Origin: Cliona cf. orientalis
Lineage: Eukaryota; Porifera; Demospongiae; Clionaida; Clionaidae
Reading direction: 5' to 3'
Assembly: GCA_963930775.1 (NCBI GenBank)
Contig: OZ005701.1
Location: 7,633,669-7,697,668, forward strand
DNA: 64,000 nt
Shown: positions 1 to 64,000 of the stretch, piece by piece
Numbering within the stretch: position 1 is the first letter of the stretch
How the letters are laid out: each line of letters starts with the position of its first letter
Translations under genes and position numbers: made by a program
Notes under the pieces: generated by a model
Databases searched by the model: none
What the model was told of the DNA's origin: nothing
What the model saw: only the letters and a program-made list of their open reading frames with translations

Positions 1-630
1 ACTTTAATAAAGCCATAGCACGATAAATCTTGAAGACTACTGGTACAGATCCAAGCAAACAATGACAGACAGTCTCATAGTGCCGTGTAGGCCTGTAGGT
101 CTACAGCTGCATGATAGTCCCCTTCCATCCTTCAGTACCGACAGTCAATACAAAGTTTTACCAGAGTCATCAGTGAGCAGTACGTCTAGTCTATCTTTAT
201 CGTATTCTTAGCTGGTCCTTGCGCTATTGAGCTGATGACAGGCTCTATCTCGCTCAGAGTGTCCTCCTTTGGAGCCTTCTGCTTGCTTCTGTACGGCGCA
301 CGATGCGCTCTCTCTCTTTCGCGCCTTCTTTGAAGCCTTTTCTCTCTCTTCGCTTCAGCAGATTGAGTGTTAGTAGAACTCATACTAAAACAGTAGCAAA
401 GAACAAGTATAGTCGTAATAAAGTGGCCTTTGTCAATGTGTCAAAAAAACACGTGACTATGCTGACGCAAATGTTTTCATGCGGCCTTTTGAAATATACC
501 GCGCAGCGCTGTACAATGTGTATGGCGGTTCGCGCGTGACGGACGTACCATACATATAAAATAAACATAATAATATATGGATTGCGAGCGTTTGTACCGT
601 CTATGTGGGGCTCGCTCAGGCTCGCCCCAA
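1..630 (-). mobile_element. Inverted-repeat DNA element, copy 1 (cut by window start)
   Basis: This stretch is the reverse complement of the element at 6498-7108, so two copies face each other around the visible DNPEP exons. Its inner end is a near-perfect hairpin, GGGGCTCGCTCAGGCTCGCC(CC), at 607-628 followed by AA. A 65-codon minus-strand ORF at 186-383 is rich in Arg, Lys and Glu, with runs such as REKRLQRRRERERAHRA. That resembles the basic N-termini of Helitron/PIF1-type proteins in invertebrates. This resemblance is weak; the ORF could be a relic or chance. The outer end lies outside the window. Confidence 0.7.
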
Positions 631-639
631 TTAATTTTA

Positions 640-704
640 TGCCCTTTTCGTTCGACGACCTTTACCTACAGTACGCACAACAGGTAAAGGTCGTCGCACG
701 AAAA
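640..704. repeat. Short hairpin built on CGACGACCTTTACC
   Basis: TTCG-CGACGACCTTTACCT is followed after about 17 bases by AGGTAAAGGTCGTCG-CGAA, a stem of about 18 bp. The same core (GACGACCTTTACC or its complement) recurs near 16313, 29108, 35612 and 38211, so it is a dispersed short repeat. Some of these sites sit just upstream of DNPEP-related exons. Confidence 0.6.
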
Positions 705-754
705 TGGTCTAGTCCAACTTAAGTATACTTTTTTGACGACCTATACCAAATCGC

Positions 755-3700
755 AGGGTTCCAATCATCTCCACTGCGGCTTGTCCTGATCCAATCGAGA
801 GTACTAAGCTGCCAGAGAATTGCCATGTGAGCATAATTCTTTTAATAGTATGATGTAAAATTACCAATTTTTTTTCTATTTGTGTGTGTGCTCTTCTTTG
901 TAGGCATCTTCCCATAATCGTGCGTTGATTCATCTGATGACACAGCAACTCAGATGCAAAGCAGAAGATATTTTGGAATTTGAACTCTGCCTCGCTGACG
1001 TGCAACCAGCAGTAAGGAATCCCCCCCTCCCCCCGTCTCTCTCTCTCTCTCCACTTCTTCCCTCCTTCTCTCTCATTTATCATCACTTTCTCCCTCTCTC
1101 TCCCCTCCCATGCAGACACTAGGTGGGGCTATGCAGGAGTTCATTTTTGCACCACGTATTGACAATCTCATGAACTGCTATGCTGGTCTACAGGTACGTA
1201 CATAATAGTGCATAATTATTGTGGTTTGGCATGGCGTATTAATAGCTTCATTCCCAGGCCCATTCCCAGTCTTCAGTATTACATTGAAATATCGGGAATG
1301 GGCCTGGGGATGAGGCCATAATCATGATACCTCTGATTCATTAATACTTGATTTTAGGGTCTACTTGGTGGAATTGAGACTCTTTCTGATGAATCTAATG
1401 TTCGAATGTTGGCTCTCTTTGACAATGAAGAGGTATATACATGTACATAAAAATTATTTCTGCAAGCATGACATTATTTTCTGCACAAATGCCCCTTAGA
1501 TCTATAATATGTAACTCAACGTATATTCACTGAAAGAAGAGAATCACATACATGCACAGTAGTTTGCAAACAGAGTATTATTGTTCTTACCGAATAATTA
1601 CTTAGGTTACGAGAATTCATATGACTCGGTTGCTAGCCAATTGTGTACATATGCACATGTACATAAGCAGCATCTTACTCTTACAATAATAATATTACAT
1701 GAACTTAAATAAATTTGTAATCTTGCTCCCATCCCTCCCTTAGGTTGGTTCCCAGAGCGCCCAGGGAGCCATGTCCTCCATCTTTGAGTGGATTCTACGG
1801 AGGATCTCCGCTGGCTCTGAAAACACCGTGGCCTTTGAGGAGTCCATCCCAAAGTCGTTCATGATCAGTGCTGACCAGGCCCATGCTGTGCATCCAAACT
1901 ATCCGTAAGATGTGTGTTGCTCTGAGCATGAAAAGTGTTTTTGTGTTGTGAATGCGTACACATGCATGTGTGAAAAACAAAATTGTCATGTGTTTAATGG
2001 TTGTTTGTTTCAAATCACCAACATGCTATGAGGCCTATAGATGTATATTATGCTTTGGGTATTAGCAAGGGTCTATAAGCCCTTGGTATTAGGTAGTCGT
2101 GTATTAGTGCAAAGAGAGAGTTGCCTGTTTTCCCATCATGATCTACTTTTGAGACCTACACTGGTCCGTAATGTATACATGTATCTTTTACAAGTTTTTG
2201 TAAGCTCAGGAACAATTGCATAACTAAATTGATGCCTGCAGCTGAGTGTTGCAGATGCATTACTCTTGTGGATCTGATTGTAATAATAATAAAAGTGGTG
2301 GCTGAGTTAGCAAAGCATTGAGAGGGAAACTTGAGCTGCATGGGTATAAGAAATCGCTTGGTAGCCCACCCTCTGCAAAGGAAAGACTTAATTGGTTGTA
2401 TTACTCCATATTAAATAAATGTGCATGTCTAATTCAGTGTAACATTTTGGAATTCCCTTTCTCTAAAGTTAGCACCCGGTAGTCTAGTTGGTCACGTTTA
2501 CGTCAATTTTAAGTGCATGCATGTGTGTGTACAATATTTCTTATGTATTATGGGATTTCAGTTTTCAGACAAATGTATGATGATTGTGTGTATGAACATG
2601 TGCATATGAGTATGAATTATAATATTATTACGATATTCACCCTTTTGTCCCTACAGAGAGAAGCATGAGTCAAACCACCAGCCTCAGCTCCACCGCGGTG
2701 TGGTGCTCAAGTACAATGCCAACCAGCGCTATGCCACTACTGCCATCACTGCCTCTGTCATCAGGGAGGTGGCAGCTAAATGCAAAGTACCAGTACAGGT
2801 AAAAATATTATGCTGCAGCGTTTATTAAAAAATTAATTCTCACAGTTTTGATTTGTGAGGGCAAACACCTAGTGTCGAAATCTTAGGTGGAGGGGGGAGT
2901 GGGTAGTGGGTAGTGGGTAGGGGGGAGGTTAATTCAATATACACCTTATGTAGTCTGGTTAACTCCATAGTCATTTTGAAAGTAAGAAAAGCCAATTCTT
3001 TATTGGTTATTGGGGGTGGGAGGGGGAATGGAGGGCAGAAGCACCCTGGCCCTACTGAAATAAATCCTGCATCACTGGAGGTACTCTAGCACTTCCTCTT
3101 TATGGCTGGGACTGTCAATATTGCTATTATTTAGGGGAAGTACAGTTCATTAGTCCAGATCTCAATGTCACCACTATTGCTAATACTGCGTATATATACT
3201 AGTAGACATGTACATACATGTATAGACCTTGACCGGAGACAGGAATATTCATGAATATGCCTAAGGAATTAACGAATGCACAGGAGTGCAGACATACATA
3301 TGGCATTCCAACACTGACAAAATTGGCAAGCTCAAATATATGGTCAAACTTGAGTCAGATATATGGTCAAACTCAAATATGTGGTCAAATTGTTGCCTAT
3401 ATATGGTCAAAGCCAAATATATGGTCAAATTTTATATGATCAAACTCAAATACATGGTCAAACGAAAGTTATGGTCATTTTCCCCATATATGGTCAAACA
3501 TGCAGCAAATATATGGTCAGAATTTAAGAAAATCCCCTTACATAATAGTCACGGATATGACGTATCTATTAGTTAATTGGACCGACGTGACATCAGCAGA
3601 ATCCGCGTTCGCGAATAAAATTCGCGATCGCGCGCATAAACGTACACTCACGATCCTTACCTTATGTAGTCTCGTTCACGGACCGGCCCCCTTTAGGGCG

Positions 3701-6315
3701 GAGTCTGGGGACTTGATCATTTCGGGCTGGTGCGTGAGACTAGGAACGTACAATCGGACATTGTATTGTATGGTATTAAAGCAGTATGGTAAGCATGAAT
3801 GAAACTACTAGGTAGCTATTCATGTATCCTTCTGCACCTGGTGTGCACGTGTCTTACCTTAGTCTCGAAACCAGACCGCTCCCACTGCAGCGTTCAGTTC
3901 TTTCAGGATGAACGCGCGGATGACTTACCTGGGCTAGCTTTATCCCCAGGCCCTCTCTCGATCTCCCAGTATTTATTATGGAAGATAGAGAGAGGGCCTG
4001 GGGACACGGCTAGCTCAGCTGAATTTCATTCATACTTATAATTACCTTACAATGTCCGATTGTACCTAGTCCCGCGCACCAGCCCTACGAAGGAGGGATT
4101 GTAGCGCGAGCGAGATGGCCAAGTCCCCAGACTCCGCCCCAGAAGGGGCGGGTCCATGAACGAGACTACATAGCGGGTAAAGGATCGTTTGTGCGCACGA
4201 TCGCTAATTTTATTCGCGAACACGGATTCTGTTGACGTCACGTTGGTCCAATTTACTAATAAATACGTCATATCCGTGACTATTATGTAAGGGGATTTTC
4301 TTAAATTTTGACCATATATTTGCTGCATGTTTGACCATATATTGGGAGAATGACCAAAACTTTCGTTTGACCATGTATTTGAGTTTGAGCATATAAAATT
4401 TGACCATGTTGACCATAAATAGGCAACAATTTGACCACATATTTGAGTTTGACCATATATCTGACTCAAGTTTGACCATATATTTGAGTTTGCCAATTTT
4501 GTCAGTGTTGGAATGCCATACATACATGCATGTATGACTCAAATCTATAGCATGGCTCACTGTGTATGCTTGTTCAATATCAGGAGTATTGAAGTACATA
4601 ATATTATACCGTATGATGGGTAATTTTCGTGGTTAATCCGAAAAGGCCCTCAGAATTAATTTTCGTGAGCAACCAGTCCAGGGGCGTGGCACTGCACAAG
4701 CAATGATATAATCGATACACATGCTCAATCTTGCTCATGTTACTAAGCCATACCTGAGACTTGGAGCAATAGCATGAGATAGAAGAATATTAGTGTCGAA
4801 GACGCCATCAGCTGGATGACAGTGGCTACTGTTGCTTGCTAACACTGGTGTGGCCACGCCCATCATCATGGACTCGACTGTAGGCATTAATTTTCGTGGG
4901 TGGGAAAATTTCGTGACTGCCAAGTCAACTATGAAAATAATGAAAATTAGCACCCCACAAAAATTACCCGCCATACGGTATATTATACCCTGCACCTAAC
5001 AGGGTTCTCTCTTTTGAGTCAGTGTGTGATCTAGGAGTAGGGGGAGGCACCTAAAGGAAGAGTGGTCATGTTAAGTCCTACCCAGTGGAGTAGTAGACTA
5101 AGTGTGCAGCTGGCCAGTTTGTGTTTACATAGCACCTACCTCCGCTACATAACTGTGCTTTGCTGGTCTGCTGTCAATGCAGTGACAGTGTAAACAGTGG
5201 CTCTCAAGTGCATAATTCAGTTTAGGCATGTCACGGAGGCTGTCAGTTTATATAGTGACATACCATGCTGGGTATACTTCAAATGCATACTTTCTCTCAG
5301 ACGATCCTTACCATTCAATACAGGTAGGGTTGCTACAGACAGACAGACGGATGGACAAAAATCGCCAAACAATTGTAGTAACCGTCCGCCTATGCTTTGA
5401 GGCGAGGGTTAATTAGTCATAAATCACAAACGTGCTTCCTTGTGTACTGTGATTTTAACCTGTTTACTGCAGCAAAACACACACAATCACCAACAATGCG
5501 TAGTTTACCCTACAGGCTAGAACACCTAAAAGTCCCAAATTTTATATAATAATATTGTAGTCGGTATGAAATCAGTAATGTGGCATGATAATTATTGTTT
5601 AGACTCAATTTTGCCTTCATGGCATTTAGGGGCAATTTTAAATGTGGTATGGGGGGAATTCTAACCACGGCTATGATTTCAAACTTTACAAGGTAGATGT
5701 CGCTTGTTTTTTTGAGGTTTCAAGTTTCAACTTATCATGGATTCAAATGGAGTCCACACGAATGCTAAGTCATGCATACTCTGATAGAAACCACACTATA
5801 ACAATGGCAATAAGACCATTTCACGAATAAATCACCAGCTTTACTAGTATGCTATGTCTCATAATCTGCTATCATGATCCATTCAGCTTAGATTAATTTC
5901 ATTGTTCTTGGTATACTGTGAAACATTGTACAGTATCATGTATTCAAGTTCCGAGTATGCATATTTTCCGCTAATTTCCATACAGGAGGTAGTGGTTCGC
6001 AATGACAGTGCCTGTGGGTCTACCATCGGCCCAATGGTGTCAGCCAAGCTGGGGCTGAGGACAGTGGACCTCGGTATGCCTCAACTCAGCATGCACTCTA
6101 TTCGAGAGATGTGCTGCACATCATCCGTCTACCAGGCCACCTCACTCTATATGGTATAACTCAACTATTATTACATACCATAATATTATTATTGTCAACA
6201 TTATAGTGTGCACGTGTACTCATGATTCAGTACAATGATTGTTGAGTGTTTTCTTCTCTTTGACCTGCAGCAATTTTATGACAGCTTGCCAGAGATTGAT
6301 GCATCATTGACCTAA
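755..6315 (+). CDS. DNPEP: Aspartyl aminopeptidase (M18 family), C-terminal exons
   Basis: A cytosolic zinc aminopeptidase that removes N-terminal Asp/Glu. Exons read from the sequence: about 755-826, 904-1011, 1116-1193, 1358-1432, 1744-1904, 2657-2798, 5986-6153 and 6271-6315. From 904 onward all are GT..AG bounded and in frame to a TAA, giving 258 residues. The conserved M18 residues in this half are present: the Asp in FIFAPRIDN, the DNEE pair (catalytic Glu plus metal ligand), the Asp in [15 protein letters not shown], and the His in LSMHSIREM. The first metal-ligand His and the rest of the N-terminal half must lie upstream of the window. The frame of the first listed exon is less certain: it differs by one base from the second copy at its 5' edge. 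The intron 2799-5985 carries two transposon-like elements. This is the only one of three copies that reads open. Confidence 0.85.
1013..1110 (+). repeat. Pyrimidine-rich tract in DNPEP intron
   Basis: A CT-rich run (poly-C, then CTCTCTCT) directly before the acceptor at 1113-1115. Related tracts precede the same exon in the other two copies (about 16685-16810 and 29280-29360), so it descends with the duplication. It would act as a long polypyrimidine tract. Confidence 0.6.
1244..1316. mobile_element. Small hairpin element, AGCCTCAT-CCCCAGGCC family
   Basis: AGCTTCATTCCCAGGCCCAT and its inverted copy ATGGGCCTGGGGATGAGGC form a stem around about 30 bases. It is one of at least seven relatives in the window (3933-4014, 14767-14859, 17066-17146, 19004-19081, 19150-19195, 51610-51717). 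The copy at 17066 sits in the same intron of the second DNPEP copy, so that insertion predates the duplication. Confidence 0.75.
3285..4525. mobile_element. Long inverted repeat with internal ATATGGTCAAA repeats
   Basis: Bases about 3285-3775 are repeated in inverted orientation at about 4043-4525, with a ~270-base spacer. Each arm begins with a cluster of irregular copies of ATATGGTCAAA and continues into unique sequence around GGATATGACGTATC. It lies in the large DNPEP intron. A foldback-type element is the simplest reading. Arm-to-arm ORFs are by-products of the repeat. Confidence 0.8.
3933..4014. mobile_element. Small hairpin element nested in the long inverted repeat
   Basis: GCTAGCTTTATCCCCAGGCC and the complementary GGCCTGGGGACACGGCTAGC enclose a short loop, with CTCTCTCGATCTCCCAG as extra stem. 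It belongs to the CCCCAGGCCC hairpin family and sits in the spacer of the 3285-4525 inverted repeat. Confidence 0.75.
4606..4982. mobile_element. MITE with TATACCGTATG..GGGTAATTTT terminal inverted repeats
   Basis: The left end TATACCGTATGATGGGTAAT and the right end ATTACCCGCCATACGGTATA are imperfect inverted copies, about 28 bp each, around a ~320-base interior. TA or TATA flanks both sides, as expected for a TA-targeting element. No transposase is encoded. A shorter relative may lie at 16935-17029. Confidence 0.75.
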
Positions 6316-6497
6316 CTTTGTTCTATACTAGTATTATTATTATTATTATAATTATTAGGGTATTCTTCTGCATGATTGATAATAATAGTATTATTCTTGA
6401 TCATTGGTGATACCTTTTATTATTATTATTATCATCATAAGTGTGTGTGCATTAAATTCAATTGGTTATTTGGGACAGTGTGTGCATGTGTACATGA

Positions 6498-7108
6498 TTG
6501 GGGCGAGCCTGAGCGAGCCCCACATAGACGAGGTGAACGCTCGCAATCCATAATATATTATTATGTATGGTACGTCCGTCCGTCCGTCACGCGCGAACCG
6601 CCATAGACATTGTACTGCGCTGCGCGGTATATTTCAAAAGGCCGCATGAAAACATTTGCGTCAGCATTCTCATGCCTGGGACACGGGCCGTATATACGCC
6701 ATTCTAATTTAGCGAATTGCAAATTTGCACTCGTGCTTGTATACATGTATTGATCAAGTGCAAGCGCGCCATCATAGAAGTATTAGCAGAAGGCTCCGAA
6801 GGAGGAGAGAGCGAGACAGAGCTCGTCATTAGCTCAACAGCGCAAGGACCAGCAAAGAACACGATCGATAATGATAGAGTAGACGTGCTGCTCTGAATGA
6901 TGACTGCATGATAACAGAGGCAATTAAAATTTTTATTGACTGTCGGCACTGAAGGATGGAGGGGACTAGCTATATATCATGCAGCTGTAGACCTACAGGC
7001 CTACACGGCACTATGAGACTGTCTTGTCATAATTTTGTTTGCTTGAATCTGTATCGAGTCGTGGCTACTGACAGAGACTTACAGAGGCTCAGCTCAGGCT
7101 CGCCCCAA
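6498..7108 (+). mobile_element. Inverted-repeat DNA element, copy 2 (complete)
   Basis: It starts TTGGGGCGAGCCTGAGC at 6498 and ends with the inverted copy GCTCAGGCTCGCCCCAA at 7108, giving 611 bp. It is the inverted relative of 1-630. The interior has diverged by small indels and the basic ORF seen in copy 1 is not open here. It lies just after the DNPEP stop codon and before the first exon of the next gene. Confidence 0.75.
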
Positions 7109-7495
7109 ACAGGCCCTGCATGACACTAGTATTATATTTTGGAACGAATCCAGCGTATAAACTAGCTAGCTGATTGCGCACCGATTATCGTAAGTAGCTG
7201 ATGCACGAGCTGCTGACTCACGTCGACGTCACGAGCTGATTGCAGTTCGTGATCTATACCGGTACAGAATAATATTTATGTGTGGGCGTGTAATCTTATT
7301 AAATAATAGAGGATCAGTTCGCGTACTGCAAGCTGACATTTCTTCAATTTGAGCAAAAAGCTCATCGGACGGCCGCGGGTTCCCGAGACCCCCACCCTCT
7401 CTGAGCTCCGACTGCGAGCTATCGAGCTAGCTCGAGATCAGAAGAGCTGGCTAGCTAGGCAACATAGTGCCTGCAGATTGTATTCAGCGGCAACT
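7109..7495 (+). promoter_or_regulatory. Upstream region of the first death-ACS gene
   Basis: 387 bases between the element at 6498-7108 and the first ATG at 7496. It must hold the promoter and 5' leader unless transcription starts inside the element. I see no clear TATA box. The ORF crossing this stretch from about 7349 has no ATG at its start and runs through the donor site, so I do not call it. Confidence 0.4.
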
Positions 7496-10400
7496 ATGGG
7501 AGACTCAAATCAACTGAGTGAGTCTGTTTTAATAATAAATATTACACTCATGGCATGCGGATTTCACTGATTTGCCCGGGCTGGGTGAGTGCTGCAGTTA
7601 ACGAGTCCGACACCTTTCCCGAATCCGAATGCAGCCGCATGCTCGAGCTCAAGAAAAGGCTATCCATAATGTGCCTATATCATTGTTATGCTCCACCTAC
7701 CCCAAATCGGGCCAGATAGGGGATTTTGTAAGCCTGATGGGGCTTGTATCAAGATCTATCCCGAGGGTTGGGGATTTGTACCATGTCTTTTGGTACTGTA
7801 TCTGTAACTTCTGCGCATATTATGAACATCATTTTACAAAGGCCCCTACTGATCCCCTATCTACAATAGGGGACTTTGAATCGAAGAGTTTCCCCTAGGG
7901 TAAGTACTTTGCTAATTTTAAACCCTATATACCCCGACTGGGGTAGGTGCACGTGGGGCATGACATTAATTGATAGGTGCATAATAGTGCAAGCATATCA
8001 CAGTGAGCCCGTACATGTGAATCATTATCATGCATGCATGACACTCGCCTGTGAGCGCGTACTATTTGGAAATTTATAATAATATCATCAACTCTTATAA
8101 TTAACCACAACCATATAAATGGATCTCCAATTCTTGCAAACAAGCTAACTTGGGTAGCGCAATCGATCTAGGTGCATAAAAGCATGCAGTTATCGGGAGG
8201 GGATTGACAGCAAATCATAAGATAGCTTAAGAAATTTAAGCCTCGAAACAAGCAATGAGTACACACCTTGCAGATTTAATTTTTAGCTCTATGAATTATT
8301 TATATGGAAAAACAATACTAGTCGGTGCGTAACTCGGGCATACTTCAACCTTTCAACAAAAAAATTATCACTGAATAGGCCTCACCGAGTGGAAGCTATC
8401 GATACCTTAACCATCATCATGGTAATCGCTATTGCCCCCATAGCAGTTTGCACCATCAATCCAAAAATTAGGTATCCAGAATAACTAGCTATAAGGTAGC
8501 CTTCAATTATGCTAGCATTATATGCATCAACTGGCATAATAATTTTGAGAATTTTAGGGCACACAATAGCTAGTAGCTGTTAATCAACCTTTGTTACAAC
8601 ACCTGGACTACATAATATTAATTAATTTATTACGGACTGGTAAAGGGTTGGTCAATCCGCTGATACCAATTTTTAAATCCGAGCACATGTAAAATTGAAA
8701 TGGCTACACTCAACGATAGTGTAACTGAGTCTCCTCGTGTCTCATCAAGTGTGAATCGACTATATTATAGTTGATTCACACTTGATCATAATGGGCTGCC
8801 CATAATGCATTGGGAATTATAGGTACACTTTTTGAGCATTATTAGGGATTTTTTGAGCATTTGAAAAGCATTATAGGTGAAATCTATGGGGCATGTGTGC
8901 CAGCCATGGGCTATAATTAATAGCTATAGTATTTAAAATCATGATGCTGAATATTATTATAGATGCGTGCATAGCACATGACATTATTGATGTCACCAGA
9001 TATCATGAAAGACGACCCCCCCCCTTAGCTGAACATGCATATTATGTTGCAGCAGTATTATTCATGGATGTATGACACTATGAATAATTATAAAGTGTGC
9101 AGATGTGACAATTTTGATATTCATTGCAATTCTGCACTTGGATCCACCCACATTTCGTACCCATCAAGAATAACAAACAAAATTATTGTGAATAATATAT
9201 ATAATATAGTGCCTGCAATAATAATAATATTATTATAATCAGTGTGTGCAGGTTCCTTATATAATAATATTATTGGAGTGTAGCTATAATACTATAAAAA
9301 TAATGTGGGTGTGAACATTATGCGGCAGTGGTATAGCCATGGCAGTCTGCGAATCAAGATCAGCTGCATGCAGGTATACATGATCCTTATATACATCAAG
9401 AAGCATGCATGATGGATCAAGTGGCTGTAAGAATTATTATTATGATAGTGACTGCAAACTGAGTGTGACATACATTGTATAATCCAGCGATCATGTAATT
9501 ATTATTACGCAGGTATTCATGAAAACTGCACATCTGAAGATTTTCTTTGGATTGCGAGCGTGATCGGATCAAAAATCAGTGAATCAGATATTGCTGATAG
9601 GTACTCCAATCTTGCTGTTTGTCTGGGAATCTCATCTGAGGGCTTAGACATGATTGGAGATGATCATGAAATTATTCAACAGTCCTTTTTACTCTGGAAA
9701 TCAGAGAATGAGGCAGACTTTTCACGAGAGAAATTACTACAGTGTCTTGAACGACTACAGGATTCTTCAGCTTTTATGGAAAAACTTAGGGAGAGATACA
9801 GTAAGTACTATAATAAATAATACTACAGCTATAGTATATAGTCTATATTATTTTGCGTAATACAATATCAATGACGTGCATATCAATTAATAGGTGGGGA
9901 GCCTCAAGTGGCCAATGACTCTTCTGGTATTCTTATCCATTTGGAAGATCAAAACATACCAAGTGGCAATGACTCGAGACCCATTGTGTCACAACCACCC
10001 TCAAACGGTAAGCCGTGCATGCATAATATATAATAATATAATATATAGTTTCATTCTCTGAGGCACTTATCATGCATAGCTATACATGCATGTACTTTCA
10101 GCAGACCTAGTGGAGTTGGATCATGTAGCTTTCTCATCACCTGTACCTATCGAGGAAGCAGTGGGAAAAACTTCAAAAATGTTGGTGTGTGGACAATGCA
10201 CTGATATTCGGAGTGCTCCTGAATGTAAGACACTATAGCTATAGCCTAGTAGCTATATACTGTAATACTATTATTCTTGTGTATATATATATTGTATAAA
10301 ATTGAACTGCATCGATAATTAAACTCAGCATAATAATATTATAGCCAAAATTTATGTTCCTAATTCACTGCAATACTTAAACTACTAACAGTATTCACCA

Positions 10401-13400
10401 AACGTGAAGTTACACAGAAGATTGCTGAAATGGAAGAGAAATTCTCTACTCTCGTTTCCAGTGTGCAGTTGCATTTCCAAAGCTTTCCCGAGGAAGGTAT
10501 TCAGGCCATGAAATCATACCTGACATCACTTTCTATGAGTGTCAGAGAGGATGTAAGTGAATGCGTTTTCACATCCCAGCAAGTGGAGATCATTACTTAC
10601 AGCAAGCTGCCGAAAATTTTTCAATGGCTCACAATAAATGGCATTTGGAGCTTTTTGAATATCTATCTACTGGAAAAACTAGTAGATACCTACAGCAACA
10701 GCGATGATCTGAAGCAGCGTGTTGCTACATTCAAGGAAGAAATGCAACATTTCAAGAAAGACATGAAGCTTGCAGATTTTCTTCCCGCCTGGTCTGGTCG
10801 ATGTCCTCATGTCCCATCAAGTGGATTTGCACCCATCATCCTTCGAGTCAACAAAGACTGGGGTGACTGTACTCTTGGTGATGTTGCAGATATGGAGGGC
10901 TTTCTGGAGAGCAGGTTTTTGATAAATCGGTTCATCCTCCGATTTGCAAATGGTCACTACGGCTCAGTTGTGATCATGTGGCTGGTTCCAGCTCATGCAA
11001 TTGCATATCTGAAGAAAAGGATCTTGGCTATTGGGTCAGTATCACTTACTACTAATCAAGTTGAAGTGAAATTGGGAGGCAACTTCACCGTGAAGGTATA
11101 TAGCCCTATAATTAAACTATATATCACCTTCATGATCTCAAATATTGCAGGCTTCATCAATAAGCATTCAAGAGCCAAATCCATGCACGGCTCCCATCAG
11201 AAGCAGGAAGTCACAGGGTAATAAAGTACAATTCCAACACTGCATGAGGCTTGCATGCATATGGTGCACATTGTGAATCATGTATATTCAACTTTTTCGA
11301 TGGCTTTCCATTATTATAGAACAAATCTCCAAAACTCTTGTGGATTGCGGTAACTATGATGAGCTCTATACAACAAGCACCAAGGATCCTGACTTCTTTT
11401 GGGGTACCCTGGCCAAGCAATTTCTCCAGTGGGAGAAACCCTTTGAGAAGGTCGAGGACTGCAGTATGGAGGAGGGAGAGATCAAGTGGTTCACAGGGGG
11501 AAAGCTGAATGTATCAGGTATTTATAATTGCATTATGCAAATACTCTGCAGCTTATGATGCATAAGAGGACACTACAATTATTATTATATAGGCATTGGT
11601 TTACAGGTACACATTTCAATTCAGTATTATTACTACCGAAAATGACTAATTGCAATTAGGAACCTGAAAATTTCCCCATGCTAATTCATGGTTAATGATC
11701 TATAATAATTATAGAAAAGAGGTATGAATCTTAATTAGATAGCCATAATCATAATATGTATTCAGGGGTAGATTTATCTATACTAGGGTCAGATCATGAC
11801 AAGTGCATGCCGCTGAGATAATGATTCCGCAGCATCATTATTAAATTTTGTGTATAGTGAACTGTGTTGACCGCCATGCAAAGGAACATCCCGATCGTGT
11901 TGCTCTCATCTGGGAGAAGGATGAACCTGATCAAGCAGAGCAAGTTACTTACAAGTGAGTATCATAATCACCTATAGCTAGTAAGTAGCTATAAAAATCT
12001 GCATGCACAATAATGCTCCCAACTGTTCATAGCTGTAGCTATAATATTATAGGTAGCTATAAAGAATTTTTAATACTTGGTAATTGCACATAGCTCCATC
12101 ATACAGTTGCATAATAATTATTGCATACACAAACAGGAACTATAGTCATGTAGCGTCCCTTATCAATGCCAAATACATGCAATGTCATAGACTATTATTA
12201 ACAGTTACTGTAATGTAGTTAATGGAGGATCATGACAGGTATTGATGTTCCGGAGACGCCCAATCTGATTAAAATAGCAGAGTACATGCATGTATCCATC
12301 CGTGAATTAGTGTAATTAATGATGAGATACATGTAGACTCTAATACACATCCATACCTGGTGTGTATGTGCATGTATATAACAGAGAGTTGCTTCAGAAG
12401 GTCTGTCAGATTGCCAATGTCCTCAAGAGCAGAGGAGTCAAGAAAGGAGACATTGTGGTTATCTACATGCCAGCATGCCCACTGACTGTTGCATCCATGC
12501 TGGCTTGTACAAGGATAGGTGCAGTCCATAGGTATATAAAATCATGCTTACTTGGACACAATAACAGCTAGTGAATTTCACAATAATATACCATGCAGTG
12601 TGCTATTTTCAAAGTTTGCCTTGGTTCAAGAAGATCAAAGGGCTAAAATACTGAAGGAAAGAACAGCTGGAGGTAGAGCATAGATTATAATACGGCGAGA
12701 TATCAGTTACTGATCATATTATTATTATAGCCAAAGTGATCATTACTGCAAACAAATCTCAACTGAGTGGCAGAGTTCTACCACTGAAAGAGAGCCTGGA
12801 AATTCTTCTTGAAAGCTCTGATAGCATTCAACATGTTTTAGTGTATAAGAGAACTGATGCAGAAGTAACTATGAAGCCAGAAAGAGATGAGTGGCTTGAA
12901 GAGGTTAACAATTATTATTCCTTTCTACTTCTATATGGGCATGATCTCATTATAATACTTCTACCAATAGGCAATGGAAGAACAGCCTACAGAGTGTGAA
13001 CCAGAGTCCATGGATAGCGAAGACGATCTCTTTGTGATGTTTACCTCAGGTGTTGAGAAAACCGCAAAGGGGATCGTCCACTCACAGGCAGGATATTTAC
13101 TTCATGTAGCTGTCACCTTCAAGGTATGTACCATGCATATAACTACCGGTAGTCTCTGTTTTCAATAATGTACGTTAGATTAGCTTCCCTGGAACACCCC
13201 TGTGACAAATCAATGCTGTCACCTGTGGCACTCGATCAGTTCGATGCTCCAGCCATCAGGCCCAACTCATCATCATAATCAAGCAGTAGCTAGGCTAAGC
13301 ACTTTGTGTACAAGTCCCAAGATTTCAAGTGTAATATTTACATCCAACCTTGCTCCTGGGGGTTTTGGTAGCTCAACTTGGAATCACACCGGAGGTGTGA

Positions 13401-15310
13401 GTGTATGGGTTCAAGTCCTGAGATGTATATGTAATGATATTGTTTACTTTATAGCTAATTTTTATACAATGTCATACTTTGCATGCAGTATTACTTTGAC
13501 TATCAACCTGGTGAAATCTTCGCCTGTACCGCTGACATTGGCTGGATTACCGGACACAGCTATGTAGTTTATGGACCACTCTGCAATGGTGCTACAACAG
13601 TACTTTACGACAGTACAGCGCTGTACCCAAGTGCAAGTATGTACAAATTATATAGGATATTTTAATAGCTAGCTGTATTATTATGTGGCATCCCAATCTA
13701 TCATAATAGGTCGTTTCTGGGAGGTAGTGGAGAGGCTGAAAATCAACCACTTCTACACAACACCATCAGTGATACAAAAGTTGATGTCACTTGATAAAGA
13801 TATTCCAAATTCATTTGATTTATCATCTCTCCGAGTCATTGCTTCAGGTGAGCAACGACTTATTCATAATAATATTAATAATTCAATTGTCTTGATTATT
13901 TCTAGTTGGTGAATGTTTGAACAAAGAAGCTTGGAACTGGTTCCACAAACGATTTGGTGATTGTAAATGCCGTTTCATTGATACTTGGTGGCAAACTGGT
14001 ATATCATAACAAGATATATAATAATAATAATAATAATATAAGGCTGTAAATGTTAATTAAATTCATTTTTTGCATAATAATATATATAGAGCTTGGTGGT
14101 ATTGCAATTGCTCCTCATCCAAAATTGGCTGTGCAAGAGCTCAAACCTGGATTCATCATGAAACCTTCATTTGGAGTGAAGCCCCGCCTATTAATTGATA
14201 AAGATGTAAGTTGCTCAAGTCTATACACAATGATATGTATTCTAAAGCTAGTCTAAATTAATTGTCTTTGTACTAGATTGATCAAAAGGGAAATGAAGCA
14301 ACTGGAAAGCTTTACCTTGAAGCTCCTTTGCCAGGAATGGGGAGGCGACTAACTGGCGATGAGGGTCAAGAGCTGTTCAAGAAGGAGTACTTCACAGGTT
14401 GGCTGTATTATGGTATAATTAATTAATGATTATAGTATCTCACAATTTTGAATAGAAAAACATGATGGAAAAACACTCTACTACACCTCCGATGTAGCTC
14501 ACAGGGACAAGGATGGTGACTATCAAATATACAGCAGAGCTAATGATGCCATCAGGTATCGTGGAGAATTGCTTAATCTTCCCATCATTGAAGGAGCTGC
14601 AGTAAGTTATGCAGGATAATATCAGCCAATGATTAATCTCACAATGTCATCAGAATGTGAGCCACGAAAGCATAGAAGAGACCGTGCTGGTACTAGATCT
14701 TGGCAACATAAAAGAAAATGCAACAACATTGGATGGTAATCCTATATATACCTTATTATAGCATTATACCAGGCCCACTGTTCGCAGTCTGATTCCCAGC
14801 CGATCAGAATGCAACATTCAAAAGCTGGGAATGCATGCAAATATGGGCCTGGGATGATGCTGCTGCAATAATAATTATATCCCTGGTAATAATAATAATT
14901 ATTATTATTAGATTTTTTTTTGTCATAAAATAATAGAGCCAAATGTAATCGCACATGTCCAACTGAAAGATGCTCTCAGTCCCAATACAGAAGAAGATGT
15001 GATGTTCAGTGTTCAGGAATCGATAGAGCAAACTTCTCGAATAGAGAAGGTAAGCAGTTGTATCAGCACCATTAAATTACTTTATGGCTACGATTTTATT
15101 GGTGTACAGAAACACTTGCAAGTTAAAATCCACCAAGAAGATAATATGTTTATACGCGGCAGGAAAACATTCTCAGGAAAAACAACACGACAAGCATTAA
15201 TGAGAAATAACCCCGACTCAGATGCCGAGTATGATCCACTTGAGGACAAATTCCAAGCCTTGAACCAGGGATATCCTTTTGTGCCTGCACCATTAGTTTC
15301 TGTAAAATAA
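7496..15310 (+). CDS. Death domain - unknown module - acetyl-CoA-synthetase-like protein, copy A
   Basis: The 21 coding exons sum to 3318 nt, giving 1105 residues. The first exons are 7496-7517, 9513-9800, 9894-10007, 10102-10224, 10392-11095, 11151-11217 and 11320-11517; the rest run from 11858-11954 to 15110-15310. Residues about 8-103 look like a death domain ([20 protein letters not shown], later a conserved Leu-Trp). Residues 104-182 are a Ser/Pro-rich linker, 183-417 the unrecognised module, and about 440-1105 an ACS-like adenylation domain. ACS landmarks: [62 protein letters not shown], a Lys in [12 protein letters not shown] (about 1063). Oddities: the phosphate loop reads [11 protein letters not shown] instead of YTSGSTGKPKG, TGD is TSD, and the GR..DD..NVSGH segment is [13 protein letters not shown]. 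The linker after the adenylation core is short. Loss of full ACS activity is therefore plausible. An AATAAA lies at 15424. The first intron is ~2 kb. Copy B at 21218 confirms the model. Confidence 0.85.
8744..8786. repeat. Hairpin in intron 1 of death-ACS copy A
   Basis: ATCAAGTGTGAATCGACTAT and the inverted TTGATTCACACTTGAT meet with almost no loop, forming a ~43-base near-perfect palindrome. No protein or regulatory role can be read from it. Confidence 0.7.
14767..14859. mobile_element. Small hairpin element in a late intron of death-ACS copy A
   Basis: CCAGGCCCA...CAGTCTGATTCCCAGC and GCTGGGAATG...GGGCCTGG are inverted. It belongs to the CCCAGGCCC family. The matching intron of copy B (27199-27260) lacks it, so it inserted after the duplication or was lost from B. 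Confidence 0.65.
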
Positions 15311-15509
15311 CTTGACTTAATTTTAATATGTTTTGTTTTTAAACAAGAGCTCACTTCTTTAAAACTTAGTGTGTAAATAATAGTTTGTATATCGTTGTGA
15401 TAACAATTATTTATAGTGAGGTTAATAAAATTATCATACCGATACTAATGCCATGGTGATGAGTGGGCGTGGGTAATAGTGTGATAAATATATAGTGCCG
15501 CTGTCAAAA

Positions 15510-16280
15510 ATGGCTGGTCTTCATCATCAAGAAGCTATGGATGTACTCCAAAAGAAAATTTTTCATGGAGAATAATTTGAGTTGCAATTTATGTGTCCTG
15601 GGCTGTCAGCTAGGACTGGAAACCATCAGATCTACTGCCTCCAGACCAATCTCGCCCCTATCAGCAGCTACTGTTTCATGTTCTCTCCAAATACAGTGAA
15701 AGAGAGCTTCTATCATGGATTAAGTTAGCCAGTACTTAAGAAAGCCGACTCTGAAGCAGTATATATTGCAAACAAGATATGCACTACGTATGGGATTATG
15801 ACTGGGTCCTCGGAATCAGCTAGATCCAGGGTCTTTAGAGAGTTACATTAAATTTTATGTATTCTACTTCAGACGATAGAGCCAGAAATTTCAGAAGAGC
15901 ATCACATCAGCTTGTCTCCCGAGGTTGAAAATCCTCAAGGTGGTAAGGAGTTTAAGCTGTACTATGCCTAACTCTAAGGCACGCTGCACTTGTAGCCACA
16001 TGATCTGTTCCAATATGGATCATATAACTCTTCATTATTACACTATACATGTTGCTATTGGGGATGAATTGTTATAATATGATACCGGTAATATTATAAG
16101 GTTGATAGCCAAGAGCATCACAAATATGTGACAGTAGCTATAATCAAAAGGAAACATCTGTTCACCAATCTAGATAATTTGTTCTTTCAGCATCTAAACC
16201 TCTACCTTTGCAATCCATTTTTGAAATTACCGGCAATGGTCAGCAATATCTCTGGGAAACGCCTACAAGATCTTGATGGC
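15510..16280 (+). pseudogene. Broken copy of the death/ankyrin gene (5' exons)
   Basis: ATGGCTGGTCTTCATCATCA at 15510 matches the start of the intact gene at 46721. The match runs through its first exon with base losses that break the frame. A remnant of exon 2 lies near 15875-15950 and the start of the module exon near 16108-16210 (CATCACAAATATGTGACAGT against CATCATAAGTATGTGATCAG). No ankyrin exons follow; the sequence passes directly into the second DNPEP copy. Confidence 0.75.
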
Positions 16281-16934
16281 ATGGTAGGACAGCGTAAGAT
16301 GATATTTATTTTTGACGACCTTTACCGACAGTTACGTGGTTGATTGATGACCCTCCTGACCCTGTACCGACTCAGTATCATACCCAATTGAAACGCTATA
16401 CCAACTCGAGGGTTCCTATTGTCTCTACTGTAGCTCATGTAGCTTGTCCTGATCCAGTTGAGAGAACTCAATTACCAGGCAACTGTCATGTAAGCTTCTA
16501 TTAAATTATTTTAACAGTACAAATTATGTGAAATTACCAATTTCAAGTTTAGTTTGTGTGTGTATATTCTTTGTAGGTATCTTCTTCTCATAACCGTGCA
16601 TTGATTCATCTGATGACTCAGCAACCCGGAAGATATTTTGGAATTTGAACTCTGCCTCGCTGACGTGCAACCAGCAGTGAGGAATTTCCCATCCCTCTCT
16701 CTCTCCTCTGCACCCCAATCTCAAAGGATCGGGTGCTGGGGACGAGGCGATCTTTCTCTCCCTTCTTCCCTCTGTTCCGCTCTCCATTTCTCAGCCTCTC
16801 TCCCCTCCCATGCAGACACTAGGTGGGGCTATGCAGGAGTTCATTTTTGCTCGAGCTCCACGAATCGACAATCCCATGAACTGCTATGCTGGCCTACAGG
16901 TACATGTAGTTATAATATTGATTTCCAATACCAC

Positions 16935-17029
16935 ATACCGTAGTGTCCCAGGTAAGTGCCCTAAATGTAACTCACGATTTTGGCCCACATGGGAGCTTAC
17001 CCAGGATATAAAGTGCACACATACGGTAT
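16935..17029. mobile_element. Possible short MITE with ATACCGTA ends
   Basis: ATACCGTAGTGTCCCAGGTA and TACCCAGGATATAAAGTGC...ATACGGTAT are inverted over roughly 25 bases with mismatches. The ends resemble those of the 4606-4982 element. It is absent from the matching intron of the first DNPEP copy. Confidence 0.5.
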
Positions 17030-17065
17030 TATGGTTTGGCATTGCATGTAAAATTAAATTTTAAT

Positions 17066-17146
17066 AGCTTCATCCTCAGGCCCATCCCAGTCTTCAGTAT
17101 TTCAGGTGCTCTATTGAAACACTGGGAATGGGATCTGGGGATGTGG
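17066..17146. mobile_element. Small hairpin element, CCCAGGCCC family
   Basis: A decayed version of the hairpin at 1244-1316 in the same intron of the duplicate gene: AGCTTCATCCTCAGGCCCAT paired with ATGGGATCTGGGGATG. Confidence 0.6.
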
Positions 17147-17379
17147 TTACCACAATTATGCTACCTCTGATTGATTTTTAGGGTTTGCTCAATGGAATTT
17201 CCGATGAATCTAATGTTCGAGTGTTGGATCTCTTTGACAATGAAGAGGTACATGTACATAAAGAGTATCACGTTTCTGCCAGCATGACACTATTTCTGTA
17301 CTGATGCCCCTTAAGAAGCATCTTACTCTTACTATAATATTACTATTATTATTATTTGAGCTTTATTATTTTGTGATCT

Positions 17380-17382
<3 letters not shown>

Positions 17383-17410
<28 letters not shown>
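17383..17410. repeat. Poly-C run of about 28 bases before a DNPEP acceptor site
   Basis: An uninterrupted C homopolymer directly before the AG at 17411-17412. It could hinder or reshape splicing, and its exact length is a likely sequencing uncertainty. Confidence 0.85.
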
Positions 17411-17411
<1 letters not shown>

Positions 17412-18379
17412 GGTTGGTTCCCAGAGCACCCAGGGAGCCATGTCCTCCATCTTTGAGTGGATCCTGCAGAGGATCTCTGCCGGGTCTGAAAACACTGTAG
17501 CCTTTGAGGAGTCCATCCCAAAATCGTTCATGATCAGCGCTGACCAGGCCCATGCAGTGCATCCAAACTACCCGTAAAAGGTATTCAAATGATATGAGTT
17601 TGTGTGCTGTACCCATAAGGTACAGGTTTCTCAACAACTTGTATAAACAATTGCGTATGAAATCTGTGGACTTTGAAAAACAAAAATTGTTGTGATGTAA
17701 GTTTTTATGCAATTGGTAAAGCTGTCTAGCAGGGTTCATACATTTTTCACCTACTGCTTATATAGAAAATAATGCTTGATTTTGGTATACAGGCACTTGC
17801 TTGTGCTAGGCTAAGGAATAAACATTGTGGCTGAGTTAGCAAAGCATGGAGAGGGAACCTGAGCTTGGTATGAGAAATCCCTTGGTAGCCCACCCTCTGC
17901 AAAGGAAAGACTTAATTAGTTATAATATTGTTACTCTTATTGAGTGTTGGAATGCGTATATCTCTTTCAGTGTAACTTTTTGGAATTCCTTTTCTTTAGA
18001 GTCAGCACCCGGTAGTCTAGTTGGTCACATTTACGTTAATTATTAAGGGCATGCATGTGGGTGAGAGTGTGTATTCTTATGGGATTTCATCCTCTTTTGT
18101 TTTCAGAGAGAAGCATGAGTCAAACCACCAGTCTCAGCTCCACTGCGGTGTGGTGCTCAAGTACAATGCCAACCAGCGCTATGCCACAACTGCCATCACT
18201 GCCTCTGTTATCAGGGAGGTGGCAGCTAAATGCAAGGTGCCTTTACAGGTAAGAAGCTAGAACCAATGCACGGTAGCCATATCCTTAATTAATTTTTATT
18301 GTACCCAATTTCTGTTTATCCATTCTCATCTGCTTGAGGCATGTCGTACAGGGCTGCATTGAGAACATTTATACAATTA

Positions 18380-18600
18380 CATGCCCCCCCCCCCCCATTC
18401 CCCCTTCCCCTCTCCCCAAGACGTATTTATTTCATGCCCCCCCCCCCCAACCTCCCTTCCCCTCTTCCCAATATATATTTGTTTCATGCCCCCCCCCCAA
18501 CCCCCCTTCCACCTCTCCCCAAGACGTGTTTGTTTCATGGACCTCCCTCCACCCCCCCCCTTCCCCCTCTCCCCAAAACATATTCCTCAACCCGCCTTAC
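18380..18600. repeat. C-rich imperfect tandem repeats
   Basis: Four or five loose copies of a ~55-base unit: a poly-C run, then TTCCCCTCTCCCCAAGACGTATTTGTTTCATG. They lie in an intron of the second DNPEP copy. The unit stays open in several frames only because it is Pro/Ser-coding low complexity. Confidence 0.75.
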
Positions 18601-18852
18601 CAAGACATGCATGTTTGTTTCTGAATGGTAGGGTTTCCTTCAGCTTCCTTTTTGTACATGATTAATGATAGTACAGTGTCTTATGCATGACTGACCAAAA
18701 AAACATTTTCATGATTATGCAACTAGTTAGATCACTCTACAAGCAGAGTAATTAACTGAGTCAACAAGTTTGTTTAATATGTGTACGTTTATGTTTTACC
18801 TTTCCCACTTTCCTTATAGAGAACACATGCTGAGTAGCTTTGCACGTTTCCC

Positions 18853-18910
18853 TATTAATCATGTTTACCCAGAGGGCCTCATGAGGCCCTCTGGGTAAAC
18901 ATGATTAATA
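18853..18910. repeat. Perfect 58-bp palindrome without spacer
   Basis: Each 29-base half is the exact reverse complement of the other, centred between 18881 and 18882 at GGGCCTCA|TGAGGCCC. It lies in an intron of the frameshifted DNPEP copy. Confidence 0.9.
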
Positions 18911-19003
18911 CTGCACTTGATATTGTTTTGCTTTTGGCAGTATACGTTTTATGTGTAGAAGTGCTTCCACGACCAGCAAAACTCTGCATGCAGTAGAATA
19001 ATT

Positions 19004-19195
19004 TAGCCTCATCCCCAGGCCCTCTTTTGCGTGCAACATTAAAAGCTGGGAGATCGAGAGAGGGCCTGGGGACGAGGCTAGAATAATTATTATTATCATA
19101 CTAAAGTCTAAATAAGCATTGTGTAGCTTCCTATAGTAAGGAGAACACTTGTCCCCAGGCCCTCCCGGCTTTTCGGTATACTTGGAGATGAGGCT
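19004..19195. mobile_element. Two adjacent CCCAGGCCC hairpin elements
   Basis: The first (19004-19081) is well kept: TAGCCTCATCCCCAGGCCCT pairs with AGGGCCTGGGGACGAGGCTA. The second (19150-19195) is shorter: TTGTCCCCAGGCCC then GAGATGAGGCT. Confidence 0.7.
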
Positions 19196-19289
19196 ATATT
19201 ATAGTGTCCTCATAAACACTACATGGTACATGTTATCTCTTGATCCTTGCTACTAAAAATGTACTCAGTGGTGATAGATGAGCTAACTA

Positions 19290-19305
19290 ACACAGATAGA
19301 CAGAC

Positions 19306-19335
<30 letters not shown>
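19290..19335. repeat. GACA microsatellite
   Basis: About ten units of GACA with small interruptions. Confidence 0.8.
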
Positions 19336-19336
<1 letters not shown>

Positions 19337-20637
19337 TAGACAGATGAACAGAACCAATTGTTTATCACATGTATACCTTGTATGCACATGTGCACGGAGC
19401 AAAAATTTTTAGTAGGCTTGCCAATAGCTTGTTTAGACTGGTGATTGATGCCTTTACGTATGTACCTTTTTTCACTGGTATGTGATTTGTTAGCATTCTT
19501 TGAAATTATTCATGATATAACATAATATGGGGGTTGATGTGTAGGGGGTTCCAGTACATGTATGTATTATGGGAATTAGAATTACAGTTTATGTGCCCTA
19601 GTATATTATTATAGTCAAAATGCATGGGTGGGGAGTGAAGGTGCTTCACCCAGAGACAATGTAGGTAATCATTTAGACCACAGAATGATTGTGCATGGCT
19701 TTAATAGGAGATGCTGACAGCAGTGGGGGTAATATTAGAAGCCAATACTATGATGGTGAAGTTTGCATGAAACCATAGCCACTCTAGCCTCCTCCACAAT
19801 AATTTATCAATGATACATTGTCAGTGTGATCACTAAGAATTCAGATCAAATCAGCCGCAAAAATTGATGAGTATGCCAAATTTCGTACGTATGCATAATT
19901 ACGATGTTTCGCCACACACGATGTCATACAGGAGGTGGTGGTTCGCAACGACAGTGCCTGTGGGTCTACCATCGGCCCGATGGTGTCAGCCAAGCTGGGG
20001 CTGAGGACAGTGGACCTCGGGATGCCTCAACTCAGCATGCACTCTATTCGAGAGATGTGCTGCACATTGTCTGTCTACCAGGCCACCTCATTGTATAAGG
20101 TGAGCGAGAATATGGAGTAATTTGTTATCAGGATTCAGATCAAAAGTATTACGAGTCTTGATTATGATGCCTTAGTTGTGCGGCTAAATTATATTAGAAC
20201 ACAGTATCCTCTATTGTAAACACACAAAGATACCATAAGGGGTATACACCGTTCCACTATTATAGTATCCCTTGATTGCTAATAATATTCATCTTTCCTA
20301 ATACAGAACATTATTGTATTTCGTCGTATTATTATTGTACTCGGAAGCCATTTCGTAGAATATGCAAAACCAACACCTGACTATGGTAGCAGTCACTACT
20401 GATCCATTAGCGTACTAATCATCTTCTATCACATCTACTATCCCACAATTTGCGGTTGAAAATTATGTTGCTATGGTAACTGCTACCAAATATTAGTGTA
20501 CTCGTAATATTAATTATGGGAGGGGGTATCATTAAGTGGTTTGTATAATTAACCACATCCTTTAACTTTCATGATTTCTATTGATACAGCAATTTTACAA
20601 GAGTTTTCCTGATATTGACGCGTCGCTGACCAGCTAG

Positions 20638-21217
20638 CCTCCATGCATGGAACTGCCATGGCTTCAATGCTATTAACTCAGGATTCTGTAATAATAATAT
20701 TATTATTATTATATTATTAAGCCCTTGTATATATCATTCTTATAGTCTGTGATCTCATAATAATTAAATTAATAAATAATTATTATCGCGTTAAGTTGTT
20801 GTCACGATCTGCATATCATGGCATTAAGAGTATAATAATATTATTATTAAATTTTTATTATTATTGCAACTAGCATACCGGTACTTGGAAATGGGATACT
20901 GCATGCTAATATTAATTTACTGGTAATCATGACATTGTACAAGTTATAATAATAATATTATATGTTTAATATGAACTGTACTAAAAAAATCTTGATAAAC
21001 TGTTAGTATTCAATTTTAGAGTAGTACACTTTTAAGTGTTGCGCATAATTATTATAGCTGTTTACGCTGACTCGGCCACTCTGTCCCAAAATTAATACGC
21101 ACTATTATACGCGCATGCGTGCATATTAAATAATGACAATACTATTGTACGTGCAGAAGGTCAACATCACTAGCTGAGTTCAAGCCGGTTAAAGAGCTAA
21201 AATTGTTGGCAAAGATG
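20638..21217 (+). promoter_or_regulatory. Intergenic region upstream of death-ACS copy B
   Basis: 580 AT-rich bases with TAATAATATTATTA runs between the DNPEP-copy stop and the ATG at 21218. It should contain the promoter of copy B. No TATA box or shared block with the copy A upstream region is evident to me. Confidence 0.35.
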
Positions 21218-24200
21218 ATGGGTGATCAAGATCAAGCGTGTAAGTCATCGATATCATCTCTCACCGAGGGACGAGCAAATTGTGTCATTCATAATTTATA
21301 TTAGCAGCTAGATCGTGACCCTATAATATAGCCTCGAGCTCGTGGCAGCCGCTCTCGCGTAATGTTAAGCACTAGTGCGCCTTCATAATATTATAGATGC
21401 GCATAGCTAGACTATAATATACGAAGATCTGGATTGCTGACTCGATTTGAAAGTAGCGTCGCCTGAGCCTTGTGTATCATCGCATGCATCAGTGCAGTAA
21501 CCTGAATTATTGGCAAAATCAGTGCATGTACCTCTAGATCTATTATTAAAAACAGAAAACTTTAGGACCATGGATACTATTAAAGCACCATCTATGCCGG
21601 GTAGTAATCTGAGGGGAGCGCCTGTCAGGGCCGCATCGTGCTATTCTTCTCCAGTGAGGCGTGCATGGCAGAGTGGGTGTCCGGATGCATGCCATTATGA
21701 TATTATGATTCGCCATACTATGGATTCGCCGAATACAATATTATTCATGAGCTCTGCATAATTATTATGATGAGGGGGAAGATATTATGTGGCTACTATA
21801 ATCATTGTTAATGTGGGAGTACATGCAGGTCATGCATATTTACTAGTCAAGCCATTAAACAGTACAGCTGTCAGCAGTCACTGAGGATCGACACGCCTGC
21901 AGATCTCTCACACAGTATAATAAATGTCTGTGCATGAAAGCTTAGCCTATAGATTGTGCATGTAGCAGTATACTATTCAAACATGCACTGCATAGTTGTG
22001 ATAAGACCGGCCCTGGCTTAAGTTCATCATGATAATCATTATAGTTAATTAGCTGTATCAAAATAATATATTATTATATTTAATTTATTATTATACCAGT
22101 TAAAATTGCACACAGGTACTTCAAATTCTGCAACCGGTTGCAAACAAGAATTACTTTCCCTTGCTGGTGAAATAAGTGGCCACGTCAGTATTTCTGACCT
22201 TGCTAGCTATAGATGTCTGGGAATCTCTTTGGATGATGTTAACTTAAATGCAAGTGATACAGATAGAGATAAAATCTACACACTATTTTCACTGTGGATG
22301 TCAGCAAATCCTGCAGAGGGCTCCATGGCCAAATTACTAACTCACCTTGAGAAGTTGAATAATGCTTCAATTGACAACATTATCAAGAAATATCGTGAGG
22401 GTAAACATATCATAAAATAGAGTATACTATGATATTATTATTATACCTATATGCTGCATGTGCATGGTACATAGCTAATAATTAATTTTATTAGTATAAT
22501 GCATGCATGCACTTCAAGTTAAATTACTCGGAAATTCCATCATGCATAGGAAATGTTATGTGTATACATCTGTTTCCATGCATTTAATAGCTAATTAATA
22601 ATAACTTATAAATGGAGTAATGGATTCCCATATTTGTATACTTGTAGAACCACAGCAAGTATCACTGAGTGAAGCGAACACTCTGAGTGCAAGTCACTGT
22701 AGTGGTCTTAGTCTTCAATGTTCAGCTGCACCAAGCAGTGGAAGTAGTATCATTGAATCCAATCCAATATTATCAGGTATGACCATAAGCATGATTTCGA
22801 AGGAAAAAATATTATGTTATATAGCTAGCTACCATTCACCCATAAGCTCAAGACTGAGTTACAATAAAAATAATAATATTATTATTATACTATTATTATA
22901 CCCTATAGGGTGCATGAAAATGCATTCTATAGACAGTCGCATAGTAAAGCTAGTGGTGCATGCAGTGGGGGAAATGCATCCTGATGTCTGCATGGTTAAA
23001 GTTTGTGATTTGTTATAGAGATTTGCTGAACATGTGTCAGCATTATGAGCTACTGTGCAACACTTATGTATAGTGCAGGTGGCCCCTTTTCCGTGAAATA
23101 TTATATGACAGATGCATGCATATTCTGTTTGGTCTGAGCATTGATTGCCAATCTCGAAGCTTAAAATGATAGCAATCAGAATCCCTACACTATACACAAG
23201 TGTCGTAGTTAATGACCTTATAGATGACCTATATTCATAGTATTGATTCAGAAGCTAGCTAATAATACGAAGCAATGCAAATAAACAGCTATAGTATTTT
23301 GTGCAAACTGCTGGCTATACCAGCCAGTACCAGAAGGATGTTGGTATCACAGGGGAATTAGACAAGCAGGGCCAATGAATTCGAAATTGTCAATAATTAT
23401 ATCATGCACTAAACACAGAAGACTCAGAGAGAATGGAACGGTTCCCATTAGGAGTGTGTGCTTCTGTGGCAGAAGCTTCAGGATTGTCTGGTGTTTCTCA
23501 GCAGTTGATCTGCAGTGGTCAACGTACGGATCACCTTACCATGCGAAGCAAACCCGAGAGTAAGAAATGCATGTATAGTCCTTCATAACAATTATATTTT
23601 ATAGGTATAGTGACAGTTATAGGTGACTACACGCAGCAATAATTATCATGCATTATTGTATTATAGCATTTGCAAAAGTTGATGTAACAAGAAAGATTGA
23701 AAAAAAAGAGAAGGAATTCTCTAATCTGTTATGCAATGTGCGTCGGCATCTCCAAGCAAACTGTACTGAAGAAGATATTCAAGATATGAAGGTCTACCTT
23801 ACATCCCTCTCTATGAGCATCAAGGAGGACACCAGTCCTCGTATTTTCACATCTCAACAAGCTGAAATCATTGTCTACAATACCCTACCACAAATATTCC
23901 AGTGGCTGACTCTCAATGGCTGTTGGAGCTTCTTAAATTTCTACCTCCTGGAGAGTATAGTAGATCGATATGGCAACGATGACTTGAAACAGAAAGTCAC
24001 AAAATTCGAGGAGGACATGGAAATATTCAAGCGAGACATGAAGCTTGCAGATTTTCTTCCTGCCTGGTCTGGTCGATGTCCTCATGTTCCCGCGAGTGGA
24101 TTTGAGCCTATCATCCTCCGAGTCAACAAAGATTGGAAGGACTGTACCCTAGCCAAAGTCGCAGAAATGGAGGGCTTTCTGGAGAGCAGATTTTTGATCA

Positions 24201-27200
24201 ATCGATTCATCCTCCGATTTGCAAATGGCCGCTACGGTTCTGTTGTGATCATGTGGCTTGTCCCGTCTCATGCAATTGCATATCTAAAGGAGAGAATCAT
24301 GGCTATTGGTACTAAGTCATTCAGTGAGGAAGGAATAGTTGAGATGACATTCAGTGATAACCTGACTATAAAGGTAAGTGTAATAGAGATAGTTGATAAA
24401 CAATATCATCATAATAATATTATATTATGCATAAGAGCAAGCATCATCCAGAATTCAATGACATGTAGAATGTTTACAATTTTGTACTTGCAGGCATCAT
24501 CACTTGAACTTCAGCCCAAACCCTGCACTCCCATAAAAAGCAGTAAGATGTGTACTATTCCATTTCTATACTGCATGCACGCTAAGCCTTACAAATTTGG
24601 GGATTTCAGAATCACTACAAAATGGTGAAAAAGGTTTCAAAACACTTCTGGATCGTGGTAACTATGATGAGCTCTATGCAACAAGCACCGAAAATACCGA
24701 TTTCTTTTGGGGCACCCTGGCCAAGCAATTTCTCCAGTGGTACAATCGTTTTGAGAAGGTTGAGGACTGCAGTATGGAGGAAGGAGAGATCAAGTGGTTC
24801 ACCGGGGGAAAGCTGAATGTATCAGGTAGTTAACTAAAATAGCTATGAACTCACTATTATATTCACTGCATGGTATACGTACGAAAACATATAGAGTTCC
24901 AATATTAAATGATATCTTCATAATTATTTTTCTCCAGTGAACTGTGTAGACCGTCATGCAACAAAGTACCCTGATCGAGTCGCTCTCATCTGGGAGAAAG
25001 ACAACCCTGGAGAAACAGAACGAGTGACGTACAAGTAAGTGTGAACCTTTTACAAACTTTGATTTAATTGTTCACTGTGTCTGTGCATACGACTTTTGTA
25101 GAGAGTTGCTCAAAAAGGTTTGTCAAATTTCCAACGTGCTCAAGAGCAGAGGAGTAAAGAAGGGAGATACTGTTGCTATCTACATGCCAACATGCCCACT
25201 AGCTGTTGCATCCATGCTGGCCTGTGCCAGAATCGGTGCAATCCACAGGTATACTGATTAATTGATGATGTTGGATCAGGAAACCAACTATTACAACATG
25301 ATTGTGTGCATGATCAATGCAGCGTGCTATTTTCAAAGTTTGCTTGGATAGAAAACGAAGAGGAAAGAGCTCGATTTCTGAGGGAGAGAATTAATGGAGG
25401 TTGGTAGCTACAGTGATATTAAAAGACATTGGAAATTAACATCCACAATGTCATATATGTAGCCAAAGTAATCATCACTGCCAATACGTCCCCCTTAAGC
25501 GGAAGAGATCTACCACTGAAGGAGAGCCTGGAAGTTATTCTTGACAATCCGGACAGTGAAATTCAACACATTTTGGTGTATAAAAGGACCGATAAGGACG
25601 TACCAATGAAGCTTGGAAGAGACGAATGGCTTGAAGAGGTTTATCATCATAGTTAATTATAACTCCATACTGTCACACTGATTCATAATTATGTCACCAT
25701 AGGCAATGGAAGAGCATCCCACAGAGTGTGAACCAGAGTCCATGGATAGCGAAGACGACCTCTTTGTGATGTTCACTTCAGGAGTGACCGGGACGGCAAA
25801 GGGAATCGTCCACTCGCAGGCAGGATATCTACTTCATGTTGCTGTCACTCACAAGGTAGCTAAAATATTTAGTTCTCATGCGCAGGAAAAGCTATATAAT
25901 TATATTTGTGATACACATAATATGTGCAGTATTACTTTGACTATCAACCTGGTGAAATCTTTGCCTGTACCGCTGACATTGGCTGGATTACCGGACACAG
26001 CTATGTAGTTTACGGACCACTCTGCAATGGTGCTACAACAGTGCTTCTTGACAATACAGCCACATACCCCAGTGCCAGTAAGTAGATGATGATCAGCTGA
26101 TCAGCTAGGGTGCATATGCACAATAATAATATGATGTGGTAATTTATCACTTGTTCATTTTTACTATAGCTCGTTACTGGGAGCTTATTACGGATCTTGG
26201 TATTAACCATTTCTACACCACACCATCTGTGATACAAAAGTTGATGTCACAGTGTCATGATAAAGGACTTCAAACTGCTTATGATCTACCATCTCTACGT
26301 ATCATTGCCTCGGGTATAAAAATATTATTATAGGACCTAATATAGCTAGCTATTTCTATTAACTGACAGTACATCGAATATACAGTTGGAGAATGCTTAA
26401 ACAGTGATACTTGGCAGTGGTTCCACAAGAACTTTGGTAATGGAAAATGTCATCTCATTGACACATGGTGGCAAACAGGTACAATTATTGACTTTGTGAT
26501 ATCGTTCAGTTACTAGCTATATACAATGTCACACAGAACTTGGAGGAATTGCCATTGCACCACATCCAAAGCTCAGTCTCAAACCTGGATGTATCATGAA
26601 GCCTTCATTTGGAGTCAAACCCTGCCTGATTAATAAGGATGTACGTAGCTAGCTAAATCAATCTTTTACTTCTATATCATAGCTACATTGTTGTGTTATT
26701 ATGTGGCATAATTGCATGTGTTTGTAGGAAGAACAAGCAACTGGAGAGCTATATCTCGAAGCTCCTCTACCGGGAATGGGCAGGCGGTTAACTGGTGCCG
26801 CTGGACAGGAGACGTTCAGGAATTATTACTTCAAAACACTTAGTAAGCTATGTAGCTACTACTAGTATTAATGCAATTCATTCGCAGATATAATACCAGC
26901 TAATGTAAACAAAATTTAATGCCTACAAATTCTAACAGAAAAGCTGGGAAAGGTAGTCTACTACACCTACGATATAGTCCACAAGGATGAGGATGGTGAC
27001 TACCAAGTCTATGGCAGAGTCAACGATGCTAGGTACCGAGGAGAACTCTTGAATCTTCCTTGTATTGAGGGAGCAGCTGTAAGTTAAAATTAGTAAAACT
27101 AAACACTAGCATTCAGGAATGATTGCTATAGAATGCAAGCCATGTAAGCATTGAAAAGACAGTATTGGTAGTGCCACCAGACAATGAAACTGCAGAAGGT

Positions 27201-27650
27201 ATTAAAGGCACTGGCACAAAGTTTACCAGGCTTAACATTATCATATAATTATTGATTTAGAGCATGAAATAGTGGCTCATGTCAAATTAAAGGATAAACT
27301 CACTCGGAAAGAAGGAGAAGATGTAAGTCGCAAGGTCAAAGCGTCAATAGAGAAGATTTCTGGATCTCAAATCAAAACGGTGAGACATGCATGAGCAGTA
27401 GCTATTGCTATAATACGAGAGTCAAAAGTAATTGCTGCCATCATTCAACATTCAGAACAATTTGAGGGTCCAATTATATGACAAAGAAGAAAAATGTGAC
27501 ACAGTGTGTAGCAGAGAGACTTTTTCTGGAAAATTCAAAAGACAATCACTGAGAACCAGTACCAAGGAGCTCAGTTATGAGTGTCAACCTTCCATACCCA
27601 GGGATCCATGGAGACAAAGTAGTCAAGATAATTGTGTTGTTGCAAAGTAA
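21218..27650 (+). CDS. Death domain - unknown module - acetyl-CoA-synthetase-like protein, copy B
   Basis: The 21 coding exons sum to 3324 nt, giving 1107 residues. They begin 21218-21239, 22116-22400, 22648-22776, 23419-23559, 23667-24373, 24494-24542 and 24610-24825, and end at 27456-27650. Exon number and all intron phases equal those of copy A. Residues about 8-102 are death-domain-like ([17 protein letters not shown], then [10 protein letters not shown]). Residues 193-428 are the module ([52 protein letters not shown]) and the rest is the ACS-like domain. The phosphate loop is [11 protein letters not shown], closer to the canonical YTSGSTGKPKG than copy A. DTWWQTELGG is kept, the hinge region is altered ([17 protein letters not shown]), and a Lys remains in TFSGKFKRQ near the C-terminus. 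An in-frame ATG three bases earlier (21215) is an alternative start. The role is inferred: a death-fold protein with an acyl-adenylate-type domain as output or sensor. Confidence 0.85.
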
Positions 27651-27769
27651 CATTTACTATTTGATATAACTAGCTATTGTTGTTTTCTCACATTATCATA
27701 GTGTCATGACACTCGACAACCAATAATTATGTGTAGCTATGCGCATAAGAATGGTAGCTAGCTCTGGAC

Positions 27770-28985
27770 TTTCTTATGGAGAATAACCTGAGTTGCAATT
27801 AATGCTGTCGGAGTGCTGCCTGTCCCTCTGTGCACAGTGTCCCCTCCCCCCAGACACTCTGCACTCTATAGAGCCACGTATTCCCCCAGACGTACAGCCT
27901 AGTATCGGTTCCTCTCCAGTGTTGTGCGTCCCCACACAGAGAAATAATATGGGTGGGGAGGGGGGCCGGGGAGCACCCCACTATAGGCTTAGTGCAAAGA
28001 AGAGGGCTAGCTAAGCTCCCTTGTGCTGGAATAGGTGTACATATTTGTATGCCATTACACAGTCACTGTTAAAATTATTATACTTTCATAAGCACTCGCT
28101 GCATGAAGGTCAAAACTTTCAAAATTTCCTGTAGGAGCATGCCCTCAGAATATTATCTTTGAAATAAGCCTGAGCCCTTGCACGTACACATCCTCTGCCC
28201 TTGTCAAAGATGATCACAGCAAGGAAAAATATAGGAAGAGATCGAGACCAAGACAGCACCTTATTGTGTGTACTACCATGGAGTGTACAAAGGAGTCCCC
28301 TGGCCTGGTCAAATGCCATTCATGCAATTTCATCAATTATTTATCAATCATGTTTGAATGTTGACTACAACCAATACAGCTAACTTTTTGTGATTCCTGC
28401 CACTTTGATTTAGCTAGCTACCTAGTCATTTATGCCATGAAGGCTGAAATTTACTGATACTGTATGGGGACATTAACCAAGGGTCAGCTACGCCAGACTA
28501 AGGGGACACATTGCCCTAGAAAGGACACGTGGTTCTAGTGTCAAATGTCCCAAGGAGACACCCTACTCTAGCTAGCATGTGAGGTACATCCCCAGGGACA
28601 TACTGCTCTAGGGTAGCTACAGTGTCCAGGGGGACAACTTTAGGGGGGTCATGTGACACTATGACAACGCGTCCAGGGCTGCAGCTAGGATTGAAACCAT
28701 CAGATCTAGACACAGTACTATCTCTGGATCAATCCTACCCCTATCAGTATCTACTGCTTCAGATTCCCTCTAAATGCAGTGAAGGAGCCTCTACTGATCA
28801 TGGATAAAGCTAGCCTGGCAGTGTTCTAAGAAAGCCAGCACTGAAACAGTATAGAATGGCAAGCAAGATCATGTGAATGGGTCCTCGGAATCAGATTCTA
28901 TTGCTTCTTTGCAATTGCAGTCACCTAGGTCTGGATCTTTAGAGAGGTCACTGACATTTATGTATTTAATTTCAGACGACAATGC
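27770..28985 (+). pseudogene. Second relic of the death/ankyrin gene first exon
   Basis: Bases 27776-27800 (TATGGAGAATAACCTGAGTT) and 28670-28985 match the first exon of the gene at 46721. The match is split by ~870 bases of unrelated sequence. In-frame stops and indels are present (for example CATGGATAAAGCTAGCC where the intact gene has CATGGATTAAGTTAGCC). It follows death-ACS copy B, as the relic at 15510 follows copy A. Confidence 0.7.
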
Positions 28986-29775
28986 ATGTAACCATATACA
29001 TATATATATACCGGTATGTATAATAATAGCACATTATCTATAATATACAACACTATCATGCATGCATGTGCACGACAGACAGAGAGAGAGAGAGGATTCA
29101 TATAGTAGGTAAGGGTCGTCGGTCGAAAGGGAGGCTAAACATAGGGTGTGATTGTTAGTTTAATAGGTACAAAGGCACTGTGCATGCCCCTGGCTCACCT
29201 ACTCAAGTGCAAAGCAGAAGATATCTTAGAGAATTTGAACTCTGTCTTGCTGATGTGCAACCAGCAGTAAGGAATTTTCCCTCCTACTCCACTCCTCCCC
29301 TCTTCCCTCCATCCCTCTCTCCACTTTAATTTCTCAATCACTTTGTCTTTCTCCATTCCCATCCAGCCTGACACTATATAGGTGGGGCTATGCAGGAGTT
29401 TATTTTTGCTTGACGTATTGATAAAAATCTTATGAACTGCTATGCTGGCCTACAGGTAAGTACACAGTTGACCAATAGCATATGTTGTGGTTTGCCACTG
29501 ATGGCATATAAATAGCTTCATCCCTCAGGCCCATTCCAGTCTGCTAGCATGATTATTTCAAGTTCTGCATAAATGCCCCTCAGATCTTTAATGTTATAAT
29601 ATTTATGAGCTTTTTTTTTTTTTTTTTCTCAAGGAGACCAGAACACTAAGCAGAAAAAAAATTGTCCAAAACCACCACATAGTTGAGCTGGATGCTTAGT
29701 AGAGCCGTATAATGGGAGATTCTTCATATAAGCTTCCGTGTGATTACGTAATGCTTAAATATATAGTGCATATAG

Positions 29776-35495
<5,720 letters not shown>

Positions 35496-35874
35496 TTGTA
35501 TATATTATATAGAATGTATACACTAGTATAATAGAGATTACATCATCACACGGAAGCTTATATGAAGAAGCACCCCGTATAATGCACCCTATACTCCAAT
35601 TTTGACCAAAGTAGGTAAAGGTCGTCACGTTTGTGTGCGCGTGCCTAACGGGGATTCCCCGTTTTTCACGTAGCGCGTGGGCGGAAAACATTGCAAACGC
35701 ATGGCTTCCCTATACAAACATATGGGAAAACTTCAAAGGGCCGTAACTTCAATTCAAAGGCGTGAATCGAAATTCTTTCAGGTCAAATCTCTAGTTTCGA
35801 TCCTTTCTGCGTGCCCATGTAAAAATTATGTCCCCAAGTACTCCCAAACCCCCCATGAATTAGATTATTTATTT

Positions 35875-36880
35875 AAGGTAGCATTAAGTGCGTGGGCGTG
35901 AGGTGGGGGATATGACACCTAAACCACATCAAAGTCATTAGTGAGGTGCATGTTGTGTAACCACGCCCTTTTAATTGCACAGGTCTCAGGGGTGTGGCTG
36001 CTAGAGCCGGAAGTGTTCATTTAATATCCTCCATGGACCGGAAGCAGAGCCGGAAGGGAGGGGCCAGGCCACGCCCAAAACAGCCCCACCCTGTTCCCCA
36101 AGGACCACCATTCTCAATCAAGTGCCTACTAACCACCGGATGTCCACCGGAAGCCCACAATCAATCCCAATTAAAACACACAGCTTCCTCAAGGCCAAAA
36201 CACACACAAATACTTGGAGGCCGTTCTGCCACACCGCCCACGCAAGAGCTCACCTCATTTCCTGTGTGGGCGGAGTAACAACACGTCATCGCAACCACAT
36301 CCGCTTCAAACCATCGTCAGCTTCCGTCCAGCCGTACGGTCCCCTCCATCGCACCGACGTACAGTGCCTCATTAACAGACATGGCCTCACCTTTGACCTC
36401 CTGCCACGCCCCCAAAGCCTCCTCGCGGGGTTCAAAGGTCACCACCGCTTCCGGGACACGCCCACCTATCGCCGAGGCCAAGTCCCAGGCGCCGATATCC
36501 AAGCACTGGCCCGTGAAGCCACGCCCAATCGGAAGCAATAAAACCTGCATTAACGCACACGCACACACTCCACACAGTGCCAGGAACACGCCCACATGCT
36601 TAATTAGGCCTAATTAACCTTTTTTTTTTTTTTTGTCGTTGCGGTTAATAGTTAAGAAAGAATGCTTTGATCTTGCTTTGAAGTGGGCAATTACCGGTGT
36701 TTTCTTCAGGGGCCACTTCCGGTCGCTAATTACACGCGCATAATCATCCCTGGCCGATTCTGGACACGCCCACCTTCGACCAAAAGCACTCGTATGGGCT
36801 CTTCGGCCACGCCCCTTCACGATTCGCTAATTAAATTAGCCAATCCTGACGCTCACGCCCACGCACTTTGATGCTACCTT
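35875..36880. mobile_element. ~1.0 kb element with AAGGTAGCAT..GCGTGGGCGTGAG ends
   Basis: AAGGTAGCATTAAGTGCGTG at 35875 is matched by the inverse CACGCACTTTGATGCTACCT ending at 36880, about 29 bp per end with two or three mismatches. The interior is GC-rich, with repeated CCACGCCC and CCGGAAG words and a T run at 36613-36626. An open stretch of 139 codons (36122-36541) resembles no family I know and lacks supporting signals. Non-autonomous DNA element. Confidence 0.7.
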
Positions 36881-36910
36881 AATTATCTATAACAATTCTT
36901 GCATTATTAT

Positions 36911-37334
36911 TACATCCCGAGTCCCAATTCGCAAAAAAGAATTCGGCTCGCTATGATGAAATTATGATGAAATATGATGAAATGATGATGAAACCTATGA
37001 TGAAACCTATGATGAAACTTATGATGTAATTGCTCTGAATACTGCTTCAAAATGTTTAGCGCGCATGAAAGGTTGTTGGGACCCAGAATTCGAACCTAGC
37101 GTAGAAGAGATCGTGGACTATCCGATGATATCCTTATGGCGTTTTTCTCAGTTCGCTTTCTCTAGCGAGCTCGCTTTCAGGGCAGGGGGATTTCCCTATT
37201 AAGTCGAGCACATGGAAGGTCAACCGGCTCAAGCCGCGCGCCCCAATATACGCGTGTACGGAGCATGCGCAGTTTGTCGACGTGTCCTAGTTCGAATTTA
37301 TGGCGGCTAGTTTTCATGAGGGACTCGGGATGTA
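36911..37334. mobile_element. MITE with TACATCCCGAGTCCC ends (first of a tandem pair)
   Basis: TACATCCCGAGTCCC at 36911 and GGGACTCGGGATGTA ending at 37334 are perfect inverted 15-mers. The interior carries ATGATGAAA repeats near the left end and shared sequence GGGACCCAGAATTCGAACCT. The neighbour at 37352-37762 is a near copy. Confidence 0.8.
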
Positions 37335-37351
37335 GTCTCTTAGTTGTTCAT

Positions 37352-37762
37352 TACGTCCAGAGTCCCAATTAGAAACTAAGAATTCGGCTCTCGCTATGAT
37401 GAAATTATGATGAAATGATGATGAAATCTATGATGAAATTTATGATGAAACCTATGATGTAATTGCTGTGAAACTGTTTCAAAAAGTTTAGCTCACATGA
37501 CAGGGTGTTGGGACCCAGAATTCAAACCTAGCGTAGAAGACATCGTGGACTATCGTAAGATATGGCGATTTTCTCGGTTCGCTTTCTTTGGCGAGCTCGC
37601 ACTCGGGGGGATTTCCCTATTCAGTCGAGCACATGGCAGGTGAAGGTCAACCGGCTCAAGCCGCGCGCCCCAATATTGTACGCGTATACGGAGCATGCGC
37701 AGTTTGTCGATGTGTCCCAGTTCGAATTTATGGCGGCGTATCCATGAGGGACTCTGGACGTA
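37352..37762. mobile_element. MITE with TACGTCCAGAGTCCC ends (second of a tandem pair)
   Basis: TACGTCCAGAGTCCC and GGGACTCTGGACGTA are perfect inverted 15-mers that differ from the first copy at two positions. Both copies are followed by GTCTCT-AGTTGTTCATTAC, so the pair arose by tandem duplication including flank. Confidence 0.8.
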
Positions 37763-38422
37763 GTCTCTGAGTTGTTCATTACATCCCCAGTATAAATTTA
37801 CTTTTTTGCGGTTATAAGGTAATTATGTTGTAATTATGATGCAACCTATGTCGTCATAGCGCTAAAATTTAGAGCCTTTACAGAACACTTCTGAGACCTG
37901 AAAATCCACAGAATCGTATATTAACTTACATACATATCCAGCGAATACATTAAAAGCTGAGTGCTACTTTCTCCGACAAGTAATGCCAGCCGAACTTCAC
38001 GCGTTCCCTTGGCTGACGTAATCCTGTGGATAAATAAAGCTAGCCTTGCGCTATTTATAGCACGCATCATGCCACGACCGATCTGAAGTTCGGAAGCTGT
38101 ACTGTGCTGTCGAGTTCATCTCCTTTGATTGAAGCATCGAAACTCGAAGTCAAAAGTTGATCTTAGACTCCATCTCTGCGATTGAGGCCCCGGCATCGAT
38201 GTGTGAATTGACGACCTTTACCACATGCACCATTAGAACTATGCAGCCACTGGGGATGTGGTCAAGGGTTCATACAGAATGAAAATGCAAAGGATGCACA
38301 ATAGCTGGTAGCTAATCAAGTGTACACCCAGAAATAAAACAATATAAAAGGACAATAAATATAATATTAAGAGTAGCTATGATGGTACATTAGAATAAGG
38401 AGATAAAGTAGCAAAAAGTAAG

Positions 38423-38653
38423 TTACAACAATGATTTCTTAAAAGAAGGTAAAGTCGAGCAAGTAACCTGCTCCTCAGTGAGGGAATTCCATGCTGAAAT
38501 GGAATTAGGTGCAAAAGACATAATATGATAAGAATTAGTACGTGCAAATGGTTGGAAAAGTGTTAGTGATCTTTGCAGCCGTTCACTTTGTGAAGGTCTC
38601 ATCTCGACAATGCCTTCGGGAAAATAACATAGACCATGAACAATTCTGTACAA
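38423..38653 (-). pseudogene. LINE reverse-transcriptase C-terminal fragment
   Basis: A 76-codon minus-strand reading frame ends in a pattern typical of the tail of non-LTR reverse-transcriptase proteins: MYRIVHGL, then FQPFARTNSYHIMSF, then ISAWNSL, and SFKKSLL at the stop. In the family this tail follows the RT domain, which is absent, so this is a 5'-truncated retrotransposon copy. It lies directly upstream of a DNPEP exon remnant. Bases 38240-38420 on the minus strand would be its 3' UTR. Confidence 0.7.
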
Positions 38654-39830
38654 TTATATTCTTGCTCCCCCTCCATCCCCTCCCCTTAGGTTGGTTCTCA
38701 GAGCGCCCAGGGAGCCATGTCCTCCATCTTTGAGTGGATCCTGCGGAGGATCTCTGCCGGCTCTCCGGAGAGCACAGCAGCCTTTGAGGAGTCCATCCCA
38801 AAGTTGTTCATGATCAGCGCTGTTACTCAATAATTGCAATTGTGTACTAGATCTACTGGTGAACTGTTTTATAATTGTGTATCTGTGTTACGACATTGTG
38901 TGGGGAGAGTGCTGGCACTGATGGGATAAAGGCATGCATAATGTGTGTATGAAAAATATCCACATGGCCATCATTACAGAGAGGAGCATGAGTCTAACCA
39001 TCAGCCTCAGCTTCACTGTGGTGTGGTGCTCAAATACAACGCCAATCAGTGCTACACCATGACTGCCATCACTCCCTCTGTCATCAGGGCCGGAGGTAGC
39101 ATCAGAATGCAAAGTAGCATTGCAGGTGAGGAAGCTAAGCCTTCTGGTACGTCTTAGCTACATGTACGTGTACTGTATATGAATAACCTATAATAGTATT
39201 ATATAAGTTCCCACATCCAATTGATACACAGGAGGTGGCGGTTCGTAATGATAGTGCTTGTGGGTGTACACCATCAGCCCTATGGTGTCAGCCAAGCTGG
39301 GGCTGAGGACAGTGGACCTCGGTATACCTCAACTCAGCATGCACTCTATTCGAGAGATGTGCTATACATTGTCTGTTTACCAGGCGACCGCACTCTATAT
39401 ATAGGGTGAGCTACATGCAGCAAATGTTCTCCTGAAGCAAGGTATGACAGGAGGGGACGTGTGATGTGAGTGGAGCATGTAGCCACATCAAAGCTTATGG
39501 ATTCTCCATATTATTCCCACATCAAAGGAAATTCTGTACTGAAGGCCTATTTGGGCTGACATGCATGCCTTAAACCTGCTGGGGAGAATATTACTGATTT
39601 GCATATAGTAATCTTGCTATAATTGGATTTGTTCTTTAATCCCCAGCTGTCCAATACTATACACGTGTAGAGTACTCTTCCACTTTTCTAGACTATTAGT
39701 TATTATTATAATACGTGCAGTAGTGGCTCATGCAGTCATATTTATTGTAACATTATTATTATACTATCTACAGCAATTTTATGACAGTTTGCAGACTGAG
39801 TCTCTGCATGAGATTGATGCATCAATAATC

Positions 39831-40471
39831 TTTTCCAAGAGCAATGATGATAAAAACTGTTATTGGTAGGTTATTTGTTAGGTTATAGTCAATACACCCC
39901 TGCCTAGCCACAGGTCCTGGACAATAATTGTTATACTGGATATTGCCCTAGCGGTAGCTTTGATCTACGTCATAGGTGGATACAACTATTATACAGTTAC
40001 CATAGTAATTATTAAGGATTTAACCTAATATCATAATTATATTATTTGCACGCAGTAATATACTACTTAGGGGTAAATACATGACACTGACTGTAGTATG
40101 TTCACACCACATGTAGTGATTAATAATATGTGTGCATGACGATCCTTATTAAGTGATGCATGGTCCTAAAATTAATAATCATTGTGGTGATTCTATCAAA
40201 CAATGAGATTGTCTCCCACGATACAGTATAAGTGTGCATGCATATGATTACAAAATAATAATATTATTAGTACCACTTTAGACCATTAGCTACATTGCAT
40301 AACTTATTAGAGATATCAATATTAATGTTAACCTAGCTCCTTGTACTATAGTATAAGTAGCACTACAATAAGTATGCCATGCATGTTCTCATTCCTATAC
40401 ATGTAAATAATATACTAGAGACTAAGTATATTATTATAGTACTGCTATAAGTACCATGTTCTCACTGCCTG
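39831..40471. other. Intergenic, AT-rich, no gene seen
   Basis: About 640 bases between the last DNPEP relic and the Ig-like gene on the minus strand. TAATAATATTATTA runs only. It would contain the 3' UTR of the minus-strand gene. Confidence 0.4.
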
Positions 40472-41023
40472 TCACACCAGTACCAACAATAGCTCCAGCA
40501 GCAATATTCCAATAAGTACCACATTTTCACTGCCATGTGCACCTATAACAGCTCCAGCAACACCTCCAGATGTGACTATAATTGTAGTATTACTTGCTTC
40601 ACAGATATCAGGTATTGTAGTAAATAGTTCAAAGCAGCAAGCGTACTTTGCCTTATTGAACCTACTATCAATACCTGATATGATCAAACCTGACCTGTTA
40701 TATTTGTGATTAAGAGGAAGATTGCCGTAAAAAAGCGTCTGAGAAGATGGCTGGATGTCACCACTTGCATAGTGTACCCTCCAAAAGGGAACAGGTCTTT
40801 GTATTGATTGGCTGGAACTATTTCCGTTGAGTGTTTGTGGACTATAAGTGAACTCACAGGGAATGAAGACACTTCCATGTGTCTTCACATTGACAAATTC
40901 CAATGAGCGTGTGAAACTTATCCCAGCCTTGTCGCATGGATCCATTCCTTCATTGCTATCCACAATGCTTATCATTGTCATAATCATTAGGCCAAAACAT
41001 AACTTTTTGCAGGATCCATCCAT
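40472..41023 (-). CDS. Ig-like surface protein, probably GPI-anchored
   Basis: A single-exon gene of 183 residues. It begins with a hydrophobic signal sequence (FGLMIMTMISIV). One immunoglobulin-like domain follows: a Cys in GSVFIPCEF, a Trp-like core (PFWRVHYASG), a conserved RSGLIISGID strand, and KAKYACCFELF with the second Cys. N-glycosylation sequons occur (NGNSSS, YNRS, SNTT). The C-terminus is a 16-residue hydrophobic tail (VVLIGILLLELLLVLV) with no basic cytoplasmic part, which fits GPI attachment after AHGSEN. It is related to the receptor at 45111 over the SGLII...YxCxxxLFT segment. Ligand unknown. A tail-anchored membrane form is the alternative. Confidence 0.75.
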   Translation of the reverse strand: MDGSCKKLCFGLMIMTMISIVDSNEGMDPCDKAGISFTRSLEFVNVKTHGSVFIPCEFTYSPQTLNGNSSSQSIQRPVPFWRVHYASGDIQPSSQTLFYGNLPLNHKYNRSGLIISGIDSRFNKAKYACCFELFTTIPDICEASNTTIIVTSGGVAGAVIGAHGSENVVLIGILLLELLLVLV

Positions 41024-43588
41024 AATAATATGTATCTGTTACAGTATGGTAGCTTGCTTTACATCAATAAATCTGAGCAGGGAGCAAGTTTAACTAGGCT
41101 CTTCACAATTAAATTTGTGTCCAAATTGGATAGTCTATATAAAATTTAGTAGTAAATATTATATAGAATGCAGAATTATCATACCAATTATAGATTATAG
41201 AGCCATACTTACGTATACTTCATAATTCAAATATTACGGTACCGTGGCTAGCTATAGCTATCATGAAAATTATAGCAGAAAGAAAAATTATCACTTACCT
41301 GATTGTTAGCACTATTAATAGTAGAACTTGTTGACCAAATCTGTTAAATCTAGTCGGAATCACATGGCATGAGCCTGAGCACATGCCTAAGTTATAGCCA
41401 TTTTGCCAGCGCTGCTGATGATAATTATTCCAACAGATATAGCTGCCGAGAACTGATCAAACCCCAGTGCAACCAAAGATATTGGTACTGCATGGTAAAT
41501 GTTTTAAGGTCAATTTTGTTACTTATAGCTACTTTTTGCAAGGCTTCAGGACCCTCCAGAATGCACCAGAACACACCTCAGAGCATTTACAATCCTCACA
41601 ATTTTCTGGGGGAGCATGGCCCCAGACCCCCTAGTGGTGGGGCTCACGAGGTACCCTGGTGGGCACTAACTTCTAGATATGCCACTGCTGTCATCAAGTG
41701 AAGTGAAACTTCGGCTAGTATAGTATTTTCCAAGCCTTCAAGTCATGATGGATTGGAACTTGAAGACATGCATTACATCATGTTTAAGTCAAATAATATT
41801 ATAGCCACAGATGAACAACACGTAAGCTAGTAGCTCTATAGTCTGGGATATAATAACTAACCATGTATATAGGATGCTTCAGAATCTCAGGAGAACCAAT
41901 AATATTATAATAAGAGCACTTGCCAATGTATGTGCATTGCCAAACATGCATGCAGTTATATAGCTGGCCCTGATTCAGAATTGGAATTCATATAATCGAT
42001 TCCTTGAAACAATGAATATTATCAGGAATCTATGGTATATAAAATTCATAGCATGGCCTGCATGATCATATTTCAGATGAAATTATAGTCATGCTTACTT
42101 GGAATTGTTTGTGCATGAGAGTGATGTAATTTCCAGGAACCTCAAGCTGGAGATTGATCTATGATGTGCATGGAAATTTACCATGCAGGACTCGAGAAAA
42201 TTGCAACATTGATATAGACAGCCTTAAGTTTACTGCAATAAGCACAATGTCATGTCATTGCATGTGTGTGCCTAGCGACCACGTGGACGATACATGTATT
42301 GCTTAATAAATTTTGATGGTCATGGTACGTAGAAGAGTGTAGAGCTGTAATAATTACATGCATCCCTATAGTAGCAATCTTTTCTGAAATAAGCAATAAT
42401 TATTTGCCCATGCACAGACATAATTATAGGTGCAGTGGTTCTGTAAATAGCTACTTCAAAGTTTTTAATCTGTTTTCTATGCCACTTTAAAGATTATAAT
42501 ATATAACCTTGCATACTGACTTAAGTATGACATATTCAATTTTACCCTTTATACCATTATTATGCATAATACAATGTAGCTATACTGAGGATGAGGTACT
42601 AATCGTTTCTTTCGCATTAAAATAAAATTATAGTTTCTCAGAAATCAGGTGCAGAATGGGTATACTAGCTATATTAAGTGTTTGTTGTTTCTGCATGTGA
42701 ATTGGCCCAAAATTTTGTACCTGTTATAATAATTATTATTATGTTGACACTGTACTATTTCTGAGTACAGATCGCGAAATTTTGTATACATAGCTCATAA
42801 ACTGTTTTTAATTAAGTAAGGCAATAGAATGCAAGCTATAGCTAATTAAAAGGCAAGGGAAACAAGCTATAATATTTATTATGTATATATTATATTAATA
42901 GCCTGGCCCAGAATTAAACTATTAGACAACATGCACCCAACTGAATCTTGATGTGTCATTAAATTTTATCCTCAACCTACTAGTAGCTCCCATGGCAGCA
43001 CCCATGCACGCATGGGCAATATTGACAGTCTTTACTGATTAAACACATGCATGCATGTGCTTAGTGAGCACATGCATGGATGATGTATATATTGCTTAAT
43101 TAAAATGATCATGGTAGGAGAGTATATTATTATACCAAGGGCTTATATATATATAGACCCCAAATTTAAAGGGGCATGTAACATATAGCACTATAATGCA
43201 ATCCAGACAGCATGCATGATATAATTAATTACAAGCCACTGTCTGATTTGAATTTTGTATGGCAGTTAGCTACATGCCCTCTCCTCCTTTGGGGTTTATA
43301 AGCCCTTCAAGTTGATTATACACATTGTCAAATAGAATTCCTGGAAACATGATATTATTAATAATATAACGATCAATAATTATTTGGCTAAAAAATCAAC
43401 TGATATAAAAATAATATAATAATATCTAAGAATAATTTTGCCTTTAATGATTGATCAGTGCATGCATGGTTATCATAATAAAAATAATAGTCTATAGTTA
43501 TCATAATTGTTATTAATAATATAGCTACTTTATTCTGAATCAGTCTGCATGATGTGACTCATTTTTTAGTTTATAAGTTTGTGGTGAA
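41024..43588. other. 2.6 kb intergenic stretch without a supported gene
   Basis: AT-rich, with many TAATAATAT and GCATGCATG words. ORFs are short and lack splice or codon support. A 110-codon plus-strand frame at 41369-41701 contains FLGEHGPRPPSGG, which looks like translated dispersed repeat rather than protein. Confidence 0.5.
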
Positions 43589-44878
43589 TCACCATGCACG
43601 GTGATTGTGACTGTGATATTTGCAGCATACATAGATGCTGACTATCACAGTGACTATTGCAGTTACAAACAATAACGACATCAGTATGGTTGCAATTATA
43701 GCCCAGACTTCGTTGTTAATACTCTCTGTGCTTTTTGAACATGTAGAGGCTACATTAAAAATTCAGTAATGTTGCACAATAATAATAATATTATAAATTC
43801 AGCTGGTGTTATTATTATAACGGTATTATTATTTAATATCATTCATATATAATACCTGTAGTAGCTGTTGTACTTGGCAGCTCTGTTGCAGGCCTAGGCT
43901 CGCAAGTTGAATTTATAATCGAGAGTCTAGCTTGTAAGCGCACACATATTATATCATTTTTGCAGCTGAGTGTAATGTCCTCTGGATCCAATTCAATACA
44001 TTGTGCCATAAGGGTGGTAAGGTTATTGTAAGTCTCATTTACACAGACTTCTGAGCCTGTGTAATTATCACGGACTATATAAAGGTTAGGCATACTACCC
44101 TGACTGATATCATAGGGTGCTACTGTTTTAGGCCTTTCAAATTGAATATTCATTGATTCAGAACAAGACGTATTACTAATAAGTGCGAACTTAGGAACAT
44201 CATCTGTTCTTGGACAGGGAGATATCGGTACACAGTTACCTGCCATATTTATTCAAAGAATTAATAATAGTATGCCATGACAGTACTATTTAGTTATAAT
44301 TCGTACCTTCAAATAAAGTTGACTGATGTGAAGCATAAGAAGAAACGTTAAATATTGCGCAAGCACTACAGTTTGTTATACAGCTGATATCATTTGACAA
44401 TGGAATAATTGCCTGCACTACAAATGCACACTCCCAGTCTTGACTAGTCACAATTTCTTCTGGCAGATCTATTCTCTGGAAATTTGATGAATTGGTGGTA
44501 TTAAGACTACGGAATTGATCTATGACCCCAAGCTGGCTGCAGCCATATGTGGTCATATACGAAGTAGGTTTCATAGGGCAAACTTCAGCTCTGGGTCTGG
44601 AGAATGTTATAATGACTGTGCCATTGCTGAAAGAGATTGCATCGACGATTAATGGGGTGTCACCACACATGTCATCCGGACATCGATCTATAATAATTAT
44701 TAAAGTTTTTTTAATAGTACTGTAACAATGCATAGTGCACGTGGGGCCGGAGCCAGGTGTTAGCTAGTATCCAAGCATAATTTAAATAACAGAACATACC
44801 CATTGACGAAATATTATTAAACAGCGCGCCAGTAATTCTTAGTAGAAACACTGCGATGGTTGCACAATATTTCTTCAT
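43589..44878 (-). CDS. Single-pass membrane protein with two Cys-containing extracellular domains
   Basis: Minus-strand exons 44800-44878, 44307-44687, 43856-44239 and 43589-43749 join in frame to 1005 nt, giving 334 residues. Exon 1 encodes a signal peptide (MKKYCATIAVFLLRITGALF). Exons 2 and 3 each encode about 127 residues: a Cys-rich start (DRCPDDMCGDTP; NCVPISPCPRTDD), a beta-rich middle (FSNGTVIITFSRPRAEVCP; SMNIQFERPKTVAPYD) and late Cys. They look like one duplicated fibronectin-III-like unit per exon. Exon 4 encodes a transmembrane helix (VWAIIATILMSLLFVTAIVT and on) and a short tail (YVCCKYHSHNHRAW). All introns are phase 1, typical of shuffled extracellular modules. The short tail implies a partner for signalling. 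Confidence 0.8.
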
Positions 44879-45110
44879 TATTTATATTGCCAAACGGTGC
44901 CACACCCAACTGATCTGGTAGTAGGTGGAGCATGTGCGTCGAGAAGAGGCAATGCAACGATCTAGTTTCGGAATACTCGCTTCGCCGAATAGGTGATAGA
45001 AGATCGCTCATTGACGATCAGTGTCTTTACACGGTTGATCACGGTCTCGTACCCGCTGACCTACTACCTTTGGACTCGTTTGGAGTCAGCCTGACTGGCG
45101 CGCATAGCAC
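44879..45110. promoter_or_regulatory. Shared 232-bp region between divergent receptor genes
   Basis: The two start codons (44878 minus, 45111 plus) face away from each other, so this interval must hold both leaders and probably a bidirectional promoter. It is less AT-rich than the flanks and contains CG-bearing words (TACTCGCTTCGCCGAATAG, CGCGCATAGC). No TATA box stands out. Confidence 0.55.
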
Positions 45111-46611
45111 ATGATGGTGACTATGATTTTGCTCACAATCGTCTCCTTTACATTCATTAGTGCTGTGAATCCAGGTACAGTGAAGTACTATAGCTATCAT
45201 GCTTATACGTATTTACATTGGTAATTAAATTTTATTGAATGCCTGGCCCGTACGAAAATAGTAACAGGTACATTTTCGTGGATCAGGCAGCCTAGCAATA
45301 TCACTGCTGCTGTAGGATTTGATGTGTTCATGCCCTGTGAATACACAGGAGTAAGGTCTTCCGGTCCCTTGTGGAGACGTAATGGAGAGACCTTCACAAG
45401 ACATGACCCGCCACTACGCCACTCAGTCAATGGATCAGGCTTAATCATATTAGATGTAAATCTGTCAATGAATATGACTTGGTATTCATGTTTTCTTGAT
45501 CTCTTCACTGGATACTATGAAAGTACCAGGGGGTATATCACAGTACTTACTCAAGCAGGTATATACACAATAATTGTTCAAGACTTAATTTGCTATAGCC
45601 TATAGCTATATATAAACCATGCAAAGTCGCTAGTTTATTACAATATAATATTATATCATGCAGATTTTAGAAATCATGTACAAACTGAAGGTAATAATAT
45701 TATTTTAGCTACTGTAATAATTGCCCTTCAGCATAAAAAATGAATATTTATTCATAATGTTTAATTTTTTTGTAGCATCAATGATACTACCACCTGAACA
45801 AGTAGTTCATTCAAGTATTATATCTGATTTGTCATTGCAAGTCATGACAACTAGTACTCCAAGTGAATCATCATCTGTAAATATTATAGCAACAGTTACC
45901 CCAAAATTAAGTACGTGATATTGATGCTTGAAGATTATGTCATAAAGTATTGTGCAAATTGGTCTAAGCCAGGTTCTTCAGCTGCTAGCAATAATATTAT
46001 GGACACACAAAGCCTATCTCCTTCACAAATACTAGTTGTGTACTCTTCATGGGCCTACTTTACTGTTTACACAAACAGAAGTCACGATACACCTATTTCC
46101 AAGAAATGGAGCACAACAACTATTATCCTAGGTATAATGAGTAAACCCAACACCTATTGCCAATAATATTATTATACTAACATGCACATTAATTATCCAG
46201 TGGCCGCAGGCATGTATGCCATCGTTTGCACATTAATAATACTCATTGGAATAGTGGTTATTACTTTGAGATGCAAGAAAGCAAACAAAAAACGCAATGA
46301 TGCCACAAACACTACACATCAAGGTATCACATCAATATTAAAAGCTAATAATATTTAATATTAACCCTATATCGAACCTTATCACCACTCTGTATGCAAC
46401 AATTACATTATCATTTATAGAAATGCTAAAATTTATTGCAGAGTCTGATATTGCAATGGCTGAACCAGTGTATGAGCAGATACAAAGCCCAGGACATCAT
46501 TTTAACAATAACCCAGTAGATGAACACAAGATTGTGGGTGGCTTTGATCAAAAACTTCCTATTTCGATGACAGAATGTCCTGCATATCAAGCAACGCATT
46601 TTCTACAATAA
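45111..46611 (+). CDS. Ig-like transmembrane receptor with YEQI tail motif
   Basis: Exons 45111-45174, 45262-45558, 45664-45690, 45776-45910, 45973-46131, 46201-46323 and 46421-46611 sum to 996 nt, giving 331 residues, all introns phase 1. Order: signal peptide (MILLTIVSFTFISAVNPG); one Ig-like domain (FDVFMPCEYTG, LWRRNG, GSGLIILDVNL, TWYSCFLDLFT); a Ser/Thr-rich stalk; a transmembrane helix (MYAIVCTLIILIGIVVITL); a basic stop-transfer (RCKKANKKR); and a ~75-residue tail. The tail holds EPVYEQIQSP. YEQI resembles the YEEI-type site bound by Src-family SH2 domains; it is not a strict ITIM because the -2 residue is Pro. The Ig domain is most like that of the GPI-type gene at 40472. Confidence 0.82.
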
Positions 46612-46720
46612 TATTGAGTTGATTATTAATTGTTTACATTGATCAACACGATTGCATGGACGTACAAATGCGCATGCGTCAATGGTGATGAGTGGGCGTG
46701 GCCAGTAGTTGATCGACATC

Positions 46721-49700
46721 ATGGCGGGTCTCCATCATCAAGAGGCTATGGAAGTCGATCATCACTGTACTCCAAAAGAAGCTTTCGAATTTTTCACGGA
46801 GAACGATTTGAGTTGCAATTTACGCGTCCTGGGCTGCCAGCTAGGATTGAAACCATCAGATCTAGACACGCTACTGCCTCCGGACCTATCCCACCCCCCG
46901 TCACTGTTTCAGATTCTCTCTAAATGTAGTGAAAAGGAGCTTCTGTCATGGATTAAGTTAGCCAGTGTTCTAAGAAAACCGGCTCTGAAACAGTATAGGA
47001 TTGCAAGCAAGATATGCACTACATACGGGATTATGATTGGGTCCTCGGAATCAGATTCAATCGGTTCTTTGCAGTCACCTAGGTCTGGATCTTTTGAGAG
47101 GTCACTGACATTTATGTATTCGATTTCAGAAGATAATGCAGGTGAGCTCTCTAAGCATAATATACCGCAGAAGCGTAGGAAGATAGTTTGATAAAGGGGG
47201 CGCACTAAGATCTATAGGCAAGGGCTACATAATCCATAAAATTAATTATATCAGAAAACATAGGGAACACTGGACCCCGGAGCCCCCATGGTTCCTACGT
47301 CTATGTACCGGCACAGTATCAGATGATTACTGTATGAAAGGCGACTATATTATTATTTATAATACTACTATATATTGTACATGTACCCAAGAGGAGAGAG
47401 AGAGAGAGTGAGTGAGAGTTGATTCATTATCATAATCAATACACAGAGCCAGAAATTTCAGACGTGGTGAACGAAATAGCTGATGTGAATGATTGGGAGC
47501 AGTTGGCCATCTCCCTGGGACTAACCACTAACGATATTTATCTCATAAAGCAGTATGATCGCAGAGAACATCACCAGCGTCTAGCTGAGCTGTGGTACAA
47601 CAGAGCTCTGGATTACTCATGGGGCAAGCTTCGAAGGGAATTGGATAAATTCTACCCCAGACGAGCATCAGATGCATCAGTGACCAGCTGCCTATCTCCT
47701 GAGGTCGAAAGTCCTCAGGCTGGTAAGGAGTTTATGCTGTACTATCAGGAGTACATGTATTACTATACTATATTATTATAATACATGTATGCTGCATATG
47801 TAACCACAAGGTCTGTTCCGGTGGACATAACTCGATCTTCATTATTATGCACCTGTACACTATACAAGTAACTGTTGTTGTTAGGGATGCATTGTTACAG
47901 ATAAGGGCTTGAACTATGACCTTTCCATACTTGTAGCTGTGAAGTTGCAGGTGGAGGAGTTTGAAAGGAAGTTCCAGGACCTCATTATCGATGCAAGAAG
48001 GGAACTGGAGGAAAGACATAACTCACGGGGCGTGGAAATTGTGAAAGACAACTTATCGTCTTTACCAAGATCAATAGCCAAGGAGCATCATAAGTATGTG
48101 ATCAGCATCATCAAAAGGAAGCATCCATTCACGAATCTAACACTGTTTTTCGAACATCTAAACCTGTACTGCTGGAATTTTCTCGAGTATCACGTGCTGG
48201 AAAATCTTATCAAAAGCAAATGCAGCGAGGAGTTAAGGGGTGAAATGTCCAAATACGCTAAAGATATAGAGAGATTTCGACAGAAAACGACAATTTCTGA
48301 CTTTATTAAGTGTGCACGCCACCTTGTAAAAAAGAAAACGATTCCACCACGTTTTAAGAAAGTAACTTTGGAGCATGCTATCAATCCAGACAACTACACC
48401 CTTGCCGATTTAGATGCCTTTCGAAAGGATACACTGGAATCACTTCATCTGAAGCTATCAGAATGTGCTTTTCAAGTGTACAGGATTAAGCACGGTAGCG
48501 TTATCGTAAAGTGGATGATTCCTGAAGATTTTGCAGGATCTCTGAGTGATTTCTTCAACAGTGACGCTGGCTTAGAGTTATTGCATAAGCATCAAGTAGA
48601 GAAACTTAAGATAGATAAGGACACAATTCCAATTCAATCAGTAAGTGTGTGTGTGTGTGTGTGTGTGTGCACATGTGTACATGTGTATACGAGTACTAGC
48701 ACAATTTTATGATAACATTCCAGCGATTTTTATTAAGTGCTGCGAAGAGAGGTGACTTACAAAAAGTTCAATCACTTTTAGAAGATGAAAGAACTGACGT
48801 AAATTATCAAGATTCAGTAAGTTCGATGTTCATGCATGACCAAACTTACTAGATCTACGTACACAAGGTATTTGTGTGACAGACCACCACCTGACCAATG
48901 GTATGTGCTCCGTGGAGGTGGCCTGTATGCTGGGCAGATACCAATCACCACACTCTGATTAGGGAGAGCACTGTGGTCTGGGCTGTGCACATGACCTTTG
49001 GAGTGTGGGCATTAGAGTATTATTCCTTTGATGATACAAGTATATACTTGTATCTACCCTTACTGACCTCCCCACCCCCCCCCCCCCCTTCCCCAGTAGG
49101 CATACATGCTGCTTTAGTAAATCACAATAGCTACATGTAGTTCACCTGTTAACCTTCCTAACTGAGAAATTATTTCCAAATTACTCTCTACTATACCTTT
49201 TTGTTTGTTGAACTGCAGGCTAGATATACAGCCTTACATTTTGCAGCCAAGGAGGGCCATGTGGAAATTTTAGATCTTCTGCTGAAGAAAGGCTGCAACG
49301 TGAATGTTACAGCAGGGGTACGTTCACTACACTAATCTTAATAGCTTAATTGAGAAGCATACTATCAGTCTGCACGAAGGGGTCAAATTTCTTATTCGCG
49401 CGGAAGTGAATCACGCACCCGGAAGTTAATTTACACTATGGGGATTTTGTATGGGCGAATTCCAACATGGCTGACAGAATAGGCGGTCAACTCGAGCCGA
49501 CGGTACGTGTCAGCAACGTCGGTGCGAAGGGTTTTGAGCCAAGCACTGGTTGTAACAACTATATTATGAGCTACACGCAATCGTTTCAAGAGTTGTCCTG
49601 AGGTAGGTTGTGTAAAATAGCTCTCCTGCTGCTGCCACTATCTGCAGGGATCCTCATTTCAACATATTTCAGAATTTTTGAACATATACTTGCACGCCTG

Positions 49701-52564
49701 CGATGGACCTAAAACTTGGTACAGGACTTCAATACCATAATATCTACAACATACTTTCTTCAAGAGATACAGGTTGGCCCTAGTTGGGATCTGTGAGGTG
49801 CATAAAACCGAAAATTTCCAATATACTCAAGGCCCCCAGTCAGAGCCTACCCAATGCTGATGGCTGGATTAAATGGATGGTCTTAAGATTCTGTCCTAAC
49901 ACTCTACAGGAGAACCAACCCCGTATTCCAATTCACAACAGTTTTCGAGTGATGGTCTATTTTGTACAACACATTTGGAGATTTTTGTGTCTGGAGCATT
50001 TTCAGAATTTTTGAACATGGGGAAGACAAGCAGCCAATCTTTCAAAAACACCAGTGTAGATACATTACAACCAGTAGTTTAACATATGTTATAGCTGAAT
50101 CTTGATTGTTTCTATTTGTAAGGGATTTTTTGGTATCAAATCCTGATTTTTGTAATATGGTGCACTTGGCTCCCTTGACCCCTGCCTGGCCCGCTGACCT
50201 TTTTGGCGGTGGCGCTAATATTAATCGTAAAAACGCGCACAACCGTATACAATCACGTTCATACAACGAGTGCGCAATATATTATCATGAATGCGCATAC
50301 GTTGGCGCTCGCGCAATACGCTAGCCCTAGGCGCATGCGCCTGGCAACCAAAGTAAACAACATACTTCCTGTACAAATAAGAAAGTATATGGAAAACGTG
50401 ACCCCTTCGTGCAGACTGTATGGCACTGAATAAAAGGCCGTAGAGTAGATATTTATCTAGAACTTAAAATTAATATGACATTGTAAGACACTCTGCTGAG
50501 TATATATGACAAGCCACAAGTCCAAGTCTGTAGTACCAAGAAGCCATTACACATTGTTTATGAGGACCTTTTATGATCTGATATATTATAGCCAAAGGGA
50601 TGCACTCCCCTTCAACTGGTGTGCCTCGAACGTGATAAGCCTTCCAAGAGACGTGCTGAAATGGTCCGGCTCCTTCTCGATTATGACACAAAATTATACG
50701 TTGAGGATACAGTGAGTCTCATATAATAGAGCATGACCTACAAACTCAATTCATAATTAATGTACCATAATATTCAGGATGGTAGAACGCCATTATTTGC
50801 TGCGAGCAGAAGTGGATTTGTAGATGTAGTCCAGCTGATCCTTGAAAAAGTTAAAGAGATGCCCCAAAGAAAGCAGCGAAGGGCACTGAACCACACAATG
50901 ATGGTGAGATCACTTTACAACCAACACTAGCTTCTTGGTAGCTACACTAGACTGTAACTTGACTACATGTACCAGTATAATATTATTATGATCCTATACC
51001 CAATTCCTGCCAACACTTTGTGTCCACATCAGTTAAAAGAAAACCACCTTTATTAATCTGAGTGCTCCAATTAGTATTGCATTACACGTGTGCATACTTG
51101 ATACTGTATTATTATAGCTAGGACTCGATGCCTATTGGAGCCCCTTGCATTGGTACCTTACACCTTCTGTTAAGGTGGCTGGTCCCACCTGCTTTGGCAT
51201 CTACTTCATCAAGTTTCATGTATACACACGTCAGTATGTAAATCAAATTTATTCCAGAATGGTTGGACGCCCATCATGGATGCTGCAATGCACGGACATG
51301 CTGAGGTCATCAAACTCCTGCTAGAAGCAGGTGCCACTGCAATCAAAACCAAGGAAGTCAGTCAATTAATGCATGGCTTCAAAGCTACAGCTCTCTATTG
51401 TAATGTATCATGCACACAGATGTTCATGTAGGGTTGGGGGGTGGGGTGGAGTGAATGAGTTAGCTAGTCACCCACCTTCGACACATAATTCTCAATAGAA
51501 TAGGACATGGTGTGCTATTGGTATATAGGTATAGACAGCCACCAACAGTTCAGTAATTATGGTAACAGGCACCCGCCCTATAACATTTCTGGAACAGTCC
51601 TTGCATTACCCTCGTCCCCAGACCCTCTCTCGATCTCCCAGCTTTTAATGGTGCACGCAAGAAGCAGGAGGAACATTAGAAGCTGGGAGATTGAGAGATG
51701 GCCTGGGGACGAGGCTACCCTTGCATTGTGATTCTTAGTTTTCAAGGTGCGACTCTAATTATATATAATGGTTCATACTCTACAATCTATACACAGGATG
51801 ATGAGACAGCTCTGCACATAGCTGCGTACCACGGCCACGTTGATGTGGTCAAGGTGCTGACAGCAAATCAGGACAGATTCGTAATCAACGCTAGAGATCA
51901 AGTAAGTCTATATATTATAGTACATACTGGTGGTGTACATACCACATAAAGCATTATTATGGATGCTCTCCACCCTTGAGCTCTAACTAAATCACTGCAT
52001 ATCCTATTAATTGCTGTGTGTACTATCACCTACACAGTATGGCTTGACCCCTCTGATGATGGCAACCATGCATGGGAAGGTGGCAGCTGCTCATGTTCTC
52101 CTCGAGGCTGGAGCTGACGTCAACTTACAAAGCAATGATGTAAGATCAAATCAATAGGGCCAGATGATAATAATATTATATCTGTACATATTATAATAAT
52201 ATTGTAATATCATACCCTACCCTTGCAGAAGGAGAGACGGACAGCGCTCATGTTTGCTGCAAAGAATGGAATATTCTCTATCGTAGAACTACTGATCAAG
52301 TTCAAACCAGACGTCAATATCAAAGACTCCGTAAGTTATCATATTGAGTATTTAAAACACTGTTACAGTACCCACCTTATTCACTATGTACAGAGCAACA
52401 AAACTGCTTTCGACTTGGCAAAGAGTTCTGAGATCCGACACTGTCTCAAAGTGGCCCCGGTAAGACAATAAGCAGAATCAGCCACTTCATTTCATTTCTT
52501 ATTTAATATTATTTTGTTATTACAGGAGACCACAAGGAAGGAACAAATTGGTGTTACAAGTTGA
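46721..52564 (+). CDS. Death - death - unknown module - ankyrin protein
   Basis: Thirteen exons: 46721-47141, 47447-47722, 47937-48640, 48724-48816, 49219-49317, 50592-50711, 50778-50903, 51258-51356, 51797-51901, 52038-52139, 52229-52330, 52394-52459 and 52526-52564. The sum of 2352 nt gives 783 residues, all joins in frame. Residues about 15-95 look like a death-fold domain (PKEAFEFFTENDLSCNLRVL, then LLSWIKLASVLRKPALKQY). Residues about 141-230 are a death domain (DVNDWEQLAISLGLTTNDI). Residues 233-467 are the module shared with both death-ACS genes, and about 468-770 ankyrin repeats, nearly one per exon (TALHFAAKEGHVEILDLLLK; TPIMDAAMHGHAEVIKLLLE). ATG at 46721 has a good context (CATCATGGCG). 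Intron 5 contains a TIR element (49366-50418). Likely a cytoplasmic signalling adaptor; partners unknown. Confidence 0.88.
48641..48668. repeat. GT microsatellite at a splice donor
   Basis: About 12 GT units start at the donor of the module exon (GTAAGTGTGTGT...). Length variation here could affect splicing of the death/ankyrin gene. Confidence 0.8.
49366..50418. mobile_element. 1.05 kb TIR element in ankyrin-gene intron 5
   Basis: CAGTCTGCACGAAGGGGTCA at 49366 and TGACCCCTTCGTGCAGACTG ending at 50418 are perfect inverted 20-mers. The flanks share TAT on both sides, a possible 3-bp target duplication. No transposase frame is visible. The terminal CAG...CTG resembles several cut-and-paste families, but I cannot assign one. 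Confidence 0.85.
51600..51727. mobile_element. CCCAGGCCC hairpin element with apparent target duplication
   Basis: CCTCGTCCCCAGACCCTCTC pairs with GAGATGGCCTGGGGACGAGG, and CTCCCAGCTTTTAATG with an inverted relative AACATTAGAAGCTGGGAG. Outside, CCTTGCATT occurs on both sides (51599-51607 and 51719-51727), suggesting an 8-9 bp target-site duplication. This is the most informative copy of the family. Confidence 0.75.
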
Positions 52565-54983
52565 ACTTCAAATTAACATGAATTATTAATTTTGTGTTGC
52601 AAATCTATAGTGGGCCATATCTGTCAATTGCTTTGGTAATGATCACAGATTTAAGAAACATCAATCTATATTACACTATTCTGCACTGCATGTGCTTGTC
52701 GACCCTGTACCACATTCACAGATTTGCCACCCCCATCAATTGCTGCATGATCCACTATAAAAACAGTGTAAGGAGCATCCAGCTATAAGAGAGCTGAGCT
52801 ATGCTTGATAATATATTACTAGCTAAGCCACTAAGCTTATGCTATAGGTAGCTGACACTATCCAGTGTGATATGCTGCATGATCAGTTGTCTGGCTTATC
52901 TGAAGTAGCTATAATAATATAATAATTTATCATCATTGCGACTCATCAGCAGAAATAAGTCAGTGCTCTTGACACACGAGATCATTAAAAGAGCACTGAC
53001 CAAATCTATACCTCCATCTCTCCAAATTAACCAACTAATCATTGTTAGGCTAGAATGTATGGCATTAAGATACATGCACAACAATTCAATGAAGAACACT
53101 AGTACTGAGAGGAATTGCACACAGCTAAAGGGCACAAGCACAGTGAGAGAAAGCAAGAGAAATAGCTAATCTTTCAGCTGCCTCACTAATCTAATATGAG
53201 AACAGATTTTTAACAGTAAACATCATAATTATAGCTAAGCCTATAGAGTGAGTGAAGCCATCTAGGTACAAGACATGACTGCCGGCAGAAAGGATGACTC
53301 TGGTGACCATAATGAGCATGAATATGATCAAGGGTTACTCCACTGCATCACTGCAAAGAGCAAAAATTAGTAGTCTCTTGTAAAAGCAATTTGAAGTAGT
53401 GAAGTGTAGAATATCACGTATACAGAGCAGCAGCTGGGATGGCCATAGGCTATAGGCTCTGTCTGGGAATGCTTAATTATTGTTTTCTACCAAGTTCTGA
53501 GAACTAGTGCTCAACCGTAAACAGCTGCTGAAGTATTGGAATCAGACATGGACAGAGAGAGAGAGAGAGAAACTATACACTATTTAATAGAGTGTTCACA
53601 ATTAACGTGATAGTGCAAATTGTGGAAATTAAGAATGATCATCATAATAAATATTATATACCACCAAAATAATCATGGCAATAATTTGCTGTACACACAA
53701 GGAATCTGATACCTTACAAGGTGTACAAAATCATCTTGTTATTGTTTTTCATTTGACCTGCCGAAAAAGTCCCCGGGTTTCTCCCATCCACAGAGACCCA
53801 CCCACTCTGATAGCGGCGGGCGCCAAATCTCCAGATCCCGTGATTGCTTATAGGAATACCAAATCAGTGGTACCCTCGGAAGACTAGCACACATTGTCGT
53901 GGATTCCTGAAATGTAGCAGAATACACAGAGAGACAAACAATACTCAACACAAACCAGATGAACCAGCCCCAGAGTACTTCTGACAAGGCTATATGATTG
54001 CCGATGAATTTTGTGTTAAATTCGTGCACTATCTAGTATTATAGTATAACTCCAGGACTATGCACTATAAGGAATGCTATGATAGCTGCATCTATTTTCA
54101 CATTCCTCATTCCAGTCAGTCACTGATTTCTAATCCAATTACTCTCAACAATCCTGATTCCCATTTCATCACGCACTGGCCAATCAAAATGCACAACTCA
54201 AGCCATACAGGGTTGTCAGTGGTTGCTGAGCTAAAGGCTGCATTGAATTATGTTGCCCAGAGGCCAAGCAAACAAGCATGAATATTGGGACTTGTCTAAA
54301 GACATACCCTTAGTACAACATACTCTATCAAGAAGAAAATGAGATTGTCAGACATTTCTGAGTATGTTCCCAGAGAAGAATTCCCGATAAGCCAGCACCG
54401 CAAGTAGGACAAACACATAATGAATTTTAGCATAATATACACATCTTCACACTAGAGTAAGCTACCCACTTGAATCATGGCTCATATACACGAAAGCATA
54501 GCACGCACATATGCAGTGTCATCTCATAAGAGTTGTGTTAGAGACATGCTTCTCGTGATACCAAGACATACTAAGCTACTCTTCCATACTTCCATAAATG
54601 CCACAAAAACGCATTACCTAAACCTGGTGTAAGTATGATGAGACCCACCTACAACTAATAAGCCAGAGTTGTGAGTTGTGAGAGCAGCAGCCACCTTATC
54701 GGAATGGCAAAAACATACCAGTTCACAATAAGTGACCTTCTGATGGAGTGTTGTACGCAAGAAAAAGTGCAAAGTCATGGAAATTACGTGAGTACTTGGA
54801 AATACTCGAAAGCCGCAAACTCTGAAAGGGGCGTTACGTGGGAAAAAGTCGGCCGGCCGGACACATAAACGCAGGATAGTGCCACTCTAGAGCTTAGTCG
54901 AGCAGCGCAAGACAAAGAAACAAGTACCATTGCTGTCAACATATTTCTTTCAGTCACTCAGAAACTACAGCAGTGAGGGCAAT
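52565..54983. other. 2.4 kb intergenic stretch without a supported gene
   Basis: Contains the 3' UTR of the ankyrin gene, a GA microsatellite near 53560-53572, and near 54680-54880 a block distantly related to the upstream region of the small tandem genes. ORFs are under 100 codons and unsupported. Confidence 0.5.
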
Positions 54984-55491
54984 ATGAGCAGTAAGTACAT
55001 ACTGGAAAAAATGTGATGCTGTACAGCATGGCAAAATTCAAATTAGCGTAATATTGCAATGATTAATTTTGTTGTGCACATAATATCATACGTATATAGC
55101 TCCTACTGGAGAAAACAATAAAAAGGTTGTCGAGAAGTTGCTGAAAATCGAGCACATGTGGTGTCCTCTCAGAGATACCCTGAAAAAGGTCGTTGAATAC
55201 GAGGAAAAAAAAGATGCCGCTAAAGCGATCAATGACGAGCTTAACAAGATCGCTTACGATTGCATCTGCAATAACGACAACCAGCGTATCAACCACATGG
55301 TGTACGTTTTGGAAGAAGAGGGAATCGGCACCAAAAAAATTTGTGAGTGGTTCATCAAAGTGTTGGAGAGTGAGGAAATGAAAAAAAGCTTTGCTGACAA
55401 GAAGGTAGATGATACCACAAGGGGCCAAATCATTAAAGAAATCCAGGAATTTATTTCAAAATTGGATCATGGGCCAATATCTACGAAGTAG
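54984..55491 (+). CDS. Small tandem-family protein, member 1 (death-fold-like?)
   Basis: Exon 1 (54984-54990) is 7 nt: ATG AGC A. Exon 2 is 55100-55491; together 132 residues. The protein is mostly charged and helical, with core features shared by all four members: a Cys-x-Cys pair (AYDCICNNDNQRINHMV), VLEEEGIGTKKICEWFIKVL, and a C-terminal helix. Members 2-4 follow in tandem. The fold cannot be proven by eye; size and helical pattern suggest a death-fold (CARD-like) domain, given the neighbouring genes. It differs more from members 2 and 3 than they do from each other. Confidence 0.75.
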
Positions 55492-56777
55492 GCGTGTGTT
55501 GTCTATTGCACATCAATAAGCAGGACTGCTAGTATTATGAATTGACAGTACATGTATGTATTATAATGCTAGAGCAGAAATAATATCATGCAATATGTTG
55601 TATCAAATAATATTATGACATTATGACATTAATTTTACTTTCATGCAAAAAGAAAAAGGTTGCAAACAAGATGAAAAGCATAAATGCTGACCTCTAATCT
55701 TAATTACCGCCCCTCTCTCTACCCCACATTAGATAAAATTTGTTATGTGTTTGTTGCGGTTGACTATTCAACGCAAGGGGAGAATCCCTGGGTTCGCCCC
55801 GTTTGTGAGGGTGACGCACGCTTGGACGGCCAGACACGTGCACTGGTCCAACAATGCGGAGTGATGTGGTCTGTTCAATCATGGTTCATAGTAAATCTGG
55901 ATTATGGGAACTCAGTCTCAAGTACGCAGAAGGCATAATGAATAGCAATTATTGTAAAAGCTACTGACTGTGCATAATATAGTGCCATACTAATCTGGTG
56001 AATGCAATGGATCCTGCCAATGGAATTGAATTGGATTTGCACACAGATAGATTATCGTGAAAATCACCCTTGTGCTACTGTACTAATTGCCTAATAGCTA
56101 ATATAATTTAGCCACAATTGGTATTACTCCAAGCTGCTGTTCTACTGCAAAGTTACTCCAATCTGCTGCGATAAAAAGCAATAACTTTGAGCAAAAATAT
56201 CGAGCCTTAATTGCCCAACATCCCACATCATACATGCAGCTATGCACTCTACGCTTTTCCTGACCAGCAGTCATGAATAACACCCCACTCTTGACCAGAA
56301 AACAGAGCAATCATGTAGCAAGCCATACCAGGCTACTCTGAATAGTCAGCCGCATACATGTTTACCAGACTATACTCTCCTAGCTAGAGGTGAGGAGACC
56401 CACCTAGTCATGCTACGGGGAAATAATATTAATACGCATAAGAATGAGTTCGCAGAAAGTGACCCCACCCTTCGATTGATCAAGTGCCGCGTGTCCGAAA
56501 AACTGCAAGTCATCAGAATTACGTTATCGAGTCAGTCGTATTCTTGGTACCCACGGGACTACTGGGAAACTAGATCGGTAGGCGTAATGGTACATAAAAA
56601 GCCGAGCAACACAAAGAGGTGCATCAGTTAGTCGGAATTTTTCCACAGAATCTCCGAAAGCTTGAAGGTAAGAACATTTATTTGCTCTTATACCACTGGA
56701 AATGTTGGAAAGCATTACGCTACATGTACAATCTATCTCCTAGACACTTTTCATCAAGGTAGCGACCCACACCAAAA

Positions 56778-57239
56778 ATGTCAAGTAAGTTGTGAAAACA
56801 AAAATTTTATACACCCATGCAGTTTCCTAGCTGCTACAAATCCTATAATATTTCATATGAAAAATGACAAATTACAGCTAACGAACCAAGTGGTGAAAAT
56901 TTCCGCTGGCTGGCTCGTTTGCTAAGGAATAACAATTTTGCCACTCAATGGAGCAACGTGAGGAACGTGCTAAGGGCTGTTGTTAGCAGGCGCTGCACTG
57001 ATTCCGACGAATCACGACAGATCCAGAGCAAACTAAACGGCATCACCGACTGCTGCTCGTGCCGAAACAATGAGGCACGCCTCAACCAGACGGTCAAGAT
57101 TCTCGAGGATGAGGGAGTTGGTGCACGAGACGCCTACAAATGGTTTGCTGAAGTGATGGATGATTCCACCATAGGCAGGAGCGATCTTGCACAGGAGATT
57201 AGGAGGAAGATCCAGCCTGCTCCTGGACCAGTATATTAA
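56778..57239 (+). CDS. Small tandem-family protein, member 2
   Basis: Exon 1 is 56778-56784 (ATG TCA A) and exon 2 is 56878-57239, giving 122 residues. The sequence starts MSTNEPSGENFRWLARLLRN. The shared core has TDCCSCRNNEARLNQTVKIL, then EDEGVGARDAYKWFAEVMDD, and ends APGPVY. The intron is phase 1 with donor GTAAGT. Family function unknown; see member 1. Confidence 0.78.
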
Positions 57240-58623
57240 TCGAGCACATCGATCAATAAGCAGGACTGCTGGGATTGATGAATTGACAGTACATGTACGT
57301 AGTATACTCATAGGAAATAGTCTTAGTCTATTGTTTTTTATAATGCTAGCAATGTCATATAGTAATATGTTGTGTCAAATATTATGACATTACTTTTACT
57401 TTTCACGCAAAAAGCAAATAGTTATGAACAAGATGAAAAGCATGGATAAAGGAATTTTAATCCTGAATGCTGACATTAAATTTTAATCTTATTGGAGTAA
57501 TTACCGCCCCTATCCCTACTCCACCCACTCCCCCCCCCCCCCCCCCCCCCCCCCCACATTGGATAAAATTTGTTATGCATTTGTTGTGGTTGACTATTCA
57601 ACGCAAGGGGAGAGTCCCTGGGTTCGCCCCGTTTGTGAGGATGACGCACGCTTGGACGGGCCGGACACGTGCACTGGTCCAACAATGCGGAGTGATGTGG
57701 TCTGCTCAAGCATGGTTCGTAGTTAATGTGGATTATTGGAACTCAGTCTCAAGTACGCAGAAGGCACAATGAATAATAATTGTTGCAAAAACTACTGATT
57801 GTGCATGCAATGCCACACTTAATCTAGTCTATGAGATACTGGTGAATGCATGGATCTGCCTATGGAATTGATACACAGATAGGCTATGGTGGAAAATCAC
57901 GCTTATGCTACTATATTATAAGCTGTTTCTGTAGAATTGCCTAATAATATCATAATTTAGCCACAATTTGTGGTATTACTCCAAGCTGCTATTCTATTGT
58001 AAAGTTACTCAAATCTGCTGTGACAAAAAGCAATAGCTCTGAGCAAAAATATCGAGCATTATTGCCCAACATCCCACATCATACATGCAGCTATGCACTC
58101 TACGCTTTTCCTGACCAGCAGTCATGAATAATTTCAACACCCAACTCCTGACCAGATAACAGAGCAATCGTGTAGCAAGCCATACCAGGCTACTCTGAAC
58201 AGTCAGCCGCATACATGTTTACCAGACTATACTCTCCTAGCTAGAGGTGAGGAAACCCACCCAGTCATGCTACGGAGAAATAATATTAATATGCATAAGA
58301 ATGAGTTCGCAGAAAGTGACCTCACCCTTCGATTGATCAAGTGCCGCGTGTCCGAAAAACTGCAAGTCATCAGAATTACGTTATCGAGTCAGTCGTATTC
58401 TTGGTACCCACGGGACTACTGGGGAACTAGATCGGTAGGCGTAATGGTACATAAAAAGCCGAGCAACACAAAGAGGTATATCAGTTAGTCGGAATTTTTC
58501 CACAGAATCTCCGAAAGCTTGAAGGTAAGAACACCTACCACTAGAATATTGGAAAGCATACGCTATAATATGTACAATCAAACTTCTAGACACTTTTCAG
58601 TGAGGTAGCAACCCACACCAAAA

Positions 58624-59082
58624 ATGACAAGTAAGTGTGAAAAACAAAAATATCACACCCATGCAGTTTCCTAGCTGCTACAAACCCTATAATACTTCAC
58701 ATGAGTATAACAAATCACAGCTAACGAACCAAGTGGTGAAAATTTCCGCTGGCTGGCTCGCTTAATGAGGAATAACGGTCTTACCCCTCGATGGAACGAT
58801 GTGAGGAACGTGCTAAGGGCTGTCGTTAGCAGGCGCTGCACTGATTCTGACGAATCACGACAGATCCAGAGCAAACTAAACGGCATCTCCTACGGCTGTG
58901 TTTGCCAAAATGATGAGGCGCGCCTCAACCAGACGGTCAAGATTCTCGAGGATGAGGGAGTTGGTGCACGAGACGCCTACAAATGGTTTGCTGAAGTGAT
59001 GGATGATTCCACCATAGGCAGGAGCGATCTTGCACAGGAGATTAGGAGGAAGATCCAACCAGCTCCTGGACCAGTGTATTAA
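58624..59082 (+). CDS. Small tandem-family protein, member 3
   Basis: Exon 1 is 58624-58630 (ATG ACA A) and exon 2 is 58721-59082, giving 122 residues. It is nearly identical to member 2 after residue ~40; the differing stretch SYGCVCQNDEARLNQ keeps the Cys-x-Cys pair. Changes are concentrated in the N-terminal half (LMRNNGLTPRWNDV against LLRNNNFATQWSNV), which is notable in so recent a duplicate. Confidence 0.78.
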
Positions 59083-60379
59083 TCGAGCACATCGATCAAT
59101 AAGCAGGACTGCTGGGATTGATGAATTGACAGTACATGTACGTAGTATACTCATAGGAAATAGTCTTAGTCTATTGTTTTTTATAATGCTAGAGCAGAAA
59201 CAATGTCATACAATAATATGTCGTGTCAAATATTATGACATTACTTTTATTTTTCACGCAAAAAGAATAAGGTTGTGAACAAGATGAAAAGCATGGATAA
59301 AGGAATTTTAATCCTGAATGCTGACGTCCAATTTTATTGGAGTAATTACCGCCCCTATCCCTACCCCCGCATTGGATAAAATTTGTTATGCATTTGTTGT
59401 GGTTGACTATTCAACCCAAGGGGAGAGTCCCTGGGTTCGCCCCGTTTGTGAGGGTGACGCACGCTTGCGGGCCAGACACGTGCACTGGTCCAACAATGCG
59501 GAGTGATGTGGTCCACTCAGTCGTGATTCATAGTAAATGTGGACTATTGGAACTCAGTCTCAAGTACACACAAGGCACAATGAAATACTAATTGTTGCAA
59601 AAAGTACTGATTGTGCATGCATACTTAGTCTATGAGATACCAGTGAATGCATGGATCTGCCTATGGAATTAATACACAGATAGACTATGGTGAAAATCAC
59701 CCTTATGCTACTGTATATAAGCTATTTCTGTATAATTGCCTAGTAATATTATAATTTAGCCACAATTTGTGGTATTACTCCAAGCTGCTATTCTATTGCA
59801 AAGTTACTCGAATCTGCTGTGATAAAAAGCAATAATTCTGAGCAAAATATCGAGCATTAATTGCCCAACATCCCACATCATACATGCAGTTATGCACTAT
59901 ACGCTTTTCCTGACCAGCAGTCATGAATAATTTCAACATCCCAACTCCTGACCAGAAAACAGAGCAATCATGTAGCAAGCCATACCAGGCCACTCTGAAC
60001 AGTCAGCCGCATACATGTTTACCAGACTATACTCTCCTAGCTAGAGGTGAGGAGACCCACCCAGTCATGCTACGGGGAAATAATATTAATATGCATAAGA
60101 ATGAGTTCGCAGAAAGTGACCTCACCCTTCGACCGATCGAGTGCCACGTGCCCGAAAAATTGCAAGTCATCAGAATTACGTTATCGGGTCAGTCGTATTC
60201 TTGGTACCCACGGGACTACCGGGGAACTAGATCAGTAGGCGTAACTTTCGGCTATTTAAAGATAAGGCACAGGGATTTCGATGAACCGCAAGAAGGAAAA
60301 ACCAAGAAGGTGCGAGCTTTTGGACGTGAAATTTTTCTACAAGATTTCCTGAGCAATTCTATTCCCTGTGAAAAACACC

Positions 60380-60833
60380 ATGAGCAGCTACGGTATGTGC
60401 CAGAAAATACTAAGTCAAAGTACATACACGCTTGGGAAATTTCTAAGCTTGAATTCTTGAAACAGATAAGGAGCCAATTACTGAAAGTCTGAAATGGCTT
60501 GTCCGCTACCTAAGGAGCAACGGTATTGCTGGCATATGGAGCACCTTTAAGAACGTGCTGAAAGACGTGGTCGCCAGGCACCTCGACTACTCCGATGCAC
60601 AGGAGATCCAGAGGAGGCTAGATGGTGTCACCGACTGCTGCACATGTGCAAATAATGAGGTGCGCATCAACGAGATGGTCAAGATTCTCGAGGAAGAGTA
60701 CGTCAGTGCACACGATATCTACCTTTGGGTCATTGAAGTGCTGCAGGATGCTCGAGTGAGCAGGTCAGATCTGGTACCGGAGATTAGTAGCAGAGTTCCA
60801 CCAGCTCCTGGACCGGTGTATTCAGATCCTTAA
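60380..60833 (+). CDS. Small tandem-family protein, member 4
   Basis: Proposed exon 1 is 60380-60392 (ATG AGC AGC TAC G, in CACCATGAG context, donor GTATGT) and exon 2 is 60466-60833. They join to 126 residues beginning MSSYDKEPITESLKWL. The core is DCCTCANNEVRINEMVKILE and the end PAPGPVYSDP. The upstream DNA diverges from members 2 and 3 after 60245 and holds CTATTTAAAG at 60251, a possible TATA box. A long ORF overlapping the leader (59923-60492) is an alternative 5' extension, but it is out of frame with exon 2. A poly(A) signal AATAAA lies near 60940. Confidence 0.65.
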
Positions 60834-63144
60834 AGGAAAGATAACAAGATTTTTTGAGTGTATAGAACAGTAGGCCTGAGAGGGCAACTTTATTAGCATG
60901 CCTTGATTGTGCAGTAAAGATTAAATTTGTTACTGCTTTAATAAATTTTACTCACTTGGGACGTGATCGGCTGAGTATGCATGTATATGTACATGTATGT
61001 CAGGCTGATTTATTATCGTTATTCAAAGCGCTACATCGATCAATGGGTCATGTTGGTCATGGAGGTCCGTTGTAGTTTCACTTACGTCATGCTCCTTAAT
61101 ATTCATAAATCGTTCGGACTCACCCCAGATGATATGTTCACTGCCAAACATCACAGTGGAATTAAGGGGATGAGGCCAAAACATAACATAAATCTTGCAT
61201 AATTTGGGTAAAGTCAGTCCCAACTAGCTATAATATTAAGAGGAAGGGGGGAGAGGGGAGTTTCGGAAGATGCTCCCGGCCTAGTTTAATAGCTATTATA
61301 TATGTTCAGAGGCTCACCTCAGTTGATATCAGATGCACCTTATATTGCAGCACTGAGATCCCTGTTGTTCCATGGGCTATACTCCACCATTGAATGGTAT
61401 TGCCAGAGAAGTTTGAACAGCTGAGATCCTGTGTCCATGTGCATAGAGGTGGTATAGATCGTCAACCATGCAACTTTGGAGGGTGTGGCCTATAACTAAC
61501 TAGCCACGCCCCTTAACCCGACCCAGGTAGTCACATGATCGATTCTTTATGACTGAGACTTCTGATGACTGATAATATTTCCTGAATAGTAAGTTTAATA
61601 CATTCGTTCTCCGTATGAAAATGACTAAAATTTAGTCATTTCAAATTATTTGAATACTGAACTATTCCGATCACTGTGGGTCACCTGAGGACGACAGGAA
61701 TCCTATTTTAATACCGTCATAATACTTGATAGTCAGTATTAAAGATGAACTTGTGGAGGGCTCAATTCAATAGAGGGTGGAATAATAATGAATTATAGTC
61801 CATGTCAAAGCGGTCATAGGGGGTGGGTGCTGCCATGGAGGCAGCGTTAGCTCAGCAGCAATTTTTCATTTGTTTACTACACCCTTGTAGTGTGCGCACT
61901 TAATCATTGAATTACCACTATTGCCTCAGACCTAGTGATCCTGTCATTTGAAAAAAGAGAAGTATCGGGGTATATTGCGTGCATGCACTGGCTGCTACTC
62001 AGAAACGTCTTCAAGGTGGGCATGATCAACCATAAAATTAATTCGTGACTGACCAACCTTAAAATGTCAGTACTGTTAATATTATTATGTTCTGCACTGA
62101 TGACCAACCCAGCCGGTTACGTAACCGGATGCCCGTTATGCAACCGGATATCCAGTTGCACAACAGTATGTCCTGTTGATCAACCCTAAGCTCTTCTGTG
62201 GCCGGTTATGCAACCGGCTATCCCGATGTGCAACCGGACGCCCTGTTATACAACCATGCTTTCTCGGTGTCCTGGTGCACAACATTAGGACTCCCTGCTG
62301 TGCACTGCTCCCCGCTGATATGAGTGATTGTGATGGGATATAATATACAGGCCTCTTTACTCTGAATGAGGCCTAGCTCAGGCTGTATAGACAACCGGAC
62401 AGGATCGACTGGGCCGGTTGTACAACCGGACAATGTGTAGGTAATCCTGATGTGCAACTGGCCAGGAATTAATGAGGCCTGCTATACAACCGGACAGGAT
62501 CGACTGGGCCGGTTGTACACCTCTGCTTTAGTCGCGAGCTAGCTCGAGCCTGCGTACGTAAATTGAGCGTGCACACAGGCACTAGCGCTAATTATGCGCT
62601 GGCCGGCCGGTTGCACAACGGGTCATCCGGTTATGCAACCGGCCATCCGGTTATACATCCGGGCAGCAGTTGGTCATCCGTGCGGAACAATTATATTATT
62701 ATGTGTCATCAAGGGCTCTTTGTGTCATGTATATTGGGATCGGAGTAGGGAGAGGGAGATAATGCTCATTATAATTATATATTTTACGGTGTTTTCTCAT
62801 TCATAACCTGGAAAAGGGCAAGTTTATTCTCCTGTCGGTGCAGTGGTGGATGATGTTTGTGTAGGAGAGGGTCACATGAATCAAATTAACCCTCAGTGCA
62901 TGTGTGAGGTGTACTGCGCTAGCTGCTACATATATTGTATACCTGGTTCATACATCCAAAGTATGGCGATTCTTATTATGAAGTACCATATGGATGCTGT
63001 AATTCTGAACAAGTATCCATAGTCAGAATCTAGTCTACCTGCCTGCCTCCATGCATGCATGGTAATATACCTATCATACAATTATTCTGTACACCGGTAT
63101 GCATGATAAAATAAATCATCCTGCTATAATTTTGTTAGCTAATC
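60834..63144. other. 2.3 kb intergenic stretch without a supported gene
   Basis: It holds the 3' end of small-family member 4, an ordinary AT-rich middle, and the CCGGTT motif cluster at 62110-62660 listed separately. Upstream exons of the NACHT gene could lie here but I could not define any. Confidence 0.45.
62110..62660. repeat. Cluster of palindromic CCGGTTGYRCAACCGG-type motifs
   Basis: More than ten copies of GTTRYRCAACCGG or its complement occur in 550 bases. Several form self-complementary 16-mers such as CCGGTTGTACAACCGG (62414-62429). A longer unit containing GGACAGGATCGACTGGGCCG appears twice (about 62397 and 62488). The motif is seen nowhere else in the window. Overlapping ORFs are repeat artefacts. 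Confidence 0.75.
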
Positions 63145-64000
63145 ATGGAGAAAATCCTGATTGAAATCAGGAGCAAGTACCTGAACATATCTAAACTTCA
63201 GCTAAACCAATATCCTTTCCACATGAAGAAGATGGCTACATTGGAACTAGTTAGCACTGAACACACTAAGAGTACTGAACATAGTAAGGGTACTGACAAA
63301 AGGGACGAGGTATGTGTCAGCCACCAGGTCAGGGTCAACTATTGTGATCTGTTTAAGAGGCAAAATGATTCAAAAAAGGTAGTCATACTGATCGAAGGTG
63401 AAGCTGGAATTGGTAAAACGATTCTGTGCACGTTGATCATCGATGACTGGGCAAGTGGGAGGCGTTTCGAAGAATTTTTCATTGCCCTACTGTTACCTCT
63501 TGATCAGATGAATAATAGTATGGCTTCAGTTACATCAGTCGCCGATCTCTTCAGTTTATTGTATGATTTCAATGACGACACCTCCTCTTGCCTGGTGAAG
63601 CACTTGAAGAAACATCCTAGCAAGATTCTCATTATCATTGATGGATGGGACCAATGTCCTAAAGCTAAATATCAGCAAGCGTACGCGTCTTTCTTAAACG
63701 CTCTTATCTTTGAAAATCCCTTTCCCAGAAATTCATCAGTAACCATGGTTATTACTAGTAGACCAGGCTATCGTTCTCCACAGTTTCATCAACATATTTC
63801 AGTTAAAGGATTTAGTTCAGAGACTATACATGCCTGTGTTGCTTCGGAATTTTGTAGTGACCGCAAAATAAAGTGTTTTTCAGAGCAGTTAGAAAATAAT
63901 CCACTAGTTGAAGATATGTGCAGTGTCCCACTTAATCTTGCCATATTTCTCAATATCTTCAAATCTTGTAAATCATTTCCAATCACCTTGACTGAATTGT
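63145..64000 (+). CDS. NACHT-domain NTPase (NLR-like), 5' part, cut by window end
   Basis: An open frame runs from ATG at 63145 to the window edge, at least 285 residues. After ~95 residues of N-terminal region comes a NACHT core: Walker A as EGEAGIGKTILC, Walker B as ILIIIDGWDQC, then a sensor-like stretch VTMVITSRPGYRSP and the start of the winged region (VEDMCSVPLNLAIFLNIF). In animals such proteins are cytosolic sensors that oligomerise on nucleotide binding; downstream repeats (often LRR) would lie beyond the window. The acceptor-like GTTAG at 63135 leaves open a further upstream exon, perhaps with a death-fold domain. Confidence 0.85.
   Translation, partial: MEKILIEIRSKYLNISKLQLNQYPFHMKKMATLELVSTEHTKSTEHSKGTDKRDEVCVSHQVRVNYCDLFKRQNDSKKVVILIEGEAGIGKTILCTLIIDDWASGRRFEEFFIALLLPLDQMNNSMASVTSVADLFSLLYDFNDDTSSCLVKHLKKHPSKILIIIDGWDQCPKAKYQQAYASFLNALIFENPFPRNSSVTMVITSRPGYRSPQFHQHISVKGFSSETIHACVASEFCSDRKIKCFSEQLENNPLVEDMCSVPLNLAIFLNIFKSCKSFPITLTEL

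Follow-up and report, generated by a model that had tools for sequence, protein, structure and literature searches.

Proteins in which one to three Death-like domains are followed by a TRADD-N domain and then by a variable C-terminus have been described in the sponge Amphimedon (Kaur et al. 2021, PMC8195603). Section 10 of that paper gives 357 Amphimedon proteins with an NCOA6-clade domain, and the C-termini named there are ankyrin, SH3-LRR, kinase, MATH, SH2, PDZ, caspase, PNPase and HD. Within its main text, as distinct from the source-data tables, there is no occurrence of acetyl-CoA, CoA synthetase, AMP-binding or adenylat-. The TRADD-N superfamily is characterized there by an RRM-like two-layer alpha/beta fold of the order beta-alpha-beta-beta-alpha-beta, by a uS motif in the beta2-beta3 turn (section 8), and by a positional bias towards a single copy flanked by two globular domains (section 12). 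Human TRADD, an adaptor that carries an RRM-like domain as well as a Death domain (PMC8195603, section 8), resembles these proteins in composition.

The window analysed here, a stretch of 64,000 nucleotides from Cliona cf. orientalis, contains two genes that we consider likely to be tandem paralogs, each encoding a Death-like domain, a TRADD-N-like module and an acetyl-CoA-synthetase-like (ACS-like) domain in a single chain; this grading leaves any sensor step aside. Copy 1 (7496..15310, + strand) was assigned a Death-like domain, a linker, a helical and TRADD-N-like module and an ACS-like domain from the spliced model and Pfam, and copy 2 (21215..27650, +) has the same architecture. The open frame of 21 exons and 1105 aa given for copy 1 in the original prediction was reproduced exactly, with 20/20 introns GT-AG, and an AATAAA is located at 15424, after the gene end at 15310. 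The domain order claimed there was also recovered, with a death-like domain first, which scores under the Pfam cut-off but is supported by modelling the fold of exon 2, and with ACS hallmarks last (an 11-residue motif from residue 735, DTWWQTE at 841-847 and SGK at 1061-1063). Copy 2 proved as intact as had been stated: it has 21 exons, 1108 aa and zero stops, and its intron phases equal those of copy 1 at 20/20 introns, 17/20 of them in the same alignment column.

The joint between the two halves was compared between the copies. Exons 3-4 (9894..10224, +), phase 1-1 exons, encode a variable linker that is 36% identical in amino acids between the copies. Exon 6 (11151..11217, +), which connects the module with the ACS-like part, is entered at phase 0 and left at phase 1 in both copies, and its length is 67 nt in copy 1 and 49 nt in copy 2. 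Two adjacent genes, a Death-module gene and an ACS gene, could have been joined wrongly at this point, and intron 6 of copy 1 does contain an in-frame ATG that follows the last stop and precedes exon 7, as well as an AATAAA at 11220, just inside the intron, which speaks against a single gene. However, intron 6 of copy 2 has neither such an ATG nor an A[AT]TAAA, intron 6 measures only 102 bp and 67 bp in copies 1 and 2, which leaves little room for one gene to end and another to begin, and exon 6 together with the start of exon 7 (residues 419-440) is 60% identical over 20 codons, with matching exon 6 phases. Given an intron 6 of such small size, an exon 6 that matches and a joint that does not differ between the copies, two separate genes were rejected despite the ATG and AATAAA of copy 1, and we regard them as very improbable. 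Judged from the sequences, a single-gene fusion of the Death-like and ACS-like domains in two copies is highly likely, and such a fusion is most likely no gene-model artefact; the same joint and phases in both copies bear out the original prediction, which had thought an artefact unlikely.

Both halves of the fusion look to be under selection, since pN is low relative to pS. Over 1072 codons, the Nei-Gojobori estimates between the copies, made without a likelihood test, were 0.566 for pS, 0.215 for pN and 0.24 for dN/dS, with dN/dS of 0.176 in the module and 0.153 in the AMP-binding core. The C-terminal 105 residues of the copies are just 34% identical. A relic of a related gene is found at 15496-16343 within the 64-kb window. 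This relic and the degenerate motifs described below would fit a pair of decaying duplicates, but two stop-free full-length frames at a pS of 0.57 and a dN/dS of 0.24 argue against decay, and pseudogenes, which were ruled out on the dN/dS and the open frames in both copies, are hardly credible.

The death-like domain (residues ~9-103) is encoded by exon 2 (9513..9800, +). With PF00531, copy 1 scored 13.8 bits (E 0.068) as a whole protein and 19.0 bits (E 0.0015) with exon 2 alone, and copy 2 scored 16.8 bits; the Pfam cut-off of 22.6 bits was reached by none of copy 1, copy 2 and the third related gene of the window. In Foldseek, the best 13/13 matches of a weak fold model of exon 2 (pLDDT 61, pTM 0.42; best E 0.19, none at E 0.001) were death-domain proteins, mostly FADD or Fas-FADD, the best being the human FADD death domain (prob 0.99, TM 0.65, 19% identity). 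Exon 2 thus probably folds as a death domain, as far as the model indicates. FADD also carries a death effector domain, whereas none was seen in the copy 1 protein.

The whole middle module of copy 1 lies in exon 5 (10392..11095, +). In its AF2 model (pLDDT 66, pTM 0.68), a helical part from residue 184 to ~316 is followed by strand-helix-strand-strand-helix-strand at ~317-418, with two further short strands beyond the beta-alpha-beta-beta-alpha-beta order; the TRADD-N-like half is weakly modelled (block pLDDT 48-66, much of the beta2-beta3 turn <50). A Gly-Ser (10961..10966, +) between predicted beta2 and beta3, the place of the uS motif of TRADD-N, is invariant in 3/3 modules and sits between model strands 183-186 and 192-199. 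The position of the module fits the TRADD-N bias as well, the arrangement in the window being Death-module-ACS twice and Death-module-Ank once, and in copy 1, copy 2 and the ankyrin gene alike the one-exon module follows a phase 1 intron and precedes a phase 0 intron.

Profile and structure searches gave no TRADD-N match for the module among the matches listed. The window proteins had no Pfam TRADD-N match (PF13820, PF09034) up to E 10 with HMMER filters on, and hhalign of the three-sequence module profile against human TRADD-N returned a probability of 0.13%. The weak module model had a best Foldseek E of 0.13, with no TRADD among the best 50 of 416 matches, and when the PDB was searched with the TRADD-N-like half by hmmsearch, two matches came up (E 0.65 and 0.86), neither of them TRADD. 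PF13820 yielded one match at E <= 0.001 and 0 above the cut-off in 292 genomes from a single bacterial phylum, to which locus L003, with a record titled as a cyanobacterium, belongs. In the same genomes, the profile of the TRADD-N-like half had matches in 26 genomes at E <= 0.1, the best of them (1e-4) lying in a stop-containing frame, and 12/29 places were in frames of 1083-1093 aa. PF20712 as a route to bacterial TRADD-N led to 30 loci, and the frames of 13 that were read held no usable TRADD-N. A search of genome contigs for relatives gave 3 bacterial loci, and viral contigs searched with the module and ACS alignments gave none.

The third related gene (46721..52564, +; 783 aa, 13 exons) encodes an N-terminal exon that had no Pfam match, a death domain (5.5e-4; 20.4 bits, cut-off 22.6), a one-exon module and ankyrin repeats (Ank_2, 1.4e-67). 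Its module is a distant homolog of the copy 1 module (20% identity, tblastn E 6.5e-08); this homology rests on tblastn, the hmmsearch with the module profile being circular, as the third module is part of the profile. Copies 1 and 2 resemble the Amphimedon proteins in the N-terminal Death-like domain, in the predicted RRM-like element order with a Gly-Ser turn mid-protein, and in the variable C-terminus and several copies, and the ankyrin-bearing gene is of that kind; the C-terminus of copies 1 and 2, however, is ACS-like. In human TRADD, TRADD-N comes first and the Death domain follows, the reverse of the order in copy 1, and the modules have no sequence match.

Because the Amphimedon frame is published and an ankyrin gene of that kind lies in the window, the module is probably not the unknown one of the original prediction. 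With some confidence, based on the predicted element order and the Gly-Ser turn and without profile confirmation, we regard it as TRADD-N-like, its second half probably having such a fold. The further claim that no described family has this architecture is not supported as regards the frame, which is known from Amphimedon (PMC8195603); the unusual part of copies 1 and 2 is the ACS-like end.

This end (residues ~440-1105) is encoded by exons 7-21 (11320..15310, +). Copy 1 matched ACAS_N (8.2e-20, residues 452-508) and AMP-binding (1.1e-69, residues 510-902) in Pfam, both above cut-off in copy 1 (70.8 and 235.5 bits) and copy 2 (63.0 and 244.3 bits). Against PDB acetyl-CoA synthetase chains, its best match had an E of 5.2e-141 over residues 444-987, and Salmonella enterica Acs (1PG3), which shares ACAS_N, AMP-binding, the acetate pocket and the catalytic-lysine motif with copy 1, matched over the same residues at 1.7e-140. 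AMP-binding_C was not recognised by Pfam in copy 1 (up to E 1) or copy 2 (up to E 10), and copy 1 reached 621 bits with TIGR02188, below the equivalog cut-off of 724.95. Compared with AMP-forming acetyl-CoA synthetase, both copies have death and TRADD-N-like parts added and carry other residues at the P-loop, the hinge and the presumed CoA side.

Residues were compared with 33 bacterial ACS (L004-L006 and L010-L039, L007 and L008 being left out). One search listed 58 places in 55/60 genomes, from which 30 loci were taken, and another gave five loci; frames had to carry D[TS][WFY]WQTE, which dropped 0/33 and by which the conservation of W414 and E417 is built in. The P-loop consensus TSG[ST]TGxPKG of this set, with T268, G269 and P271 in 33/33, was absent from both copies: the degenerate ten residues of copy 1 (13043..13072, +) carry T268E and G269K, and those of copy 2 retain the T and G. 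Replaced in both copies (S. enterica numbering) were S267V, P271A, D517N, S523R and H525E, and also G499S/Y, G164S, G165K, R191L and M141A/T. D517, G165, R191, S523 and H525, each invariant in 33/33, are thus lost in both; we take G165, R191, S523 and H525 to be CoA-side residues. Position 517 is the hinge (PMC6122825). Kept in both copies were the acetate pocket (I740, T741, V816, W844) and the five residues (E, G, D, R, K) that do not vary in a set of 374 adenylate-forming enzymes (PMC6122825) and that were transferred to the window by motif (E847, G895, D938, R953 and K1063 in copy 1). Since the PDB sequence alignments stop short of the last ~85 residues, SGK among them, the equivalence of K1063 to K609 rests on the MAFFT alignment, which alone reaches there, and on the motif.

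In each copy, 60/161 columns invariant in the bacterial set were changed (37%), part of which is ordinary distance because the set holds no eukaryotic ACS; for a bacterium left out of the set, the changed share averages 1.0% and is 9.0% at most. Positions lost in both copies had the same new residue in 38/52 cases (73%), merely slightly above the background, since 66% of the other ACS columns (324/488) are identical anyway. These shared replacements suggest that much of the altered state may be older than the duplication.

We read the ACS-like end as a putative adenylate-binding sensor or altered enzyme and not as an ordinary acetyl-CoA synthetase. From the kept acetate pocket and adenylate-binding residues, it would still bind a small acid and/or AMP and would no longer make acetyl-CoA by the usual two steps. 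A bound ligand would set the position of the mobile C-terminal lobe, and the TRADD-N-like domain, between both ends, would relay this state and free or hold the death domain. A freed death domain would recruit partners through like-with-like assembly, making the whole protein a metabolite-gated switch of a death or immune complex. This mechanism is tentative, and we put it somewhat below an even chance. The original prediction had proposed acyl-adenylate chemistry or metabolite sensing; the replacements at the P-loop, the hinge and the presumed CoA side make such chemistry uncertain.

The same residues bear on two other readings. The ACS-like domain could be an active effector that makes acyl-adenylate or acyl-CoA once clustering of death domains switches it on, with a local acyl-CoA rise or ATP/CoA depletion as the outcome. 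Caspase, PNPase and HD are C-terminal effectors listed for the Death/TRADD-N architecture (PMC8195603, section 10), the position of the catalytic lysine is kept along with the five residues invariant across the superfamily, and copy 2 retains T and G of the P-loop. Yet P271A and the hinge change D517N occur in both copies, T268E and G269K in copy 1, matching P-loop glycine and proline mutations severely inhibit other family members (PMC6122825), and the final 105 residues diverge strongly between the copies, so that an active enzyme appears unlikely. A pure scaffold or bait without ligand, serving protein contacts, is in our view rather improbable: the share of changed invariant columns far exceeds that of any left-out bacterium, but some of it is ordinary distance, and the acetate pocket and adenylate-binding residues were spared. 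Such a domain might, for example, draw ordinary ACS into a complex or serve as a decoy for ACS-targeting proteins of invaders.

Returning to the sensor reading, its fuller form, in which an ACS domain binding acetate or acyl-adenylate gates a death-fold complex via the TRADD-N-like relay, so that a cell-death or immune platform of an animal would directly sense energy state or short-chain acids, perhaps those produced by microbial symbionts, is doubtful. Should metabolites bind to the ACS-like part, acetate or adenylate state would act directly on a death-fold platform; no such link emerged from the open-access papers that were searched. The one-exon module that three genes share, with phase 1 before it and phase 0 after it, also suggests an exon-level plan through which different end domains could be exchanged, and even without a ligand, the ACS-like domain would be a new kind of C-terminal partner for the Death/TRADD-N architecture.

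The copy 1 model, assembled by hand with splice signals as a guide, spans 7496-15310 (+); its 21 exons, separated by 20 GT-AG introns, encode 1105 aa, and this independent rebuild agreed with the frame of the original prediction. Using the copy 1 protein as a tblastn query against the window, we detected copy 2, a paralogue of the same architecture at 21215-27650 (+), with 21 exons and a stop-free frame of 1108 aa. The phases were equal at 20/20 introns, as had been claimed, and 17 of the 20 intron positions fell in the same alignment column. Nei-Gojobori comparison over 1072 codons gave a pS of 0.566, a pN of 0.215 and a dN/dS of 0.24, a silent divergence sufficient for neutral frames to break, and both frames are nonetheless intact. 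By part, dN/dS was 0.47 (death), 0.38 (linker), 0.176 (middle module), 0.24 (ACAS_N), 0.153 (AMP-binding core), 0.146 (residues 903-1000) and 0.27 (final 105 residues), several of these Nei-Gojobori ratios being rough because silent sites were near saturation (dS 1.4-2.3). Nucleotide identity between the copies was patchy (0.86-0.91 for exons 7, 12 and 13; 0.42-0.55 for exons 2-4; 0.51 for exon 21), and dS was 0.375 in ACAS_N versus 1.05 overall; local gene conversion is a possible cause.

The module and the part resembling acetyl-CoA synthetase (ACS) are joined by exon 6, of 67 nt in copy 1 and 49 nt in copy 2, with phase 0 in and phase 1 out in both. A reading of each locus as two genes, which is very unlikely, would be favored by an AATAAA at 11220, just within the 102-bp intron 6 of copy 1, which could be the terminator of a short transcript; copy 1 also has an in-frame ATG after the last stop that precedes exon 7. 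In copy 2, however, a gene end and a new start would be needed within the 67 bp of intron 6, where A[AT]TAAA is absent, and the stretch from the last stop to exon 7 holds no in-frame ATG. Downstream of the stop codons, an AATAAA was found at 15424 for copy 1 and none in the 300 bases scanned for copy 2.

The predicted N-terminal death-like domain was supported by a weak predicted structure but not by profile. Pfam Death gave whole copy 1 a score of 13.8 bits and its exon 2, searched by itself, 19.0 bits; copy 2 scored 16.8 and the third, ankyrin-bearing gene of the window 20.4, so that none of the three reached the cut-off of 22.6 bits. The exon 2 fold model was weak (pLDDT 61, pTM 0.42), and its best 13 Foldseek matches were all death-domain proteins, mostly FADD entries (lowest E 0.19), which suggests that exon 2 probably has a death fold.

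The module, described as unknown in the original prediction, is confined to one exon (704 nt and 707 nt in the two copies). The third gene (46721-52564, +; complete model of 13 exons and 783 aa) is ordered as an N-terminal exon without a Pfam match, a death domain exon, a one-exon module and ankyrin repeats. Its module exon (704 nt, phase 1 in, phase 0 out) is distantly homologous (20% identity, tblastn E 6.5e-08). In the module model (pLDDT 66, pTM 0.68), residues 3-133 contain helices, followed by a strand-helix-strand-strand-helix-strand order and two extra short strands, and a Gly-Ser between predicted beta2 and beta3 is invariant in 3/3 modules. This strand-helix fold and a small-residue-Ser motif in the beta2-beta3 turn characterize the TRADD-N superfamily (Kaur et al. 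2021, PMC8195603). Against this resemblance, Pfam TRADD-N gave no match in the module-bearing proteins, hhalign gave none between the module and human TRADD-N, and Foldseek with the weak module model reached a best E of 0.13, TRADD being absent among the best 50 of 416 matches. The module therefore appears TRADD-N-like, its superfamily membership being unproven.

The sponge Amphimedon has 357 NCOA6-clade TRADD-N proteins, most with one to three Death-like domains, TRADD-N and a variable C-terminus, ankyrin being among the commonest, and expanded TRADD-N proteins also occur in other marine animals (PMC8195603). The third gene matches the description of the Amphimedon Death-like/TRADD-N/ankyrin proteins there, and by its architecture the window probably derives from a sponge. 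The claim that no such family had been described was not supported in that form: the architecture class is already published in PMC8195603, and no description of a Death-ACS fusion was recognized in the open-access literature, judged from search listings. ACS and AMP-binding terms are absent from the main text of PMC8195603; its source-data tables, outside that search, possibly hold a Death-ACS example.

Elsewhere in the window, a relic resembling the ankyrin gene lies at 15496-16343 (+), of which 16107-16292 matches the third module (50% identity, E 7e-11), and another at 28583-29040 (+) resembles the N-terminal exon of the ankyrin-type gene by eye only. A receptor-like frame at 45225-46608 (+), with an Ig-like domain under the cut-off (PF13927, 2.2e-4) and a hydrophobic stretch seen by eye, ends just upstream of the ankyrin gene. 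On the opposite strand, a frame at 40475-41038 (-) may be similar and had no Pfam match. Tandem units of ~1.8 kb at 55084-63999 (+), in repeat families of two or three copies 70-97% alike, encode similar-looking ~95-aa helical domains (the first frame's likeness by eye) for which Pfam gave nothing above cut-off. Located 3' of them is a NACHT domain (63139-63999, +; PF05729, 2.1e-21) truncated by the window end, and the whole is perhaps a single NLR gene with repeated N-terminal domains. A GC-rich minisatellite of ~5.6 kb (29830-35479) has 18/45-base units and, after them, units that approximate their reverse complement and also recur with a 154-base period.

Homology of the C-terminal half to AMP-forming ACS was borne out over residues 444-987 (1pg3, E 1.7e-140; best PDB chain, 5.2e-141). 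TIGR02188 aligned nearly to the model end, yet its score of 621 bits fell short of the cut-off (724.95), and AMP-binding_C of Pfam had no match in this part. Of 161 columns invariant in 33 bacterial ACS, 60 were altered in each copy, versus a mean of 1.0% and a maximum of 9.0% for a left-out bacterial ACS; part of this divergence is distance, because the references are all bacterial. The loss is uneven, since 8/8 invariant columns were retained in ACAS_N versus 11/26 at residues 938-1000 and 9/20 at 1001-1105.

Substituted in both copies (S. enterica Acs numbering) were S267V, P271A, G499S/Y, D517N, S523R, H525E, G164S, G165K, R191L, M141A/T and T278Q, with T268E and G269K restricted to the P-loop of copy 1; R526 became L in both copies, at a position variable in bacterial ACS (23 R, 10 N). 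G165, R191, S523 and H525 presumably have CoA-binding roles. P-loop glycine/proline mutation causes severe loss of activity (PMC6122825 section 6), and an aspartate equivalent to D517 is important for the thioesterification state in one ligase (PMC6122825). It is accordingly unlikely that the ACS-like part is an active enzyme, a reading to which the retained residues would be congenial. Both copies keep the acetate pocket (I740, T741, V816, W844), G524 and, with positions transferred by motif, the five residues invariant across 374 adenylate-forming enzymes (PMC6122825). Among five compared of the eight short-chain-specific residues in section 14 of that paper, W414, W395 and F163 were kept and M141 and T278 lost. 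A scaffold without ligand, which the replaced residues would suit and the kept pocket would not, is slightly less likely still.

The two copies thus combine open fusion frames, low dN/dS and a common pattern of kept and replaced residues, and a death fold with a TRADD-N-like relay is probable. Under our preferred reading as a sensor, the ACS-like part would bind an acid or adenylate and its mobile lobe would transmit the binding signal. Kaur et al. proposed that TRADD-N keeps both flanking domains inactive and is reconfigured once one of them senses a signal (PMC8195603 section 12); an ACS-like sensor and a death domain at opposite ends would be compatible with that proposal.
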